From contig NC_023135.1 in the NCBI RefSeq assembly GCF_000511355.1, forward strand, positions 3,002,371 to 3,066,370: a stretch of DNA of 64,000 bases, read 5' to 3'. Below are positions 1 to 64,000 of the stretch, piece after piece (position 1 is the stretch's first letter; the number at the start of each line of letters is the position of its first letter). The stretch is from Leisingera methylohalidivorans DSM 14336. Its GTDB lineage: Bacteria > Pseudomonadota > Alphaproteobacteria > Rhodobacterales > Rhodobacteraceae. A program made the position numbers and the translations under genes. The notes beneath the pieces are model-generated. The model was not told the DNA's origin and ran no database searches. It worked only from the letters and a program-made list of their open reading frames with translations.

Positions 1-45
1 GCACGCGACCAAAGCCTCGAAATCCTTGAGCCAGATGATGTCCAA
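1..45 (-). CDS. LysR-family regulator, N-terminal fragment cut by the window edge
   Basis: Only about 15 codons are inside the window. Read on the minus strand from a TTG at 45 they give L/M-D-I-I-W-L-K-D-F-E-A-L-V-A-C, which resembles the opening of LysR-type regulators (typically MDLxWLxDFLALA). It lies just downstream of the peptide ABC transporter operon and in the same direction, so it may regulate or merely follow it. No ATG is available in this frame nearby, so the start codon is uncertain. The call rests on the N-terminal pattern alone. Confidence 0.45.
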   Translation of the reverse strand, partial: MDIIWLKDFEALVAC

Positions 46-59
46 CTGGGTGTCCCGTC

Positions 60-1103
60 TTAACCGGCGGCCACCGCATCCAGCCTGTCTTCCTGGACAG
101 CATGGCAGGCAACAAGGCTGCCATCGGGCTGGTGAATGGCTTTTGGCTGTTCACTCTTGCATCGTGCGTCCGCAAAGGCGCAGCGGCTTTGGAAGGGACA
201 GCCTTGCGGCAGATTGATCGGCGTCGGGATCTCACCCTTGAGGCGGATATGGTTCGGCCGGTCATCCTTCAGCTGCGGCACCGCGGACAGCAAGGCCCGA
301 GTATAAGGGTGTTTGGGGTTGGAGAACAACGTTGCCGTGTCCGCGACCTCACAAACCGACCCAAGGTAAAGCACCGCGACACGGGTGCCGAAGTGCTCTA
401 CCACGCTCAGATCGTGGGTGATGAACAGATAGGTCAGGCCGCGGCTTTCCTTGGCTTCCAGCATCAGATTCAGCACCTGCGCCTGGATCGACACGTCCAG
501 CGCGCTGATCGGCTCATCGGCGATAATGAATTCAGGGTCCACTGTCAGGGCGCGGGCAATGGCAATCCGCTGGCGCTGGCCGCCGGAGAATTCATGCGGG
601 TAGCGTTTGGCCCAGCTGGGATCGACACCGACTGACAGCATCACCTCGGTGACCTTGTCGCGCACCTCCGCCGCCGAGGCGGCGGGAAAGTGGTGGCGCA
701 CGGGTTCCTCCAGCGCCTGACGGATGGTCATGCGCGGATTGAGCGAGGCGTAGGGATTCTGAAAGATCATCTGGATCTTCTTGCGCAGGGGCTGCATGCC
801 GCTGCGCGACAAATTGTCGATCCGCTGGCCGTCATAATGGATTTCGCCTGCGGTGGGGGTCAGCAGACCGGCCACCAGCCGCGCCACTGTCGACTTGCCG
901 CAGCCCGACTCGCCGACCACACAAAGCGCCTCGCCGCGGCCCACTTCAAGCGAGACATTGTTCACCGCATGGACCGATCGGGTTTCCCGCACGATCTTGC
1001 CCTGTTTGAACTTAAGGGTTTCCAGAAAGCCCTGATCCAGGTCGAACTGTTTTGCCAGATTTCTGATTTCCAACAGCGGGCGGTCTGCCTTTGCATTCTT
1101 CAT
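60..1103 (-). CDS. Dipeptide/oligopeptide ABC transporter ATPase (DppF/OppF type)
   Basis: Second ATPase of a peptide/nickel-type (family 5) importer; it hydrolyses ATP at the cytoplasmic face with the partner ATPase encoded just upstream. Walker A GESGCGKST lies at residues 64-72, followed by the signature FSGGQRQR, Walker B FIIADEP and a C-terminal oligopeptide/dipeptide extension with the usual CPFQSRC cysteine cluster. At 347 residues it has normal family length. The start overlaps the stop of the preceding ATPase gene by 4 bp, so it is the last gene of a five-gene operon. The solute (di- or oligopeptide, or another family 5 ligand) cannot be told from this subunit. Confidence 0.93.
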   Translation of the reverse strand: MKNAKADRPLLEIRNLAKQFDLDQGFLETLKFKQGKIVRETRSVHAVNNVSLEVGRGEALCVVGESGCGKSTVARLVAGLLTPTAGEIHYDGQRIDNLSRSGMQPLRKKIQMIFQNPYASLNPRMTIRQALEEPVRHHFPAASAAEVRDKVTEVMLSVGVDPSWAKRYPHEFSGGQRQRIAIARALTVDPEFIIADEPISALDVSIQAQVLNLMLEAKESRGLTYLFITHDLSVVEHFGTRVAVLYLGSVCEVADTATLFSNPKHPYTRALLSAVPQLKDDRPNHIRLKGEIPTPINLPQGCPFQSRCAFADARCKSEQPKAIHQPDGSLVACHAVQEDRLDAVAAG

Positions 1104-2095
1104 GCCCGTGCCTCCTTATGGCCTTCATCGCTATGCAGGCGCTGCACCTCGTGGCAGGCCACTGCGACCTCGCCGTATTGCACGATGTCCGGCACCCGGC
1201 TGCGGCACAGGTCAGTGGCGTATTTGCAGCGCGGGTTGAAGGCGCAGCCGGTTGGGATACTGGTCAGCCCCGGCATATTGCCGGGGATCTGCTTCAACCG
1301 CTGGCCGGGCTCGGTCTGCTGCGGCAACGCGTTGATCAGCCCTTGGGTATAGGGGTGCTGCGGGTCGTTGATGATTTCCCGCGTGCGTCCCGCTTCGATA
1401 ATGCGGCCTGCATACATCACCAGCGTGCGCTCGGTCATCTGGCTGACCACGCCGAGGTCGTGGGTGATCAGGATCAGCCCCACCTGGTTCGACTGGCACA
1501 GCTCCAGCATCAGCTCCATGATATCGGCCTGAATGGTCACATCCAGCGCGGTCGTCGGCTCATCCGCGATGATCAGCTGCGGGTCCAGGAGCAGCGCAAT
1601 CGCGATGATGATCCGCTGCCGCATGCCGCCCGACAGCTCGTGCGGGTATTGTTCCAGACGTTCCTCCGGAGAGGGGATGTATACCTCGCGCAGCTTGACG
1701 ATGGCAATCTGGCGCGCTTCCTCGCGGCTCAGCTTGCGGTGCGCCATCAGGGTCTCAACCATCTGCTGGCCGATAGTCAGCACCGGGTTCAGGGTCACCA
1801 TCGGATCCTGAAAGATCATCGCCATGCGGTTGCCGCGCAGGGCGCGCAGGCGCTTGTCGCTCATCTGCACGACGTCTTCGCCATCGAACAGGATCTGGCC
1901 GTTGTCGATGAACCCCGGGCGGCTGAGCAGGTTCATCAGCGAAAACCCGGTGATCGATTTGCCGGCGCCGCTTTCGCCGACAATGCCCAGGCGTTCGCCC
2001 TTGGCCAGATCAAAGGAAATGCCGTTGAGGGCAGTGACCGTCTCGTCGCGCATGGCGAATTTCACGGTCAGGTCGCGAACGGAAAGAAGGCTCAT
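1100..2095 (-). CDS. Dipeptide/oligopeptide ABC transporter ATPase (DppD/OppD type)
   Basis: First ATPase of the peptide-type importer, 331 residues. Visible motifs are Walker A GESGAGKS near residue 40, signature LSGGMRQR, Walker B LIIADEP followed by TTALD, the switch histidine in LITHDLG, and the C-terminal oligopeptide-transport extension with GCAFNPRC. It sits 4 bp after the permease gene and overlaps the next ATPase gene by 4 bp, consistent with translational coupling and a heterodimeric ATPase pair. The family is clear; substrate range is not. Confidence 0.93.
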   Translation of the reverse strand: MSLLSVRDLTVKFAMRDETVTALNGISFDLAKGERLGIVGESGAGKSITGFSLMNLLSRPGFIDNGQILFDGEDVVQMSDKRLRALRGNRMAMIFQDPMVTLNPVLTIGQQMVETLMAHRKLSREEARQIAIVKLREVYIPSPEERLEQYPHELSGGMRQRIIIAIALLLDPQLIIADEPTTALDVTIQADIMELMLELCQSNQVGLILITHDLGVVSQMTERTLVMYAGRIIEAGRTREIINDPQHPYTQGLINALPQQTEPGQRLKQIPGNMPGLTSIPTGCAFNPRCKYATDLCRSRVPDIVQYGEVAVACHEVQRLHSDEGHKEARA

Positions 2096-2099
2096 CGCG

Positions 2100-3050
2100 T
2101 TACCCCTTGTAAAGTTTCGGGTTCAGGACGTCGCGCATCCAGTCGCCCAGAAGATTGATGACCAGCACCAGCACCACCAGCACCACGCCGGGAATGGCAG
2201 TGATCCACCAGCTGCCCGAGAAGATGTAGTCGAAGCCCGAGGAAATCAGCGAGCCCAGCGACGGCTGGCTCGGCGGCATGCCGAGGCCAAGGAAGCTGAG
2301 TGAAGCTTCGGAGATGATCGCATTGGCAACCTGCACGGTGGAGATCACAAAAATCGGCGACAGCGAATTCGGCAGGATGTGCCGCACCATGATCCGCATC
2401 GGGCCGAACCCCAGCACGCGGGCGCTGTCGACATATTCCTTTTTCTTTTCGGCCAGCACGGTGGCACGCACTGTACGGGCGTATTGCGGCCATTCCGCTA
2501 CGCCGATCACCGCGATCAGGAACACCACCGCATAGCGGTTGAAAGTGTCCGTCCCGAACATCGCCTGGGTCACCGCCAGAAAGATGATCGCCACCATAAG
2601 GGTGGAGAACGACAGCTGGATGTCCGCAAGCCGCATCAGCAGGCTGTCCAGGCGGCCGCCGACATAGCCCGCGATCAGGCCGATGGAGATACCAAGTAAC
2701 GCTTGCAGCGCAACCGCGCAGATGCCGATCAGCAGTGACAGGCGGGTGCCATACAGGATGGTGGACCACAGATCGCGGCCCTGGTCGTCGGTGCCCAGCA
2801 CAAACTCCGGCAGCGATCCGCTCACCCAGGCCGGCGGGTATTCGGAGTTCATGATGTCCATCTGCGCCGGATCATAGGGGTCATAGGGCGCGATCACTGG
2901 CGCCAGAAAGGCGGCCCCGGCAATCAGCAGGAAGATGATCATGCTGACCACCGCCACCGGATTGCGGCGGAAGCTGTAACCCATGTTGGAATTCCAGGCC
3001 TTGGCCCAGCGCGACGGATCGGGTTTCGGGGAAAGCGTTTCGATGCTCAT
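2100..3050 (-). CDS. Peptide-type ABC transporter permease (DppC type)
   Basis: Inner-membrane permease of 316 residues. It carries the N-terminal OppC-like segment (first membrane span near residues 32-55), the DppC hallmark YDPYDPAQMD and GTDDQGRDLWS motifs in the periplasmic loop, then a block of further hydrophobic spans containing the EAA loop that contacts the ATPases (ARVLGFGPMRIMVRHILPN). Its start overlaps the stop of the DppB-type permease by 4 bp. It pairs with that protein to form the translocation channel. Confidence 0.92.
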   Translation of the reverse strand: MSIETLSPKPDPSRWAKAWNSNMGYSFRRNPVAVVSMIIFLLIAGAAFLAPVIAPYDPYDPAQMDIMNSEYPPAWVSGSLPEFVLGTDDQGRDLWSTILYGTRLSLLIGICAVALQALLGISIGLIAGYVGGRLDSLLMRLADIQLSFSTLMVAIIFLAVTQAMFGTDTFNRYAVVFLIAVIGVAEWPQYARTVRATVLAEKKKEYVDSARVLGFGPMRIMVRHILPNSLSPIFVISTVQVANAIISEASLSFLGLGMPPSQPSLGSLISSGFDYIFSGSWWITAIPGVVLVVLVLVINLLGDWMRDVLNPKLYKG

Positions 3051-4027
3051 GCGCCCATCCTCGCAATATTCACGGTCGGGTTCACCAGTCCATAGATCAG
3101 ATCGACAATGGTGTTGGTGACCACAAAGATGAAACCGACAACAATCAGATAGGCCACGATCAGCGGGGTATCGACCCGGTTCACCGCCTCAAGGAACATG
3201 AACCCCATGCCCGGCCACTGGAATACCGTCTCGGTCAGGATGGTGTAGGCCACCATGGTGCCGATCTGCACGCCGCCCACGGTGATTACCGGCAGCAGCG
3301 TGTTTTTCAAAGCGTGGACAAAGTAGATCCGCCACGGGTTGATACCCTTGGCCTTGGCGTATTTCACGTATTCCGACTGCAGCACTTCCATCATCTCGGC
3401 CCGGATCAGGCGGACAAACAGCGGCAGCATGATCGAGGCCAGGGCGATCGATGGCAGAATGATGTGCAGCCAGCCGTCAGCCGTGGCAAAGTTGGTCTGC
3501 CAATAGCCCCAGACCTGCACAGTATCGCCGCGCCCGTAAGAAGGCAGCCAGCCGAATTCCACCGAGAACACAAAGATCATCAGAATGGCGGTCAGGAACA
3601 CCGGAATCGAAATGCCGATGATCGACAGGCCCATGATGATACGGCTCAGGATCGAATTGGGCTTGATCGCGGTATAGACGCCCAGCGGCACCGACAGGCC
3701 GACGATGATCAGCGTCGCGCCGAACACCAGCTCCAGCGTCGCCGGCAGCTTTTTCAGGATCACGTCCAGCGCCGGCTCCTTGAAGAAATAGGAGGTGCCC
3801 AGATCGCCCTGCAGCGCATTGCCCGCGAACCGCAGGTATTGCGTCACGAAGCTGTCGTTCAGCCCCAGCTCATCGCGCAGCTGCTGGCGCACTTCTTCCG
3901 AGACCGACTGCCCGACCAGCTCGCGCAGCGGGTCGCCCAGGTTGCCCTGGATGGCGAAGGCAATCAGCGAGATGACGAACATCACGGCAATCGCCTGAAT
4001 CACTCGCTTGGCGAGATAGGCAAACAT
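3047..4027 (-). CDS. Peptide-type ABC transporter permease (DppB type)
   Basis: Inner-membrane permease of 326 residues beginning with the usual DppB opening MFAYLAKRVIQAIAVMFVISLIAF, a membrane span at the extreme N-terminus. About six spans are visible, with an EAA-type loop (AKAKGINPWRIYFVHALKN). An AGGAAG ribosome-binding site lies directly upstream of the ATG. It is separated from the binding-protein gene by 145 bp that contain a strong stem-loop, and overlaps the DppC-type gene by 4 bp. The motif set is typical of the family 5 importer. Confidence 0.92.
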   Translation of the reverse strand: MFAYLAKRVIQAIAVMFVISLIAFAIQGNLGDPLRELVGQSVSEEVRQQLRDELGLNDSFVTQYLRFAGNALQGDLGTSYFFKEPALDVILKKLPATLELVFGATLIIVGLSVPLGVYTAIKPNSILSRIIMGLSIIGISIPVFLTAILMIFVFSVEFGWLPSYGRGDTVQVWGYWQTNFATADGWLHIILPSIALASIMLPLFVRLIRAEMMEVLQSEYVKYAKAKGINPWRIYFVHALKNTLLPVITVGGVQIGTMVAYTILTETVFQWPGMGFMFLEAVNRVDTPLIVAYLIVVGFIFVVTNTIVDLIYGLVNPTVNIARMGA

Positions 4028-4127
4028 CTTCCTGACCTTTGTAGAGTTTGGTTAAAGCGCAGGCCGCAATATCCAAGGAACTGCGGATCCTGCAAATTCA
4101 GCCTTGGCGGCCGCTTGTTATATCTGC

Positions 4128-4161
4128 GGCCCGGGCCGGCCGGAGGAGACCGGCCCGGGTC
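4128..4161 (-). terminator. Intercistronic stem-loop after the peptide-binding protein gene
   Basis: A 14-bp GC-rich stem (arms 4128-4141 and 4148-4161, with two wobble pairs) closes a 6-nt loop just after the binding-protein stop codon. On the gene strand no U-run follows, so it is not a textbook intrinsic terminator. In many ABC operons such a hairpin protects the binding-protein mRNA and lowers expression of downstream permease genes; that role is inferred here. Confidence 0.6.
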
Positions 4162-4172
4162 TTTTCAGTGGC

Positions 4173-5735
4173 TCAGCTGCCGGTTTCGACAACCAGGTCA
4201 CCGAAGTAGGGGAAGTTCAGCGCGTTCACGATCTCCGCCGCGTTCATGCCGGACTTGGCCCCCCAAGCCAGGTTCTGCCAGTGCAGCGGGATGAAGGCCG
4301 CCTCTTCGTACAGGATGCCTTCCAGCTTCTGCAGAAGCTCCGCACGCTTGGCCGGATCGGTTTCCGCGTTGGCTTCGTTCATCAGCTTGTCAGCTTCCTC
4401 ATTGCAATAGTTGCCGGAGTTATACTGGCCGTTGCCGGTTGCATCATCCGGGCAAGCGGTCAGGAACTGGTGGAAGTTGGCGGAGTCTTCAGTGTCCGCG
4501 TGCCAGCCGATCATCATCATGTCCGCCGCGCGCTCGTCGAACGCCGGCCAGTACTGCGCCTTGGGCATGGTCTGCAGGTCCACCTTGATGTTGATCTGCG
4601 CCAGCATCGAAGCCACGGCCTGGGCGATCTTGTCGTCGTTCACATAGCGGTTGTTCGGCGCCATCATGGTGATCGAGAAGCCGTCAGCATAGCCTGCCTC
4701 GGCCATCAGCGCCTTGGCTTTTTCCAGGTCAAAGCGCGGTGCGAACTCCTCGCTGTAGCCCAGATAGCCGGACGGGCTGGCCTGGCCGCCCACGGTGCCG
4801 AAGCCGCGCATGATGCGGTCAACGATGCCTGCATTGTTCACGGCATAGTCGATCGCCTTGCGGACGCGGGCGTCCTTGAAGGCCTCGACGCGCTCCTGGT
4901 TCATCTGGAAAGTGATGATCCGGGTGCCGGGCATGGTGATCAGGTCCACGCCTTCTGCTTCCTCGACACGCTTCAGGTCGGTCGGCGGCACCGGCGCGAT
5001 GAAGTCCACGTCACCGGACAGCAGGGCGGCCACGCGGGTCGGGTCTTCCTTGATCGGGGACAGCACGATCTTGTCGACATTGCCGCCGCTTTCGCTATCC
5101 CAGTAATCGGCATAGCGGTCGAACACCACGCGCACGCCCTGCTCACGCTCGGAGACAATGAAGGGGCCGGTGCCGGAGACATTGCGCGAGGCAAAGCTGT
5201 CGCCGTGCTTGACCACTTCAGCCTTCTCCTTGCCGTCGGCGGTGGTGCCAGAATAAAAGGCGCTGTCCATCGGGAAGATGTAGGTCGCGGTGTGCAAGAC
5301 CAGCGGATAAGGCTCCGAGGTCTTGAGGTCGAAAGTCATGTCATCCACGACTTCTACATCGGTGAAGGGGGCGAAGATGCCCTTGAAATCGTCACTTTGC
5401 TTGAGCCGGTCAAAGGTCCAGTCGACGTCATTCGCCGTCAGCGGGTTGCCGCTGTGGAAGGTGACGCCGCTGCGCAGCTTGAAGCGCATGGTGGTGCCAT
5501 CGATCTGCTCCCAGCTTTCAGCCAACCGCGGTTCGAACTGCAGGTCCTGGGTCCAGCGCACCAGCGGGTCAAAGACCATGTGCGACAGCTGCAGCGTGCC
5601 GCCGGACAGCTGTTCATGCGGATCCAATGAAACCGGGTCGGCGTCATAGGCAACGCGCACTGTGGTCTCGGCATAGGCAACCGGTGCCATCGCCACCACC
5701 GCAGCCGCCGCCAGGCTTCTGACAAATTTCGTCAT
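4173..5735 (-). CDS. Peptide-type ABC transporter substrate-binding protein
   Basis: Periplasmic solute-binding protein of 520 residues (SBP family 5, the DppA/OppA group). A Sec signal peptide is visible (MTKFVRSLAAAAVVAMAPVAYAETTV, likely cleaved after AYA). Family hallmarks follow: the VSLDPHEQLSG segment, the LAESWEQIDGTTMRFKLRSGVTFHSGNPLTANDV stretch seen in nearly all members (split here by family consensus), and SYLGYSEEFAPRFDLEKAKALMAEAGY. A GGGGAG ribosome-binding site lies 8 nt before the ATG. As first gene of the operon it is probably made in excess over the membrane parts, helped by the stem-loop behind it. Confidence 0.93.
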   Translation of the reverse strand: MTKFVRSLAAAAVVAMAPVAYAETTVRVAYDADPVSLDPHEQLSGGTLQLSHMVFDPLVRWTQDLQFEPRLAESWEQIDGTTMRFKLRSGVTFHSGNPLTANDVDWTFDRLKQSDDFKGIFAPFTDVEVVDDMTFDLKTSEPYPLVLHTATYIFPMDSAFYSGTTADGKEKAEVVKHGDSFASRNVSGTGPFIVSEREQGVRVVFDRYADYWDSESGGNVDKIVLSPIKEDPTRVAALLSGDVDFIAPVPPTDLKRVEEAEGVDLITMPGTRIITFQMNQERVEAFKDARVRKAIDYAVNNAGIVDRIMRGFGTVGGQASPSGYLGYSEEFAPRFDLEKAKALMAEAGYADGFSITMMAPNNRYVNDDKIAQAVASMLAQINIKVDLQTMPKAQYWPAFDERAADMMMIGWHADTEDSANFHQFLTACPDDATGNGQYNSGNYCNEEADKLMNEANAETDPAKRAELLQKLEGILYEEAAFIPLHWQNLAWGAKSGMNAAEIVNALNFPYFGDLVVETGS

Positions 5736-6324
5736 TAGGCATACTCCCCTGTGATTATGGCGTGAACGCTATCTGCTGGCGCGGCAGCTGTGAAATGCCG
5801 AAATCGCATAGGGTATGCAGCACGCACATTGGAGCTATGCGCAACCGCAATCTGTGTTCGTTTACAAACGCTTATGGGCGGCACTCTGGCGAAGGCGGAG
5901 GTGGCCCGAATACTGCCGGGGCCGGTTTGCAGTGAATCATGGGTAATATCACCCCGGAAATATACAGCCCGAACTAGCGCACCCCGGCTTGAGAGATCCG
6001 GATTTGCTGACAGCGCTGCGTACTGATTAACCGGTCAGGAGCTCACCGGCGGGTCTCATCGGCGCGCAACTGCTCTGATCCACGCTTCGGGCACCGGAGC
6101 ATGAGCGCGGAGCGAGACATCCGGAACACGGGGTGCGGACCATGCTTTTTTAGAGCAGACCAGAAGACTGCCAAGTTTATGAATGGCCAGTCTTTCGGTC
6201 TATTTCGGAGCACGGCACTGATACCGCACTGTTTGGTCCCTGAAAAAATTTTCAAACCCAGCCCTTGAATTTCAGGACCGATCGGTACACTTAATGTGCA
6301 TCATTGACAGATCGGTAAATAAAC
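5736..6324. promoter_or_regulatory. 589-bp regulatory gap with a 13-bp palindrome and weak reading frames
   Basis: This gap separates the peptide transporter from the NTF2-like gene and should hold both promoters. A perfect small palindrome GCATA-GGG-TATGC at 5806-5818 lies about 70 bp upstream of the transporter start and could be an operator. Short frames (5790-6026 plus, 6043-6255 minus) show no family features or convincing ribosome-binding site and are not called. The 3' end carries the TetR-type palindromes listed separately. Confidence 0.4.
6277..6316 (+). promoter_or_regulatory. Two TetR-type palindromes before the NTF2-like gene
   Basis: ACCGATCGGT at 6277-6286 is a perfect 10-bp palindrome, and ACAGATCGGT at 6307-6316 is a near copy exactly 30 bp further on, ending 8 bp before the ATG. 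Sequences of the form ACCGATCGGT are typical operators of TetR/AcrR-family repressors. Binding here would block translation-proximal transcription of the next gene. No TetR gene lies in the window, so the regulator would be encoded elsewhere. Confidence 0.55.
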
Positions 6325-6798
6325 ATGACAGAAGCCCCCCGCCCCCCGCTGCCGCCCTTCACCCGCGAAACCGCAATTGCCAAGGTCCGTGCCGCCGAGG
6401 ATGGCTGGAACAGCCGCAACCCCGAGGCCGTCGCGCAAGCCTACACTCTGGACACCGAATGGCGTAACCGCACCGATTTCCCCCAGGGCCGCGATGCAGT
6501 TCAGGCGTTCCTGGCCGGCAAATGGGACCGGGAGCTGGAATACCGGCTGATCAAGGAGCTCTGGGCCTATGACGGCAACCGTATTGCCGTGCGCTACGCC
6601 TACGAATGGCACGATGCATCCGGCCAGTGGCACCGCTCCTACGGCAACGAGAATTGGGAGTTCGCCGAAGACGGCCGCATGGCGCACCGCTTTGCCTCGA
6701 TCAACGACTTGAAAATCAACCAGGAAGACCGCCTGTTCCACTGGCCGCAAGGCCCGCGCCCGGCCGATCACCCAGGTCTCAGCGATCTCGGCCTCTGA
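6325..6798 (+). CDS. Nuclear transport factor 2-like (DUF1348/SnoaL-type) protein
   Basis: A cytoplasmic protein of 157 residues with the compact alpha+beta NTF2-like pattern: an N-terminal helix ([27 protein letters not shown]), a TEWRNR strand, and the string of long strands [27 protein letters not shown] and [16 protein letters not shown] typical of DUF1348 proteins. The enzymatic activity of this family is not established. It stands alone on the plus strand and converges with the GlxA-type regulator gene. The two TetR-like palindromes upstream suggest it is induced by a small molecule. Confidence 0.8.
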
Positions 6799-6821
6799 TC
6801 GAAAGAGGGACACCGGAATAT

Positions 6822-6855
6822 GCCCTGCCGGATACGTCTCCGTGCCCGGCAAGGC
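6822..6855. terminator. Hairpin between convergent genes
   Basis: Arms at 6822-6831 and 6846-6855 pair over 10 positions with one mismatch around a 14-nt loop, in the gap between two convergent genes. There is no T-run on either side, so termination efficiency is uncertain; it may act as a two-way 3' end. Confidence 0.4.
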
Positions 6856-6867
6856 AAAGAACGATGG

Positions 6868-7851
6868 TTAAAACGGCCGTTCCTGATGCGGTGATTTGCC
6901 GAAATACCGGCGGTAGACTTTGGCGAAGTGGGTCTGGCTGTTGAAGCCGGACGCCAGCGCCACATCGATGATCCGCAAATTGGTCTGCAATAGCAGGCTG
7001 CGCGCATAACCCAGCCGCAGTTTGGTGTAATAGACCTTGGGTGTGGTTTGCAGATACTTGGAGAAAAGCCGCTCCAGCTGGCGCACCGACAGGCCAACCA
7101 GATCTGAGATGCCGCCCGGCGTCAGCGGCTCCTCCAGGTTGCTGCGCATCAGGCTGAGCGCGGCAGCGAGTTTTTCATGCCGGACGCCAGTCCGGCCATA
7201 TTCGGAAACCGTCTGATCCTGATTGCCCTTGCGCGCCGAGGAACAGACCATCAGATCCGCCGCTCCCGTCGCCACGGCCGCCCCGTGATGATCCGAGATC
7301 AGGTTCAGCATCATGTCGGTGGTGGCGGTGCCGCCGGCGCAGGTGATCAGCTTGCCGTCCATAGTGAACAGCGAGTTTTCCACTTCCACGTCCGGATGCG
7401 CCTCGGCAAGAACGGCCCGCAGCACCCAGTGGGCCGAAACCCGGCGCCCCGTCAGCAGTCCCGAGCGCGCCAGCGCCAGAACACCGCCGCCCAGCGCCCC
7501 TAGAGCAGCCCCCATGCGTTGCGCTTTGCGCAGCCAGCCCAGAACCTTGAGCGAGCCCCCCGGTTCCTGCCCCTGGCCGCCGCAAACAAAGATCATATCC
7601 CCGCGCGTCAGGTCCGGCAGGCTGCCGTCCACTGCCACGCCGAGCCCGTTCGGGGCGGTGACGGGCAGGCCGTCTTCGCTGACCACGCGCCAGTTATAGC
7701 GCGTGGTCCCGTCATGTTTGTTGGCCGCCTCCAGCGCTGCCACCGCGCTGGACAGATCCAACGGCGAGAAGGTTGGCAGCAGCAGGAAGATGCAGCGGCG
7801 GGCCGGAACGGCCTGCACCGCCTCGGGGAGCGCCCGCATGGGTTTGGTCAT
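6868..7851 (-). CDS. GlxA-type AraC-family transcriptional regulator
   Basis: A 327-residue protein with an N-terminal DJ-1/PfpI amidotransferase-like domain (from CIFLLLPTFSPLDLSSAV) and a C-terminal AraC double helix-turn-helix (LSVRQLERLFSKYLQTTPKVYYTK, then RIIDVALASGFNSQTHFAKVYRRYFGKSP). GbdR of Pseudomonas, which controls glycine betaine and dimethylglycine breakdown, has this same architecture, and the gene lies 22 bp after a dimethylglycine-dehydrogenase-like gene, so a GbdR-like role is likely but inferred. The ATG at 7851 was chosen over a longer frame because residues before it are an antisense-like Arg-rich stretch overlapping the upstream gene. Confidence 0.85.
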   Translation of the reverse strand: MTKPMRALPEAVQAVPARRCIFLLLPTFSPLDLSSAVAALEAANKHDGTTRYNWRVVSEDGLPVTAPNGLGVAVDGSLPDLTRGDMIFVCGGQGQEPGGSLKVLGWLRKAQRMGAALGALGGGVLALARSGLLTGRRVSAHWVLRAVLAEAHPDVEVENSLFTMDGKLITCAGGTATTDMMLNLISDHHGAAVATGAADLMVCSSARKGNQDQTVSEYGRTGVRHEKLAAALSLMRSNLEEPLTPGGISDLVGLSVRQLERLFSKYLQTTPKVYYTKLRLGYARSLLLQTNLRIIDVALASGFNSQTHFAKVYRRYFGKSPHQERPF

Positions 7852-7873
7852 GATATCCGCTCCCCTGTGCTGA

Positions 7874-10348
7874 TCAGGCGCGCATGTTGGCGCCACTGGC
7901 GTCATAGACCGGCGCACCCAGAACTTCGGCGTCATACATCTCGCCCAGGATCTCGACCTGCAGCCCGGTGCCGGCCGCGGCGTGTTCCGCCGCGACATAG
8001 CCCATCGCCATCGACGCCTGCGCGTGATGCGCATAGCCGCCGGAGGAGATATAGCCGACCGCTTTGCCATCCTTCAGGATCGCCTCGTCGCCCGAGACGT
8101 CGATGCCGTCCACATTGATGGTCATGGTGACCAGCTTGCGGCCCGGTCCGGCCTCCTTGGCGGCCAGCGCGGCCTCCTTGCCCGCAAAATCCTTCTTCCA
8201 GTTGATGAAGACATCCATGCCGCTTTCCACCGCATCGAAATCGGGGCGGAAGTCGAGCGTCCAGACACCCCAGCCTTTCTCCAGCCGCATCGACATCAGC
8301 GCGCGCGCGCCGTACCAGCGGTACCCCAGATCCGCGCCCGCCTCTTCGATCGCTTCTGCGAGGCGCAGCAGGTACTGCGGCTTGCAGTAGATCTCATAGC
8401 CCAGCTCGCCCGAAAAGCTGATCCGGTTCAGGATCACCGGCACGCCACCGGCAAAGGCCTGGCGCAGATCGCGGAATTTGAACGCCTCGCCCGAGACATC
8501 CTCGCGGGTGATCCGCTGCAGCAGCTCCCGCGATTTCGGACCCGACAGCGCAATGCCGTGCCAGTCGTCCGAGACGTTCTGATAGGTGACATCCGCAGGC
8601 AGGTCCTTTTCGAACCAGCGGCGGTGCGCCTCCTGCATCGAACCCGAGCCGAACAGCATGAAGTGATCTTCTCCCAGGCAGGCCACGGTCAGATCGCCAT
8701 AGAGCTTACCCTTGGGCGTCAGCATCGGCGTCAGCGTCAGGCGGCCAGGTTTCGGCACATAACCCGCCAGCACCCGGTCCAGATAGGCCCGCGCGCCTGT
8801 GCCCTTGAACTCATGCTTGGCAAAGTTGGCAACCTCGATGCCGCCAACGGCTTCGCGAACGGCCTTGACCTCGCGCGCCACATAATCGTGCGACCGGTTG
8901 CGCTCAAAGGTCGGCTCTTCATGCGCGTCCTCCGGACCATCGGCGAACCACAGCGCGTTTTCCAGGCCAAAGCCCTGGCCCATGCGGGCGCCCTTGGCGA
9001 CCAGCCGGTCGTAAAGCGCCGTGGTCTTCTGCATCCGGCCCTTCGGCAGCGTCTCGTTCGGGAAGGTCATCACAAAGCGGCGCTCGTAGTTCTCGGTCGA
9101 CTTTACAGTGCCCCAGTCGGGGGTCGCAAAGTCGCCGAACCGCGCCACATCCATCGCCCAGACATCGATCGAGGGCTCGCCGTCGATCATCCATTCCGCC
9201 ATGGTCAGGCCGACACCGCCGCCCTGGCAGAAGCCGGCCATGACACCCACGGCGCACCAGTAATTCTTCATCCCCGGCACCGGTCCGATCATCGGATTGC
9301 CGTCGGGGCCGAATGTGAAGGGGCCGTTGATCATATCCTTGATGCCGGCCTCGCCAATCGCCGGGATCCGCTCGAACGACATCTCCAGACGGTCGGCGAT
9401 CCGGTCCAGATCCGGTTGCAGCAGCTCATGCCCGAAATCCCACGGCGTGCCATCCACCTTCCAGGGCGTCCCTTTGGGTTCATAGGTGCCCAGCAGCATC
9501 CCCTGCCGTTCCTGACGGAAATAGATGTTCGCCTCGTAATCGATCCCGGCCGGCAGGCGGGTCGGATGGTTCGCCACCGCGTCGATCTTGTCGGTGATCA
9601 GATAGTGGTGCTCCATCGGCTGCACCGGCAGGTTCACGCCCTGCATGTGGCCGACTTCGCGCGCCCAGAGGCCGCCGCAGTTCACGATATGCTCGGCGTT
9701 GATCACACCGCGCGGGGTCACCACATCCCAGCTGCCATCGGGGCGCTGGGTGGTGCCCGTCACAGGCGTGTGGGTGAAATACTGCGCGCCGTGCACCTTG
9801 GCCGCTTTGGCAAAGGCATAGGTGGCACCCGACGGGTCCAGATCACCGTCCTGATCATCCCACAGTGCCGCGTGATAATGTTTCGGGTCGATCAGCGGGT
9901 GGCGCTCAGCCACTTCCTTGGGGCTGATAAACTCCTGGTTCAGACCCATGTACCGCGCCTTGGACCGCTCCCGTTTCAGGTAGTCGTACCAGGTCTTGTT
10001 CGACGCCAGATAAAACCCGCCGGTGATATGCAGGCCAACAGAGTGGCCCGACAGCTCCTCGATCTCCTTATACAGGTCAATGGTATAGGACTGCAGCCGC
10101 GAGATGTTCGGATCCGAAGAAATCGTGTGGATCTGCCCCGCCGCGTGCCAGGAAGAGCCGGAGGTCAGCTCGTCCCGCTCCAAGAGCACCACATCCTTCC
10201 AGCCGAATTTGGCCAAATGGAACAGGATCGAGCAGCCGACGACACCGCCGCCGATAATCACCGCCTTGGCGTGGCTCGGCAGCTTCTTGTCGCCGGTGCT
10301 TTCTTCCTTGTGGATGTTGAGCGTCGATTGGGCAAAATTGTCTGACAT
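7874..10348 (-). CDS. FAD-dependent oxidoreductase with GcvT domain (dimethylglycine/sarcosine dehydrogenase type)
   Basis: An 824-residue two-part enzyme. The N-terminal DAO-type flavin domain has a dinucleotide fold GGGVVG at 33-38 and the motif SSWHAAGQ (His68), the histidine to which relatives attach FAD covalently. The C-terminal third is a GcvT-type folate domain (YQNVSDDWHGIALSGPKSRELL and GELGYEIYCKP) that would pass the released one-carbon unit to tetrahydrofolate. Such enzymes oxidise N-methyl groups of dimethylglycine or sarcosine. Flanking MttB-family and GlxA-type genes on the same strand support methylated-amine catabolism. Exact substrate is uncertain because many GcvT-fused oxidoreductases are annotated alike. 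Confidence 0.88.
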   Translation of the reverse strand: MSDNFAQSTLNIHKEESTGDKKLPSHAKAVIIGGGVVGCSILFHLAKFGWKDVVLLERDELTSGSSWHAAGQIHTISSDPNISRLQSYTIDLYKEIEELSGHSVGLHITGGFYLASNKTWYDYLKRERSKARYMGLNQEFISPKEVAERHPLIDPKHYHAALWDDQDGDLDPSGATYAFAKAAKVHGAQYFTHTPVTGTTQRPDGSWDVVTPRGVINAEHIVNCGGLWAREVGHMQGVNLPVQPMEHHYLITDKIDAVANHPTRLPAGIDYEANIYFRQERQGMLLGTYEPKGTPWKVDGTPWDFGHELLQPDLDRIADRLEMSFERIPAIGEAGIKDMINGPFTFGPDGNPMIGPVPGMKNYWCAVGVMAGFCQGGGVGLTMAEWMIDGEPSIDVWAMDVARFGDFATPDWGTVKSTENYERRFVMTFPNETLPKGRMQKTTALYDRLVAKGARMGQGFGLENALWFADGPEDAHEEPTFERNRSHDYVAREVKAVREAVGGIEVANFAKHEFKGTGARAYLDRVLAGYVPKPGRLTLTPMLTPKGKLYGDLTVACLGEDHFMLFGSGSMQEAHRRWFEKDLPADVTYQNVSDDWHGIALSGPKSRELLQRITREDVSGEAFKFRDLRQAFAGGVPVILNRISFSGELGYEIYCKPQYLLRLAEAIEEAGADLGYRWYGARALMSMRLEKGWGVWTLDFRPDFDAVESGMDVFINWKKDFAGKEAALAAKEAGPGRKLVTMTINVDGIDVSGDEAILKDGKAVGYISSGGYAHHAQASMAMGYVAAEHAAAGTGLQVEILGEMYDAEVLGAPVYDASGANMRA

Positions 10349-10423
10349 GGGTATTGTCCTCAGGTCTGGGGCAAGCGGCAGCTGGGCCGCGAGAGATTTT
10401 GGTTGGCGGGCCGGCGCAGCAAG

Positions 10424-11944
10424 TTAGTACCAGGCGTCCGGGATTTCTTCTTTGCGGCGGGCGACATAGCCGGAGAGCTCTTCCTTCACCGCGTCATCCA
10501 ACGGCGGCGCCTGATACTCGTTCAGCATCTGGTTCCAGCGCTCATAGGCCCGCTGGCGCATGTTCTTGGAACCGCCCTCCTCCCAGCTTTCAACGTTTTC
10601 GCTGTCGCTGAGTTTGGGTTCATAGAACGCGGTCTGATAGTTGCGCATGGTGTGGGCTGAGCCAAGGAAATGGCCGCCTGGCTCCACCTCGGCGTAAGCA
10701 TCGCGGGCAAAGGCCTCGTCGCTGGTATCCAGCCCATGGCTCAGCACCTTCTGGTACGACCCCAGCCGGTCCGCATCCATAATCAGCTTCTCGAACCCGG
10801 TGCACAGCCCGCCTTCCATCCACCCTGCCGAATGCAGCACAAAATTGGCCCCGGCCAGCATGGTGGAATGCATCGAGTCGGCACTCTCATAGGCCGCTTG
10901 CGCATCCTCGATCTTCGACGCGGTCAGCGAGCCGCCGCAACGCAGCGGCAGGCCTGCACGCCGGGCCAGCTGGCCGATGGCATAGTTCGACACCACCGGC
11001 TCCGGCATGCCAAAGGTCGGCGCGCCGGATTTCAGCGACATCGACGACAGGAAATTCCCCAGCACAAACGGCGCACCCGGACGCACCAGCTGGGTGAAGG
11101 CGCAGACCATCATCGCCTCGGCCATGGCCTGGGCAACCGACGCCGCAGTCGAGACCGGCCCCATCGCGCCGGTCAGGATGAACGGCACCACGATCATGCC
11201 CTGCCCGCGGGCGGAATAGGTGCGCACCGCTTCGGTCACCACCTTATCCACCAGCAGCGGCGAGTTGGTGTTCACATTGCCCATGATCACGCAGTTGTTG
11301 TCCATGACCTCCTTGCCAAAGACGATCTCGGCCATATCGACACTGTCCTGCGCGCGGGACATCTCGGTGATGGCGCCCAGATGCGGTTTGTCGCTGAGGG
11401 TCATATGGGCGAACAGCATGTCGAAATGGCGCTTGCTCACCGGCACGTCGCAAGGCTCGCAGATAACAAAGCCGCCGTGATGCAGGTTCGGATGCATATA
11501 GGTGAGCTTCACCAGCTTCTCAAAGCTCTCCATGTCGCCATAGCGGCGCCCGCCCTTCAGATCGCGCACAAACGGCGCGCCATAGATCGGGGCGAACACC
11601 TGATTGTTGCCGCCGATGGTCACCGACCGTTCGCGGTTGCGGGCCAGCTGGGTAAATTCGCACGGTGCCTTCGCGCACAGGGCGCGGATCCACTGCGCAT
11701 CCGCCCGCACAATGTCGCCGTCAATGCGCGCACCGGCCTCTCTCCAGATTCTCAACGCCTCGGGGTCATCGCGGAAAGCGATGCCGATGTCCTCAAAAAT
11801 CCAATCGACCTGGGCCTCCAGCTTGACCAGTTTCTCCTCGTCCAGCACATCAAAGAACGGCAGCCTGCGCTGGATGAACGGCGATGCGGGGGCACCCGCC
11901 GGAGCGGTGTTTCTATCGCGGGATGCGCGGGCGCGTCGGGCCAT
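10424..11944 (-). CDS. Trimethylamine methyltransferase family (MttB) protein, non-pyrrolysine
   Basis: A 506-residue MttB-superfamily protein. The frame has no in-frame amber codon, so it lacks the pyrrolysine of the archaeal trimethylamine enzyme and belongs to the non-Pyl branch, whose known members demethylate quaternary amines such as glycine betaine. Visible family segments are KLVKLTYMHPNLHHGGF, MGNVNTNSPLLVDKVVTEAVRTY and GHFLGSAHTMRNYQTAFYEPKLSD. The ATG at 11944 follows GGAGAG at good spacing; a longer TTG start at 11956 would place that ribosome-binding site inside the gene. It is followed after 75 bp by the dimethylglycine-type oxidoreductase. Confidence 0.88.
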   Translation of the reverse strand: MARRARASRDRNTAPAGAPASPFIQRRLPFFDVLDEEKLVKLEAQVDWIFEDIGIAFRDDPEALRIWREAGARIDGDIVRADAQWIRALCAKAPCEFTQLARNRERSVTIGGNNQVFAPIYGAPFVRDLKGGRRYGDMESFEKLVKLTYMHPNLHHGGFVICEPCDVPVSKRHFDMLFAHMTLSDKPHLGAITEMSRAQDSVDMAEIVFGKEVMDNNCVIMGNVNTNSPLLVDKVVTEAVRTYSARGQGMIVVPFILTGAMGPVSTAASVAQAMAEAMMVCAFTQLVRPGAPFVLGNFLSSMSLKSGAPTFGMPEPVVSNYAIGQLARRAGLPLRCGGSLTASKIEDAQAAYESADSMHSTMLAGANFVLHSAGWMEGGLCTGFEKLIMDADRLGSYQKVLSHGLDTSDEAFARDAYAEVEPGGHFLGSAHTMRNYQTAFYEPKLSDSENVESWEEGGSKNMRQRAYERWNQMLNEYQAPPLDDAVKEELSGYVARRKEEIPDAWY

Positions 11945-12039
11945 GGGGCTCTCCAAAATCTCAAGTGATGAACCACACTAAGCCTGAGGCCGGCATTTGT
12001 GACGGTTGAAAAATCTGATCGTTTGGATAATTGAGGGTT
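11945..12039. promoter_or_regulatory. Divergent promoter region between mttB-like and lysR genes
   Basis: The 95-bp gap separates the minus-strand methylated-amine genes from the plus-strand LysR gene. This arrangement, with a LysR gene transcribed away from a metabolic operon over a shared short intergenic region, is where LysR proteins usually bind and activate. No clear T-N11-A box could be singled out by eye. Confidence 0.5.
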
Positions 12040-12954
12040 ATGCAAGAACTGTGGAAGCTCCTTACCAGCCCCCGCCACCTGATCGTTTTTGAGGCCGCCG
12101 CAAGGCACGGCTCCTTTACCCGTGCGTCGGAAGAGCTGAACGTGCAGCAGCCGGCCGTCAGTGCCGCGATCAAGCAGATGGAAGCGTCACTGGGGGTGGT
12201 TCTGTTCCGCCGCAGCCACCGCAAAGTGGAGCTGACCGGGGCGGGAATGCGGCTTTATACAGATGTCTCCAAGGCGCTGGAGGATATCCTGTCCTCCACC
12301 AAAGCGGTCCGGCAGTTCGGGCGAAACGACCATGTCACGCTCAACTGCTCCTCTGCATTTGCATATTACTGGGTGATGCCAAGACTGACCCAGCTGCATG
12401 ACGCGCATCCCGATATCGACCTGCGCCTGCAAAGCTCGGACCGGGAGCCGGATATCAATACCGAAGGCATCTCGCTGGCGGTGCGGCGCGGGCATGGAAA
12501 CTGGCCGGACTGCCATTCCGCCCTGATCGCACCCGAGGTGATCTATCCAGTGGCCAGCCCGCGGGTGATGGCCTCGGCGGTCAACCTGGCAACCGTTCCC
12601 AACCTGCTGCACGAGCGCCTCATTCACCTGGAGGAACCGATCCGCGAACGCCCCAGCTGGAAGCAATGGTTTGCCCACTTCGGTGTCACCGGGCGCCTGC
12701 CGGCGGCGGGTCTGCGGCTCAATGATTATGCCTTGGTGCTGCAGGCGGCCATTGCCGGCGAGGGCTTTGCCTTCGGCTGGCAGCACGTGACCGCCCCCTT
12801 GATCAAACAGGGGCTGCTGGCAGCGCGCAAAGAGTGGACCTGGTCAACCGGCGCCGGTTTCTACCTGGTTTGGTCCAAGAACCAGGACCTGGTCCCCGAC
12901 GCCGAACTGGTTCGCCAGTGGCTGTTGGAGGTTGCCAAGCCCGGAACCGCCTGA
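12040..12954 (+). CDS. LysR-family transcriptional regulator (GcvA-like)
   Basis: A 304-residue LysR protein. The winged helix is at the N-terminus (PRHLIVFEAAARHGSFTRASEELNVQQPAVSAAIKQMEASLGVVLFRRSHRKVELTGAG, split here by family consensus), followed by the effector-binding domain (NCSSAFAYYWVMPRLTQLHDAHPDIDLRL). These features match the GcvA subgroup. The ATG at 12040 was preferred to an in-frame TTG at 12031. It is divergent from the MttB-type gene and is the best candidate for its regulator, and it converges with sitD, the two stops being 1 bp apart. Confidence 0.88.
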   Translation: MQELWKLLTSPRHLIVFEAAARHGSFTRASEELNVQQPAVSAAIKQMEASLGVVLFRRSHRKVELTGAGMRLYTDVSKALEDILSSTKAVRQFGRNDHVTLNCSSAFAYYWVMPRLTQLHDAHPDIDLRLQSSDREPDINTEGISLAVRRGHGNWPDCHSALIAPEVIYPVASPRVMASAVNLATVPNLLHERLIHLEEPIRERPSWKQWFAHFGVTGRLPAAGLRLNDYALVLQAAIAGEGFAFGWQHVTAPLIKQGLLAARKEWTWSTGAGFYLVWSKNQDLVPDAELVRQWLLEVAKPGTA

Positions 12955-12955
12955 C

Positions 12956-13816
12956 TCACACGATCCCTGAGGTATCCTTGACCCGCTGCATCGAGGTGCG
13001 GCGGGTCACATGCAGCCGCCGCACAAACGCTAGGATGAACAGCAGCGTCAGGATCAGCACGATGGTCGGCGCCGGCGCACTGTCGAGGAAGAAGCTGGCA
13101 TAGGTGCCCGCCAGCATCGAAAACATGCAGATCAGGACAGACACCCACAGCATGGTGCTGAACTTGCGCACCACCAGAAAGGCGATGGCGCCAGGCGCAA
13201 TCAGCAATCCAATCGCCAGGATCAGCCCCGCTGCGGACAGGGTGGCCACAATCGTCAGCGACAAGGCCGCCAGCAGCCCGTAGTGCAGCACTGTCACCGG
13301 CAGGCCGGAGGCTTGCGCCTGAGCGGGGTCAAAACTGTGCAGCACAAGATCTTTCCATTTCAAGACCAGCGCGACAGCGACCCCCAGGGAGATGATGCCC
13401 GCGGTCCACAGCTCATTCGGCTCCACGCCCAGCATGTTGCCGAACAGGATGTGGTCCAGATGGGCGTTGGTCTCAACCGAGACATAGAGCACGATACCGA
13501 GGCCGAACATGCCGGAGAAGACCACACCCATCACCGTGTCCTGTTTCACCCGGCTGTTGCCGGACAGATAGCCGGTGGCAACCGCACACAGCATGCCTGC
13601 AGCAAAGGCGCCCAGGATCAGCGGCAGCCCTGCGATATAGGCCAGCACGATACCGGGCAGCACCGCATGGCTGACCGCATCGCCCATCAGCGCCCAGCCT
13701 TTCATCACCAGAAAGCACGAAAGCAGCGCAGTGGGGATGGACACGATCAGCGAGATCAGAAAGGCGTTCTGCATGAACGCGAACTGGAACGGCATCAGTA
13801 AAGTATCGAGATCCAT
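12956..13816 (-). CDS. sitD: Manganese/iron ABC transporter permease (SitD)
   Basis: An ABC-3 family integral membrane protein of 286 residues with about eight hydrophobic spans, starting [22 protein letters not shown]. The signature MKGWALMGDAVSHAVLPGIVLAY is shared by zinc/manganese permeases. It forms the channel with the preceding permease; two different permeases in a row is the arrangement of Sit systems, whereas Znu and Mnt systems have one. Its ATG overlaps the preceding stop by 1 bp (TGATG). The metal is inferred from the gene order and binding-protein ligands. Confidence 0.88.
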   Translation of the reverse strand: MDLDTLLMPFQFAFMQNAFLISLIVSIPTALLSCFLVMKGWALMGDAVSHAVLPGIVLAYIAGLPLILGAFAAGMLCAVATGYLSGNSRVKQDTVMGVVFSGMFGLGIVLYVSVETNAHLDHILFGNMLGVEPNELWTAGIISLGVAVALVLKWKDLVLHSFDPAQAQASGLPVTVLHYGLLAALSLTIVATLSAAGLILAIGLLIAPGAIAFLVVRKFSTMLWVSVLICMFSMLAGTYASFFLDSAPAPTIVLILTLLFILAFVRRLHVTRRTSMQRVKDTSGIV

Positions 13817-14697
13817 CACACAGCTCCCTCTTGTGCGGCGGGACCGCGCTTCAACGCCTCGCGCGCCTTGCGTTTGGCGGCCAGCAACCCGTGTTTCGGA
13901 GCAAAGACAAAGACCATCAGAAAGATCAGCGTCTGCAGGGTCACGATGATGCCGCCGGTGGCACCGTCCAGAAAGTAACTGGCGTAGGCGCCAAAGAAGC
14001 TGGTGAGGGCACCGATCAGCACCGACACCACGATCAGCCGCGGAAACCGGTCGCAAAGCAGATAGGCGGTCGCACCCGGCGTCACCACCATGGCAATCAC
14101 CAGAAACGCCCCCACTGTCTGCATCGCCGCCACGACGGCGGCCGACAGCAGCACGAAAAACACCGCCTTCAGCAGTCCGGGCCTGAGCCCGATGGTGCGG
14201 GCGTGGTTTTCGTCAAAGAAGGTGACCATCAGGTCTTTCCACTTGGCCAGCAGAACCGCCAGCGAGACAAAGCCGATGATTGCCAGCTGCAGCGTGTCCT
14301 CGGGCGTGATCGCCAGGATATTGCCCATCGTGATGGTCTGGACTGAGACCGACATCGGGCTGATCGAGACAATGAACAGCCCAAGGCCGAAGAAGGAGGT
14401 GAAGATCAGCCCGATGATCACATCCACCTTCAGGCCGGAGCGTTCCGACAGGAACAGCATCGCCCCCGCCGCCAGCCCGCCGGCAATAAACGCGCCCAGC
14501 GCAAACGGCAGGCCCAGAATGTAGGCCCCCGCCACACCGGGCACCACAGAGTGGGACAGTGCATCGCCGATCAGCGACCAGCCCTTGAGCATCAGATAGG
14601 CCGACAGGAAGGCGCAGACCCCGCCGACCAGCGCCGAGACCCACATCGCATTGGTCATGTAGCCATAGGAGAACGGCTCCAGCAGGTATTCCATCAT
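13816..14697 (-). CDS. sitC: Manganese/iron ABC transporter permease (SitC)
   Basis: A 293-residue ABC-3 family permease, about eight membrane spans, with the family signature [26 protein letters not shown] near residues 38-63. Two adjacent ATGs (14697 and 14694) both overlap the end of the ATPase gene (ATGATGA), so coupling is tight whichever is used. It carries a cytoplasmic basic tail ([17 protein letters not shown]) absent from the partner permease. Confidence 0.88.
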
Positions 14698-15599
14698 TCC
14701 TGTTCCCGGCTCTCGCTGGTCTGGGTCTTTTCACCGTATTGAACAAAGGGACGCTCATCGTCGGTCAGGATGGTGACCTCGCGGGTGTCGCCGTCGTCAT
14801 GCAGCGCTTGGCCGCCCAGGGTGAAATGGCGCAGCACCCCGCCAAAGGCGTGTTCCAGGTTGGCGCGGGTAAAGGTGGTCTCGGTCGGGCCGAACCCCAG
14901 CACGGTACCCTTGACCAGCACGGTGCGGTCGCAGAACTCAGGCACGCTGCCCAGATTGTGGGTGGAAACCAGCATTACGCGGCCCTCGGCCCGCAGCTCC
15001 CGCAATAGCGCGATGATCTGCTCTTCGGTCTTCACATCCACCCCGGTAAAGGGCTCGTCCAGCAGGATCACCTGCCCGTCTTGGGCCAAAGCACGTGCCA
15101 GGAACACCCGTTTGCGCTGGCCACCGGACAGCTCGCCGATCTGGCGGTTGCGGAAGTCCTGCATGTTGACCCGGTGCAGCGCCTGCTCGACGGCCTCGTG
15201 ATCTGCCGCCTTGGGGCGGCGCAGGAACCCCATGTGGCCGTAACGCCCCATCATCACCACATCCTCGACCAGCACCGGGAAGGCCCAATCGACCTCCTCG
15301 GACTGCGGCACATAGGCGACCAGATTCTTGCGCAGCGCCTCTTTGACCGTCATGCCGAGGATGCGGATTTCGCCCTGTGCGGCCGGCACAAACCCCATGA
15401 TCGCCTTGAACAGAGTCGACTTGCCGGCCCCGTTCACCCCGACCAGCGCCGCAACGGTGCCGCGGGGAATGGAAAAGCTGGCATCCCACAGGGCCGTATG
15501 GCCGTTGCGGTAGGTCACCGTGACGTTCTTGGCGGCGATCCCGTCAACTGCGGGCGTGGCGCTGGCGTTCATAATGTGGGTCTCACTGGCATCAAGCAT
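14694..15599 (-). CDS. sitB: Manganese/iron ABC transporter ATPase (SitB)
   Basis: ATPase subunit of the metal importer, about 300 residues. Visible are Walker [10 protein letters not shown], signature [15 protein letters not shown], Walker [13 protein letters not shown] and the switch histidine in STHNLG. The start is uncertain: a GTG at 15623, ATG at 15599 and ATG at 15572 are all in frame; 15599, preceded by GGACAG, is given. The gap to sitA holds a strong stem-loop. A C-terminal extension after the ATPase core ([28 protein letters not shown]) contains several His/Asp residues of unknown role. Confidence 0.88.
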
Positions 15600-15648
15600 G
15601 GGCTGTCCTGCAGAGTTACACACAGAATATGTGCTTTGTGAAATGAAA

Positions 15649-15674
15649 CGCCCCGCAGCACGTGCTGCGGGGCG
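15649..15674 (-). terminator. Perfect 12-bp stem-loop between sitA and sitB
   Basis: Arms 15649-15660 and 15663-15674 are perfect complements around a 2-nt centre and lie 22 bp past the sitA stop. On the gene strand the stem is followed by TTTCATTTC, only a weak U-run. It probably lets part of the transcription through, giving more binding protein than ATPase and permeases. Confidence 0.65.
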
Positions 15675-15695
15675 AAAGCAAATTCATTGAAAGGC

Positions 15696-16598
15696 TCAGT
15701 TAGTGACCTCGGCCAGACCGCGTGCCACGGTTTGGGACGTGACCCTGAGCAGGTCCAGATAGGTGGGCACCGGACCGTCCGCTTCGCTAAGCGAGTCGAC
15801 ATAAAGCTCGCCGCCATAGGCCACGCCGGTTTCACGGGCCACCTGCTCTGCCGGAGCGGTGTTGACGGTGCTCTCGCAGAATACCACCGGGATATCATTG
15901 GCGCGCACCCCGTCGATCACGGCGCGCACCTGCTGCGGGGTGCCGACCTGATCGGCATTCATCGGCCACAGATACAGCTCCTTCATGCCGAAATCGCGCG
16001 CCAGATAGCTGAAGGCGCCTTCGCAGGTCACCAGCCAGCGCTTGTCCTCCGGGATTTCGGCAATGGCGCGGCGCAGCGGTTCGATCGTGGCGCGCAGCCT
16101 GTCTTTGTATTCGCCTGCGTTCTTGACATAGACCGCGGCGTTCTCCGGGTCGTGCTCGGCGAAGGCTTCGACAATGTTGTCGATATAGATGAGCGCGTTA
16201 TCCAGCCCCATCCAGGCATGCGGGTTGGGCTTGCCTTCATAAGAGCCGGCCCCGATCGGGATCGGATCAATACCATCGGTCAGCGTCACCGACGGCACAT
16301 CCTTCATGTTGGACAAAAACTGCTCGAACCAAAGCTCAAGGTTCATGCCGTTCCACAGAATCAAGTCCGCGCCGGACGCCCGCACGATGTCACGCGGGGT
16401 CGGTTCATAGCCGTGGATCTCGGCGCCGGGCTTGGTGACCGAGACCACCTCGGCGGCATCCCCCGCCACATTGGCCGCCATATCTGCCAGAACGGTAAAG
16501 GTTGTGACCACCTTCATCTTGTCTTCAGCCATGGCAGCGCTGGCAGCAACGGCCGCAAAAGCGGCGGCGGAAACTGTCTTGAGCAAGTTCGGGAACAT
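15696..16598 (-). CDS. sitA: Manganese/iron-binding periplasmic protein (SitA)
   Basis: A cluster A-I (family 9) metal-binding protein of 300 residues. It has a Sec signal peptide (MFPNLLKTVSAAAFAAVAASAAMA). The four expected metal ligands are visible: His in GAEIHGYEPTP, His in GKPNPHAWMGLDNA, Glu in VTCEGAFSYLA and Asp in ELYVDSLSE. This His-His-Glu-Asp set is that of manganese/iron receptors rather than zinc receptors (three His), and no His-rich loop is present, supporting Mn/Fe. It is the first gene of sitABCD and stands directly behind a long inverted repeat that resembles a Fur/Mur-type box. Confidence 0.9.
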   Translation of the reverse strand: MFPNLLKTVSAAAFAAVAASAAMAEDKMKVVTTFTVLADMAANVAGDAAEVVSVTKPGAEIHGYEPTPRDIVRASGADLILWNGMNLELWFEQFLSNMKDVPSVTLTDGIDPIPIGAGSYEGKPNPHAWMGLDNALIYIDNIVEAFAEHDPENAAVYVKNAGEYKDRLRATIEPLRRAIAEIPEDKRWLVTCEGAFSYLARDFGMKELYLWPMNADQVGTPQQVRAVIDGVRANDIPVVFCESTVNTAPAEQVARETGVAYGGELYVDSLSEADGPVPTYLDLLRVTSQTVARGLAEVTN

Positions 16599-16633
16599 CC
16601 GATTCTCCGTTTTGAAGATGTCTGTGATGCATC

Positions 16634-16687
16634 GTTATTGCAAATCATTCTCAACTGTCAATGAAATTGAGAATGATTTGCAATAAC
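16634..16687 (-). promoter_or_regulatory. Long perfect inverted repeat upstream of sitA (Fur/Mur-like operator)
   Basis: Two 21-bp arms (16634-16654 and 16667-16687) are perfect reverse complements separated by 12 bp. Each arm contains GCAAATCATTCTCA, which resembles half of the Mur/Fur-type boxes described for manganese uptake genes in alphaproteobacteria. The repeat ends 35 bp before the sitA start, where repressor binding would cover the promoter. The match to Mur is from memory of that motif. Confidence 0.75.
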
Positions 16688-16884
16688 AGTGCCGGCAGAA
16701 GACAGAGCTGCGCTGTCATCATTTCCTTTTCAAATGGTTAACAGAGGTTAATGACGTCTTAATGTTGCCCGGATCGCAACCGCCATTTCGCCCCAATCAC
16801 CAACTAAACCTGAAGTTGCAGCCAGAACGGCGCGGGACTGAACCTGAACCTAATCCTTCGACCTTCTGAGCGAGCACATTCCCC

Positions 16885-17289
16885 ATGACGTCACCTGGAG
16901 ATCTTTCCAGCTGTTCCAGCGCAATCCAGCTGCTGATCACTGGCACTGCGGTGTCCGGCAGCCCGTTGCGGATTGTTCAGCTGCAATGCAGCGGGTCTCT
17001 GCAGCTGCCGCTCTGCGAAGCGCTGGCCAACGGCTTGCAGAAGACATTCCCTGATGCCGCGATTACCGCTGCAGACCGCCAGCAGGCCGGCGCAGACCTG
17101 ACCCTGCGTTTCGTCGAACAGAGCCAGGCGGCTGATTGGGTCTCCGGCAGCCTGGCCTGGCAGCACAGCGACGGCCGCAGCGGCCAAGGCCCTGTCATCG
17201 AACAGTCGGTCATGGATGGGCCGCTGACTGCAGACGATCTCTCGGACTTTGCCGGCCAATTGCTCCAGCACACTGAACTCCCTTTGTAA
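16885..17289 (+). CDS. Small protein of unknown function upstream of the metalloprotease
   Basis: A 134-residue frame, 27 bp upstream of the serralysin gene and in the same direction. It has no clear signal peptide or membrane span; the N-terminal half has a hydrophobic strand-like stretch (AIQLLITGTAVSG) and a Cys pair, the C-terminal part is acidic and Gln/Ser-rich. Its ribosome-binding site is poor. Some serralysin loci carry a small inhibitor gene, but those proteins are periplasmic and have a signal peptide, so that role is not supported. I do not recognise the family. Confidence 0.5.
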   Translation: MTSPGDLSSCSSAIQLLITGTAVSGSPLRIVQLQCSGSLQLPLCEALANGLQKTFPDAAITAADRQQAGADLTLRFVEQSQAADWVSGSLAWQHSDGRSGQGPVIEQSVMDGPLTADDLSDFAGQLLQHTELPL

Positions 17290-17316
17290 TTCAAAGATCC
17301 AGGATGGAACACGGAC

Positions 17317-19968
17317 ATGTGTGAATATTGCGGTCAAGCCAATCACAGAATTCCCGAAAGCACCGACAGCAGCGGCTCAGGCTCAGCAGGCCAGTCGGCC
17401 GGCAGCAAACCCGCCTATACCGTAGATCAGGTGGCGGAATATCTTTACAAAGGATACTGGCAGTCGACTGGCCGTACAGAACGGTCCTTTGATGTGGAAA
17501 CCGGCGGTCAGCTCACTGTGAACCTCAGCGGGCTGAATGGAACCGGCAAAGATACCGCACGCAAGGCGCTGGAAAGCTGGACGGCGCTCACCGGGATAGA
17601 ATTCGCCGAAACCAGCGGCAGCGCCAAGATCACCTTTGACGATAACAGGTCCGGGGCCTATGCCAGCTCCTCGGTCAGCAATGGCACAATTCTGAGCTCC
17701 AGCATCAATATCGACGATGCATGGGCCCAGTACGGCAATTACTACCTGCAAACTTACATCCATGAGATCGGCCACGCCCTCGGCCTGGGCCATACCGGCA
17801 ATTACAACGGCAGCGCCAGCTACGGCTCGGACGCGCATTTTGCCAATGACAGCTGGCAAATGTCGATCATGTCCTATTTCAGTCAAGCCGAAAATACAGC
17901 AGTGGACGCCTCATTTGCCTATCTCGCAACCGCTCAGCTTGCTGACATCGCAGCGGTTCACCATCTCTACGGCACGCCGGTGAACATCGAGACGGGCAAC
18001 ACCACTTATGGCGACGGTCAAACCACCGGCCGCTACGGCATGGATCTGGACGGCGGCTTCGGCGTGGCGATTGTCGATACCGGCGGTATCGACATGATCG
18101 ACCTGGGCTCGCGCAACTACAATCAGACACTGAATCTGAATGAGGAAATCTTTTCCAGCCTGAACGGAAAGACCGGCAATTTCGCCATTGCCCGCGGCAC
18201 CGTGATCGAAAACGCGGTCACCGGATCGGGTCTCGACCATATCACAGGCAACGCGGCGGACAACCAGCTGGAAAGCGGCGCCGGAAATGACCAGATTGAG
18301 GGCGGTAACGGCAACGATACCTTGATCGGCGGCGCCGGCGCAGACTTCCTAACCGGCGGCAGCGGCGCGGACCGGTTCGTATACACCAGCCTCAGCGAAG
18401 CCGGCGATTCCATTGCTGATTTTGATCTGGCAGCAGGCGACAGGATCAGCATCGCGCAACTGCTGCAAGCAATTGGCTATGGAGGAGATGATCCAGCAGG
18501 CGACGGCGTCGTTACGCTGCAGGCTGGCAGCGGCGGATCATGGCTGAAGATTTCTCACGGTGGCAGCAATACCCTTTTGGTTTTTCTTGCCGGCGTGACC
18601 GAGGATGCCAGCCCGGCAGAGATCATCAACACCTCCGCAACCCCGGGGCCGGCACCGGACCCCACACCTGATCCGGACCCGACACCCGACCCGGACCCAA
18701 CCCCGGAAACCATTGAAAACACCTATGTCTTCGACGACACCTTCGTGACGCAATGGACCCAGCAGCTTGGAACCGTCACTGACACGAATGGCGGCATTGA
18801 CACGCTGGACCTTAGTGCAGTCACCCGGACCTCGACAGTCAGCCTGGCAAGCGGGGCAGCCGGCAAAATCGACTCAAGGAGCCTGACAATCAGTGACGGC
18901 TCCGAGATTGAGAACGCCATTCTCGGCAGCGGGTCAGATAAGGGCTACGGCAACAGCCTTGCAAATCTGATCGAAGGCCGTAACGGCAACGATTTTCTGA
19001 CGGGGCGCGGCGGCAATGACACGCTGGACGGCGGTGGCGGGAATGACACGCTCCATGGCGGCCGCGGGAGAAACTTCCTGTCCGGTGAAGACGGCGATGA
19101 CACTGTCACGGCCAATGCCGGCGCAGACCGGATTTATGGCGGCCTCGGCAATGACAATCTGAACGGCGGCGATGGCAAGAACCGGATCGCCGGCGGCGAA
19201 GGTGATGACGCCATTACCGGCGGCAGCGGCAATGACAAAATGTCAGGCGGCGATGGCAATGACACGATATACGCCGGTGATGGCACCAATAAGCTGTATG
19301 GCGGTAACGGGAACGACCTGATCACCAGCGATTCCGGGGCGGACAATCTGAAAGGCGGCATGGGGGATGACACGCTCTCGGCTGGTGACGGCAACAACAG
19401 GGCTAATGGCGGCGAGGGCAATGATATGCTCAGCAGCGGCAGCGGCATGGACCAGATCAATGGCGGCAGAGGGAACGATACGCTGTTGGCCGGTGCCGGG
19501 GACGACAAACTGGATGGCGGCAAAGGGGACGACAGCCTCAGCGGCGGCGACGGCAGCGACAAGATCAAAGGCGGTTCGAAAGACGATGAAATATCGGGCG
19601 GCGCCGGAATTGACACGCTCGTTGGTGGCTCCGGTCTGGACCGGCTGGAAGGCGGTGCAGGGGCGGACTACCTCAAGGGCGGCAGGGATGCCGATGTGTT
19701 TGTCTTTGCCGCGGCCGAGGACGCAGGGGATACCATCGGCGATTTCAAACTGAGCGATGGAGATGCCCTCGACATCGACGGGCTGCTTCTGGACTTGGGC
19801 ACCAACCTTGCCGACGCCCTGTCCAGCGGCAAGCTGAGCCTCAGCGACAGCCGAGCGGGCTGGCTGGAGTATGACGCCGATGGCGAAGGCGGTGAAGATG
19901 CGTTTCAAATCGCCTATCTGATAGAGGTCAAGCCGAGTGATAGCTTGACCGACGACTGGTTCGTCTAA
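17317..19968 (+). CDS. Serralysin-like M10 metalloprotease with two RTX modules
   Basis: An 883-residue secreted zinc protease. The catalytic site HEIGHALGLGH spans 149-159 (zinc ligands His149, His153, His159; base Glu150), with the Met-turn SIMSYF supplying Met185 and Tyr187. There is no Sec signal peptide. The C-terminus is Asp-Trp-Phe-Val, the acidic-plus-three-hydrophobic ending used for type I secretion. Many GGxGxDxxx calcium-binding RTX repeats form two blocks (about 305-350 and 645-790), separated by an Asp/Thr/Pro linker near 443-465. Each block ends in an M10_C-like segment (GSGADRFVYTSL and GRDADVFVFAAA), so the C-terminal part is an internal duplication. No type I exporter genes are nearby. 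Confidence 0.93.
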   Translation: MCEYCGQANHRIPESTDSSGSGSAGQSAGSKPAYTVDQVAEYLYKGYWQSTGRTERSFDVETGGQLTVNLSGLNGTGKDTARKALESWTALTGIEFAETSGSAKITFDDNRSGAYASSSVSNGTILSSSINIDDAWAQYGNYYLQTYIHEIGHALGLGHTGNYNGSASYGSDAHFANDSWQMSIMSYFSQAENTAVDASFAYLATAQLADIAAVHHLYGTPVNIETGNTTYGDGQTTGRYGMDLDGGFGVAIVDTGGIDMIDLGSRNYNQTLNLNEEIFSSLNGKTGNFAIARGTVIENAVTGSGLDHITGNAADNQLESGAGNDQIEGGNGNDTLIGGAGADFLTGGSGADRFVYTSLSEAGDSIADFDLAAGDRISIAQLLQAIGYGGDDPAGDGVVTLQAGSGGSWLKISHGGSNTLLVFLAGVTEDASPAEIINTSATPGPAPDPTPDPDPTPDPDPTPETIENTYVFDDTFVTQWTQQLGTVTDTNGGIDTLDLSAVTRTSTVSLASGAAGKIDSRSLTISDGSEIENAILGSGSDKGYGNSLANLIEGRNGNDFLTGRGGNDTLDGGGGNDTLHGGRGRNFLSGEDGDDTVTANAGADRIYGGLGNDNLNGGDGKNRIAGGEGDDAITGGSGNDKMSGGDGNDTIYAGDGTNKLYGGNGNDLITSDSGADNLKGGMGDDTLSAGDGNNRANGGEGNDMLSSGSGMDQINGGRGNDTLLAGAGDDKLDGGKGDDSLSGGDGSDKIKGGSKDDEISGGAGIDTLVGGSGLDRLEGGAGADYLKGGRDADVFVFAAAEDAGDTIGDFKLSDGDALDIDGLLLDLGTNLADALSSGKLSLSDSRAGWLEYDADGEGGEDAFQIAYLIEVKPSDSLTDDWFV

Positions 19969-20057
19969 GCACAAAACTTAAGTCAGGCAGCGCCCGGTCT
20001 TCCGTCTGGGTTCCGGGGCACCTTACGTCATGCTTTGCGAGCTGCAGCAGGCTGCGG

Positions 20058-21629
20058 TCAGGATCTCTGCCCTGGACCCCGGGACACGCTGCGCACGCCA
20101 TCCGGGGTGATCGACATCAGCGACAGCGTGTGATCCATGTTTTTCATCCGGTGCCGCAGCATCATCCGCGTCAGCCGGTTCAGATCAGCGGCATATGCCG
20201 GCTGCCCGGCAACATTCTCCAGCTCCCCCTGCCCTTCGCTGTCAAACAGCATCGGCGGCAGCTCAGCGGCAAACTCGACCAGCGTGAACCGCGCATCGCG
20301 CAGGATCCCCAGACAGCTGTCGCTTGGAGAGGTGCCCAGCGCCTGCTGCCACAGTGTCGGCTTCAGCGGCTCCGAGAAATCCAGCTCCGAGAAGGAATAC
20401 TGGCGCCAGTCCTGCGGGTCCTCTCCCTGCAACAACGGCAGCAGCGACCGCCCGTCCATCGAGTTCGGGATCTCCTGCCCGGCCCAATCGAGAATTGTCG
20501 GCGTCACATCGATGGATTCGGTGATCCGGCTGAGGCAGGCGCCGGCATTGTCCTCATTACCCGGCATCCGGATGATCAGCGGTGTGTGATAGGCGGCGTC
20601 ATAGACCGTCATCTTGCCCCAGGAATGCCGGTCGCCCAGCATCTCGCCATGATCTGCCGTGATCACCACCATGGTGTTGTCATACTGGCCGGTGTCCTTG
20701 AGGAACCGGATCACCCGCCCGACATGGTGGTCCACCTCGCTCGCCAGCCCCAGGTAGAGCGCGCGCAGGGTGCGGATATTGTCATCCGTCGGTTCCAGAT
20801 CCGGGAACCCCTCAACAAAGCCCGCGATAGCGCTGTTGCGCAGCAGCGGATCAAAGAAGGGATGCTGGCTGCACTCAGCCTCAGGGGTGTCCAGACGCTC
20901 CGGCAGCGGCAGGCTGGCGGGATCATACATCGTGTTATAGGGCGCCGGCGCCACCAGCGGCGGGTGCGGCCGGATATAGGTCAGATGGGCAAACCAGCTT
21001 TCCTTGTGATAGGCAGTCATCTTGCCCAGGAAGGAATTGGTGAGGAACGCGGTATCGCTGTCCTCCGCCGCATAAAGCGCCGGATCATTCAATTTCGGCG
21101 CGCCGCCATCGGGCGAAACCGGTTTGTAGACGTCCCAGTAATTTTCGAATTCGTAGCCGCGGTTCATCAGGTGCGACTGCCACGGATAGGACATCTCCAT
21201 CCGCATCTCGGTCATCTCATGAAAGCCGTTCATCGGGAATTCATAGGTCCGCAGCACCGGATCATTGGCGTCAAAGGCGCGCGGATCCTGCGAGGTATCG
21301 GTATAGCCGAACAGCATCGGCATATAGCCGGCCTTGCGCATCTCGGTGGCAATGTTCGGCGTGTCGTGGCGCAGAGGCGTGCCATTGCGGACCGACCGGT
21401 GGTTCATCGCATACTGCCCGGTCAGGATCGAGGCGCGCGACGGGCCGCAAGGGTTGGTCACCGAGAAATGCCGTTTGAACGACACCGCATCCTTCATGAA
21501 GGCGCGGATGTTCGGCAGCTCCACATGCCTGGCCAGCGCGCCGAACACGCAATCCGCCCGCAGCTGATCAATGATGATGAACAGGACATTCCGGTTTGCG
21601 GGGCGGGTCTTGGGGCGGGTGGCAGGCAT
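20058..21629 (-). CDS. Sulfatase-family hydrolase (sulfatase/phosphonate monoester hydrolase type)
   Basis: A 523-residue alkaline-phosphatase-superfamily enzyme. The N-terminal strand FIIIDQLRADC supplies the first metal aspartate (Asp21), and NPCGPSRASILTG places Cys61 in the C-x-P-S-R motif that is converted to formylglycine. ITADHGEMLGDRHSWGK carries the metal Asp-His pair. No signal peptide is seen, so it acts in the cytoplasm. Length, the CGPSR form of the motif and the AYHKESWFAHLTYIRPHPP segment fit phosphonate monoester hydrolase/arylsulfatase relatives. A GntR-like palindrome lies 110 bp upstream. Confidence 0.87.
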   Translation of the reverse strand: MPATRPKTRPANRNVLFIIIDQLRADCVFGALARHVELPNIRAFMKDAVSFKRHFSVTNPCGPSRASILTGQYAMNHRSVRNGTPLRHDTPNIATEMRKAGYMPMLFGYTDTSQDPRAFDANDPVLRTYEFPMNGFHEMTEMRMEMSYPWQSHLMNRGYEFENYWDVYKPVSPDGGAPKLNDPALYAAEDSDTAFLTNSFLGKMTAYHKESWFAHLTYIRPHPPLVAPAPYNTMYDPASLPLPERLDTPEAECSQHPFFDPLLRNSAIAGFVEGFPDLEPTDDNIRTLRALYLGLASEVDHHVGRVIRFLKDTGQYDNTMVVITADHGEMLGDRHSWGKMTVYDAAYHTPLIIRMPGNEDNAGACLSRITESIDVTPTILDWAGQEIPNSMDGRSLLPLLQGEDPQDWRQYSFSELDFSEPLKPTLWQQALGTSPSDSCLGILRDARFTLVEFAAELPPMLFDSEGQGELENVAGQPAYAADLNRLTRMMLRHRMKNMDHTLSLMSITPDGVRSVSRGPGQRS

Positions 21630-21739
21630 CCGGGCATCCTTGCAGGCACAAGACAGATTTCGACTGGCAATCTGCGGCGATCTGCACAGGGATTACAAGC
21701 GCATTTTGCGCTGCACTGAAAAACGGCTCAGACCCAAAA

Positions 21740-21753
21740 TTGTCAGCTGACAA
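21740..21753. promoter_or_regulatory. Perfect 14-bp palindrome TTGTCAGCTGACAA
   Basis: A complete palindrome in the 144-bp gap between the racemase-like gene and the sulfatase-like gene. The form TTGTC-N4-GACAA resembles operators of FadR-subfamily GntR repressors (TNGTNNNACNA). It lies 110 bp upstream of the sulfatase start. No GntR gene of that subfamily lies in the window. Confidence 0.5.
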
Positions 21754-21773
21754 ATCCCGGACAATTGTATCTT

Positions 21774-22529
21774 TCAGGGCGCCAGCCCCCGTGTGAACAA
21801 CCTGCCGAACTGCGGCTGACGCTCTGTGACACCGGCAAGGCGCAGCATGTGCCAGGCCAGGGCCTGGTTGCTGGAGACAACGGGCACCCCGGTCTGTGCC
21901 TCAATCTCCGGAATGACCCGCAGGCAGCGCAGATTGGTGCAGGAAATCACAAGGGCATCGCTATCGCCCGCTTTTGCCACCTGCCTGGCGGCCTCCGAAA
22001 TTGCCGCCTCGGTGATCCGCGCCACAACCCGGTCGTCCACTTCCTCAAACGAGCCGAAGCCTGCAATTGCAAACCCCGCCTCTTCCAGATTGGCCCGCAT
22101 CTGCACAGAAACTTCTGGCAGGTAAGGCGTGACAAACCCCAGCCGGGAGGCGCCCAGCGCCCGGCCCGCCGCGATGATTGCCGCCAGCGGGTCGGTCACC
22201 TTGGCCTTGGGCAGGACTGTCTGCACCGCCCCGGCAACCTTGGCCGAGCCGATCACGGTGGAGGCCGAGGTGCAGCCGTATCCGATCACATCAAAGTCCA
22301 GCGAGGACGGAAACAGCCGCGCCGAGGCCGGCAGGTCCGCCTGCATCTGTGCCAAAGTCTCCGGACGGATCTCCGGCACCATCGGAATGCGGCTGTGATA
22401 AAGCGCCACCCCTTCCTGCGCCATCATCCGGGAGAATTCCGGCTCCAGCGTCTCATCGGTTTCCAGCACGATCACACCCAGCGTGGCGCGAGTGCCGATG
22501 CCGGCGTCCGTGTCATAAGGGAGCTTCAT
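21774..22529 (-). CDS. Asp/Glu racemase superfamily protein (maleate isomerase/EutA-like)
   Basis: A 251-residue protein of the maleate cis-trans isomerase/arylmalonate decarboxylase/EutA group. The two active-site cysteines expected for the superfamily are visible: GYGCTSAS in the first half and VISCTNLRC in the second. EutA-like proteins accompany ectoine catabolic genes, and here the gene is the last of a four-gene set with an M24 hydrolase, a PLP ammonia-lyase and an M20 deacylase. It follows the M24 gene after 13 bp. Whether it racemises, isomerises or decarboxylates its substrate is unknown. Confidence 0.82.
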   Translation of the reverse strand: MKLPYDTDAGIGTRATLGVIVLETDETLEPEFSRMMAQEGVALYHSRIPMVPEIRPETLAQMQADLPASARLFPSSLDFDVIGYGCTSASTVIGSAKVAGAVQTVLPKAKVTDPLAAIIAAGRALGASRLGFVTPYLPEVSVQMRANLEEAGFAIAGFGSFEEVDDRVVARITEAAISEAARQVAKAGDSDALVISCTNLRCLRVIPEIEAQTGVPVVSSNQALAWHMLRLAGVTERQPQFGRLFTRGLAP

Positions 22530-22542
22530 CGCGGATCCTCCT

Positions 22543-23709
22543 TCAGATCACCGGCAGTTCAGGCGCGGCGCGGGTTGTCAGCAGGTCTGCACCATCCGCC
22601 CGCACCACGATGTTTTCCTCATGCACCATGATTTTGCCGTCACCATAGCCCAGCGAGGGTTCCAGCGTCAGCACCATGTTCTCCTCGATCACCGTCCCGT
22701 CAAAAGCCGCGTGCGAGGGCCATTCGGTCAGCTGCATCCCCAGCCCGTGGCCCAGCCGGCCGACATCGCCGCCCTGACCGTCCATTTCCGCAATCACGGA
22801 TTGCATGGCCTGGAACAAATCCCGGCAGGTGGCGCCAGGTCTGGCAGCAGCAATCCCGGCCTCGGTCGCCCGCCACAGCACATCATAAGCCCGGCGCGAC
22901 AGATCATCGGCGCGGCCGATGGCAAAGTTGCGGTCGAAATCGCAGAAATAGCCGTCCCAGGTCGACCCGGTATCCAGCATCACGATGTCACCCGCCTGCA
23001 GCGGCCGGCCGGTCGGCGGGGAAATCACGTCGCTGTAGCCGCCCTGTTCGGCTCCGCCGACCAGATAGGGCACGTCGTCTGCGCCCTGCGTCAGTGCTTC
23101 GCGGCGGAAGGCGCGGAACAGATCCTCAAACGGCTGCCCCTCATGGGCGAACTGCGGCACCTGCGCAAAGGTGCGCGAGCCGATGCCGCAGATATGCGAC
23201 AGCTTTTCGATCTCCGCCGCAGACTTCACCATCCGCAGGCTGCGCACCAGCAGCGTTGCATCCGCGATGTTCAGTCCCGGCAGGCCGCCGATGAGTCGCT
23301 CAAAGTCGCCCAATGGCATCCGCAGCGCGGTTTCATGGCCTTTCATGATACCGACAGTGCCGCCGCGCCCGGCAATCGGCGACAGCAACTCTGTCAGCAG
23401 GCTGATGCCGTCGTCCTCCGGCGCAGGCGCGCTCCAGGTGCGGATATCCCCGATCCAGGTGCGGCGCATCAGGTCGGCGCCGATTTCCGGAATGATCGCA
23501 ACGGGCTTGCCCGCAGGCGGCACAAACAGGAACCAGGGCCGGGTCGGGCTTTGCCAGAACAGCGTGTGAAAACCGCTGAAATAGCGCACGTCCGGCTCGG
23601 TCAGCAGCAGGAGCCCATCCAGCCCCTGCTGTGCCATGAGCGTCTGCGCCTTTTGGGTCCGCGCGGCAAACTCCGCCTCCGGAAAGCCGCGCACCGGCGC
23701 CTTAGACAT
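22543..23709 (-). CDS. M24-family metallohydrolase (Xaa-Pro peptidase/ectoine hydrolase-like)
   Basis: A 388-residue pita-bread-fold enzyme: an N-terminal creatinase-like domain (FPEAEFAARTQKAQTLMAQQGLDGLLLL, split by family consensus) and a catalytic domain with a five-residue dinuclear metal site, namely Asp in MLDTGSTWDGYFCDFD (two Asp), His in GHGLGMQL, Glu in LTLEPSLG and Glu in VHEENIVV. Relatives include prolidase, creatinase and the ectoine hydrolase DoeA, which opens a ring amide. The ATG at 23709 overlaps the preceding ammonia-lyase gene by 8 bp; the longer frame to 23769 would run deeper into that gene and is rejected. Confidence 0.88.
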   Translation of the reverse strand: MSKAPVRGFPEAEFAARTQKAQTLMAQQGLDGLLLLTEPDVRYFSGFHTLFWQSPTRPWFLFVPPAGKPVAIIPEIGADLMRRTWIGDIRTWSAPAPEDDGISLLTELLSPIAGRGGTVGIMKGHETALRMPLGDFERLIGGLPGLNIADATLLVRSLRMVKSAAEIEKLSHICGIGSRTFAQVPQFAHEGQPFEDLFRAFRREALTQGADDVPYLVGGAEQGGYSDVISPPTGRPLQAGDIVMLDTGSTWDGYFCDFDRNFAIGRADDLSRRAYDVLWRATEAGIAAARPGATCRDLFQAMQSVIAEMDGQGGDVGRLGHGLGMQLTEWPSHAAFDGTVIEENMVLTLEPSLGYGDGKIMVHEENIVVRADGADLLTTRAAPELPVI

Positions 23710-24892
23710 TGTCTTTTCCTGCCATGATCGCGGCATAGATCGCCGGGTCGGTGACACCTTCGGAACCAATCAGCAGCACGCGCGAGTTTTCATCCAGTCC
23801 CAGCGTCTCCTTGATCCCGGCAGACTGGCACGCCGCGATCAAGGCAGCCAGCCCCGCCACTGCGCTTTCGCCGGCCTCAACCGCCGGATCGCCGGTTTCA
23901 GCATTGGCCAGCAGCCGCACTGCAGGGGCGACTATGCTGTCGGGGATGGTCAAAAAGTCCGTGGCTTCTTCGGTCAGGATTTCCCACGCCATTTCAGAGG
24001 GTTCTCCGCAGGAGAGCCCCGCCATGATGGTCTCTTCCTGAATTGCGAAATTGGTCGCCTTGCCGTTGCGGGCACTGTCAAACAGGCAGGCGGCCAGTTC
24101 GGGTTCGACAATCACAACCCGCGGTGCCTGCACAGTATAAAACTGGCGCAGTGCCGCGGCGACCGAGGCCGCCAGCCCGCCGACACCCCCCTGCAGGAAC
24201 ACATGGGTCGGCGCCTGCTCCAGCGTCTCGCAGACTTCGCGCGTCATCACGCTGTAGCCTGCCATCACGTCGCGCGGCGGCTCGGTGTAGCCCTCCCAGG
24301 AGGTGTCAGAGACCACGAACCAGCCGTTTTCCTCTGCCTCCTTCTTGGCCAGCAGCACCGAGTCGTCATAATCGCCCGCGATCCGGATCACCTCGGCGCC
24401 CAAGTCGCGCATGGCGACGGCCCGTCCTTCGCTGACCTCGGCATGGATATAGATCCGGCACGGCGCGCCGAACCGCTGGCACCCCCAAGCCAGAGAGCGG
24501 CCATGATTGCCATCAGTGGCCGAAACCAGGGTGATGCCGGCGCAGGCGTCCTTGTGAGCGCCCTTGCGGATCTCTTCCAGGCTGACGTCCTTACCCAGCC
24601 GGCGGCTCAGCTCGCGCTGCAGCACCCGCAGCGCGGCGTATGACCCTCCCAGCGCCTTGAAGCTGCCCAGCCCGAACCGCGGCCCTTCGTGTTTGTAGTC
24701 AATCCGGCCCACGCCGATTTTTTCAGCCAAGCCCGGCAGGGACACCAACGGCGTCCCTTCATAGCCCTCCCAAGCGGTGATTTCCGCACAGGCGCCGGAG
24801 AAATCCTGTTCGGACAAAACGGTATAAGCGGCGTCGCCGGACTTTGGGTTCCCTGCCGTGTGGCGCAGGGTAACTGCAAATTGTTCAAGCAT
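23702..24892 (-). CDS. dpaL: Diaminopropionate ammonia-lyase
   Basis: A 396-residue fold-type II PLP enzyme closely matching E. coli YgeX/DpaL as remembered: KHEGPRFGLGSFKALGGSYA with PLP lysine Lys79, ATTDGNHGR-type segment (SATDGNHGRSLAWGCQRFGA), DTSWEGYTEPPRDVMAGY, LQGGVGGLAASVAAALR, IMAGLSCGEPSEMAWEIL and LIGSEGVTDP. The reaction is 2,3-diaminopropionate to pyruvate and two ammonia. It lies 2 bp after the M20 deacylase gene and overlaps the M24 gene by 8 bp. In ectoine operons the equivalent slot is held by the related but shorter EutB, so this is a distinct cassette. Confidence 0.9.
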   Translation of the reverse strand: MLEQFAVTLRHTAGNPKSGDAAYTVLSEQDFSGACAEITAWEGYEGTPLVSLPGLAEKIGVGRIDYKHEGPRFGLGSFKALGGSYAALRVLQRELSRRLGKDVSLEEIRKGAHKDACAGITLVSATDGNHGRSLAWGCQRFGAPCRIYIHAEVSEGRAVAMRDLGAEVIRIAGDYDDSVLLAKKEAEENGWFVVSDTSWEGYTEPPRDVMAGYSVMTREVCETLEQAPTHVFLQGGVGGLAASVAAALRQFYTVQAPRVVIVEPELAACLFDSARNGKATNFAIQEETIMAGLSCGEPSEMAWEILTEEATDFLTIPDSIVAPAVRLLANAETGDPAVEAGESAVAGLAALIAACQSAGIKETLGLDENSRVLLIGSEGVTDPAIYAAIMAGKDNV

Positions 24893-24894
24893 CG

Positions 24895-26040
24895 TCAGTC
24901 CTTTCCCTCTGGCAGCCGGTCACGCACCAGCTGCACCCAGAACTCCGCGCCGACGGGCAGCAGAGCGTCGTTGAAATCATAGTCCGCCGCATGCAGCGGC
25001 TTGCCGTGCGGCCCGTCCTCGCCATTGCCCAGCAGCAGAAAGCAGCCGGGCACGGCGTTGGCGAAATGGGCAAAATCCTCAGAGAAGCTCATCGGCGGGC
25101 GGTCGCGGATCACCTCGCAACCCGCGGCCTCGCCTGCACGGCAGGCAGCCTCGGCCGGGCCTGCCGCGTTGATGGTCTCGGAAAATTCGGTGTTGAAGCT
25201 CATCTCAACTTCCACCGCATGGGTGGCAGCAACACCGGCAGCAATCTGGCGCATGAAGCGTTCAATCGCCGCGCGGTCCGCAGGCATGCGTGCGCGCACG
25301 TCGCCCTTCAGCACCGCATGGCCCGGCAGCACATTACGCTGGCCGTCGGTCAGGAATTCTGTGACCGACACCACCGCGCCCGCGCCCGGCGCCAGCTTGC
25401 GCGAGACGATGGTCTGCAATGCCAGCACCATCCCGGCCCCGACAGTGATCGCGTCGACCCCGGCCTGCGGCATCGAGGCATGGCCGCCCCGCCCTTTGAT
25501 TGCGATTTCAAACAGGCTCTCGCTGCTGCAGATCTGGCCTGCACGGGTCGAGACTTGCCCGGCCGGCGCCCCCGGCAAATTGTGGATGGCATAAACCTCC
25601 TCAATCGGAAACCGCTCCAGAACGCCTTCAGCAATCATTGCCTGCGCACCCAGCCCGTGTTCTTCATTGGGCTGGAAGATGAACACAACAGTGCCGTCAA
25701 ACCCCTGCTCCTGCACCAGCCGTTCGGCGGCGCCCAGAAGCATCGTCATATGGCCGTCATGGCCGCAGGCATGCATTTTTCCGGGCGTTACAGAACCATA
25801 ATCATGGGTGGAGATTTCGGTTATCGGCAGCGCGTCCATATCGGCCCGCAGCCCGATGGCCCGGTTTCCGCTGCCGGCCCGCAGCAAGCCGACAACACCA
25901 GCCCCTTCATGCACCTCCAGCCCGAGGCCGCGCAGATGCTGTGCCACCTTGGCCTTGGTCCGGTCCTCCTGAAAGCCAAGTTCCGGATGCCGGTGGAAGT
26001 CCCGGCGCAGCGCGGTCAGGCGGTCCTGAAAGCTGGTCAT
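24895..26040 (-). CDS. M20-family amidohydrolase (N-acyl amino acid deacylase/hippurate hydrolase type)
   Basis: A 381-residue metallo-amidohydrolase. Metal-site segments are HACGHDGHM near residue 90 and the FQPNEEHGLGA Glu pair, with the Ile-Lys-Gly-Arg-Gly-Gly-His dimerisation motif (IKGRGGHASMPQ). Such enzymes remove N-acyl groups from amino acids. It is the first gene of the diaminopropionate cassette, so it may free diaminopropionate from an N-acylated or amide precursor (inference). It overlaps no upstream gene and has an inverted repeat 19 bp before its start. Confidence 0.88.
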   Translation of the reverse strand: MTSFQDRLTALRRDFHRHPELGFQEDRTKAKVAQHLRGLGLEVHEGAGVVGLLRAGSGNRAIGLRADMDALPITEISTHDYGSVTPGKMHACGHDGHMTMLLGAAERLVQEQGFDGTVVFIFQPNEEHGLGAQAMIAEGVLERFPIEEVYAIHNLPGAPAGQVSTRAGQICSSESLFEIAIKGRGGHASMPQAGVDAITVGAGMVLALQTIVSRKLAPGAGAVVSVTEFLTDGQRNVLPGHAVLKGDVRARMPADRAAIERFMRQIAAGVAATHAVEVEMSFNTEFSETINAAGPAEAACRAGEAAGCEVIRDRPPMSFSEDFAHFANAVPGCFLLLGNGEDGPHGKPLHAADYDFNDALLPVGAEFWVQLVRDRLPEGKD

Positions 26041-26530
26041 ATGCGTTCCCCAAGCTGATTGCAGCGACCTTATTCTGCAAAATGAGACTTGGCGCGTATA
26101 TTTCCCGCTCCGCTGTGACGAAATTTATTGCCGTGACCGGGGTACGGGCTGAAATTCGTACCTGTCAGCGTGCGGGCCGCATAGGCCGATTTGACGGTCT
26201 GGCCCAGCCCTGCCACGCCACCGGCAGCTCCGGATACTTTGGGCCATTGGGCGCGTCCTCGCAGATACATGCCCACAGTCTGCTGCGCCGCCGCGTCAGG
26301 CTTCATGCGCAGATGACCAGGCCGGCGTGAACGGCCGCTGCACGGCGGTTTCTGTTCCTGAACGCCGCAACCCGCGCAGCCTTCCTGAAAGATGCAGCGG
26401 GGACCGCAAAACCGCGGACCGCCAATCGGGCCGGATCTCGCACACAGCCGTCAGCGCGCTCTGATCGCGCATTACCCTTGCAGCCGCGGCTGATGCGTCA
26501 GCTGCGGGTGTTTTTGGTTCGTTGATATGT
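26041..26530. promoter_or_regulatory. 490-bp gap holding the promoter of the diaminopropionate cassette
   Basis: No convincing gene is present. TTGCAG-N10-CTGCAA at 26059-26080 is a perfect 6-bp-arm inverted repeat, 19 bp upstream of the M20 start, and is the likely operator of the four-gene operon. A hairpin GGTACG/CGTACC lies at 26141-26162. A 78-codon minus-strand frame (26070-26306) overlaps the operator and shows no family features. The gap sits where rpsA usually follows cmk in related bacteria. Confidence 0.5.
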
Positions 26531-27163
26531 TTACGCCAGCGTTTCGCCAGCCTCGCGGCGGGCTTCGATGACCTCAATGGCCTTGGCCAGGGCCTCCTCG
26601 ATGCTCAGATCGCTGGTGTCGATCAGGATGGCATCCGGCGCCGGGCGGAGCGGCGCCTCGGCGCGGTTCATGTCGCGCTCATCCCGGGCCTTTACATCGC
26701 CCAGAACCTCGTCCAGCGTAATCACCTTGCCGGCCGCGGCCAGTTCCAGAAACCGCCGCCGGGCGCGGACTTCGGCGCTGGCAGTGACAAAAAACTTCAC
26801 CTGCGCATACGGGCAGATCACAGTGCCGATATCGCGCCCGTCCAGAACCGCACCGCCGGCCCGGCGGGCAAAGGCCCGCTGAAAATCCACCAGTGCTGCG
26901 CGGACGTCGGCGATCACAGCCACCTTGGAGGCCGCCTGCGCCACCTCCGGCCCGCGCAGGTCATCGCGCGCCAGATCCTCGGGAGACAGGTTCTGCGCCG
27001 CCTCGACCGGCGCCGCGCCATCCAGCATTTTTGCCCCGACGGCGCGGTACAGCAGCCCGGTGTCCAGATGGCCGAAACCGTAATGGGCCGCCAGCGCCTT
27101 GGACAGCGTGCCCTTGCCGGCAGCAGCCGGCCCGTCCACGGCTATGGTGTAACTTTCGCTCAT
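26531..27163 (-). CDS. cmk: Cytidylate kinase
   Basis: A 210-residue nucleoside monophosphate kinase that phosphorylates CMP/dCMP. The P-loop is [15 protein letters not shown] near the N-terminus, followed by [13 protein letters not shown] and the conserved [32 protein letters not shown] stretch (split by family consensus), then the LID-like [20 protein letters not shown]. Its start overlaps the aroA stop by 4 bp, the usual alphaproteobacterial aroA-cmk coupling. Confidence 0.96.
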
Positions 27164-28506
27164 GTGCGCTCCAGCTTGGCACCCAGATTGCCCATCAGGC
27201 TCTCAAAGATCGGGAAGGAGGTGGCAATCGGGCCGCCGTCATCGACCGAAACCGCGTTCTGCGCGCCCATGCCCATCACCATGAAGGACATGGCAATGCG
27301 GTGGTCCAGCACGCTTTCGCAAATGCCGCCGCCCGGCACGCCATCGATACCCAGACCGGTGACCTCCCACCAGTCTTCGCCTTCTTCAACCGTCACGCCA
27401 TTGGCGCGCAGGCCCTTGGCCATCGCATCGATCCGGTCGCTTTCCTTGACCCGCAGTTCCTTGACCCCGGCCATCATGGTCTTGCCTTCCGCAAAGGAAG
27501 CAACCACCGACAGCACCGGATACTCGTCGATCATCGAAGCGGCGCGCGCTGGCGGCACTTCGATGCCCTTCATGTCCGGCGAGTATTTCGCACGCAGATC
27601 TGCGACCGGCTCGCCGCCCTCCTCGCGCATGTTCTCAAACGTCAGATCCGCGCCCATGTCCTGCAGGGTATAGTAAAGGCCCGCCCGGGTCGGGTTCAGC
27701 CCGATGTTCGGCACCAGCACGTCAGAGCCAGGCGTGATCAGCGCGGCGCAGACCGGAAATGCAGCCGAGGACGGATCGCGCGGCACCGCGATAACCTGCG
27801 GCTTCAACTCGGGACGGCCGGTCAGGGTGATGACGCGGCCCTCTTCGGTATCCTCGGTGGTGATCTCGGCGCCGAAGCCCGCCAGCATCCGCTCGGTATG
27901 GTCGCGGGTGGCTTCTTTTTCGATCACCACGGTCTTGCCCGGCGCGTTGAGGCCGGCAAACAGCACCGCCGACTTCACCTGGGCCGAGGGCACCGGCACC
28001 TCGTAACGCACCGGCACCGGATCAGCGGCGCCGACAATGGTCATCGGCAGCCGCCCGCCGGAGCGGCCCACGGACTGGGTGCCGAACAGCGCCAGCGGAT
28101 CAGTGACCCGCGCCATCGGCCGCTTGTTCAGCGAGGCATCGCCGGTGAAGGTGGCAGTGATGGGCGAGGTTGCCATCACCCCCATGATCAGCCGCACCCC
28201 GGTGCCGGAATTGCCGCAGTCGATCACGTTGCCCGGCTCGGCAAAACCGCCGACGCCGACACCAAACACCGACCAGTTGCCGCCGCCGTGGTTCACCACC
28301 TCGGCGCCAAAGGCCTGCATCGCCTTGGCCGTGTCCAGAACGTCCTCGCCCTCCAGCAGGCCAGAGATTTTCGTCTCGCCCACCGACAATGCGCCCAGGA
28401 TCAGCGAGCGGTGCGAGATCGACTTGTCGCCGGGCACCTCTGCCACCCCCTTGAGCGGGTCAGCACGGTGGGAGGTCATCGGGATGGGCGTGCCGTGTCC
28501 GGACAT
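27160..28506 (-). CDS. aroA: 3-phosphoshikimate 1-carboxyvinyltransferase (EPSP synthase), class II-like
   Basis: A 448-residue EPSP synthase, sixth step of the shikimate pathway. Segments [49 protein letters not shown] and [13 protein letters not shown] are all present, and overall wording is close to the class II enzyme of Agrobacterium CP4. At the glyphosate-contact position the motif is GNSGTG with Gly101, where CP4 has alanine. The start at 28506 gives [10 protein letters not shown]; an in-frame Met at residue 10 is an alternative. It is coupled to cmk. Confidence 0.96.
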
Positions 28507-28606
28507 AGGGCTTCCTTCGTCTGTCGCTGCTTACTTACGTTGGCGCTATCGGTATCGGATTGGTGCTGGACGGTCCAGAGCCTTTGGCCGCCGCCCGCCC
28601 GCCCCC

Positions 28607-29383
28607 TCAGCCCAGGCGGCGGAAGGTCAGGTAATGCGGCGTGCGGCCTTCGCGCAGGGCTTTTTGCTCATAGCGGGTGGAAATCCAGTCATCCCAGGAC
28701 TTCCGCCAGTCAGCCGGCCCTTCTGCCAGCCATTCGAAGCCGGCTTTCGGCACCTCCTCCAGGGTTTGGCGCACATAGTCGGGAATATCGGTGGCCACCC
28801 GGAAGACCGCGCCCGGCTTCAGGCAGCGGGCCAGCGGCTCCAGATGCTCTTGCGTCACAAAGCGCCGGCGGTGATGGCGGGCCTTGGGCCAGGGGTCGGG
28901 ATACAGCAGGAAGGCGCGCGAAATCGAGGCCTCGGGCAGCACATCCATCAGATCACGCGCGTCACCGGGATGCACCGCAATGTTATCGGCACCGGCTTTG
29001 CGGATCTTGCCCAGCAGCATTGCCACGCCGTTGATAAAAGGCTCGGCACCGATGATCCCTGCATCCGGGTTGCTTGCGGCCTGATGCACCAGATGCTCGC
29101 CGCCGCCAAAGCCGATTTCAAGCCAGACATCCCTGCCGCCGAACAGCGCATCAAGGTCAAGCGGCGTGCGATCCGGGTTCACATCCCAGTCCACGGCGCC
29201 GGGGCTGAGGCTCGCCAGATCCTCGTTCAGGTAGCGTTTCTGGCTGTCCTTCAAGGTCTTGCCTTTGAAGCGGCCATAGAAGTTGCGCCAAGGCGCGCCG
29301 CTGGCGTGTTTATCGGCCGCATTGGCGGCTGCAGGCCGGGCATCCTTGGGCTGGTCGTCGCGGGGCTTTTGGTCGCCGGACAT
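28607..29383 (-). CDS. trmB: tRNA (guanine-N7-)-methyltransferase
   Basis: A 258-residue Rossmann-fold methyltransferase that makes m7G46 in tRNA using SAM. SAM site: WLEIGFGGGEHL; further motifs IGAEPFINGVA and the TrmB hallmark FLLYPDPWPKARHHRRRFV and STRYEQKALREG. The ATG at 29383 follows AGGAG at 9 nt spacing, so the longer frame starting at 29440 is rejected. The N-terminal 30 residues are charged and disordered-looking (GDQKPRDDQPKDARPAAANAADK). Confidence 0.95.
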   Translation of the reverse strand: MSGDQKPRDDQPKDARPAAANAADKHASGAPWRNFYGRFKGKTLKDSQKRYLNEDLASLSPGAVDWDVNPDRTPLDLDALFGGRDVWLEIGFGGGEHLVHQAASNPDAGIIGAEPFINGVAMLLGKIRKAGADNIAVHPGDARDLMDVLPEASISRAFLLYPDPWPKARHHRRRFVTQEHLEPLARCLKPGAVFRVATDIPDYVRQTLEEVPKAGFEWLAEGPADWRKSWDDWISTRYEQKALREGRTPHYLTFRRLG

Positions 29384-29473
29384 GCGTCTGGGCTCCTGTT
29401 CAGGGCGTCTTTTGAAAGGCTGGCCGCTCCTCTGCCGCAAGCAGCGCCCCAGGTCAAGCCGGTGTCAAGCCGG

Positions 29474-30130
29474 CTAGGGGCGCCGGCCCGGCAGAACCTC
29501 CCGTAAAACCCCCGCTGCAATCAACCGCAGACGGCTGGGATACCATTCCCCGTCGGGATCCGTCCGCAGTGTCTCGATCGCAAAGCCAGGATCAACGCCG
29601 CGCGCCACCATATAGCTGAGATGGTCAAAAATCTCCCGCTGCGTATCCACATAGATCCACGAGCCGAACTCAAAAGGCGTCGCCCAGCGCTGCGCTTTCC
29701 GCTCGCTCCGGTAGTATTTATGAACCTCTGCCGCCGACCAGCTGCGCTGGTGAAAGCCGATTTTGGACCCGATTGTCATCCGCCTCCGGCTGCCTGCCAG
29801 AAAAACATCGACACAGGCGCTGATACACGCCCCGTCAACCGAGGTGTCCAGCCCGTATTCCAGCACCAGCCCGGCAATTTCTTCCCCGGCAAAAACACTG
29901 CCGCCGATGCTGTTGAGCTGCAGTTCTGAGATTTCCGGGTTTTTCTTCAGGATCTCCTGCAGGCGCCCGATATCCTGCTCGGTGATTTCCGCCAGGTCGT
30001 CATCCGCTTCCCGTTCCGTGTCATAAACCAGCGTCCTGCCTTGCAGGCTGAACTTTTGCGGCAAGGCTTCTTTGGCGGCCGCAGCTGACGCCAGAACCAG
30101 ACAGGAAAATACAGTTATCACGCGCAACAT
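29474..30130 (-). CDS. Secreted ClpP/crotonase-like (COG3904-type) protein
   Basis: A 218-residue exported protein with a Sec signal peptide (MLRVITVFSCLVLASAAAAK). The mature part resembles the COG3904 group, which has a ClpP/crotonase-like fold: ELQLNSIGGSVFAGEEIAGLVLEYGLDTSV, then DGACISACVDVFLAGSRRRMTIGSKIGFHQRSW, in which the Ser of CISAC is the candidate nucleophile and His of FHQRSW a candidate partner. Function in the cell envelope is not known. The ATG at 30130 places the signal peptide at the N-terminus; a longer frame to 30154 adds MFPAGGFV without a better ribosome-binding site. Confidence 0.75.
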   Translation of the reverse strand: MLRVITVFSCLVLASAAAAKEALPQKFSLQGRTLVYDTEREADDDLAEITEQDIGRLQEILKKNPEISELQLNSIGGSVFAGEEIAGLVLEYGLDTSVDGACISACVDVFLAGSRRRMTIGSKIGFHQRSWSAAEVHKYYRSERKAQRWATPFEFGSWIYVDTQREIFDHLSYMVARGVDPGFAIETLRTDPDGEWYPSRLRLIAAGVLREVLPGRRP

Positions 30131-30350
30131 CACGAACCCGCCAGCTGGAAACACACTGCCTTGCTATATGGTGCAGCCCGCCTGTGTCTTCCAGCCTCAA
30201 AAAGGTCAGCCATTCTGCCACAATGTTTCGCGCGCGAAACATCCGGTCAGCATTGCTGACCGGTCCGCCGCGCTGCAACGCGGCGCCGGGCACAACGGAT
30301 GCGGCACAGTCCCTGAATGCGCCGAAGCGGGCGGGAACATCTCCCAAACG

Positions 30351-30379
30351 AAAAAAGAGCGGACCTCGCGGCCCGCTCT
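30351..30379 (-). terminator. Intrinsic terminator after metK
   Basis: A GC-rich stem (AGAGCGG at 30356-30362 pairing with CCGCTCT at 30373-30379) is followed on the minus strand by a run of six T (complement of 30351-30356), 21 bp beyond the metK stop. This is a classical rho-independent terminator and separates metK from the exported protein gene. Confidence 0.88.
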
Positions 30380-30400
30380 CCTGTTTCGGTCAGTCCGGTT

Positions 30401-31582
30401 TCAGACCGCTTTCTTCAGCGCCTCAGCGAGGTCGGTGCGTTCCCAGCTGAAGCCGCCGTCCGCTTCCGGGTCGCGGCCGAAATGCCCATAAGCAGCGGTG
30501 CGCTGGTAAATCGGCTTGTTCAGGCCCAGATGCGAACGGATGCCGCGCGGGGTCAGATCCATCACCTGATCGATCGCCTTCTCAATCGCTGCGGCATCCA
30601 CTTCACCGGTGCCGTGCGTGTCGGCATAGATCGACAGCGGCTTGGACACGCCGATGGCATAAGACAGCTGAATGGTGCATTTCTCCGCCATGCCCGCAGC
30701 GACCACGTTTTTGGCCAGATAGCGCGCGGCATAGGCTGCCGAACGGTCCACCTTGGTCGGATCCTTGCCGGAAAACGCACCGCCGCCATGCGGGGCCGCA
30801 CCGCCGTAGGTATCCACGATGATCTTGCGGCCGGTCAGGCCTGCGTCGCCGTCCGGGCCGCCGATCACAAACTTGCCGGTCGGGTTCACATGCCATACGG
30901 TGGCGTCCGTCAGCCAGCCTTCGGGCAGGGTTTCACGGATGTAGGGTTCCACCAGCGCACGGATGTCGGCCGAGGTCAGGCTTTCGTCCAGATGCTGGGT
31001 CGACAGCACCAGCGAGCTGACGCCGACCGGCTTGCCGCCCTCATAGACCACGGACAGCTGCGACTTGGCATCCGGGCCCAGCGCGGGCTCAGTGCCGTTT
31101 TTGCGCACTTCCGCCAGACGGCGCAGGATCGCGTGGGAATACTGGATCGGCGCAGGCATCAGCGCATCGGTTTCATTGGTGGCAAAACCGAACATGATGC
31201 CCTGATCGCCGGCACCTTCGTCCTTGTCACCGGACGCATCCACGCCCTGGGCGATATGCGCGGACTGCTCGTGCAGCAGGTTGGTCACCTCCACGGTTTC
31301 GTGGTGGAACTTGTCCTGCTCGTAGCCGATGTCCTTGATGCAGGCACGGGTGATCTCGTCGATCTTGCCCATGTAGTCGTGCAGCTTGTCCTGATCGGAC
31401 AGGCCAACCTCGCCCCCGATGACAACACGGTTGGTGGTGGCGAAAGTCTCAGCTGCCACGCGTGCTTCGGGCTCCTCCGCCAGGAACGCGTCCAGCACCG
31501 CATCGGAAATGCGGTCGCAGACCTTGTCCGGGTGGCCTTCGGAAACCGATTCCGAAGTGAAAGTGTAGTTCATACGGGTCAT
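30401..31582 (-). CDS. metK: S-adenosylmethionine synthase
   Basis: A 393-residue methionine adenosyltransferase (ATP + methionine to SAM). Signature segments: [20 protein letters not shown], the loop [15 protein letters not shown], and [23 protein letters not shown] (split by family consensus). The ATG at 31582 is served by GGAG about 10 nt upstream, part of the riboswitch 3' end; the second Met at 31573 would be too far. A SAM/SAH-type riboswitch precedes it and a strong terminator follows it, so metK is a single-gene unit. Confidence 0.97.
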
Positions 31583-31590
31583 GAAAAGAG

Positions 31591-31635
31591 TGCTCCATTG
31601 GGTTCAGCCCGCCACGCCAGGAAGCCGTTGTGGCA
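31591..31635 (-). ncRNA. SAM/SAH riboswitch in the metK leader
   Basis: Read on the minus strand, the leader contains GCCACAACGGCTTCCTGGCG, then TGGC, a short variable loop, and AATGGAGCA just before the metK start. This is the remembered core of the SAM/SAH riboswitch (UCACAACGGCUUCCUGGCGUGA ... AUUGGAGCA), an H-type pseudoknot found before metK in Rhodobacterales. The terminal GGAG is the ribosome-binding site, so ligand binding would hide it and stop translation of SAM synthase when SAM or SAH is plentiful. Confidence 0.92.
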
Positions 31636-31700
31636 GGTATCAGGCCGCAGTACGCGGCTCATCCGCGCGGGTCAATCAATATTCGTTTAGAGTTAACCCG

Positions 31701-33200
31701 CTATGACTGCGGAGCAAGGGTGCGGGAGCAAAAGAATCCGGCCAATGCGCTGAACAGGCACAGCAGGAACACCGGCCAGTCGCCGGTGCGGCTGTAGAGC
31801 GTCGGCGGCAGCGGTGCGGGCAGTTCGGCGTCGATATAGCCTGCTTGCCCCAATGGCAGGCTGTCCAGCATCGCCCCGTCCGGCGCAATCATCGCCGAAA
31901 CCCCGGTGTTTGCGGCGCGGATCATCGGCAGCCCTTGTTCCAGCGCCCGCATCCGCGCCTGCACCAGATGCTGGTAGGGGCCGGAGCGGGTGCCGAACCA
32001 AGCATCATTGGTGAGTTGCACCAGCACGTCCGGGCGGGTGTCTGCGGCGCTCACATCCTGTGGAAAAACAGCCTCATAGCAGATCAGCGGCAAGGCGCTG
32101 CCGATAGGAAGATCCATTACCTGGGGCCCCGGCCCGGCGGCATAACCCGCACCAGCCCGCGATGCGAAGCCATAGATCCCGAACCTGGCCATGACGTCGC
32201 CAAACGGCACATATTCCCCGAACGGCACCAGGTGCGCCTTGTCATAGGCGGCGGCGGGCTGGCCATCCGCGTCCAGCAGCACTGCAGAATTGTAAAAGGC
32301 GCCCGCCTCTTCCCGCTGGATGCCCAGAAGCACCGGAACCCCGGCCGCGTTTTCGGAAATGATCCGCAGGGTGTCATCCGCATAATTGAGCAGCTGCGGC
32401 ACCGCGGTTTCCGGCCAGACAATCAGGTCCGGGCGCGGGGTTCCGGCGGAAAAAGCAACAGCGCGGCGGACAAATTCCCAGCGGTGATCCGGGTGCCACT
32501 TCAAACCCTGCGGTGCGTTGGGCTGAACGATTCGCACGGTCTTGCCTGTTGAATTTGCCTGCGGCGGTGCGGGAACGGCAAAGACGGCGGCTGCCGCCAG
32601 ACCCAACGGCGCCAAGGCTGCAGCCGGGGCCTGCCGCAGCAATGCCAGCGGCAAGAAGGCCGCAAGCGTTAGCAGCGCCAGCCCCTGCGGCCCGGTCCAG
32701 GGCAACAGATTTACAGCAGGCGTGTCAATCCAGAACTGGCCGAAAGCGGCCCAGGGAAAGCCGGTCAGCAGATAGGCGCGGCCAAGTTCCGCCAAGGACC
32801 AGGCGGCCGCCAGCATAGGGATCCTCCAGACGCCGGTGCTGAACCGAACGGCCAGTCCAAAGGCAGCCCCCCAAAACAACGCAAGCCCCCCCGCCAGAAA
32901 GATCAGCGCAAAGGGCGCCATCCAGGCATGGCGTTCCGGGTCGATCTGAAAAGGTTCAAGGATCCAGGACAGGCCAAAGGCAAAATACCCCAGCCCAAAC
33001 AGCCAGCCGGCCAGCATCGCCGTCCGCGCCGTGGCAGCCTGCAGCGCCAGCCAGCCTGCGGCCCCCAAGGCAAGAGGCAGGCCGATCCAAAAGCTCCAGG
33101 GGGCAAGGGCCAAAGAGGCCAGCGCACCGCCGCCGAAGGCCAGCCCGGCCCGGGCCGGCCGGAGCTGCCGCACCGCCAGCCGCAGCCCGGCTGTCATCAT
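31701..33200 (-). CDS. lnt: Apolipoprotein N-acyltransferase
   Basis: A 499-residue inner-membrane enzyme that adds the third acyl chain to lipoproteins. The N-terminal half has six to seven hydrophobic spans; the periplasmic half is a nitrilase-type domain with the expected triad: Glu in VWPETAVPQLL, Lys in YDKAHLVPFGEYVPFG and Cys in PLICYEAVFP. A final hydrophobic span follows near the C-terminus. Its start overlaps the corC-like stop by 4 bp. Confidence 0.95.
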   Translation of the reverse strand: MMTAGLRLAVRQLRPARAGLAFGGGALASLALAPWSFWIGLPLALGAAGWLALQAATARTAMLAGWLFGLGYFAFGLSWILEPFQIDPERHAWMAPFALIFLAGGLALFWGAAFGLAVRFSTGVWRIPMLAAAWSLAELGRAYLLTGFPWAAFGQFWIDTPAVNLLPWTGPQGLALLTLAAFLPLALLRQAPAAALAPLGLAAAAVFAVPAPPQANSTGKTVRIVQPNAPQGLKWHPDHRWEFVRRAVAFSAGTPRPDLIVWPETAVPQLLNYADDTLRIISENAAGVPVLLGIQREEAGAFYNSAVLLDADGQPAAAYDKAHLVPFGEYVPFGDVMARFGIYGFASRAGAGYAAGPGPQVMDLPIGSALPLICYEAVFPQDVSAADTRPDVLVQLTNDAWFGTRSGPYQHLVQARMRALEQGLPMIRAANTGVSAMIAPDGAMLDSLPLGQAGYIDAELPAPLPPTLYSRTGDWPVFLLCLFSALAGFFCSRTLAPQS

Positions 33201-34096
33201 GCGGCGGCGTCCGGCAGCCGGACCCGCAACCGCTTGATCCGCCGTGGGTCGGCATCCATCACTTCAAATTCGGCGCCTTCGGGGTGCTCGATCACCTCGC
33301 CGCGGGCAGGCACCCGGCCCGAGAGCATGAAGACCAGCCCGCCCAGGGTCTCGATCTCCTCCTCGTCAACGTCATCGTGGCTGGTCAGAGACTGGCCGAT
33401 CTCGGTTTCGAACTCCGGCAGCGGCGTACGGGCAAGCGCGATGTAGCATCCCGGTTTTTCCTCGAACCAGGTCTGCAGTTCATCCGCGTCGTGCTCATCC
33501 TCGATCTCGCCGACAACCTGCTCGATCAGATCCTCGATGGTGACAAGCCCGTCGACGCCGCCGTATTCGTCGATCACCAGCGCCATATGGCGGCGCTCGG
33601 CCTGCATCTTGGTCAGCAGCACGCCGATCGGCATCGACGGCGGCACAAACAGCAGCGGGCGCAGCATTTGGGACAGTTCGAAATCCGACGTGCCGCCGTT
33701 GAAGCCATGGTTCAGGGAGAAATCCTTGAGGTGGACAAAGCCCAGCGGCGTGTCCAGCGTGCCCTCATATACCGGGATCCGTGTAAAGCCGCTTTCGCGG
33801 AAAATGCCAACAAGGTCTTTCTTGGCGATCGAGACCGGCACCGCAGCGATTTCCGCAGAGGGGATCGCAACATCCTCAACCCGCAGCCGGCGCAGGTTCA
33901 TCATGCCGCGCGGTTCTGTCCCGGCAGCGGGCTGTTCGCGGCCACTGTCTTCTTCGGGCAGCGGTTCCGCGCTTAATGCGCCGAAAAGCCGTGCCCAGAA
34001 CCCGGTTTTCCCGGCGGCCGGCGCTTCCGCTGCCGTGCCATTTATGTTCTGCAGCGCGCCCTGCGCCGCGTTAGAACTGCCTTCTATGTCGCCCAT
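33197..34096 (-). CDS. corC: CorC-type CBS-domain protein
   Basis: A 299-residue cytoplasmic protein with two CBS motifs (SIAKKDLVGIFRESGFTRIPVYEG and MPIGVLLTKMQAERRHMALVIDEYGGVDGLVTIEDLIEQVVGEI, split by family consensus) and a C-terminal CorC/HlyC transporter-associated domain (AEFEVMDADPRRIKRLRV). It lacks the DUF21 membrane domain of longer relatives, like E. coli CorC (YbeX). The ATG at 34096 is preferred over 34135 because the latter overlaps ybeY and the former has GGATAGGA in front. It is coupled to lnt. Confidence 0.92.
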   Translation of the reverse strand: MGDIEGSSNAAQGALQNINGTAAEAPAAGKTGFWARLFGALSAEPLPEEDSGREQPAAGTEPRGMMNLRRLRVEDVAIPSAEIAAVPVSIAKKDLVGIFRESGFTRIPVYEGTLDTPLGFVHLKDFSLNHGFNGGTSDFELSQMLRPLLFVPPSMPIGVLLTKMQAERRHMALVIDEYGGVDGLVTIEDLIEQVVGEIEDEHDADELQTWFEEKPGCYIALARTPLPEFETEIGQSLTSHDDVDEEEIETLGGLVFMLSGRVPARGEVIEHPEGAEFEVMDADPRRIKRLRVRLPDAAA

Positions 34097-34118
34097 TGAT
34101 CCTATCCAAATGCCTCGA

Positions 34119-34631
34119 TTATGAGGCGTCCTCACTCATATATGGGTTCGCGACACCCATTTTGCCAAGTAGCAGCACCTCAATCTCTTCCATCAGTGCG
34201 GCATCGCGCTCACGAATGTGATCATACCCGAAAAGATGCAACATTCCGTGAACAATCAAATGGCGGGTGTGATCGCCCAGCGGTTTGCCCGCCGCCTGCG
34301 CCTCGCGGGCGCAGGTCTCATATGATATGGCGATGTCGCCGAGCGGGATCTCTCCTGTGAAATCAGCCTCGGGCAGCGCCGGGGCGCCGCCATCCTCCTC
34401 CGCGGCCAGATCCTCGGCTGGCCAGCTGAGCACATTGGTCGGCTTGGCCTTTTCCCGGAACTCGGCGTTCAGCTCCGCGATGCGGGCGTCACCGCAACCG
34501 AGCAGGGAAATCTCGCAGTCTGCCGGATCCAGTGTGAAATGGGTCAATACCGCAGTGACGGCCTCAGCCGCCAACGGTTCAAGTCCGGCCTGATGCCAGC
34601 GGCTGTCTTCGATGCTGATGTCGAGCGTCAT
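34119..34631 (-). CDS. ybeY: Endoribonuclease YbeY (16S rRNA maturation/quality control)
   Basis: A 170-residue single-strand endoribonuclease involved in 16S rRNA 3'-end processing. The zinc motif H-x3-H-x5-H is present as HLIVHGMLHLFGYDH near the C-terminus, and EKAKPTNVLSWPAED is the family segment before it. It has an alphaproteobacterial insertion of acidic residues after SWPAED. Gene order phoH-ybeY-corC-lnt matches the conserved block. Confidence 0.95.
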   Translation of the reverse strand: MTLDISIEDSRWHQAGLEPLAAEAVTAVLTHFTLDPADCEISLLGCGDARIAELNAEFREKAKPTNVLSWPAEDLAAEEDGGAPALPEADFTGEIPLGDIAISYETCAREAQAAGKPLGDHTRHLIVHGMLHLFGYDHIRERDAALMEEIEVLLLGKMGVANPYMSEDAS

Positions 34632-34714
34632 GTATTGCCTGTCAATGCGGGGGCCGGCCCCCGCACCCCCGGAGTATTTCCGGATAGATGAAAAGAGCGC
34701 GGCGGCTTCAGGCC

Positions 34715-35725
34715 TCAGGCCGGTTTTGCATCCGCGTCATAAGCCTCGATGATCGCCGCCACAAGCGGGTGGCGGACCACGTCGCGGGCGGTGAAGTAAT
34801 TGAAGCTGATCTTGGGGATCGATTTCAGCAGCCGTTCGGCATCGGCCAGGCCGGACGGCACCCCGCGCGGCAGGTCGATCTGGGTGCGGTCGCCGGTGAT
34901 CACCATACGCGAGCCTTCGCCCAGACGGGTCAGGAACATCTTCATCTGCATGGTGGTCGCGTTCTGCGCCTCATCCAGCACCACAAAGGCATTGGACAGG
35001 GTGCGTCCGCGCATGAAGGCAAGCGGCGCGATTTCGATGCGTTTTTCCTCGATCAGCTTGGCTGCCTGTTTTTCCGGCAGGAAGTCGTTCAGAGCGTCGT
35101 ACAAAGGCTGCATATAAGGATCGACTTTATCCTTCATATCTCCCGGCAGGTATCCGAGCTTTTCGCCCGCTTCCACCGCCGGGCGGGACAGGATGATGCG
35201 GTCGACATGGCCAGTGATGAACATGGAAACGCCCACAGCAACCGCAAGATAGGTCTTGCCGGTGCCGGCCGGGCCGATGCCGAAGGCCAGTTCGTTTTCG
35301 AACAACGAATGCACATAGGCTTTCTGGGCCTCGGTGCGCGGCTCCACCAGCTTCTTGCGGGTCTTGATTTCCACCCGGCCGCCGCGGAACATCTGCAACT
35401 GGCCGTCGGGTTCGGCGCTCTCGGCTTCGGGGTTCATCCGCAGTTCGCGGTCGATATCGCCGGTTTCGACGCTACGCCCGGTTTCCAGGCGGTCATACAG
35501 CGCCGTCAGCACACCTGCCGCCTGTTCCCGCGCGGAATCCTCCCCCATCACGGACAGCTGGTTGCCGCGGCGGACGATCTGCACACCCAGCTTCTGTTCT
35601 ATGTCAGCCAGGTTACGGTCATATTCGCCGCACAGGTCGATCAGCAATCGGTTGTCGGGAAATTCCAGCAGCACTTCGTGGGTTGCGGACTGGTCTTGCG
35701 AGTCATTCAGGGCACTGATGACCAA
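34715..35725 (-). CDS. ybeZ: PhoH-like ATPase (YbeZ)
   Basis: A 336-residue PhoH-family NTPase, often physically tied to YbeY in ribosome maturation. Walker A is GPAGTGKTY, Walker B FVVLDEAQN, and RMVITGDRTQIDLPRG is the family sensor segment. An N-terminal KH-like region (NLADIEQKLGVQIVRRGNQLSVMG) precedes the ATPase. The only workable start is TTG at 35725: AAGGAG stands 6 nt upstream, a stop codon lies a few codons further up in frame, and the next Met would remove about 60 residues. Confidence 0.94.
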   Translation of the reverse strand: MVISALNDSQDQSATHEVLLEFPDNRLLIDLCGEYDRNLADIEQKLGVQIVRRGNQLSVMGEDSAREQAAGVLTALYDRLETGRSVETGDIDRELRMNPEAESAEPDGQLQMFRGGRVEIKTRKKLVEPRTEAQKAYVHSLFENELAFGIGPAGTGKTYLAVAVGVSMFITGHVDRIILSRPAVEAGEKLGYLPGDMKDKVDPYMQPLYDALNDFLPEKQAAKLIEEKRIEIAPLAFMRGRTLSNAFVVLDEAQNATTMQMKMFLTRLGEGSRMVITGDRTQIDLPRGVPSGLADAERLLKSIPKISFNYFTARDVVRHPLVAAIIEAYDADAKPA

Positions 35726-35811
35726 GCTGATCTCCTTAGTCAGAGGTTACAGCTTCAGTCTGCCTGCGAAGTGAATTCTGCGCAAGATCCAGCGGCAGAA
35801 ATTCACGCAAC

Positions 35812-35843
35812 CGAAACAAAACAGCCGCCCGGGAGGGCGGCTG
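35812..35843 (-). terminator. Intrinsic terminator between the small lipoprotein gene and phoH
   Basis: CAGCCGCCC (35822-35830) and GGGCGGCTG (35835-35843) form a 9-bp stem with a 4-nt loop; on the minus strand it is followed by TTTTGTTTC. It lies 23 bp past the lipoprotein stop and separates the two envelope genes from the phoH-ybeY-corC-lnt operon. Confidence 0.85.
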
Positions 35844-35865
35844 CAATCACGGTTGTCAGTCTTTC

Positions 35866-36171
35866 CTACAGCGGGTCGGCAAAGGTGGAGCCGCTCTTGA
35901 ACGGCCCGGTGGCGACATTGCGCGGCAGGTTGCTGTTGCAGACCGGCTTGCCGTCCGGTGTGCGGCGCAGGTCGGCATAACCTTCAAGACCGTCGTCGAT
36001 GATCCAATGTTCGCACCCCTGCGGATCCACCCAGATACCGGCTGTCATCTTCGACAGATGGCCGGAGGAGCCATCGCCGGCGTGCTGGTCGCGGGTTTTG
36101 TCAATGGTTTCCGTGCAAGCCGAAACGGCGGCAGCAGCGGCAAGGAGCACAAGTGTTTTACGCATCAGCAT
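35866..36171 (-). CDS. Small lipoprotein with a WVDPxGCEHW domain
   Basis: A 101-residue lipoprotein: signal peptide MLMRKTLVLLAAAAAVSAC with lipobox V-S-A-C (Cys19), then a polar linker and a domain from Ile46 to Cys78 that is 23 of 33 residues identical to a segment of the OmpA-like protein encoded 12 bp upstream. GAGGAG stands 8 nt before the ATG at 36171. The domain holds two conserved cysteines (GCEHW and GKPVC) that could form a disulfide. I know no name for it. Confidence 0.82.
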   Translation of the reverse strand: MLMRKTLVLLAAAAAVSACTETIDKTRDQHAGDGSSGHLSKMTAGIWVDPQGCEHWIIDDGLEGYADLRRTPDGKPVCNSNLPRNVATGPFKSGSTFADPL

Positions 36172-36183
36172 GTTTCTGTCTCC

Positions 36184-36762
36184 TCAGCGCAGGCAATAGA
36201 TTTCGACACGGCGGTTTTGCGCCATGTTTCCGGCACTGGTGTTGGGCACTCGCGGATCGCGTTCACCGTAGGCGCGCACATCGTTGATACGCGCCCCCAC
36301 CGAACGGCCCGCCTGAGCCACGGCATGGGCGCGGCGCTGGGACAGGCGGATATTGTATTCATCCGATGCCCGGCTGTCGGTGTGGCCGGCGACGACAAAG
36401 GCGCGGGCGCCATTGGATATTGCCTGCTGGAAAAATTTCCCTAGGCGCTGGCGGCCTGCTGCATTGATGTGGTGTTTGTCCGTGGCAAAAAACTGATCCG
36501 TCGGCATCACACCGCAGATGTTGCCGCGGCGGCAGACCGGCTTGCCATCCGGGGTCACATGCGGTGTCATGAAACCCTCGGCCCCGTCATCCATCACCCA
36601 ATGTTCGCAGCCGTCCGGATCAACCCAGATGGTGGGAATATAGCGCTCGCCCTTGATGGTCCGCTGCCCGGATTGCGCGCTGGCAGGCGCGGCGGCGATG
36701 CTGAGCGCGGCCGCAGCAGCGGCGGCCAGCGCAATCGCTTTGTTAAATTTGAAAGTCAACAC
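36184..36762 (-). CDS. OmpA-family protein with an N-terminal WVDPxGCEHW domain
   Basis: A 192-residue exported protein. The signal peptide ends near APASAQ (residue 30). Residues 45-77 form the domain shared with the adjacent lipoprotein. The C-terminal half is an OmpA/MotB peptidoglycan-binding domain (VVAGHTDSRASDEYNIRLSQRRAHAV and YGERDPRVPNTSAGNMAQNRRVEIYC, split by family consensus), including the Asp and Arg that contact diaminopimelate. It likely sits in the periplasm or outer membrane and grips the cell wall. It is the first gene of a two-gene unit with the lipoprotein. Confidence 0.88.
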   Translation of the reverse strand: MLTFKFNKAIALAAAAAAALSIAAAPASAQSGQRTIKGERYIPTIWVDPDGCEHWVMDDGAEGFMTPHVTPDGKPVCRRGNICGVMPTDQFFATDKHHINAAGRQRLGKFFQQAISNGARAFVVAGHTDSRASDEYNIRLSQRRAHAVAQAGRSVGARINDVRAYGERDPRVPNTSAGNMAQNRRVEIYCLR

Positions 36763-37041
36763 AACCAGATTTCCTTCACCTAAGTTCCCCCAGCGCGCTT
36801 GCCGCTTATGTGCCCACCGCTCAGGCCATAAGAGTCAAACTATCTGAAATTGATGCAGTATACCTGCTAAATTAATTGTTATTCCACGCAGATTAATCGC
36901 ATTTCCCGGGACACTCAAAGCACCCAAGGGAAATTGTCGCCGAAACCGATGCAATCGGGACTCACCTGCGCAATCCGGAGAAACGGATGCACGACAGTCT
37001 TCATAGAAGGGGATGGAAAGATTCGCGCTGTGGCGGGAGCT

Positions 37042-38364
37042 TCAGCCGATCAATTCCCCTGCCAGTGAATTTGCGCCAGAGGAAATGATGCGCACCCGGG
37101 CCAGGTCGCCCGCCGCGCGGTTGCAATCAGCGACATGAACGGCATGGAGGTAGTCGGATTTACCAACCATCTGCCCGGGAAGACGGCCCGCCTTTTCAAA
37201 CAGAACGCCAACCTCGCGGCCAACCATGCTGTCCTGCACCTCACGCTGCTGCTTGGTGAGCAGAGTCTGCAGGCGCTGCAGCCGGTCGTCGGCCGCGGCC
37301 GGGTCTACCTGCGCACGTTCGGCAGCCGGGGTGCCGGGGCGGGTCGAATATTTGAAGGAATAGGCGGTGCCGTATTTTACTTCCTCCACCAGGTCCATGG
37401 TGGCCTGGAAATCTTCCTCGGTCTCTTCCGGAAAGCCGACAATGAAGTCGCCGGAGATCAGGATGTCGGGCCGCGCGGCGCGGATGCGCTCAATCAGGCG
37501 GAGGTAGCTTTCGGCGGTGTGCGCGCGGTTCATCCGCTTCAGGATCTTGTCCGATCCCGCCTGCACCGGCAGATGCAGGTAGGGCATCAGCTTGGCGCAG
37601 GTGCCATGCGCCTCGATCAGGTCATCCTGCATGTCATTGGGATGCGAGGTGGTGAAGCGGATACGCTCCAGCCCGTCGACTTTGTCCAGTTCCCAGATCA
37701 GCTGCGCCAGGGTCAGGTCGCCATTGGGGCCGGCTCCGTGATAGGCGTTCACATTCTGACCCAGAAGGGTGATTTCGCGCACGCCGCGCTCCACCAGATC
37801 GCGGGCTTCGGTCAGAATGCGGTCCGCCGGGCGCGACACCTCGGCACCGCGGGTATAGGGCACCACGCAGAAGGCACAGAATTTGTCGCAGCCTTCCTGC
37901 ACGGTCAGAAACGCCGTCGGGCCGCGCTTGGCCTTGGGGCGGTTCTTCAGTTTTTCGAACTTGTCTTCCTCGGGAAAATCGGTGTCCAGCACCTTCTCCC
38001 CTTCCCGCGTTTTGGCTTCCATCTCGGGCAGGCGGTGATAGCTTTGCGGGCCGACCACCAGATCCACCAGCGGCTGGCGGCGCATGATCTCCTCGCCCTC
38101 GGCCTGGGCGACACAGCCGGCGACGCCGATCTTGAGGTCGGGCTTTTCCGCCTTCAGCCCTTTGAAACGGCCCAGTTCGGAATAGACTTTCTCGGCTGCT
38201 TTTTCCCGGATATGGCAGGTATTGAGCAAGATCATATCGGCGTCATCGGCCGATTTTGTCTCGACATAGCCTTCACCGCCCAGCGCCTCGGCCATGCGTT
38301 CGCTGTCATAGACATTCATCTGACAGCCATAGGTCTTGATAAACAGCTTCTTCGGGGCACTCAT
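37042..38364 (-). CDS. miaB: tRNA-2-methylthio-N6-dimethylallyladenosine synthase
   Basis: A 440-residue radical-SAM methylthiotransferase acting on position 37 of tRNAs. The N-terminal MTTase domain supplies auxiliary-cluster cysteines ([25 protein letters not shown]); the radical-SAM cluster is [16 protein letters not shown] (C-x3-C-x2-C); the C-terminus is a TRAM domain. The ATG giving [17 protein letters not shown] was chosen because the extra 66 residues of the longer frame are Cys/Pro-rich and unlike the family. It is separated by 279 bp from the OmpA-like gene. Confidence 0.95.
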
Positions 38365-38492
38365 GCGGGTCAGCCTTCCAGCCAAGGTGGGTGAACAGCG
38401 GCCTGCCATACAGACAAATGCCGCCGCTTGCAATGAGGCGGGATTTACCCGATTTTGGCCGCAAAGGCCAGAAAGGCAAAGGGCAGACGGGC

Positions 38493-39362
38493 ATGATGTA
38501 TTCTTCGCTGCAGGATTTCCTGAAAAAGGGCAAGGCGCTGCTGGCCGAAGGACCGGTGGCACTGGTCTTCATCGAGGATGAGGTGGAGATCGCCACCACC
38601 CTGCGCCATCACCTGCAAAGCGGTTTCAAGGCAGTTGTGGCCCTGATGCCGAACGCCTTTGATCTGCCGAAGGATGTGCGGGCCAAGGTGCACCGGGTGC
38701 CGTTTGACTGCGCCCCTGAAGAGGCGCTGACAGGTGCCGTCAATGCGGTAATCGCCGCCGCGCAGCCCGGATGCTGGCTCTATTACTGCTACAATGCGGA
38801 GTATCTGTTCTACCCGTTCTGCGAGACGCGCAGCGTTGGTGAAATGCTGACCTTCCATTCCGAAGAGCGGCGTGATGCGGTGCTCAGCTATGTGATCGAC
38901 CTTTATGCCGGCGATCTGGAGGCCTGCCCCGGCGCTGTATCGCTGGAGGCGGCCTATCTCGACAAATCCGGTTACTACGCCCAGTCGCGCGAGGATCCGG
39001 GAACCGGCCATCCGCGCGAGCGGCAGCTGGACTTTTTCGGCGGAGTGCGCTGGCGGTTTGAAGAGCATATCCCGGAGAAAAGCCGGAAAATCGACCGGAT
39101 TTCACTGTTCAAGGCCAAGCCTGGGCTGAAACTGCAGCAGGATCACACTTTCAACGACCAGGAATACAATACCTATGCCTGCCCCTGGCATCATAACCTG
39201 ACTGCTGCGGTCTGTTCTTTCCGCACCGCCAAGGCGCTGAAACGCAATCCTGGCTCAACGTTCGACATTGAAACCTTCCGGTGGCACAACTCCGCGCCGT
39301 TTGAATGGCATTCGCGCCAACTGCTGGATCTGGGACTGATGGAGCCGGGACAGTGGTTCTGA
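38493..39362 (+). CDS. Conserved-looking protein of unknown function
   Basis: About 289 residues, cytoplasmic, no signal peptide or membrane span. It begins [41 protein letters not shown], then has a Rossmann-like pattern ([33 protein letters not shown]) and a Trp/His-rich C-terminus ([34 protein letters not shown]). The early IEDE acidic cluster and general layout recall a small GT-A-like glycosyltransferase fold, but this is a guess. The start is set at 38493 since the longer frame begins inside the miaB promoter region. It is divergent from miaB. Confidence 0.75.
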
Positions 39363-39422
39363 GCACAGCCAGCGGCGGCTGAGGAACACCAGACCGGCGG
39401 GCCGCATTCCGGCAGGGCTGCC

Positions 39423-40757
39423 CTACCCTGCCCGCTCAGCGTGAACCGCGGCGCGCACCGTTTCCAGCGTGCCGCGCAGCTCTGCCATCGGCAAACCGCC
39501 AAACGCCAATCTCAAGGCCTGCGGCGCTGCGGCGGATGTTGCAAAAGGCTCTGCGCCGGACACCGAGATGCCCTGATCCTTCAAACGCGTCACGATGGGC
39601 TGCGCACGGGCGCCTTTTTCAAGCGGCAGCCAGGCAAAACCCGCGTTGCGATGCGAAATGACATTAGACGCGCCAAAGACTTCCCGGCACACCGATTGAC
39701 GCGCAGCGCCATCCCGCCTGCGGATTTCTTCGGATTTTTCCAGTGTCCCGTCTTCGATCCAGCCTGTGACCAATGCGGAAATCAATGCGGGCGTGTTCCA
39801 GGTTGTCGCACGGATCGCTTCCAGCAGAGCTGCGGTGCGGTCTGCAGGCGCGATCACGTACCCCAGACGCAATCCGGTTGCGAAGCTTTTGGAAAAGCCG
39901 CTGACATGCACTGTCCGCTCCGGTGCCAAGGACAGGAACCCCGGCGGCGGGTCAGGTTCCAAAAACGCATACGCCGCGTCCTCGATGATAAGCAGGTTGT
40001 GCCGCCGGGCAACATCCAGCATGCGCAGCCGGATTGTTTCATCCATGACGGTTCCCAGCGGGCTTTGCACCGTCGGCATCAGATAAACCGCTCGTATGGT
40101 CCGCAAGCGGCATTGGTGATCCAGATCATCCGGGTCCATGACACCGTGCTGCATCCCAACCGGGGCAAGCTCCAGACCATTCAGGGCGGCAGCGGATTTA
40201 AACCCTGGGTATGTAAGAGCGTCAGCAGCGATTACATCCCCCTGCTGAAACAGCCCCAAACAGGTGACCGCCAGGCCGTGCTGGCTGCCCGAGGCGACCA
40301 GCAGGTGCTCGGGGTCAATCCGGCCCAGAGACCGCCCGAGGCTTTCGGCGATGATCCGGCGTTCATGAAGGCGGCCGCCGTGGGGCTGATAGCGCAGCAT
40401 CGCATCCAGATCGCCGGCCGCCGCAAGCCGCCGCAAGCCAGTCCGCAAAATGTCTGCGTCCGAGAGTCCGCCCGGCATGTTGAAGACCAGATCCGTGATC
40501 CCCTCGGCCGCGGTCTGATGCACGCCCAGTGTCATCGGCACGCCGGGATCGCGCACAAAAGTCCCGCGCCCGGCTTCTCCCCTGACAAGCCCCCTGCGTT
40601 CCAGTTCCTTGTAAACCCGGGTTGCGGTCGCCAGCGCTATGCCGGTTTTTTCAGCGAAGGCCCGGTGCGTCGGCAGTCTGGAGCCCGGCGCCAATTTGCC
40701 CTCCCGGATCGCATTGGAGAGCATGTCTGCAAAACGGGTGTATCTGGATTTGGTCAT
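39423..40757 (-). CDS. MocR-type regulator (GntR HTH fused to aminotransferase domain)
   Basis: A 444-residue protein: N-terminal GntR winged helix (LPTHRAFAEKTGIALATATRVYKELERRGLV, split by family consensus) and a fold-type I aminotransferase domain with the PLP lysine in SGFSKSFATG and DDAAYAFLEP-type Asp (IIEDAAYAFL). MocR proteins use PLP or amino-acid adducts as effector. The ATG at 40757 was preferred to a TTG at 40784. The gene is divergent from an MFS exporter gene, which it probably controls. Confidence 0.9.
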   Translation of the reverse strand: MTKSRYTRFADMLSNAIREGKLAPGSRLPTHRAFAEKTGIALATATRVYKELERRGLVRGEAGRGTFVRDPGVPMTLGVHQTAAEGITDLVFNMPGGLSDADILRTGLRRLAAAGDLDAMLRYQPHGGRLHERRIIAESLGRSLGRIDPEHLLVASGSQHGLAVTCLGLFQQGDVIAADALTYPGFKSAAALNGLELAPVGMQHGVMDPDDLDHQCRLRTIRAVYLMPTVQSPLGTVMDETIRLRMLDVARRHNLLIIEDAAYAFLEPDPPPGFLSLAPERTVHVSGFSKSFATGLRLGYVIAPADRTAALLEAIRATTWNTPALISALVTGWIEDGTLEKSEEIRRRDGAARQSVCREVFGASNVISHRNAGFAWLPLEKGARAQPIVTRLKDQGISVSGAEPFATSAAAPQALRLAFGGLPMAELRGTLETVRAAVHAERAG

Positions 40758-40847
40758 GCGCTCGCCGTCATTAGTACAATCCAAAAATTGTCATACGTCG
40801 AAACTTCATGGCATTGCGGAGACGAGTCAACCTGCGAGGTCCGCCCG
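40758..40847. promoter_or_regulatory. Divergent promoter with inverted repeat ACAAT-N6-ATTGT
   Basis: The 90-bp gap between the MocR and MFS genes carries ACAAT (40776-40780) and ATTGT (40787-40791), a 5-bp-arm inverted repeat with 6-bp spacing, in an AT-rich stretch. Its position between the two divergent starts makes it the candidate MocR operator. Confidence 0.45.
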
Positions 40848-42026
40848 ATGCTCCGTTTCCTGTCTGCTGCTTTGCTTGCCGTCATTCTGTTCACTGTCAC
40901 GTTTGCCGTGAATCTTCAGGCGCCGTTGTATGAAGCCTATGCCGCGCAGAACAATGCCGGCGCCACCGCCGTCACAATCGCCTTTGCGGCCTATGCTGGC
41001 GGCCTGATGCCGGCGCTGTTGCTGCTTGGCGGGCTGTCAGACCGGATCGGGCGGCGTATTCCGATAGCGCTGGCCCTGATCCTCGGCGCGGCTGCGACGG
41101 CAGTTCTGGTGCAGTTCCCAAGCTGGACAAGTCTTGTCACAGCAAGGGTTTTCCTGGGCATCGGGACCGGGCTGGCGACCACCGCGGGCAATGCGTATAT
41201 GGCCGAAATCCTGGGCGCCGGACGGGCACGCAACGCGGCCTTGATTGTGACATCGGCAACATCGCTTGGGTTCGGCGGCGGCGCTCTGGCAACGGGTCTT
41301 AGCCTTAGCCTGCAAGGGCCGACGTTCCTGCCATTCAGCTACGCGGCACTGCTTGCAGCCGCTCCGGTTCTGGCCGCAGCCGCTTTCGCCCTGCCCAAGG
41401 CGGACTGCCCGAAACCCGTCACACTGCTGCGGCTGCCGGTCTTTCCGTCCGGCACCTGGGTGTTCGGCGCGGCAATGGCGCTGGCCTGGTCGACAACCGG
41501 CATGACCATTGCCGTCGTGCCGTTGCAACTGTCAGCCAATGCGCTTGGAGGCTGGACCGGGCTTGTCATCTTTCTGGCGATCTTCACGGGGTTTCTCTGC
41601 CAGCCCGTCGCCCGGCGCATGTCCAACGGCCAAGCACTGGCACTCGGGTTTGTGCTGATACCGCTGGGTTTTCTCGTGCTCCTGGCCGGTGTCTGGCAAA
41701 CATCACTGGTGCTGGTCCTTGCCGGAACCTGCATCACCAGCACGGCAAGCTATGGCTTTACCTATCTCGCTTCCCTGGCAGAGGTTTCACTGCGCGCACC
41801 TGATGACAGGGCGCGGGCAACGGCGGGCCTTTTCGTCTATGCCTATTGCGGATTCTCGCTGCCTGTCATTGCAAGCGGCGCATTGGCCGACACCTTTGGG
41901 CTGCTGGCTGCAATGGCCCTCTTTGCCGCTGCCCAGATGTCCGCCACATGGGTCATCGTCCTGTTCTGGAGGAAAGGCCGGCACCCGGCCCGCTCAGCCA
42001 CGGAACAGGAATTGGGTATCGTCTGA
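40848..42026 (+). CDS. MFS transporter (drug/metabolite efflux type)
   Basis: A 392-residue inner-membrane protein with about 12 hydrophobic spans. The loop 2-3 motif is GGLSDRIGRRIPIALALILG (MFS motif A), and ARVFLGIGTGLATTAGNAYMAE matches the region after span 3 in efflux proteins. GAGG stands 8 nt before the ATG. The same frame is open far upstream through the antisense of the MocR gene, but that part is Arg/His/Gln-rich and not a real extension. Confidence 0.9.
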   Translation: MLRFLSAALLAVILFTVTFAVNLQAPLYEAYAAQNNAGATAVTIAFAAYAGGLMPALLLLGGLSDRIGRRIPIALALILGAAATAVLVQFPSWTSLVTARVFLGIGTGLATTAGNAYMAEILGAGRARNAALIVTSATSLGFGGGALATGLSLSLQGPTFLPFSYAALLAAAPVLAAAAFALPKADCPKPVTLLRLPVFPSGTWVFGAAMALAWSTTGMTIAVVPLQLSANALGGWTGLVIFLAIFTGFLCQPVARRMSNGQALALGFVLIPLGFLVLLAGVWQTSLVLVLAGTCITSTASYGFTYLASLAEVSLRAPDDRARATAGLFVYAYCGFSLPVIASGALADTFGLLAAMALFAAAQMSATWVIVLFWRKGRHPARSATEQELGIV

Positions 42027-42052
42027 TCCGGCCTGGTTACCGCGGACCCTGA

Positions 42053-42427
42053 TCAAGACCCGGGGAAAAGGTCCGCCCACACACCGAGCACCGCATCTGC
42101 CGCGTCAGCGCGCAGGCTCAAAAGCAGCCGTTCGCCGCAGACAGAAACCACGATGATGCGCCTCTGAGGTGAGACCGGCAGAAACAGGCATTCCGGCTTG
42201 GGCGCAGGCATTCTGGCCGCGGACGGACAGGCGCCCTTGGCCGCGAGGGCGGTGCTGCTGCAGTGCAGAACAATACTGGCGCCGAGATCGCCAAAGACGG
42301 TCAAACGGCGGCCCTTGGCGGATTGACGCAGCGCATCCAGCTGCTGGGCCAGCGTCACGGGTGGCCTCCGTTCCCGGTAAGGCCGGGTGTGCAATCTGCT
42401 GGGGGGCCTTTGGGCATCATGCGTCAC
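42053..42427 (-). CDS. Small unknown protein in a decayed dynamin-like GTPase locus
   Basis: A 124-residue frame whose start overlaps the stop of the preceding frame by 4 bp (ATGA), a sign that it was once a translated operon member. The readable core is LAQQLDALRQSAKGRRLTVFGDLGASIVLHCSSTALAAKG and RRIIVVSVCGERLLLSLRADAADAVLGVWADLF (split here), a possible small alpha/beta domain. I do not recognise the family with confidence. With its upstream partners damaged, it may no longer be functional. Confidence 0.45.
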   Translation of the reverse strand: MTHDAQRPPSRLHTRPYRERRPPVTLAQQLDALRQSAKGRRLTVFGDLGASIVLHCSSTALAAKGACPSAARMPAPKPECLFLPVSPQRRIIVVSVCGERLLLSLRADAADAVLGVWADLFPGS

Positions 42428-42820
42428 TCATCAGCAGGATGGATTTCGGTACGGGTACGCGCCGGCCGGTGGCTGCGTTTTGCCTCGGGGGCATGGGTGC
42501 AGCAGATAACGCCGTCAACTTCGGGCAGCAGGTTTTGCCAGGCACTGGACGGCATATTGGGCTCCGAACTATCCGGCATATCAATGAGACCGCACAGCTC
42601 CGGCGCCTCTGCCGGGAGGGTCAGGCGGATCAGCGCAATGGTGTCCATCGGCACAGTGGCATGGTCGTCGAGCGGCAGCGGAGTTTCGCGGCCGCCGGTG
42701 CTGGTGATGCTGGCCCCTTCAGATCCTTGCGATACCCAGACCGGCGGCAACCGGGTAGCGGTCACGCGGGTGGGCAGCTGCTGGGGAGACAGGAGTGTGT
42801 ATGGCGGGTTTCTGTGTCAT
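42424..42820 (-). pseudogene. Frameshifted fragment of a dynamin-like GTPase
   Basis: An ATG at 42820 overlaps the stop of the preceding frame (ATGA) and opens MTQKPAIHTPVSPAAAHP, but this frame soon stops; the continuation lies in another frame from about 42765 (PPVWVSQGSEGASITSTGG ... CGLIDMPDSSEPNMPSSAWQNLL and EVDGVICCTHAPEA). LIDMPDSSEPNMP followed by VDGVICCTHA resembles the G3 region of bacterial dynamin-like GTPases (LIDMPGisDPN, then a VIWCTHA strand), with the G3 Gly lost. No P-loop is present, so part of the GTPase is deleted. One frameshift near 42765 is inferred. Confidence 0.45.
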
Positions 42821-43298
42821 TCGGTGAAGCTCCTGAGCGTTTTCAAGGCGTGGTCTGCCTGTGTCCTGCAGCTGCCATCGGCAAGTAGCCCCCGCACATC
42901 GCCGCCGCGGCGGCTGTGGTCCGAGATTCTCAACAGGATGTCGCGCTGATCGTCTCCCCCCTGCAGCCGGGCCAGGACTGCGGCGCCGGCATCTGCTGTC
43001 TGCACGAACTTGAGCTGGGTCATGAAATCTCCGGTCTCCCCGGCGATCAGGCTGCGGAAACGTTCGGCAAAAGCCTTGTAACCGACGGTGCGGCGCCACC
43101 AGGCCGCCCGCCAGCTGTCATTGAAATCCAATGCGATGGCCTGCCCCAGAGCAATCGGAGAGCTGGCAGGGGGCACCCCGGGAACTGACAGCTGAATACC
43201 CACGACTGCAGCGCCGAACCCGTCATGGAGCAGTTCCGCGACGTCCTGTACCGCGGTCTCTCCGAAGCCGGTCTGGATGCTGTGCCCATGGAACACGC
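42817..43298 (-). pseudogene. C-terminal remnant of a second GTPase-like gene, truncated at the IS110 remnant
   Basis: An open frame of about 160 codons with no valid upstream: it runs into the IS110 remnant at about 43298. The readable part includes LGQAIALDFNDSWRAAWWRRTVGYKAFAERFRSLIAGETGDFMTQL (split by feature), an amphipathic helical stretch that I associate, weakly, with the C-terminal stalk region of alphaproteobacterial dynamin-like proteins. It would be the upstream gene of a paired GTPase locus. Function is lost by truncation. Confidence 0.4.
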
Positions 43299-43844
43299 CG
43301 GGTGAAAGATGCGCTGAAGGCCATAGCGATTAAAACAGACCGGCGGGATGCCGAGAGGATTGCACACCCGCTTCACCTCGGCTGGTTCCGCCCGGTTTGC
43401 TGCAAGTCTGCCACAGCACAGGAGGTCCGCGCCGTTCTTGGTGCCCGGAAAGCCACCCAACAGGGCATGATCGCATTGCAAATGCCGCTGCGGGCACTGC
43501 TGCGGAACTTTGGCCTTATGGTCGGCGCGATCTCTCACGGCAGGTTCGCAAGCCGCATTCGGAAAATGGCAGACGGCAACATCATGCTGGAAACCGCGGC
43601 TGGGCCGATGCTGCGCGCCAGAGCTTCCCTGCGCCAGGATCCCGCCACCCTCGAAAAGCAAGTGCGCCAGCGCGCCCAGGACGATCCTGTTTGCCGCCGC
43701 CTGATGACGATTCCCGGGATTGGGGCTGTCATGACGCTCATCTGCTGTTCTACCGTGGACGATCCGGCGCGCTTCTCCACTTCGAAGCGAGTTGGTCCTT
43801 GGGCCGGTCTGACGCCTTCGCGCATTTCCGTTATTGTGGACTAA
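43299..43844 (+). pseudogene. IS110-family transposase remnant
   Basis: About 182 codons of an IS110-type transposase, missing the N-terminal DEDD nuclease part and the true C-terminus. It starts abruptly at VKDALKAIAIKTDRRDAERIAH and includes LGWFRPV, AQEVRAVLGARK, the transposase_20 segment RLMTIPGIGAVMTLICCSTVDDPARF and KRVGPWAGLTPSR, after which family similarity ends. The remaining frame is open, but both ends of the element are lost, so it cannot move. It interrupts the GTPase-like locus. Confidence 0.85.
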
Positions 43845-43944
43845 TGTTCCCTCACGCCGAATGCGTATTGCAGCTCATCAGTTTCACGGTCAGAAAAGAC
43901 GGCATGTTTCCCAATAATGGCAAACGGCGCTGGAACCCAAGGAA

Positions 43945-44964
43945 ATGACAGCTTCGGACCCTTCCAGCCTTGCCACAGTCTCGGCGCAGTTCGCCGAGGA
44001 TTGGATCATGGCCTTAAGGCAGTGTTGCACGGATGCCCAGCTAGCATCCTTCCTGCAGCGTGCGGGGATGCATACGGTCCGGGGTCACCTTGCCCACCGC
44101 ATTACTTTGGATCAGATTGTCCGGCTTTACCAAATTGCCGCCATCGAAACCAAAGATGAAATGATGGGGCTTTGGAGCCGCCCGATCCGGGCCAGAGCCC
44201 TGCAGCATCTCCTGACGACGGTCCGCGAAGCCAGCTCACTTCCCTCGGCCTTGCACCGGTTTTCTACATTCTGGAACCTTCTGCTGGACGACTACCAGCT
44301 AGAACTCGCAACCGGAGAAGGCAGTATCAGTCTGCGGCTTGTGCCGCGGGATACGCGGCCCTGTCAGCAGTTTGGCCATATGCTGATGCTGAAACTGGCA
44401 CATGGTCTGCTGTCCTGGCTTGCAGGATATGAAGTGCCTGTTCAGGCGGTTCAATTTGCTTTTGAACGCCCCGGGTTTTCAGACGATTACTCAATGATCT
44501 TTCCGGCGCAGGTCAGCTTCAAGGCTCCGTGTTCGGCAATTACCTTTGAAGCGGCGAAACTGGGGCCGGCAAACAAACGCAGCACTGCGGAACTGAAGGA
44601 GTTTCTGAACCGGGCCCCCCGCGACTGGATATTCACGGGGTATAGAGAACATAAGCAGTCTCTGAGGGTCCGGGAGTTCCTTTATCGGACAAGCTGGGAG
44701 GGTGGCCACCTGGCAGGTGCCGCCCGCACCCTGAACGTTACCCCAAGAACCCTGATGAGACGGCTGGACGCGGAAGGCACCTCCTTCCAGGCGATCAAAG
44801 ACGGGCTGCGCCGGGACATAGCCATTCGCGACCTGCAAGCCGGACATAAGAGCATCGAAGAAATCTCTCAGGATGTCGGGTTCTCCTCTCCCGCAAATTT
44901 CCACCGCGCTTTCCGGCGGTGGACGGGCGTAACCCCCAGTTCCTACAGGACATCAGAAAGCTGA
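43945..44964 (+). CDS. AraC-family transcriptional regulator
   Basis: A 339-residue regulator. The N-terminal 200 residues match the arabinose-binding-type sensor domain of the OruR/ArgR-like AraC group (RALQHLLTTVREASSLPSALHRFSTFWNLLLDD, split by family consensus); the C-terminus has two HTHs (LAGAARTLNVTPRTLMRRLDAEGTSFQAIKDGLRRDIA and SIEEISQDVGFSSPANFHRAFRRWTGVTPSSYR, split likewise). It appears intact although it lies between IS remnants. AAGG stands only 2 nt before the ATG, so the exact start is uncertain. No obvious target operon adjoins it. Confidence 0.85.
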   Translation: MTASDPSSLATVSAQFAEDWIMALRQCCTDAQLASFLQRAGMHTVRGHLAHRITLDQIVRLYQIAAIETKDEMMGLWSRPIRARALQHLLTTVREASSLPSALHRFSTFWNLLLDDYQLELATGEGSISLRLVPRDTRPCQQFGHMLMLKLAHGLLSWLAGYEVPVQAVQFAFERPGFSDDYSMIFPAQVSFKAPCSAITFEAAKLGPANKRSTAELKEFLNRAPRDWIFTGYREHKQSLRVREFLYRTSWEGGHLAGAARTLNVTPRTLMRRLDAEGTSFQAIKDGLRRDIAIRDLQAGHKSIEEISQDVGFSSPANFHRAFRRWTGVTPSSYRTSES

Positions 44965-45093
44965 ACGCAGGCCCTGCGCTGCAATGCCTTGTTCAGGATC
45001 ACAGAACGGTCGGGTCGGCATGACGATTTGCTGAATGGGGAATTCTTTGCGAACAGGCACGGAATTTTGCCCCCGTAACGGGGGGGCACACTG

Positions 45094-45542
45094 ATCAATA
45101 AAACCTGCAATGGCTGCGCAGGTGGCCGCCGCTTCCGCATCCTAACCGTGGTGGAAGACTTGACCCGCGAGAATCTGGCGCGGATTGCCGATACGTCGCT
45201 GACAGGCCTGCGGGTCACGCGGGAACTGGATCGGCTGATTGTAGAGCGAGGCACACCCGGCACCATCGTTTCCGGCAACGGCACCGAGTTCACCAGCCAG
45301 GCAGTGCTCAGAGGGGGGCAGGAACCGGCATCGGCTGGCACTGCATTGCGCCAGGAAAGCCCACCCAGAACGCATTCATCGAAAACTTCAATGGTAAGCT
45401 GCGAGATGAACTCTCGCATGAAACGCTTTTCAGCTCACTGGCTGATGCCCGCCATACGCTGGAAACCTGGCAGGAGGATTACAACACCCAGAGACCACAT
45501 TCGGCGTTAGCAAATCTAACACCGAAAGAATTTGCAGAGTAA
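45094..45542 (+). pseudogene. IS3-family (IS407/IS511-like) transposase remnant with frameshift
   Basis: The C-terminal part of an IS3 OrfB integrase: GGRRFRILTVVEDLTRENLA, GTPGTIVSGNGTEFTS, then, after a one-base deletion near 45323, IGWHCIAPGKPTQNAFIENFNGKLRDEL and YNTQRPHSALANLTPKEFAE. The second catalytic Asp is replaced (SGNG for SDNG), the first Asp region is missing, and the frame is broken, so it is dead. The third acidic residue (FIENFNG) remains. Confidence 0.88.
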
Positions 45543-45629
45543 ACAAACATGGGCAAACTGCCCGCGTAGGGCCATCAAACCAACCCCAATGTCTCTCCGC
45601 GAGGGGGAGGAAACTTGGGGCTCAGGTCA
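45543..45629 (+). mobile_element. Right-end remnant of the IS3-family element
   Basis: Beyond the transposase stop the sequence GAGGAAACTTGGGGCTCAGG (from about 45607) followed by TCA resembles the right terminal inverted repeat of IS407/IS511-type elements (GGAAACTTGGGGGCAGGTCA as remembered). No matching left end is found upstream, so only the right half of the element remains. The 150 bp that follow up to the pentapeptide-repeat gene show nothing recognisable. Confidence 0.5.
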
Positions 45630-45778
45630 CATCGCCGATCCAACCCACCACCCGCCTGGGACTATACGCCTGGCCACTTCGGATAGGGATGCCCCTCCTT
45701 TTGAGATGGCTTCAACACGCATCACATTGGCAAAGAACGATGCCGTCTGGTGGGAGGCATCCACGCCATCAACATGGC

Positions 45779-46402
45779 CTAAGTCCACATGTACCCGTAG
45801 GGCGTGATCTGCTCCATGAGCGACGCGTGGCAACTCCCTCCTCTGTCATCTGCCCCGGTGATGCGGCGCAGCCATGTACGGCCATAAACCTCAGCGTCAG
45901 ACGCATTGACACCGCTTTGGAAAATGGCTCCTTCAGCCCAAAGCCCGCCGAGCAGCGTCGCGCCGGCCAGATCGACCGGGCCATGAAACCGGGTCGCTGC
46001 ACAGGAGAAGCTTGACAGGATCTCTGCGCCCGCAAGGTCCGTCTCCTGCCGCAGCACCGCGGCGTCCAGAACGCAGGTGCCGCGCATTTCCGCGCCTCTC
46101 AGGCAGGCATCGCCACGAAACTCTGCGCCGTCGCACCTCAGATCATGGCCGAAGACGGCGCCGCCGCCGTCCAGCCCCTGTTCAAAGACGCAATCGCGGA
46201 ACCATGTCAGGCCAAGACAGGTTGCCCCGGCGAGAGTCACCCGCCCTTCAAAGACCGATCCCGTCAGGTCAAAGCCGCAAAGGGACTGCCCCGACAGGTC
46301 CAGCGCGCCAGTGATGCGGCGGGCCCTGAGATCCAGGGCCTCGCCGGGAACGAAGGGCGCGGTCAGAGCCGCGCGCAGTTCCTGCGGAGACATCGGCGTC
46401 AT
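45779..46402 (-). CDS. Pentapeptide-repeat protein
   Basis: A 207-residue protein with irregular A(D/N)LxG-type pentapeptide repeats across residues 25-170 (for example ALDLSGQSLCGFDLTGSVFEG and AEFRGDACLRGAEMRGTCVL, split here), which should fold into a right-handed beta-helix. It is unusually cysteine-rich (about nine Cys). It overlaps the Rieske oxygenase gene by 4 bp and is the last gene of the large operon. Its role in the pathway is unknown; no ribosome-protection or gyrase link can be inferred. Confidence 0.83.
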   Translation of the reverse strand: MTPMSPQELRAALTAPFVPGEALDLRARRITGALDLSGQSLCGFDLTGSVFEGRVTLAGATCLGLTWFRDCVFEQGLDGGGAVFGHDLRCDGAEFRGDACLRGAEMRGTCVLDAAVLRQETDLAGAEILSSFSCAATRFHGPVDLAGATLLGGLWAEGAIFQSGVNASDAEVYGRTWLRRITGADDRGGSCHASLMEQITPYGYMWT

Positions 46403-47451
46403 GCGCTTTCCTTCTCCGCCTCCTGGGCATCCAGCGCCTTGAAATGCTCTTTGGCGCGTTTGACCATCATCTGCCGCAGGCGGGAGACACCGATATCATG
46501 CTGGTAGAGCATCTCGCGGCGGCGGGCGTCTTCGGGGATCGATTCCAGCATGGTGCGGTCCTGTTCCAGAACATGCCAGTGACGGTCTTCGAGGCTGGCC
46601 CGGTAGAGGAAGCGCCAGCTCTCCGCCGCCACACCCTGCACCTTGCGGCAACGCCAGAAGAAGCTGTGGTGCGTGTGCTCGTCGATGGGGGTGGCGAAAC
46701 CGATGATCCGGAACGGCCCGCCCGGACCGGCGCCATCGGGGTAAGGAATATCGAGGCGGAAGAACATCACGCCCTCATCTATCACCACCTCGGTATAGTC
46801 GAAGTTCACGCCCTGTTGCGAGACGCGCTCGATCTGGAAGCCCTTCTCGCGCTTTTCAAGCTTCATGGTGTCCTGTTTCGACCCGTAGGCAAGGGTGAAA
46901 CTGTCCGCATGCAGATAGGAGGCGTGCATCGGGTCGGCTGCGTTGTCGAGGCTGAAGCGGTAGTTGCAGTCCCAGTGGGTCATGCAGGGGAAGACCTGCC
47001 ATTCATCCGAGACGAACTCTTCCGGCGGGGTGAACTCGGGCGCTTCGGGCCGGTCGGCGGAAGGCAGGTAGATGAACACCGCGCCGCCTGCTTCTGCGGT
47101 CTCGTACGAGGTCAGCGCCTTGCGGCCTTCCAGGGCGCATTCCGGCATCGCGGGCACCCGCACCACGGTGCCGGTGCCATCCACTGTTACACCGTGGTAC
47201 CAGCAGGCGATGTGGTCGCCATGAACACGTCCCAGCGACAGTTTTGCGCCGCGGTGCGGACAGAAATCCTCGATGCAATGGACATGGCCTGCGCCATCGC
47301 GCCACATCACGAGGTTCTCACCCGCGACCCGGCGCGCCAGCGGCTTGCCCGCTTTCAGCTGCACCGAGGTGGCCACCGGCATCCAGAAGCCGCGCAGCCC
47401 CTGAGAGACGTATTCCTCGACACGATTGCGATTGCTTTGACTGTTCTGCAT
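46399..47451 (-). CDS. Rieske non-haem iron oxygenase, alpha subunit
   Basis: A 350-residue oxygenase. The Rieske 2Fe-2S ligands are Cys64, His66, Cys83 and His86 (DFCPHRG and ACWYHG). The catalytic domain has DNAADPMHASYLHAD, giving bridging Asp173 and iron ligands His176 and His181. This length and the lack of a beta-subunit gene suggest an alpha-only (alpha3) enzyme of the demethylase/monooxygenase kind rather than a two-subunit ring dioxygenase. No ferredoxin gene is near; flavodoxin and FprA-type reductase genes in the operon probably feed it electrons. Confidence 0.9.
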   Translation of the reverse strand: MQNSQSNRNRVEEYVSQGLRGFWMPVATSVQLKAGKPLARRVAGENLVMWRDGAGHVHCIEDFCPHRGAKLSLGRVHGDHIACWYHGVTVDGTGTVVRVPAMPECALEGRKALTSYETAEAGGAVFIYLPSADRPEAPEFTPPEEFVSDEWQVFPCMTHWDCNYRFSLDNAADPMHASYLHADSFTLAYGSKQDTMKLEKREKGFQIERVSQQGVNFDYTEVVIDEGVMFFRLDIPYPDGAGPGGPFRIIGFATPIDEHTHHSFFWRCRKVQGVAAESWRFLYRASLEDRHWHVLEQDRTMLESIPEDARRREMLYQHDIGVSRLRQMMVKRAKEHFKALDAQEAEKESA

Positions 47452-47463
47452 GGCTTTTCCCCC

Positions 47464-47727
47464 TCAGGCGCCGATGCCGTGTTCGGCATGCGCTGCATCA
47501 TGCGATGCGTTGATCTGTTTCAGTTCGGCTTCAAAGACCTCCAGGGTCCAGGCGCCGGCCTCGCCCGACGGACGGGTGATCTTGCGGCTGTTCAGCTCGT
47601 CCACGACTTTTTCAAAATCGTGACAGCCGGTTTCATAGATGCGCTCCAGATCTTGAGCGAACCGGGTTTCCGCATCGGTCAGCGGGCGGCCTTTGGATTG
47701 GGTGCGCAGGGCGGGATCTTGCAGCAT
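47464..47727 (-). CDS. Small recombinase-like helix-turn-helix protein
   Basis: An 87-residue acidic protein, clearly coding by its AGGAG ribosome-binding site and tight operon spacing (12 bp to the Rieske gene). The segment FEKVVDELNSRKITRPSGEAGAWTLEVFEAELKQIN resembles the LN-x-x-x-I-x-x-P-x-G-x-x-W-x-x-x-x-V-x-x-x-L motif of serine-recombinase HTH regions. No catalytic domain is present. Small proteins of this type beside Rieske oxygenases exist in other genomes as I recall; their function is unknown. Confidence 0.72.
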   Translation of the reverse strand: MLQDPALRTQSKGRPLTDAETRFAQDLERIYETGCHDFEKVVDELNSRKITRPSGEAGAWTLEVFEAELKQINASHDAAHAEHGIGA

Positions 47728-47768
47728 GGCGGTCTCCTTTGAGGGTGGGTTTCGGAAAGGCGGGCCGG

Positions 47769-48236
47769 TCAGGCCGCCTCGCTCAGTTTTTCTGCGGCAA
47801 TCGCCACGGCGGCCTCGGCCCAGGGAAAGGCCAGATCCTCGGCAAGATCGTCGCCGGAAGCGTCATGCACGATGCGTTCGCCCAATTGCGTGGCGCCATA
47901 TGAGACCAAGAGCTCCGCGAGCTTGCCGCTGCCCTGATTGAAGGTTTCGTCATATTCGCTGTCGCCCAGCCCGAAGATGGCGAAATGCACACCGCTTAGA
48001 TCAGGCGCCGCCGCCGCCATCGCCTCGGCAAAGGGCTGTGCCGAAGCCGGCAGCTCTCCGTCGCCATAGGTCGAGCAGACCAGCAGATAGAAGGCATCCC
48101 GGTCGAAATCGCCGGGGTCGAAATCTTCAAGATTCTGGCAATCCACCTCGTGGCCGCTTTCCAGCTCCGACTGGATGTCTTCGGCCAGCATTTCGGCGTT
48201 GCCGGTTTCGGTTCCGTACAGCAGGGTAATATTCAT
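47769..48236 (-). CDS. Flavodoxin
   Basis: A 155-residue flavodoxin of the MioC/CysJ-like type. The FMN phosphate loop is YGTETGNAE (residues 7-15), and the isoalloxazine loops are STYGDGELP and FGLGDSEYDETFNQG. The ATG overlaps the stop of the reductase gene by 1 bp (TGATG), so both are made together. It likely carries electrons from the FprA-like reductase to the Rieske oxygenase encoded downstream. Confidence 0.92.
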   Translation of the reverse strand: MNITLLYGTETGNAEMLAEDIQSELESGHEVDCQNLEDFDPGDFDRDAFYLLVCSTYGDGELPASAQPFAEAMAAAAPDLSGVHFAIFGLGDSEYDETFNQGSGKLAELLVSYGATQLGERIVHDASGDDLAEDLAFPWAEAAVAIAAEKLSEAA

Positions 48237-49474
48237 CAGCGCAACTCCTCGCTTGCCTTGGAAAGTGCCAGCATGCGGGCACGGGTTGAGATCTTGACGC
48301 GGCAGCGCCCCTCGGGCGCGGCGGCGGTTTCGGCGGCGTCGATCCGCTGCCAGCCTTCGTAGCTGACCAGATCCGGCAGCCCCTCCAGGATGGCGCGGCC
48401 GGGTTTGCCGCTGCCCTCTGCCGGGATTTCGGCCAGAATAGTTTTTGCCAGCGCCTGGGCATCGGCGCGGTTTTCCGGGATCGTGCCGCGCGGGCCGCGG
48501 CGGAACCAGCCGGTGGCATAGAGGCCATCATCCAGCTTGCCGCCTTCGGCGTCCTCGGCCCCCGCAACCAGCGCGTCCCGTTCCAGCGCGCCTTCGGCCC
48601 GGAACCCGATGGCGGTCAGAAACGCGGTGCAGGAAATGCGCTCTTCGCCGCCATCCGCGGTGCGGAACACGGCGGTTTCGACGCGGTCACGACCTTCCAG
48701 CGCCACCGGCGTCAGGCCAAAACGGAAGGTGACCAGGCGGCGGCCGGTGCCGTGGCCGTCGATCACGGCCAAGGCGGCGAGTTTCTTGGCGGCTTCGGGA
48801 TCATCGCTGTCTCCGGCACCTTCCACGCGGATGGTGACACCGGCCAGCTTGCCCAATTCCTTGACCATGACGGGATCGAACTTGGCCTGCCCCGCCTGCG
48901 AGCGGCCAATGATCTGCAGGCTCTCAATACCGCTGGCGGCGAGCCATGCGCTGACACCCGGCCCGGCGTCGGAGCCTTCCAGCTCTTCCGGCGTCTTGGC
49001 CAGCAGCCGCAGCAGGTCAATGGCCACATTGCCGTTGCCCATGATCACCGGATGCTTGCCCAGCCGCGGCAGATCCGCTGCCTCGGGATGCTCGTTGATG
49101 GCCTGGGTCAGCTGGCCCGAGGCATGGACACCGGCCAGATCCTCGCCGGGGATGCCCAGGCTGCGGTCGCCCGGCAGACCGGCCGCCAGCACCACCGCAT
49201 CATAGGCGGCGCGCAGATCGTCCAGCGAGATCTGTTCGTTCACAGCCAGATTTCCGATGAACCGCGCGCCCTGGCGTTCGAACAGCCGGGCAAACTGGCG
49301 GATCACCCCCTTGGTGCCCTGATGGTCGGGGGCCACGCCGTAGCGCACCAGCCCGTAGGGCACCGGCAGCTTGTCGATCACATCGACCTGCAGATCCGGC
49401 TGCGCCTTCAGCAGCGCCTGGGCCAGGTAGCAGCCCGACGGGCCTGCGCCCACGATGGCAATCTGTGCAGTCAT
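48236..49474 (-). CDS. FprA/adrenodoxin reductase-like NADPH:flavodoxin reductase
   Basis: A 412-residue FAD/NADPH flavoprotein. The FAD-binding motif is IVGAGPSGCYLAQALLKA at the N-terminus; LVRYGVAPDHQGTKGVIRQF is a hallmark of the adrenodoxin reductase/FprA group; the NADPH fold is HPVIMGNGNVAIDLLRLLAK. The C-terminal GRDRVETAVFRTADGG segment and GYEGWQRID-like end (VSYEGWQRIDAAE) also match. It overlaps the ALDH gene by 4 bp and the flavodoxin gene by 1 bp. Confidence 0.9.
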   Translation of the reverse strand: MTAQIAIVGAGPSGCYLAQALLKAQPDLQVDVIDKLPVPYGLVRYGVAPDHQGTKGVIRQFARLFERQGARFIGNLAVNEQISLDDLRAAYDAVVLAAGLPGDRSLGIPGEDLAGVHASGQLTQAINEHPEAADLPRLGKHPVIMGNGNVAIDLLRLLAKTPEELEGSDAGPGVSAWLAASGIESLQIIGRSQAGQAKFDPVMVKELGKLAGVTIRVEGAGDSDDPEAAKKLAALAVIDGHGTGRRLVTFRFGLTPVALEGRDRVETAVFRTADGGEERISCTAFLTAIGFRAEGALERDALVAGAEDAEGGKLDDGLYATGWFRRGPRGTIPENRADAQALAKTILAEIPAEGSGKPGRAILEGLPDLVSYEGWQRIDAAETAAAPEGRCRVKISTRARMLALSKASEELR

Positions 49475-50979
49475 GACGCCTCCAGCGCGGCACCGGCCCA
49501 GGGATGGGGGGCACCGCTCAGATCAACATAGATCGATTTCTGGGCCATGTAGGCGCGAATGCCCTCGCGGCCCTTTTCCCGGCCCATGCCGCTGTCCTTC
49601 TCGCCGCCAAAGGGCGTTGAGATCGAGAACTGCTTGTAGGTATTGACCCAGACGGTGCCGGTAGAAATCGCCCGACCGACCCGCCAGGCCTTGGGGAAAT
49701 CCCGGGTCCAGAGACCCAGCGCGAGACCATAGTCATTGTCGTTCGACTGGGCGATCACATCCGCCTCGTCCTCGAAGGGCAGCACGACCAGTACCGGGCC
49801 AAAGACCTCCTCGCGGCAGATCCGCGCGGTATTGGGCACCCCGGCAAGAATTGTCGGCAGGTAATAGGCGCCCTTGCCGTAGCCCTCTCCTGTTGGGGCA
49901 CTGCCGCCGCACAGGACCTCGGCCCCTTCGCTGCGCGCCATTTCGACGTAACGGGCGACGCTGTCGCGGTGATCCGGATGCACCATCGGCGCCACCTGCG
50001 TGGTCTCCTCAAACGGATGACCGACCTTCAGCCGCTTCGTCGCCTCGGTCAGCCGGGCCACAAAGTCATCGTAGACCGGCTTTTCGACAAACAGCCGGGC
50101 GCCGGCGATGCAGCTTTGCCCGGTGGAGGAGAAGACGCCGAACATTACCCCGGCAACGGCCTGATCGATATCCGCATCGGCAAAAACGATGGTCGGGGAT
50201 TTGCCGCCCAGCTCCAGCGAGACCGGCATCAGCTTTTCCGCCGCCTGTTTTGCCAGCATCCGCCCCGTCGAGGTGCCGCCGGTGAAGCTCACCTTGGCGA
50301 TATCGGGATGTTCGACCAGCAGATTGCCGATCTCGCGCCCGGCGCCGGGCAGCACCGAGAACAGCCCCTTGGGCAGCCCTGCCGCCTCGACAATGCGGGC
50401 CAGTTCGAGGCTCACCAGCGGCGACCAGGATGCAGGTTTCAGAAGCACCGCATTGCCCGCCGCCAGCGCCGGGGCCACTTTCTGCGCATCAGAGGCGATG
50501 GGCGAATTCCACGGCGTGATGGCCGCCACCAGACCCAGAGGTTCGTGGACCGACATCGTAAGCGCGGTGCCGCGCTGAGCGGTCAGGCTGTCATCGGTGG
50601 TTTCCAGCACCGCAGCGAAATAGCGGAAGGTGGCAGCCGCCGAGCCCGCGAGCGCGCCGGTTTCACGCAGGGTCTTGCCGGTGTCCCGGCTCTGGATGAG
50701 GGCGATGCGATCTGCGTTGGCTTCGATGCCATCCGCGATGGCAGAGAGATAGCGGGCCCGTTCATGCGGTTTCAGGCTGCGCCAAGCAGGGTCGGCCTGC
50801 GCTGCCTTGGCGCGGGCAATCGCCCGCAGCCCGTCTTCGCGCGAGGCGCCTTTCAGCACCCGGTTGACAGTGCCGTCGGCCGGGAAGATCGAGGTGATCT
50901 CTGCACCGGTGCCGGTTTCCCATTCGCCGCCGACAAACAGCTTGCCGTCCGGCAGGGGGATATCACTTGCATCTTTCAT
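49471..50979 (-). CDS. NAD(P)-dependent aldehyde dehydrogenase
   Basis: A 502-residue ALDH. Catalytic Cys lies in FSSTGQSCIAGARLF and the general-base Glu in MPVSLELGGKSPTIVF; the cofactor segment is ITPWNSPI and VSFTGGTSTGRMLA. C-terminal PFGGEKDSGMGREKGREGI is typical. It would oxidise a semialdehyde produced in the pathway, possibly from extradiol cleavage or from the thiamine enzyme. It begins 11 bp after the aspartate-dehydrogenase-like gene. Confidence 0.93.
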   Translation of the reverse strand: MKDASDIPLPDGKLFVGGEWETGTGAEITSIFPADGTVNRVLKGASREDGLRAIARAKAAQADPAWRSLKPHERARYLSAIADGIEANADRIALIQSRDTGKTLRETGALAGSAAATFRYFAAVLETTDDSLTAQRGTALTMSVHEPLGLVAAITPWNSPIASDAQKVAPALAAGNAVLLKPASWSPLVSLELARIVEAAGLPKGLFSVLPGAGREIGNLLVEHPDIAKVSFTGGTSTGRMLAKQAAEKLMPVSLELGGKSPTIVFADADIDQAVAGVMFGVFSSTGQSCIAGARLFVEKPVYDDFVARLTEATKRLKVGHPFEETTQVAPMVHPDHRDSVARYVEMARSEGAEVLCGGSAPTGEGYGKGAYYLPTILAGVPNTARICREEVFGPVLVVLPFEDEADVIAQSNDNDYGLALGLWTRDFPKAWRVGRAISTGTVWVNTYKQFSISTPFGGEKDSGMGREKGREGIRAYMAQKSIYVDLSGAPHPWAGAALEAS

Positions 50980-50990
50980 CGCAGAGCTCC

Positions 50991-51815
50991 TCAGATTGCA
51001 GACGGGCCGATCCGGTTGCGGATTTCCCGCAAGACGGAATAGACAGTGGAGACAGAGGTCTTGGCGTTGCCCGCCGACGGCAGATTCTCGATCCGCATGG
51101 AATAGCGCGCGAGCGGCGAGCTGACCTCGTATTCATGCATATTGCCGGGCGCGGCAGGGTCAGCGACCAGTTCGACGCGGGTGGCTTCGAACCCGGCCCC
51201 CGCGAGGGCCAGCGTTGCCGCGACATTGGCATTCTTGGGATAGGCTGTCGCCGCTTCACGGGCGTTGCCGGTGAAGAAGATCGCCCGTTCACCAAGGTGA
51301 TCAAGATCAAGCGCTTCTTCCGCCGGGGTGCCGCTCCAGGCCTTTGGCGGCTTGGTGCCGCGATAAGTCACTTCCAGCCCGCCAGCCGCGCCAAGCGCCG
51401 ACAGCAGGTCGATGCCGCCGACGGCCCCGGCCGGCAGGATCAGCCGGGCATCGCCTTCCCGGGCGGCGGCGCGAAGATCCGCGTGCAGCCCGTCATCCGC
51501 CAGCGCGCCGATAGAGACCAGGATGGTGTCCACCCCGGACCGCAGCACCTCGGGCAGATGGGCTTTGACCACCGCATGACCGGCACATTCGATCAGCAGG
51601 TCCGGCCGCGCCTCCAGCAGCGCGGGAACGGATGTGACCACCTGCCGGGCCGCGGCCAGCCCGGCGAAGTCGCGCTCAAGCCGCGCTTCGGTATCTTCGG
51701 CAAACTCCGGCAGAACCATGACGGTGAGGCTGTCCAGCGGCGCATCAAGCGTGTCGTTCAGCAGCAACAGCAGCGTGGTGGCGATATTGCCGAATCCGAT
51801 CAGTGCGAGATCCAT
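50991..51815 (-). CDS. Aspartate dehydrogenase homologue (NadX-like)
   Basis: A 274-residue Rossmann-fold protein starting MDLALIGFGNIATTLLLLLND. Family segments are DLLIECAGHAVVKAHLPEVL, LPAGAVGGIDLLSALGAAG, TYRGTKPPKAW and AYPKNANVAATLALAG. Characterised relatives convert L-aspartate to iminoaspartate/oxaloacetate plus ammonia with NAD(P). In this operon it may instead act on an amine or imine intermediate of the degraded compound. The ATG at 51815 lies 4 bp after the thiamine-enzyme gene. Confidence 0.88.
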   Translation of the reverse strand: MDLALIGFGNIATTLLLLLNDTLDAPLDSLTVMVLPEFAEDTEARLERDFAGLAAARQVVTSVPALLEARPDLLIECAGHAVVKAHLPEVLRSGVDTILVSIGALADDGLHADLRAAAREGDARLILPAGAVGGIDLLSALGAAGGLEVTYRGTKPPKAWSGTPAEEALDLDHLGERAIFFTGNAREAATAYPKNANVAATLALAGAGFEATRVELVADPAAPGNMHEYEVSSPLARYSMRIENLPSAGNAKTSVSTVYSVLREIRNRIGPSAI

Positions 51816-51819
51816 CAGG

Positions 51820-53493
51820 TTACTCCTTGTTCCCTGCGGCACCTGCAGGGGGACCGGAAAAGGCTTCGGCGAAGGGGCCGATGGCGCACATGTCGACCTC
51901 AATCACCTGCGGACCGCGGGCGGCCAGCGCAGCTTCAAGAGCGGTCCCGAAATCTTCGACGTCGGTGACCTTCCGGTGCGGCATGGCGATCGAGGCGCAA
52001 AAGGCTTCGAAATCCGGCACCGCGACCTGGGAGTAGTGACGGCGGCTGTCGTATTGAGCGTCCTGAATGTTCTGGATCACCCCGTAAGCCTGATCATTCA
52101 TCAGCACGTAGACCAGCGGCGCGTGCTCATCGACGGCGGTGATCATTTCGGCCAGCCCCAGCATGGTGCCGCCATCGCCCAGAATGGTGATTGCTTTCGG
52201 CCCGTCAGAGGCAAGCGCCGCGCCAATCCCCATCGACACACCCTGCCCGATGCCTCCCCCCAGCGCATGCACACCGAGTTTGGGGTCGGAAATCCGCACA
52301 TAACGGTTGCCGAAGGTGGAGTTCGAGATGGTGACATCGCGCACCCAGGCGTGGCCACCGCTGCTGACCTTTTCCGCCAGCACATCGGCCACCACGCTGT
52401 AGGGGCCGAGGATGTCGCGCATCCGGCCTTCGGATTGGGCGCGGGTGCGGGCGATATCGAAGGGCAGCTCCGGATCCGTGTCCAGTTTTTCCGGCAGCAG
52501 CTCCAGAAGCCGTGCCAGCGTATCGGCGGCATCGCCATGGGCGAAGACCTCAACCGGGTAGTTGCGCCCGCCCTGGCTGGCTTCGGCGTCGATCTGGATC
52601 AGCGGACGCGGCAGCGGCAGCTTGTTGTTGCGGGTCTCATTGCCGCGCAGGCGCGAGCCGGCAACGATCATCAGGTCGCAGCTGTCATAAAGCGCCGCCG
52701 CTTCGGGCGTCATGTTGAAAGCCCCAAGCGAGCCGCTCTCCTCTTCCGAAACCACAGCGCGGCCATTGGTGGAGGTCACAACACCAAAGCCCCGGCGCAT
52801 CAGTTCGGTCGCCTCTTTGCCGGCGCCGCGGGCGCCGCCGCCCAGCCAGATCATCGGCCGTTTGGCGGCTTTGACGCGCTCGGCGATCTCCTCGATGACG
52901 CTGTCAGGGGCGCGCGGCTTCTGCACTTCCGGCGCATGCACACGGGTGGCCGGATGCGCGGGCGAGCGCTGAACGTCAACAGGGATCTCAAGGCTCACCG
53001 GGCCGGAGGGGGCGGACATCGCCGACGACACCGCCGCGGTCAGCGTGCCAATGGCGCCGCCAGCATCCCACATGCGGTAGACCGCCTTGGAAACCCCGCG
53101 CAGCATCTCTGGCTGGCGCGGCACGTCATGGATGGCGGCACGGTCGCGGTCGGCGAATTCACGGTCCACCTGGGTGGTGATATGCAGTACCGGCGAGCCT
53201 GCGGTCAGCGCCTCTGCCTGCGCCCCGGCAGCGTTGCCTGCGGCGGTTCCGGTGGAGGTCATGCAGACCCCCAGGTGCCCAGTCACCCGGGCATAGGCAT
53301 CGGCCATGTTCATGGCGCCGGCCTCGCCGCGGGCAGGCACAAAGCGGATCCGGTCCTGGCGCGCCACGGCGTCGAGGATCGGCATGTTGTGGATCGAGAT
53401 CACGCCAAAGATGGTGGTCACCCCGATGTCGGCCAGGTAGCGGGCGATAAAGTCCCCGACGGTTCCCGCGTCTGCAATAGGTTCCATTTTCAT
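51820..53493 (-). CDS. Thiamine-diphosphate-dependent enzyme (acetolactate synthase/decarboxylase type)
   Basis: About 557 residues. The N-terminal PYR domain has the activating glutamate in VPARGEAGAMNMADAYARVTG; the middle domain is FAD/ADP-type; the C-terminal PP domain has the ThDP/Mg motif ILGDGGTMLGLAEMITAVDEHAPLVYVLMND (GDG to ND). It may cleave or join a 2-keto acid. GAGG lies 8 nt before the ATG at 53493; the long upstream extension to 53700 overlaps the SDR gene antisensewise in composition and is rejected. The gap to the SDR gene is 10 bp. Confidence 0.9.
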   Translation of the reverse strand: MKMEPIADAGTVGDFIARYLADIGVTTIFGVISIHNMPILDAVARQDRIRFVPARGEAGAMNMADAYARVTGHLGVCMTSTGTAAGNAAGAQAEALTAGSPVLHITTQVDREFADRDRAAIHDVPRQPEMLRGVSKAVYRMWDAGGAIGTLTAAVSSAMSAPSGPVSLEIPVDVQRSPAHPATRVHAPEVQKPRAPDSVIEEIAERVKAAKRPMIWLGGGARGAGKEATELMRRGFGVVTSTNGRAVVSEEESGSLGAFNMTPEAAALYDSCDLMIVAGSRLRGNETRNNKLPLPRPLIQIDAEASQGGRNYPVEVFAHGDAADTLARLLELLPEKLDTDPELPFDIARTRAQSEGRMRDILGPYSVVADVLAEKVSSGGHAWVRDVTISNSTFGNRYVRISDPKLGVHALGGGIGQGVSMGIGAALASDGPKAITILGDGGTMLGLAEMITAVDEHAPLVYVLMNDQAYGVIQNIQDAQYDSRRHYSQVAVPDFEAFCASIAMPHRKVTDVEDFGTALEAALAARGPQVIEVDMCAIGPFAEAFSGPPAGAAGNKE

Positions 53494-53503
53494 CTCTTCT
53501 TCC

Positions 53504-54292
53504 TCAGATTGATCGTGACAGGCCGCCGGAGACTTCCAGCTGCGCACCCGTGATGTAGCTGGCCGCATGCGAGCCCAGGAAGGTGATCGCCGCGGCGGCC
53601 TCTTCCGGGTCGCCGAGGCGGCCCAGCGGTATGCCCTTCTTACGGGCCAGATTGCCGTACCATTCCTCGCGGCTCTGGTTCTGATCCTCGCGTTCGGCAA
53701 AACGGCGGGTCCATTGGCCGGAGCCGACCATGCCCAGCAGGATCGAGTTGACCCGCACCTCCGGCGCCAATTCCACCGAGAGCGATTTCAGCAGGTTCTG
53801 CACACCGGCCCGGGCCGAGGAGGTGCAGACCATATGCGGCTCGGGCTGCAGGGCGAGCAGCGAATTGACCGCCACCACGGCGCCTTCGGCTTCATTCAGC
53901 ATCGGCAGGAAGGCCCTGAGGGGGTGGATCTGGCTGAACAGCTTCAGCTCATATTCCGCACGCCAGTCGTCGTCCGTTGTATCGGCAAAGGTCGAGACCC
54001 GCCCCTGGCCCGCATTGTTGACCAGCAGATCGCAGCGGCCGAAGGTCTGCTTCACCTCGGCGGCAAAGGCATTCATCGCTTCTGGATCGAGCACCGACAG
54101 CGCACGCGCCAGCACCCGGCCGTCGCCATAATCCCGCTTCAGCACCGACGCGACATCCATCAACCGGCCTTCGGTGCGGGCGCAGAGGGCAACATTTGCG
54201 CCTTCCTCCAGGAGCTTGCGCACGGTGGCCAGGCCAATCCCGGAAGAACCGCCGGTCACCACCGCAGTGCGGTTTGCGTATTTCAGATCCAT
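53504..54292 (-). CDS. Short-chain dehydrogenase/reductase (SDR), first of two
   Basis: A 262-residue classical SDR. Cofactor motif TGGSSGIG, NAG motif LLVNNAGQG, and an unusual active-site region: the usual Ser-Tyr-x3-Lys is not obvious, the stretch VNSLLALQPEPHMVCTSSARAGVQNLLKSL having Met-Val-Cys-Thr-Ser where Tyr-x3-Lys is expected. Catalysis may therefore differ. The ATG overlaps the VOC gene stop by 1 bp (TGATG). Confidence 0.88.
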   Translation of the reverse strand: MDLKYANRTAVVTGGSSGIGLATVRKLLEEGANVALCARTEGRLMDVASVLKRDYGDGRVLARALSVLDPEAMNAFAAEVKQTFGRCDLLVNNAGQGRVSTFADTTDDDWRAEYELKLFSQIHPLRAFLPMLNEAEGAVVAVNSLLALQPEPHMVCTSSARAGVQNLLKSLSVELAPEVRVNSILLGMVGSGQWTRRFAEREDQNQSREEWYGNLARKKGIPLGRLGDPEEAAAAITFLGSHAASYITGAQLEVSGGLSRSI

Positions 54293-55218
54293 CAGTTCGT
54301 TCCCCCGTGTTTGCGGAACTCCGGAAAGCCCGGATCCGGGCGGCCCTGCATCACCGCGCGCTGCGCCGGCGTCGGCGGGCCGGCGGTCATCCACTGGTCC
54401 ATCTTTTCCGGGTCGTCGCGCGGCCAGACCTGGGCTTCGTGGGTGGACTCGTCGATCTGCTGCAGCTCTGAAGTGAACTCGATCACAAACCCCGAGGGCG
54501 AGACGAAATAGGCAAAGGGGTTGTTGCCCGGCCCGTGGCGGCCCGGCCCCCAGGTTGGCAGATGGCCCTTCTGTTTCATCCGGCCAATGCCGCGCATGAA
54601 TTCGTCGATCGACGGCATCTCGAAGGCGACGTGGTTCACCGAAGCATAGTTGCCGCGCACCAGCGCAATCGAATGATGGTCCGAATTGCAGCGCAGGAAC
54701 ACCATCTGGTCGGCGGAGTAATCCGAGACCCGGAATCCCAGAACCTCCTGATACCAGGCCTCGCGGGATTCGAGGTCGGGGGTGTTCAGCACCACATGGC
54801 TGACCTTGCGGGGCTTGGCCCATTCCGGCGCCTCGTCAAGTTCCAGCGCATCGCAGCGGAACCGCAGGCGGCGGTTGTCGGGGTCGAGAACCTCGAAGCC
54901 GTAGCCGCCCGCATAGTCGCTGAATTCACCCAAGGGGCGCACCACATCGGCGCCCTTGGCGCTAACCTGATCGTGCAGCGCCTGCATCGAGGCGCGGTCC
55001 GGCATGGAAAAATGCACATATTCGATGCCAAAGACCGGCCCCTCTTTCAGACCATAAAGAAAGGCCTCATTGCCGGTGCCGCGCAGATAGGCGGCGCCAT
55101 CTTCCTTATGCGCAAGGTTCAGGCCCCACATGTCTTCATAGAAGGGCAGCGTGGCCGTCAGGCCCGGGCCGCGCATAACGATGCCGCGCAAACTGCCGAC
55201 TCGTACTATTTCCGTCAT
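54292..55218 (-). CDS. Extradiol-type VOC dioxygenase
   Basis: A 308-residue two-module vicinal-oxygen-chelate protein, like type I extradiol dioxygenases. Predicted iron ligands in the second module: His in RKVSHVVLNTPD, His in SVNHVAFEMP and Glu in GFVIEFTSEL. The conserved segment TWGPGRHGPGNNPFAYFVSPSGFVIEF (split by family consensus) supports ring-cleavage activity on a catechol-like or hydroxylated N-heterocyclic substrate. It overlaps its neighbours by 4 and 1 bp. Confidence 0.88.
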   Translation of the reverse strand: MTEIVRVGSLRGIVMRGPGLTATLPFYEDMWGLNLAHKEDGAAYLRGTGNEAFLYGLKEGPVFGIEYVHFSMPDRASMQALHDQVSAKGADVVRPLGEFSDYAGGYGFEVLDPDNRRLRFRCDALELDEAPEWAKPRKVSHVVLNTPDLESREAWYQEVLGFRVSDYSADQMVFLRCNSDHHSIALVRGNYASVNHVAFEMPSIDEFMRGIGRMKQKGHLPTWGPGRHGPGNNPFAYFVSPSGFVIEFTSELQQIDESTHEAQVWPRDDPEKMDQWMTAGPPTPAQRAVMQGRPDPGFPEFRKHGGTN

Positions 55219-56054
55219 TTCACAACCTCCTTGTTCCCGCTCGCGCGGCCGGGTTCAGCAAGGGCCACCAAAGCAGCGGCAAAGCCCGCGGGGTCCTGCT
55301 GGTAAAGCGCATGCCCCGCATCGGGCAGCACGGTGTAGGTTCCACGCCAATCCGGCCGCAGCGCGGCATGGACGCGTCTTGCCCCTTCGGGCGGTGTCAC
55401 GGCGTCACAGGCGCCAACGATGACATCCACTGGAACGGCGATCCGCCGGGCATCATCCAGCAACCGGCCGGAGGCGAGCATCCGCGCCGCCTGGCCGTAG
55501 CCGGGCATGCGGACTTGCGCCATATTGCGCTGCACCGCCGCAACCAGTTCCGGGCTGGCTTCGGGCTGATGCACCAGCCGGGCCGCCCGGGCAGCGGCAA
55601 AGGCTTCCGGCCCCAGAGCCTCCAGATCGCTGATCCGGGTCCGGGCCGCCGGGCTGGGCGGGCCGCCGCGGGCCATGCCATGCCCCAGCGCGGGCGAGGC
55701 CAGCAGCAGCCGGGACACCCGGTCCCGGAAGCTCGCCGCAAAGGCACCCGCGGTGAGCGCGCCCAGCGAATGGCCCGCCAGCATCACCTGATCAAGACCG
55801 AGGCGGTCCATGAAATCCAGCAGCGCCTGGGCGTAGTCGAAGGCCACCGGCCAACCGCCCTGAAGCGGCGCTGACTGCCCGTAGCCCGGTGCATTCCAGG
55901 CAATCACCCGCCAGTCCTGCGGCAGATGCGGGATCAGCGGTGCAAAAGAATGGGCGTTCGACCCGATCCCGTGCAGCAGCAGCAGGCAGGGCCCGGTGCC
56001 CGCACGTTCGGCATATTCGATGCCGCCGGACTGATATGTTGCGATCCGGTCCAT
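55215..56054 (-). CDS. Alpha/beta hydrolase
   Basis: A 279-residue alpha/beta-fold hydrolase. Nucleophile Ser is in LAGHSLGALTAG, oxyanion segment LLHGIGSNAHSF, catalytic Asp near VGACDAVTPPEGARR and His in LPDAGHALYQQDP. It resembles meta-cleavage-product hydrolases and enol-lactonases, and its position next to an extradiol dioxygenase gene fits hydrolysis of a ring-cleavage product. The ATG at 56054 overlaps the SDR stop by 1 bp; a GTG one codon earlier is possible. Confidence 0.9.
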   Translation of the reverse strand: MDRIATYQSGGIEYAERAGTGPCLLLLHGIGSNAHSFAPLIPHLPQDWRVIAWNAPGYGQSAPLQGGWPVAFDYAQALLDFMDRLGLDQVMLAGHSLGALTAGAFAASFRDRVSRLLLASPALGHGMARGGPPSPAARTRISDLEALGPEAFAAARAARLVHQPEASPELVAAVQRNMAQVRMPGYGQAARMLASGRLLDDARRIAVPVDVIVGACDAVTPPEGARRVHAALRPDWRGTYTVLPDAGHALYQQDPAGFAAALVALAEPGRASGNKEVVK

Positions 56055-56791
56055 CACGCGAACACAAAACCGTTGTTCACCGGCAGCACCTGCCCGGTGA
56101 GGGTCAGCGCCCCGCTGCTCAGCAGGAACGCCACCACACCTGTCACCTGCTCCGGCGCTTGACGGCCGGGTACGGCGCTGCGGCCGGCATAAAGGTCATG
56201 CCGCTCCACCGGGACATATTCCGTCGACTCGGTGGTCAGGATACCGGGCGCCACGGCGGTCACGCCGATGTGGCAGGGTCCCAGTTCCCGGGCCAGCGAG
56301 CGGGTCATCGAGATCACCGCGCCCTTGGAGGCGACGTAGGACATCAGGTTCGGCGCGCCCCAGATCGCCGTGTCGGAGGCGAGGTTCACGATCCGCCCGG
56401 AGCCGGAGGTTTTGAGCAGTGGCGTCATCGCTCTGATCATCAGCCAGGTCCCGCGCACATTGACGCGCTGCACCAGATCCCAGCTATCAATGGCGATCTC
56501 GTCAAAGGGGATGCCGCCGATGCCGGTGGCAATCGCGCCGTTGTTGACCAGCCCGTGCAGGACGCCGCCGGTCAGCTCCGCCGCAGCTTTGCCCATGGCT
56601 TCGATTGATGCCGGCTCTGCGAGATCGACCGGCAGGAACTCCGCACCGAGGGTCTCTGCGGTCGCCCGGCCTTCCTCTTCGAGGATATCGGCGAGGATCA
56701 GCCGGGCACCCTGTTCCGCCAAAGTTTTGGCAATCTCGGCGCCAAGACCGCGTGCGGCGCCGGTCACGATGATGTTGCGTCCGTCCAGCAT
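56054..56791 (-). CDS. Short-chain dehydrogenase/reductase, second of two
   Basis: A 245-residue classical SDR with TGAARGLG cofactor motif, VNNGAI segment, catalytic Ser in NLASDTAIWG and Tyr-x3-Lys in MSYVASKGAVISMTRSLA. The C-terminus LTGQVLPVNNGFVFA is typical. Substrate is unknown. Both ends overlap neighbours by 1 bp (permease stop and hydrolase start). Confidence 0.92.
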   Translation of the reverse strand: MLDGRNIIVTGAARGLGAEIAKTLAEQGARLILADILEEEGRATAETLGAEFLPVDLAEPASIEAMGKAAAELTGGVLHGLVNNGAIATGIGGIPFDEIAIDSWDLVQRVNVRGTWLMIRAMTPLLKTSGSGRIVNLASDTAIWGAPNLMSYVASKGAVISMTRSLARELGPCHIGVTAVAPGILTTESTEYVPVERHDLYAGRSAVPGRQAPEQVTGVVAFLLSSGALTLTGQVLPVNNGFVFA

Positions 56792-57630
56792 CAGCTTTCC
56801 GCCTTCGGAAGATAATGCAGCACGCGGTCTTCAATCCGCACCAGCACGGTGTAGAGCAGGAAACCGATCACCGTCAGCAGCACGATGGCGATGAAAACCA
56901 TCGCGGCATTGGCCTGGCCGCCGCCGTAGGAGATCAGGAAGCCAAGCCCGGTATTGCCGCCGACCAGTTCGCCGACGGTGACGCCGATCACCGCAAGGGT
57001 CGAAGCAATACGCAGCCCGGCCATCAGGTTCGGCAGGGTTGAAGGCATCTCGACCTTCAGGAAGATTCCAAAGCGCGACAGGCTATAGGCGCGGGCCAGG
57101 TTCACCAGGTCGCGGTCGACGGTGCGCATCGCCTGCAGCACGTTGACCAGCACCGGGAAGAACACGATCAGCACCGTCACCAGCAGCTTGGGGATGGAGT
57201 TGTAGCCGAACCACATGATGAACAGCGGCGCGAAGGCGACCTTGGGCGCGATCTGCAGCGCCAGGATGTAGGGCGACAGCACTTTTTCCCAGAAGGCCGA
57301 CATGCCAAGAAGATAGCCCATCACCGCGCCCAGCGCGCTGCCCACGGCAAAGCCCAGGACGGTGTAGAGTGCGGTCGACAGCGTATGGCCCAGCAGCCCT
57401 TCCTGTGCCCACATGCGCTTGGCTTCAACCAGGCAGTCGGACAGGGTCGGAATAATGAATTTCGGAACATCCAGCGCCGGCGGCAGGAACTCCCATGCCA
57501 GCAGCACCAGGGTCAGGATGCCCAAGCTGGTGATTGTGACTGGGTTCAGGGCGCGCATCGGCGAGATCCTCGGTTCGGCGGGGCATGCGGGGGGGGTGCC
57601 CCCCTCGCGGGTTTGCGTTGTATCGGTCAT
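56791..57630 (-). CDS. NMT1/SsuC-type ABC transporter permease
   Basis: A 279-residue inner-membrane permease with about six spans and an EAA loop (ARAYSLSRFGIFLKVEMPSTLPNLMAG), typical of the nitrate/sulfonate/taurine/pyrimidine importer group. A 25-residue polar N-terminal extension precedes the first span. Its start overlaps the binding-protein stop by 4 bp. It is the membrane part of the importer that opens the operon. Confidence 0.9.
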   Translation of the reverse strand: MTDTTQTREGGTPPACPAEPRISPMRALNPVTITSLGILTLVLLAWEFLPPALDVPKFIIPTLSDCLVEAKRMWAQEGLLGHTLSTALYTVLGFAVGSALGAVMGYLLGMSAFWEKVLSPYILALQIAPKVAFAPLFIMWFGYNSIPKLLVTVLIVFFPVLVNVLQAMRTVDRDLVNLARAYSLSRFGIFLKVEMPSTLPNLMAGLRIASTLAVIGVTVGELVGGNTGLGFLISYGGGQANAAMVFIAIVLLTVIGFLLYTVLVRIEDRVLHYLPKAES

Positions 57631-58601
57631 TTCACAAAGTCATTGGTGTAGAGGTCTTCGACCGGCACCGAAGTGCGCACGAGGCCGTTATCGACATAGA
57701 AGGATTGGACCTTTTCGATCCGAACAGGGTCAAAGGTGCCAAGCGGCTGATCCGGTGCTTCCGGGTAGACCAGCTCGGCATAAGAGCGCAGGATGCCTTC
57801 GATCATCGCTTCCTTGCCCGCATGCTGCGGCACTGCGGCGGTGAATTCGGCGGCAGCGGCTTTCGGGTCGGTTTGGATATCCTTTACCGCCCGCAGCACC
57901 GCAGTGACAAAGCCCTGCACCATCTCGGGCCGCTCTGCGATCACCGTATCCGAGGCGATAATGGCCTGCGCCATCGCTGGGAACACAGAGTCCACCGGCA
58001 TCTGGCCCATCTCGACGCCGGCGCCTTCGATGGCCGCGATCCATTCCGGCACGCCGGACATGGCATCAAGCTTGCCTGCGATCGACAGCTGGATAATGCC
58101 GCCCGGGCCGACCGCCTGGATGTCGGCATCCGCCTTGGTCAGGCCGGCTGACGCGAGCACGCCAAGGAGGTTGTAATAGGTGGTGTCCTGAAAGGAGAGC
58201 ACGCCGATCGACTTGCCCTTCAAGTCCGCAGCGCCGGCAATGCCGCTTTCGCTGCGCCAGGCGATCTGGGTCAGCCCGCGGCCGCCCAGCAGCGCGACGC
58301 CGCGCACCTCAAGCCCGTTGGCGCGCACCACAATCGGAGTGTCGCCGATGCCGCCGCCGAGATCGGCGTTGCCGACCGCAACCTGGGTCGCCACATCAGC
58401 GCCGCCCTTGCCGACGCGGAAGGTAACGTCGAGACCGGCGTCCTCGAAATAGCCCTTGGCCTTAGCCAGCTGGAACGGCGCAAAGGCAGGCAGGAAATCT
58501 GGTGCCGGAAACAGGTAGGTCACCTGTTCACCGGCATGGGCAATTCCCCCGGTCACGGCAATCACGGCTGCGGCAAGAACGTTTGCAAGTTTGCGTTTCA
58601 T
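57627..58601 (-). CDS. NMT1/THI5-like ABC transporter substrate-binding protein
   Basis: A 324-residue periplasmic binding protein with signal peptide MKRKLANVLAAAVIAVTGGIAHAG. The fold segments FAPFQLAKAKGYFEDAGLDVTF, VGNADLGGGIGDTPIVVRANG, GAADLKGKSIGVLSFQDTTYY and YAELVYPEAPDQPLG match the NMT1/SsuA-like group. In aromatic-degradation loci such proteins bind small aromatic acids or heterocycles; the ligand here is unknown. It starts 25 bp after the ATPase gene. Confidence 0.9.
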   Translation of the reverse strand: MKRKLANVLAAAVIAVTGGIAHAGEQVTYLFPAPDFLPAFAPFQLAKAKGYFEDAGLDVTFRVGKGGADVATQVAVGNADLGGGIGDTPIVVRANGLEVRGVALLGGRGLTQIAWRSESGIAGAADLKGKSIGVLSFQDTTYYNLLGVLASAGLTKADADIQAVGPGGIIQLSIAGKLDAMSGVPEWIAAIEGAGVEMGQMPVDSVFPAMAQAIIASDTVIAERPEMVQGFVTAVLRAVKDIQTDPKAAAAEFTAAVPQHAGKEAMIEGILRSYAELVYPEAPDQPLGTFDPVRIEKVQSFYVDNGLVRTSVPVEDLYTNDFVK

Positions 58602-58626
58602 GTCTTTCCCCTGTGGTTCTGCCGCT

Positions 58627-59394
58627 TCAAGCGGCCTGGTTTTCGAGTTTCAGATGCTTGAAGATCTGCGCGGCATAATCCGCGACCTCGGGCAACACCC
58701 GGCGTTTGAGCGGCGACTCGCGGTGCGGCAGGTCGACCTTGAGTTCGGCAACGATGGTCCCCGGGCGCTCTGAGAGCACCAGAATGCGGTCCGACATCAG
58801 CACCGCCTCCGCCAAGTCGTGGGTTATCAGCAGCGTGGTCTTGGCGGTTTCCTTGATGGTGGCGGCAAAATTGTCCTGGATGATCAGCTTGGTCTGCGCG
58901 TCCAGCGCCGAAAACGGTTCGTCCAGCAGGATGATTTCCGGATCAATGGCCAATGTGCGCGCAAGCGCCGCCCGCTGCCGCATGCCGCCGGAGAGCTGGT
59001 AAGGGTACTGTTCGCCAAAGCCTTCGAGCTGACAGTGTTTCAGCTCCTGCAGCGCCCGTTCGCGCCGCGCGGCCCTGGCAACGCCGCGGGCCTCCAAACC
59101 GAATTCGATGTTGGACAGGATCGTCCGCCAGGGCAGCAGCAGGTCCTTCTGCAGCATGAAGCCCACTTCGGCGTTGGGGCCGGTCACTGGGCGGTTGCTG
59201 ACCAGAACTTCACCGCTGGTCGGCTGATACAGGCCCGCGGTCATGCTGAGCAATGTTGACTTGCCGCAGCCCGAGGGGCCGACAACCGAGACGAATTCAC
59301 CTTCTTCAACCCGGAAATTCAGGTCGCGGATTGCAGTCAGGGTGCCTGTCGGTGTGGCGAACTGCTTAGTGACGGATCGGAATTCAAGCGTCAT
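58627..59394 (-). CDS. NMT1/SsuB-type ABC transporter ATPase
   Basis: A 255-residue ATPase. Walker A GPSGCGKST, Q-loop MLQKDLLLPW, signature LSGGMRQRAALARTLA, Walker B IILLDEPFSALD, switch LITHDLAEAV. The ATG at 59394 has GGAGG 6 nt upstream; a longer frame from a TTG at 59442 lacks this support. The start lies 1 nt after the stop of an 18-codon leader frame, so its translation may be coupled to that leader. First structural gene of the 15-gene operon. Confidence 0.92.
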   Translation of the reverse strand: MTLEFRSVTKQFATPTGTLTAIRDLNFRVEEGEFVSVVGPSGCGKSTLLSMTAGLYQPTSGEVLVSNRPVTGPNAEVGFMLQKDLLLPWRTILSNIEFGLEARGVARAARRERALQELKHCQLEGFGEQYPYQLSGGMRQRAALARTLAIDPEIILLDEPFSALDAQTKLIIQDNFAATIKETAKTTLLITHDLAEAVLMSDRILVLSERPGTIVAELKVDLPHRESPLKRRVLPEVADYAAQIFKHLKLENQAA

Positions 59395-59395
59395 G

Positions 59396-59452
59396 TCAGA
59401 CCTCCAGGCCGCAGCCGGCCGTGTGGCGATGCCCGTGTTCAATGATGTTCAT
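59396..59452 (-). CDS. Putative 18-codon leader peptide before the operon
   Basis: An ATG at 59452 preceded by GGGAG (7 nt spacing) opens MNIIEHGHRHTAGCGLEV and stops 1 nt before the ATPase start; its last codons contain the ATPase ribosome-binding site. Three histidines fall within five residues. The placement would couple ATPase translation to the leader. The frame is short enough to be chance, so the case rests on the good ribosome-binding site and precise junction. Confidence 0.4.
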   Translation of the reverse strand: MNIIEHGHRHTAGCGLEV

Positions 59453-59474
59453 TTCCGTCTCCCATCGCTAGCAA

Positions 59475-59502
59475 TTGTTCAATATGGAACAAACTGTTCA
59501 TA
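59475..59502 (-). promoter_or_regulatory. IclR-type operator candidate, site C (operon promoter)
   Basis: On the minus strand the site reads TATGAACA-N11-ATTGAACAA, two TGAACA units 19 bp apart, 23 bp upstream of the leader ATG. The same spacing and wording occur before the NicC-like monooxygenase (59627-59654) and before the distal IclR gene (63586-63613), tying the three transcripts together. The site also contains the inverted repeat TTGTTC-N6-GAACAA. Confidence 0.65.
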
Positions 59503-59626
59503 AAACAGCCTGCCGAAACTCCTCCGATCTGTCAACATTTTTTGAATCTGGCTTAGCGGAGCTCCCGGGGAGTTCGTTAAAAGACAGCCCACTTGACAGG
59601 CCGCAACCCCCTCGCCAAAGTCACTA

Positions 59627-59654
59627 TTTGAACACTATGTTATATTGTGAACAA
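59627..59654 (+). promoter_or_regulatory. IclR-type operator candidate, site B (monooxygenase promoter)
   Basis: TTTGAACA-N11-TGTGAACAA, again two TGAACA units 19 bp apart, ending 15 bp before the ATG of the FAD monooxygenase gene and overlapping its ribosome-binding region. Sites B and A also share a CT after the first unit and a central TGT. Confidence 0.65.
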
Positions 59655-59669
59655 TCGGGAGTGCAGATA

Positions 59670-60806
59670 ATGGCATTGAAAGTTGCAGTGGCCGGGGGCG
59701 GAGTTGGCGGCATGGCCGTGGCGATCGCCCTGCAGAATCAGGGGCACGCGGTCACCATTTTTGAGCAAGCGCGGGCCTACGGAAGAATCGGCGCCGACGT
59801 GAATCTCACCCCCAATGCGGTCCATGCGCTGGACCATCTGGGGCTGGGCGGCGCATTGCGGCGTACCGCGGCGCGGCCGGAATTCCGCATTTCCCGTATG
59901 TGGGACAGCGGTGACGTGACCTCAAAACTGCCGATGAGCGCCGCCGCTGAAAAGAAATACGGTGCCCCGCAGCTGACCATTCACCGTGCTGATCTGCTCG
60001 ATGCCCTGCAGGCGGCGCTGAAACCGGACACGCTTCGCTTTGGCGCCCGCGTGAGCGGAGTGCGACAGGATGAAACCGGGGCAACGCTGCAGTTCGAAGA
60101 CGGCAGCGACTTTAACGCCGATCTGGTGATCGGTGCAGATGGGATACACTCGGCGGTGCGCCATGCGCTTTACGGTGCCGATGCGCCAAAGTTCACCGGC
60201 CTTGTCTCCTATCGCGGCACCTTTCCGCGCGACGCCGCTCCGGATCTGCCGAACCTCGACAGCTTTACCAAATGGTGGGGCCCGGTGCCGGAGCTTCAGA
60301 TCGTCACCTTCCCGCTCAATCAGGGCAGGGAGATCTTTGTCTTTGCCACCACCGGCCAGAAAGACTGGACAGAAGAAGGCTGGACCTTGCCGGGAGATAT
60401 CGAAGAATTGCGCGCCATCTACAAGGATTTCCACCCGGAGGCCCGTGCCCTGCTCAGCGCCTGCACCAATGTGACCCGCTCTGCCCTGCATGTGCGCGCG
60501 CCGATGGCGCGCTGGTCCGAAGGCCGCGTGGTGCTGCTGGGCGATGCCGCACACCCGATGGTCCCCTTTATGGCGCAGGGGGCCTGCATGGCATCGGAAG
60601 ATGCGATCGTTCTGGCCCGTGCCGTCGAAGGGGTCGGCTTTGACGCATTGCCCGAAGCGCTCGAGCGCTATGCGCAGGCCCGCATTCCCCGCACCACCCG
60701 CGTTCAGGAAGGGTCGCTTGCCAACGACTGGCTCAAGAAAGGCGGCAATGCGGATTGGGTCTATGGCTATGACGCCTGGCGCGGGCTGGAGGCGCAGGCC
60801 GCCTGA
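59670..60806 (+). CDS. FAD-dependent aromatic hydroxylase (NicC/salicylate hydroxylase type)
   Basis: A 378-residue class A flavoprotein monooxygenase. FAD motif VAGGGVGGMAVAIALQNQG, DG motif VIGADGIHSAVR, GD motif GRVVLLGDAAHPMVPFMAQGACMASEDA. The C-terminal NDWLKKGGNADWVYGYDAW closely resembles the ending of 6-hydroxynicotinate 3-monooxygenase (NicC) as I recall it. Relatives hydroxylate, often with decarboxylation, an aromatic or pyridine ring, producing a substrate for ring cleavage. GGGAG lies 9 nt before the ATG at 59670. It is divergent from the large operon and flanked by site B and a strong terminator. Confidence 0.9.
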   Translation: MALKVAVAGGGVGGMAVAIALQNQGHAVTIFEQARAYGRIGADVNLTPNAVHALDHLGLGGALRRTAARPEFRISRMWDSGDVTSKLPMSAAAEKKYGAPQLTIHRADLLDALQAALKPDTLRFGARVSGVRQDETGATLQFEDGSDFNADLVIGADGIHSAVRHALYGADAPKFTGLVSYRGTFPRDAAPDLPNLDSFTKWWGPVPELQIVTFPLNQGREIFVFATTGQKDWTEEGWTLPGDIEELRAIYKDFHPEARALLSACTNVTRSALHVRAPMARWSEGRVVLLGDAAHPMVPFMAQGACMASEDAIVLARAVEGVGFDALPEALERYAQARIPRTTRVQEGSLANDWLKKGGNADWVYGYDAWRGLEAQAA

Positions 60807-60826
60807 GGCCCGCAGTGGCGGCAAAG

Positions 60827-60853
60827 AAGCTCCGGTTCCGGCCGGAGCTTTTT
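60827..60853. terminator. Bidirectional terminator between the monooxygenase and IclR genes
   Basis: AAGCTCCGG (60827-60835) and CCGGAGCTT (60842-60850) form a perfect 9-bp stem with a 6-nt loop. A T-run follows on the plus strand and a T-rich stretch (TTCTTTG) on the minus strand, so it can stop both convergent genes; it overlaps the last codon of the IclR gene. Confidence 0.85.
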
Positions 60854-61640
60854 ACATCTGCCTCTTCGCCTCCTGCCAGCCCAGCAAACCCGACAGCCGC
60901 GCCGCGGCTTCTGTGACCAGCGCTTCAATCCCGGAAAGCTGATCCGGGCCGGGCCGTTCCGAAAACGTCCGGGTCAGGTTGACCGCAGCGGCAACATCTC
61001 CGGTCATGTCACGCACCGGTGCCGCGATCGAGGCCATCCCGGCTTCAAACTCTCCGACCTGCACAATTGCCTTGGCCCCCAGATCCCCGTTCCACTGGGC
61101 AAGCAGGGCGGCCTGGCTGCGCGGGCTGCGCCCCGGCGCCCGGCTGAAATCCTCGTCCCGGTAAAGCGAGATGACCTCGCTCTCCCGTAGCCCCGCGAGC
61201 AGCACCCGCCCCATGGTGGTGGCCGATGCAGGCAGGCGGCTTCCCACATGGACGATACTGTCGAGGCCGCTGAGCGCCGGCACCCGCAGCATGTATAGGA
61301 CCGTGCGCCCGTCCCGCACCCCGAGATGCGCTGACCAGCCGCTCTGGTCGCGCAGGGTCTCAAGAACGGGCAAAGCGATCTCGACCAATTCGCGCGTCGC
61401 CAGATAGCCATAACCCAATCGCAGCACCGCCGGTCCGAGGGAGTAGCGCTGGCTGTTCCGGTCCTGCAGCAGGAATCCCAGGCTGGCAAGCGTATAGACC
61501 GGGCGAAAGGCCGCCGACCGGCTGATCCCCAGTATCCCGGCAATTTCCGACAGCGACAGTTCCGGCCGTTCCGGTGTGAAGGCCTGCAGGACATCCAAAC
61601 CTCGAATCAAGCCGGACACCAGATAGCGGTCCTCGGACAT
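60852..61640 (-). CDS. IclR-family transcriptional regulator, proximal
   Basis: A 262-residue IclR protein: N-terminal winged helix (GLDVLQAFTPERPELSLSEIAGILGISRSAAFRPVYTLASLGFL, split by family consensus) and IclR effector domain (SAHLGVRDGRTVLYMLRVPA, GSRLPASATTMGRVLLAGL, GMASIAAPVRDMTGDVAAAVNLT). The ATG at 61640 has GAGAGG upstream. It is divergent from the bicupin gene with a palindrome between them. It may control the cupin gene and itself. Confidence 0.92.
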   Translation of the reverse strand: MSEDRYLVSGLIRGLDVLQAFTPERPELSLSEIAGILGISRSAAFRPVYTLASLGFLLQDRNSQRYSLGPAVLRLGYGYLATRELVEIALPVLETLRDQSGWSAHLGVRDGRTVLYMLRVPALSGLDSIVHVGSRLPASATTMGRVLLAGLRESEVISLYRDEDFSRAPGRSPRSQAALLAQWNGDLGAKAIVQVGEFEAGMASIAAPVRDMTGDVAAAVNLTRTFSERPGPDQLSGIEALVTEAAARLSGLLGWQEAKRQM

Positions 61641-61651
61641 GGTGAACCTCT

Positions 61652-61676
61652 CATGCGTTTTATATGTAAAACCATG
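61652..61676. promoter_or_regulatory. Palindrome between the proximal IclR gene and the bicupin gene
   Basis: GTTTTA-TATG-TAAAAC at 61657-61672 is a 6-bp-arm inverted repeat, flanked by CATG on both sides (61652-61655 and 61673-61676). Its position 16 bp upstream of the IclR start and within the 99-bp divergent gap suggests the operator of the proximal IclR protein. It differs from the TGAACA sites, so the two regulators probably see different sequences. Confidence 0.55.
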
Positions 61677-61739
61677 TGTGCCATGCAAAACGCGATTTGG
61701 CTAGACTGCTGCCATCTCCCCCGGACCTGTGAGGACAAT

Positions 61740-62687
61740 ATGAACATGCAATCCACTCCCGCCTCTGCCCTGGCAAAAGAGCTGAAAGCGCATACCGGGC
61801 GCTTTACCGACAAGAAATTCGACTGGGATGCCTTTCCGTCCAATCGCGGTTTTCCCGAACTGGAACGCGCCCAGATGCGCTACATCGGATCTGGCGGCTC
61901 GCCCAAGGAGGGAGACACAACAACCCTGAAGCCGGACAATTTCACCGTCTCCCTTATCTATAAGGAGCCGGGAAAATACGCCGCCTGCCACAGCCACGAG
62001 ATCGAGGAAAGCTTCCTCATCATCAATGGGGCGCTGGTTGTCGGCTGGGAAAAGGACGGTGAAGTCGTCGAAGTGAACCTCGGCCCTAAGGACATGATCC
62101 TGAACGCCCGCGAAATCGGCCATGGTTTCCGCGTCGACGGTGTCGAGCCGGTGCTGATGTCGATTTCCGTCGACGTCGGCAAGCCGCTGCCGCCAGTCTA
62201 CCACTACCACCCGAAGGAACACGCCCCGGAACTCGCCCGCAGCTTTGGCGCGGAACCGGGCAAGACTCTGCCCTTTGACCCGGAAGGCGATCACCCGCTT
62301 CAGCAGCTCATGTCGCAATACGTGGTGCGTCATGCCGATCTGCCCACAATCTGGGAAGACGCAGGCTTCACCCGCAAGGTCTATGTCGGCGAAGGTGGCA
62401 TTGATTACGACACCTGCCGTAAGGAAATGTGGGGCGTTCCTGCCGGTGTCGCAGTGAAACCCTACACCCGCGCCGTCGAAGATGCTTTCCTTGTCCTTGA
62501 AGGGTCGCTGACCGTGGGCTGGGAACAGGACGGCGAACAGGTCGAAGTCGAACTGGGGCCGCGGGATCTGGTTAAAACCCCGGCTGGCCGCGCCCATTGG
62601 TTCCGCAACAACTCCGCCGCGCCCGCTGCCGTCTGGCACGTGATTGGCACCGCAGCAGATGATGGCGTCAGCTACGAAAAGGCCTGA
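61740..62687 (+). CDS. Bicupin protein
   Basis: A 315-residue protein with two cupin domains. The first (about residues 70-130) has the metal motif HSHEIEESFLIINGALVVGW and a later His in REIGHGFRV, suiting an iron- or manganese-dependent enzyme. The second (about 240-300) keeps the fold (PYTRAVEDAFLVLEGSLTVGW) but lacks the His-x-His and so appears to have lost the metal. Gentisate dioxygenase-type bicupins have this one-active-domain layout. GAGG precedes the ATG at 61740. A classical terminator follows it. Confidence 0.85.
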   Translation: MNMQSTPASALAKELKAHTGRFTDKKFDWDAFPSNRGFPELERAQMRYIGSGGSPKEGDTTTLKPDNFTVSLIYKEPGKYAACHSHEIEESFLIINGALVVGWEKDGEVVEVNLGPKDMILNAREIGHGFRVDGVEPVLMSISVDVGKPLPPVYHYHPKEHAPELARSFGAEPGKTLPFDPEGDHPLQQLMSQYVVRHADLPTIWEDAGFTRKVYVGEGGIDYDTCRKEMWGVPAGVAVKPYTRAVEDAFLVLEGSLTVGWEQDGEQVEVELGPRDLVKTPAGRAHWFRNNSAAPAAVWHVIGTAADDGVSYEKA

Positions 62688-62712
62688 TCATTCAAGATAC
62701 CTCCCCGAAACT

Positions 62713-62741
62713 GGCCCTCCCGCACGGGGGGCCTTTTTTTT
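62713..62741 (+). terminator. Intrinsic terminator after the bicupin gene
   Basis: GGCCCTCC (62713-62720) pairs with GGGGGGCC (62726-62733), 5-nt loop, followed by eight T. A textbook rho-independent terminator 26 bp past the stop codon. Confidence 0.93.
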
Positions 62742-62757
62742 GCGCCAGGCGCTGCGC

Positions 62758-63573
62758 TCACATCTGGTCTGAGGCCCAGCCGCGATAGCCAAGCGCCTCG
62801 GAAATCTCCTGCGCAACAGCCTTGAGCGCGGTTTCAATGCGCAGCAGATTGCCGCTGTCCAGGGCAAAGTCGCTGGCGTGACCCGTAACGTTCACCGCCC
62901 CGGCCGGCGAGCCGAGGTGATCATAGACGATCACTGCGGCCGAGCCGATCCCCGGCTCGAAATTCGCCTGGCTCCAGGCAATGCCCTGCATCCGGTCCTG
63001 ATCCAGCTGTTGCTCCAGCTCCTGAAGGCTGGTCCGGGTCTTTTCGGTAAAGGAGTCGAGGGTTGCCCCTTTGTAGAGCTGCCGCAGCATCACCTGAGGC
63101 AGCTGTGACAGCAGCATCCGGCCGATGGTCGTGGCATGGGCCGGCAGCCGGGTCCCTTCACGCACGTTGCTGGCGAGGTGAGAGTTCGGCGTTTCACGAA
63201 GCAGATAAACAATCTCGCGGCCATCCAGCACGCCAAGATGCGAGGAGAGGTTCAGCTCCGCCACCAGCTTTCGCAGGTAGGGGCGCGCCACCTGCACGAT
63301 CGACCGTTCATTCAGCGCTTCGGAGGCCAGCGCGATCAGGCCGGTGCCCAGCCGGTAGCCATTGCCCTCACCCGCCGACTCGATCATGCCCTCTGCTTCA
63401 AGCGTTGCCAGCAGCCGGATCAAAGTTGTACGGTTTATTCCCAGCGCCTTGGACGTCTTGCTGATGTTGCGGCAGCGGTTTCCGGCAGCGATATGACGCA
63501 GCAGAGCAAAGGCCCGAATGACCGGCGGCACCGAATAATCCGGTCTCTTCTCCACGCTCAACTCTTCCACCAT
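62758..63573 (-). CDS. IclR-family transcriptional regulator, distal
   Basis: A 271-residue IclR protein: winged helix PPVIRAFALLRHIAAGNRCRNISKTSKALGINRTTLIRLLATLEAEGMI (split by family consensus) and effector domain (SSHLGVLDGREIVYLLRETP, GTRLPAHATTIGRMLLSQL, FEPGIGSAAVIVYDHLGSPAGAVNVTG). GGAGG stands 5 nt before the ATG at 63573. Its promoter carries site A of the TGAACA repeat, shared with the operon and the monooxygenase gene, so this is the likely pathway regulator and is likely autoregulated. Confidence 0.92.
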   Translation of the reverse strand: MVEELSVEKRPDYSVPPVIRAFALLRHIAAGNRCRNISKTSKALGINRTTLIRLLATLEAEGMIESAGEGNGYRLGTGLIALASEALNERSIVQVARPYLRKLVAELNLSSHLGVLDGREIVYLLRETPNSHLASNVREGTRLPAHATTIGRMLLSQLPQVMLRQLYKGATLDSFTEKTRTSLQELEQQLDQDRMQGIAWSQANFEPGIGSAAVIVYDHLGSPAGAVNVTGHASDFALDSGNLLRIETALKAVAQEISEALGYRGWASDQM

Positions 63574-63585
63574 GCGCCCTCCAGA

Positions 63586-63613
63586 TTTGAACACTTCTGT
63601 CGCATTTGAACAA
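63586..63613 (-). promoter_or_regulatory. IclR-type operator candidate, site A (distal IclR promoter)
   Basis: TTTGAACA at 63586-63593 and TTTGAACA at 63605-63612, units 19 bp apart, lie directly upstream of the ribosome-binding site of the distal IclR gene. Same architecture as sites B and C. Confidence 0.65.
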
Positions 63614-64000
63614 ATACCCTTAGTTTGATCCGGGGCAAAGGACAATTAGGGAGCGGCAATCCTGTGAACTGTAGGTTTCTGCTTTGTCGCACAAATTTCG
63701 AGAAGGATTCACTGTGTGCATCCAGCGGGATAGCTGGTGTGCATGAGCCGTTGGGCCCCTACGAAATTTGTGCAGCAAGAGCCGCTCAAAGCCACAACCA
63801 GCGGCAATGCAAAATCTAATGTAAAGTGTGGGTGGCGGAGGGGATGGGACTAGCGTCGAACCTTCTCTGCCCCAACTGTTTTCGGCCTACTCCGACAGAG
63901 TGCGCCGACGCCTTCTTTTAAGACCTGCAGCCAAGAACACGGACGAGGGCATGCGGTCGGCTTCGGCCGAGCGCGTGACAATACTTTCAACTGTCGGTGC
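63614..64000. other. Right-edge non-coding stretch with a 12-bp inverted repeat
   Basis: No supported gene is present. GCACAAATTTCG at 63689-63700 and CGAAATTTGTGC at 63762-63773 are perfect 12-bp inverted repeats flanking 61 bp; inside lies a hairpin CCAGC-GGGATA-GCTGG (63722-63737) flanked by direct repeats GTGTGCAT (63714-63721 and 63737-63744). This could be an insertion-sequence relic or miniature element. The final 200 bp show nothing recognisable. Confidence 0.4.

Follow-up and report, generated by a model that had tools for sequence, protein, structure and literature searches.

Here we describe an accessory set of approximately 18 genes whose first enzyme, a Rieske oxygenase, seems to receive its electrons from a flavin protein, where an iron-sulphur protein would be usual. 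The set lies within the window, that is, the whole stretch of 64,000 nucleotides that was analysed (Table 1). We consider it fairly probable that the locus serves the uptake of an aromatic acid, which contains nitrogen and is probably bicyclic, and its breakdown by the mechanism proposed below, which leaves the substrate unspecified. Its core is a single same-strand operon with all 15 of the genes given in the preliminary description; on the minus strand, it extends from position 59394 to 45779. Re-measurement of the junctions returned the values reported before (overlaps of 1 or 4 bp, gaps of 4-41 bp): 4-bp overlaps join SBP/permease, SDR1/hydrolase, hydrolase/VOC, ALDH/FprA, and Rieske/pentapeptide, 1-bp overlaps join permease/SDR1, VOC/SDR2, and FprA/flavodoxin, and the remaining gaps are 25, 16, 4, 11, 41, and 12 bp. 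The gene families named previously match the Pfam identities, and the small "HTH protein" corresponds to PF20552 (HTH_62, hereafter HTH62). The earlier span of 45779..59452 is right for the 15-gene operon but too narrow for the locus, as the divergent FMO, the IclR regulator, and the bicupin travel with it in many relatives.

Table 1. Features of the locus, with positions in the window.
Feature	Coordinates	Strand	Remarks
ABC importer ATPase, operon gene 1	58627..59394	-	PF00005; best NCBIfam match taurine-type ATPase, under cut-off
NMT1/SsuA-type periplasmic binding protein (SBP)	57627..58601	-	PF09084 6.5e-31
ABC permease	56791..57630	-	PF00528
SDR1, predicted cis-dihydrodiol dehydrogenase	56054..56791	-	PF13561
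Alpha/beta hydrolase	55215..56057	-	PF00561
VOC extradiol dioxygenase	54292..55218	-	PF00903; HpaD/C23O-like, under NCBIfam cut-offs
SDR2	53504..54292	-	NF005468 394.9 bits, above cut-off
ThDP-dependent decarboxylase-type enzyme	51820..53487	-	NF005470 760.4 bits, above cut-off
Aspartate dehydrogenase (AspDH) homologue	50991..51815	-	PF01958/PF03447; NF009828 246.7 bits, above cut-off
Aldehyde dehydrogenase (ALDH)	49471..50979	-	PF00171; BADH/HpaE-like, under cut-offs
FprA / adrenodoxin-reductase-type NADPH reductase	48236..49474	-	PDB 1lqt, 1cjc
Flavodoxin, predicted Rieske oxygenase electron donor	47769..48236	-	PF00258
HTH_62 small protein, predicted Rieske accessory	47464..47727	-	PF20552 5.4e-14
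Rieske oxygenase alpha subunit	46399..47451	-	PF00355 1.6e-23 + PF19112 7.7e-14
Pentapeptide-repeat protein	45779..46402	-	PF13576
FAD monooxygenase (FMO), divergent; predicted alternative catechol-forming enzyme	59670..60806	+	
IclR-family regulator	60852..61640	-	PF01614/PF09339; start codon chosen in this analysis
Bicupin, predicted ring-opening dioxygenase	61740..62687	+	PF07883, two stretches; predicted bicupin fold
Perfect palindrome TTGTTC-N6-GAACAA, predicted operator	59475..59492	.	kept in relatives
Second palindrome copy, one mismatch, adjoins FMO start	59638..59653	.	

The view that these genes form a coherent catabolic set with an importer is borne out by comparison of neighbourhoods, in which they recur jointly, with shuffled order. 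Of the 20 family relatives with the highest-ranking AspDH matches, 11 carry the set, whole or in part, in the 20 kb surrounding this gene; most of 93 additional loci have it as well, a recurrence far above chance. Celeribacter halophilus, a Nitratireductor, and Mameliella alba are among the environmental bacteria with the cluster. The 80 genome loci were selected, from at least 524 relatives, as the most similar to the ThDP enzyme of the window, so that the sampling was not random; another 13 loci, from a plasmid collection, were picked from 478 Rieske-bearing records. Counts on 77 loci refer to those of the 93 with at least 14 kb, at a 40% identity threshold from which HTH62 and the pentapeptide protein were exempt. 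The preliminary description knew of no textbook pathway with this content, and the portions of the literature that we searched hold no published pathway with the same gene set. Its suggestion that an older set had gained the Rieske/flavodoxin part finds no support in records from Klebsiella, Acinetobacter, Caballeronia, Cupriavidus, and Streptomyces, in which Rieske, SDR1, and HTH62 accompany the same lower pathway without flavodoxin in the stretch. Judged by gene content, the Rieske gene is part of a pathway widespread in Alpha-, Beta-, and Gammaproteobacteria, with one Streptomyces record, and what distinguishes the locus from its relatives is the predicted electron donor, not the acquisition of the Rieske gene.

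The Rieske alpha subunit carries the [2Fe-2S] ligand motif CxH...CxxH (CPHRG at residue 64, CWYHG at 83) and, in the catalytic domain PF19112, the mononuclear iron motif NxxDxxHxxxxH (NAADPMHASYLH at residue 170); in the PDB, it best matches the terminal oxygenases of carbazole dioxygenase. According to Pfam, the operon itself holds flavodoxin and FprA without a ferredoxin or PDR-type gene. FprA matches 1lqt at full length (residues 5-404, E 3e-53) and adrenodoxin reductase 1cjc at 2.6e-48. Across loci, the donor is a Rieske ferredoxin with a FAD reductase, a PDR/VanB-type reductase, or flavodoxin with FprA (the Caballeronia version has a ferredoxin set), and two types occur together in none of the 77 loci at 40% identity. 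Without the threshold, flavodoxin and FprA are found together in 28/77 loci, none of them with ferredoxin or PDR reductase, and a single doubtful overlap appears (L104, where a PDR reductase is accompanied by a flavodoxin match of 33%); at the threshold the flavodoxin count is 27, because the L107 flavodoxin (38%) falls below it. In terms of gene content, the donors are thus mutually exclusive across loci. On a Rieske tree with 63 rows, made up of the window and 62 Rieske loci (of 64, two were left out for short matches or stops), the three types map with two changes, the minimum. That flavodoxin and FprA serve another enzyme, while the Rieske protein draws on a ferredoxin elsewhere in the genome, is an unlikely reading. 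It gains from the 15/63 tree rows without a donor gene nearby, which include L139, scored "none" although a FAD-dependent oxidoreductase is annotated there; unlinked donors therefore probably occur. Yet the clean replacement of one donor type by another and the small number of changes on the tree speak against it, and we know of no other enzyme family in the operon that needs a one-electron donor. None of the available portions of PMC12445004, PMC9615114, and PMC5209329 reports that flavodoxin natively serves a Rieske oxygenase as donor, and in one of them E. coli flavodoxin failed to support chlorophyllide a oxygenase (PMC9615114).

Two small proteins follow the Rieske system. HTH62 is encoded in 49/60 Rieske loci and in 0/17 loci without Rieske, and the pentapeptide gene in 27/28 loci with flavodoxin and FprA versus 2/49 others. 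Within the 28 loci picked for flavodoxin and FprA, the window's Rieske, HTH62, and pentapeptide proteins are nearest to clade B (mean identity 83.3, 72.4, and 48.1%, respectively) and more distant from the 24 other loci (60.7, 42.5, and 35.7%), where L107 is counted with clade A, although it falls outside this clade in the trees. The other 12 operon genes show the opposite pattern of identity means, being closer to the other loci than to clade B. All trees were quick ones with SH-aLRT support only, and in these Rieske (100), pentapeptide (96), and HTH62 (93, not starred) individually group with clade B, whereas such a grouping was rejected for FprA plus flavodoxin (p-AU 0.018). By identity and tree placement, the three genes derive from another lineage than the remaining twelve, and therefore their products probably function as one unit, in which HTH62 and the pentapeptide protein would be accessories of the Rieske system. 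HTH62 was also considered as the operon regulator; this is less likely because the palindrome precedes FMO in loci without HTH62 and because HTH62 moves with the Rieske gene. A structure model of HTH62 (mean pLDDT 71) gave no PDB matches with E under 0.001.

In the mechanism that we propose, NADPH would supply electrons that the FprA-type reductase and then flavodoxin relay to the Rieske oxygenase, whose product would be a cis-dihydrodiol. SDR1, present in 56/60 Rieske loci versus 1/17 loci without Rieske, would convert it to a catechol, and FMO may arrive at this catechol as well, starting from a phenolic analogue; FMO best matches 6-hydroxynicotinate 3-monooxygenase in the PDB (6.8e-78) and is found in 16/17 loci without Rieske versus 23/60 with it. 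The VOC enzyme would then perform extradiol opening. Its H141, H196, and E247, which we take to be the iron ligands (2-His-1-carboxylate) of a type I extradiol dioxygenase, line up at the motif positions with homoprotocatechuate 2,3-dioxygenase. SDR2, the ThDP decarboxylase, and ALDH would shorten the unsaturated 2-oxo-acid side chain, releasing CO2 and leaving an acid, although an SDR acting as a C=C reductase would be unusual, which counts against the mechanism. The remaining N-ring would be opened by the cupin dioxygenase and the alpha/beta hydrolase. The latter has 275 PDB matches, including enol-lactonase, meta-cleavage hydrolases, and the N-acyl-enamine hydrolase 3kxp (1.5e-10), and the cupin is a bicupin in 23 of the 77 loci, a single-domain protein in 34, both in none, and neither within the stretch in 20. 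Finally, AspDH would convert an iminosuccinate/aminofumarate piece to aspartate, or oxaloacetate and ammonia would be released. A characterised close homologue was seen for none of the enzymes of the locus, and homologue names include no characterised member among the best 120 of 858 proteins.

The nitrogen in the substrate, already suspected from the AspDH gene, remains likely, as AspDH is a regular member of the set (67/75 ThDP-bearing loci of at least 14 kb). Both NF009828 and NF009827, curated families, score above cut-off, so that aspartate dehydrogenase activity is predicted, and the gene is single-copy in the genome. One could instead regard AspDH as only a nitrogen-assimilating or NAD-biosynthesis enzyme (NadX) acting beside a substrate without nitrogen. 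Members of its family do carry the name NadX, and it is missing from some otherwise similar loci: 8/75 ThDP loci have none (among them L126, with a match under 40%), and L097, L111, L113, and L114 have no AspDH between ThDP and ALDH. Nevertheless, we find this very improbable given the regular company of AspDH and the set, the NadB-like L-aspartate oxidase of the genome (440.9 bits, just below the 452.75 cut-off), and the lack of an AspDH match in all three congeners sampled.

As to the substrate, kynurenate is our best, though tentative, guess, with xanthurenate entering via FMO. Degradation of kynurenate by Pseudomonas, worked out in the enzymology of Hayaishi and co-workers in the 1960s, reportedly proceeds by dihydroxylation, dihydrodiol dehydrogenation, extradiol cleavage, reduction, 2-oxoacid decarboxylation, aldehyde oxidation, and N-ring opening. 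The reaction order proposed here is the same as in this scheme, and kynurenate would fit every step, C10 minus CO2 giving a C9 that equals 2-oxoglutarate plus a C4-N unit. The accessible part of PMC11354673, citing Horibata 1961, gives glutamate, alanine, and organic acids as the products of kynurenate in pseudomonads; the gene assignment for this degradation was not found in the portions of the literature searched. Kynureninase scored above cut-off in 21/42 cluster genomes, and its distance from the ThDP gene was at most 25 kb in 3/42 (two lineages), with unrelated genes between them in the stretches read. Trp dioxygenase was present in 6/20 cluster genomes and within 900 kb on the same contig in none. 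No operon-level link to kynurenine genes was seen in the cluster genomes examined, and proximity of these two genes, tried as proof of kynurenate, gave no real support.

The same gene logic could serve another substrate, kynurenate being but one compound of its class, and we treat this as a serious possibility, short of an even chance. Candidates are other N-heteroaromatic acids, for example quinaldate or a further hydroxyquinoline, as well as aromatic sulfate esters or glycosides freed by a neighbouring sulfatase or glycosidase. Importers differ from lineage to lineage. By eye, a sulfatase-like gene stands beside the set in nine loci, which points to a sulfate ester as the substrate there, and TRAP importer genes lie near some loci; in Novosphingobium, GH3 and TonB genes adjoin the set. 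A Mo-hydroxylase, considered as quinaldate 4-oxidase, neighbours four loci (annotated in L142, three others being grouped with it), and the one near L142 is closest to 4-hydroxybenzoyl-CoA reductase, with quinoline 2-oxidoreductase ranking fourth. On the other hand, most loci share the lower pathway (SDR2, ThDP, AspDH, ALDH, and hydrolase), and this speaks for a single central intermediate common to them. Homarine was considered because Rieske oxygenases occur in marine bacteria and was set aside, the literature found being concerned with other topics. Catabolism of riboflavin/lumichrome was rejected since the genes differ in the available part of PMC12746152. As for the P. aeruginosa PA3504-PA3514 set, to which the preliminary description likened the locus, the literature searched yielded a source for PA3505, entered under nicotinate metabolism in a Tn-seq table (PMC9732424), and no paper that names two of six other PA35xx tags.

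Regarding regulation, TGTTCN6GAACA precedes the operon in 26/28 flavodoxin-type relatives. A palindrome scan placed it before the operon in 26/27 loci, with 34 of 53 matches within 10,773 of 599,739 bp; it is absent before the operon in L097, a flavodoxin-type locus, and in L074. Moreover, it lies at most 300 bp before FMO in 11/16 FMO loci without Rieske. The exact palindrome has seven sites in the 4.65-Mb genome, one of them in the window, versus one for a control pattern. IclR relatives adjoin the operon in many loci. Taken jointly with the proposed mechanism, it is reasonably likely that the operon and FMO form a single regulon, with the palindrome as predicted operator and putative IclR target.

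Carbazole 1,9a-dioxygenase, VanAB, and KshAB-type systems resemble this locus in having an alpha subunit with Rieske and VanA_C-type catalytic domains and linked electron-chain genes. Unlike in these classical systems, the linked donor here is flavodoxin with an adrenodoxin-reductase-type FprA, and HTH62 and pentapeptide proteins are additional. Flavodoxin is a native oxygenase donor in place of an iron-sulphur ferredoxin in P450cin/cindoxin, but cindoxin serves a P450, not a Rieske oxygenase. The lum cluster of Nocardioides simplex (lumichrome/riboflavin) is likewise an N-heterocycle pathway and shares Rieske, extradiol dioxygenase, thiamin-dependent decarboxylase, and cupin; it differs in substrate and in a Rieske system of alpha and beta subunits, ferredoxin, and reductase, and its published text does not contain the word aspartate (PMC12746152). 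If our proposal is true, it would provide genes and a regulon for an aromatic N-heterocycle pathway known, in the literature searched, from old enzymology only, in bacteria of diverse habitats; kynurenate acts as a signal in animals. The proposal would also reveal a Rieske oxygenase with flavodoxin as native donor, offer one enzyme in three versions, with ferredoxin, VanB-type, or flavodoxin donor, side by side for studies of redox-partner choice, and add HTH62 and the pentapeptide protein as two small candidate parts of a Rieske system. Its furthest extension, which we regard as rather doubtful, is that the Rieske family switched once from an iron-sulphur donor to flavodoxin/FprA, with HTH62 and pentapeptide as co-exchanged obligate parts, and heads the hitherto gene-less pathway for kynurenate (via FMO, xanthurenate) across Alpha-, Beta-, and Gammaproteobacteria, including Klebsiella and Acinetobacter. 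As a minor observation, RidA-like genes, which would suit an enamine intermediate, were noticed by eye near L078, L124, and L130 and are annotated in L143.

The genes running from 59394 down to 45779 form a single operon, as the preliminary description proposed: all 15 lie on the minus strand, with neighbours overlapping by 1 or 4 bp at eight junctions and separated by 4-41 bp at the other six. The gene names given there also agree with Pfam and NCBIfam. The FprA gene product matches 1lqt at 3e-53 and is a true homologue of FprA/adrenodoxin-reductase. The aspartate dehydrogenase (AspDH) gene is present as a single copy in the whole genome. Since a NadB-like oxidase, scoring just below the family cut-off, is encoded elsewhere, AspDH is probably dispensable for NAD synthesis. 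The locus exceeds the operon, as an FAD monooxygenase (FMO), an IclR regulator and a bicupin travel with the set in many relatives.

Features of the operon and its surroundings (window positions)
Feature	Position	Strand or context	Basis or remark
NMT1/SsuA-type importer (ABC)	operon	minus	Pfam, NCBIfam
Two SDRs	operon	minus	Pfam, NCBIfam
Alpha/beta hydrolase	operon	minus	Pfam, NCBIfam
VOC dioxygenase	operon	minus	Pfam, NCBIfam
ThDP enzyme	operon	minus	Pfam, NCBIfam
AspDH	operon	minus	Pfam, NCBIfam
Aldehyde dehydrogenase (ALDH)	operon	minus	Pfam, NCBIfam
Flavodoxin	operon	minus	Pfam, NCBIfam
HTH_62 (HTH62)	operon	minus	Pfam, NCBIfam
Rieske oxygenase	operon	minus	Pfam, NCBIfam
Pentapeptide protein	operon	minus	Pfam, NCBIfam
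Palindrome	59475-59492	between operon and FMO	only exact match in window
FMO	59670-60806	divergent from operon	top PDB match 6-hydroxynicotinate 3-monooxygenase
Bicupin	61740-62687		accompanies set in many relatives
IclR regulator		near operon	accompanies set in many relatives
IS110-type transposase C-terminus-like fragment	43131-43844	past downstream end	by eye
AraC-family regulator	43945-44964	past downstream end	QhpR-like (below cut-off)
IS3-type integrase-like fragment	45148-45510	past downstream end	by eye

The earlier interpretation was partly right; the part not supported is the late gain of the Rieske gene by the operon. Among 77 relative loci of at least 14 kb, Rieske is found in 60, of which 56 carry SDR1 and 49 HTH62, against 1 and 0 of the 17 loci lacking it. 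FMO is present in 16 of these 17 loci versus 23 of the 60. Because the SDR1 and FMO counts differ in this way, Rieske plus SDR1 and FMO look like alternative routes to one shared catechol, whose cleavage would then fall to the VOC enzyme (65/77 loci at 40% identity).

The Rieske oxygenase of the window looks flavodoxin-fed. Flavodoxin with FprA occurs in 28 of the 77 loci (27 at 40% identity; the L107 flavodoxin reaches 38%), a Rieske-type ferredoxin with its FAD reductase in 6, and a PDR/VanB-type reductase in 13. No locus combines two donor types at 40% identity, and without a threshold the single overlap is a 33% flavodoxin match beside the PDR reductase of L104. When the three donor types are mapped on a tree of 63 Rieske proteins, two changes suffice, the minimum; treating "no donor nearby" (15 rows) as an additional state raises the number to seven. 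A branch with support 100 sets apart all 29 flavodoxin-type rows and six rows that lack a linked donor, and the simplest reading of this tree is one switch to or from flavodoxin. The portions of PMC12445004, PMC9615114 and PMC5209329 consulted report no flavodoxin as native donor of a Rieske oxygenase. A C-terminal tail of HTH62, mostly ending GxGA, is seen in most flavodoxin-type loci and in the SUP05-type loci and is missing from ferredoxin- and PDR-type loci; it may be related to donor type.

Within the flavodoxin-type loci, the operon of the window combines two histories. Its 12 core genes share mean identities of 62-80% with 24 loci (clade A plus L107) versus 49-71% with the four loci of clade B. 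The reverse holds for the cassette of Rieske (83.3% to clade B versus 60.7%), HTH62 (72.4% versus 42.5%) and pentapeptide (48.1% versus 35.7%) genes. In the core tree the window lies inside clade A (100), its exact position there not being fixed; in the cassette tree it groups with clade B (100), as it does in the single-gene trees of Rieske (100), pentapeptide (96) and HTH62 (93, not starred). For FprA plus flavodoxin, grouping with clade B is rejected (p-AU 0.018). The cassette genes are contiguous in clade B and in the window, and scattered in clade A as first, middle and last gene. Such joint replacement of three dispersed genes is natural-genetic evidence that their products work together. 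The pentapeptide gene is found in 27/28 loci with flavodoxin and FprA versus 2/49 others.

The palindrome TTGTTC-N6-GAACAA has a second copy, with one mismatch, near the FMO start in the same intergenic region. With up to two mismatches, the pattern has 23 matches in the whole window against 16.8 expected, no clear enrichment. When one mismatch is allowed, 26 of 27 flavodoxin-type relatives (the exception being L074) carry the motif within 400 bp before the operon; these pre-operon stretches, 10,773 of 599,739 bp, hold 34 of 53 matches. The 28th such locus, L097, has no motif before its operon, and the ferredoxin-type loci showed none immediately ahead of theirs. In four SUP05-type loci (L081, L082, L088, L091) the motif lies 72 bp before the HTH62 match, and in 11 of 16 FMO loci without Rieske it lies within 300 bp before FMO. 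The palindrome thus looks like a conserved operator, predicted to tie FMO and the operon into one regulon, with the IclR protein as its simplest candidate binder. The same palindrome also stands just before TRAP genes in L088 and L091.

The cluster is accessory, since among 21 genus members the Rieske gene is found in this genome only (829.7 bits; the other 20 reach at most 91.6 bits). The transposase-like and integrase-like fragments fit horizontal acquisition. Locus L053 has, close to its operon, a gene 41% similar to the AraC-family regulator. Of the best 20 AspDH genes in the family, 11 are surrounded by the whole set or by its lower half; the other nine neighbourhoods gave no further set gene, save ABC-ATPase matches in L046. 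Searching one genome per GTDB species with an alignment of the ThDP enzyme gave at least 524 relatives, of which 80 were kept, and plasmid-collection records gave 478 Rieske matches. Through the latter, annotated versions were located in Pseudosulfitobacter, Paracoccus, Nitratireductor, Caballeronia and Novosphingobium, and in records that bear the names Acinetobacter baumannii and Klebsiella pneumoniae; in Cupriavidus, Burkholderia and Streptomyces stretches, which have no gene table, cluster genes were located by tblastn. This aromatic pathway is widespread and, as far as searched, uncharacterised.

As to the substrate, several results speak against kynurenate. Of 42 cluster genomes (L095 left out of a set of 43), 21 have a kynureninase above the cut-off, but only three from two lineages (L082, L088, L089) have it less than 25 kb away from the ThDP gene, with unrelated genes between. 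Trp dioxygenase is present in 6 of 20 genomes, in none within 900 kb on the same contig. Loci L097, L111, L113 and L114 have no AspDH gene between those for ThDP and ALDH. A sulfatase-like gene (by eye) stands beside the set in L088 (81-4547), L081, L082, L083, L091, L093, L102, L103 and L117, in several loci with TRAP importer genes, which suggests sulfate esters in some lineages. On Caballeronia plasmid pNK84 (L142, 20048-23719), a three-gene Mo-hydroxylase of the xanthine dehydrogenase family, closest to 4-hydroxybenzoyl-CoA reductase, adjoins genes for Rieske, a second ThDP enzyme and VOC. Because of these results, kynurenate is only a tentative hypothesis, somewhat more doubtful than probable. 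In Novosphingobium resinovorum (L139, 6367-8346), a family-3 glycosidase and a TonB receptor directly precede the ThDP gene, and the substrate may there be delivered as a glycoside.
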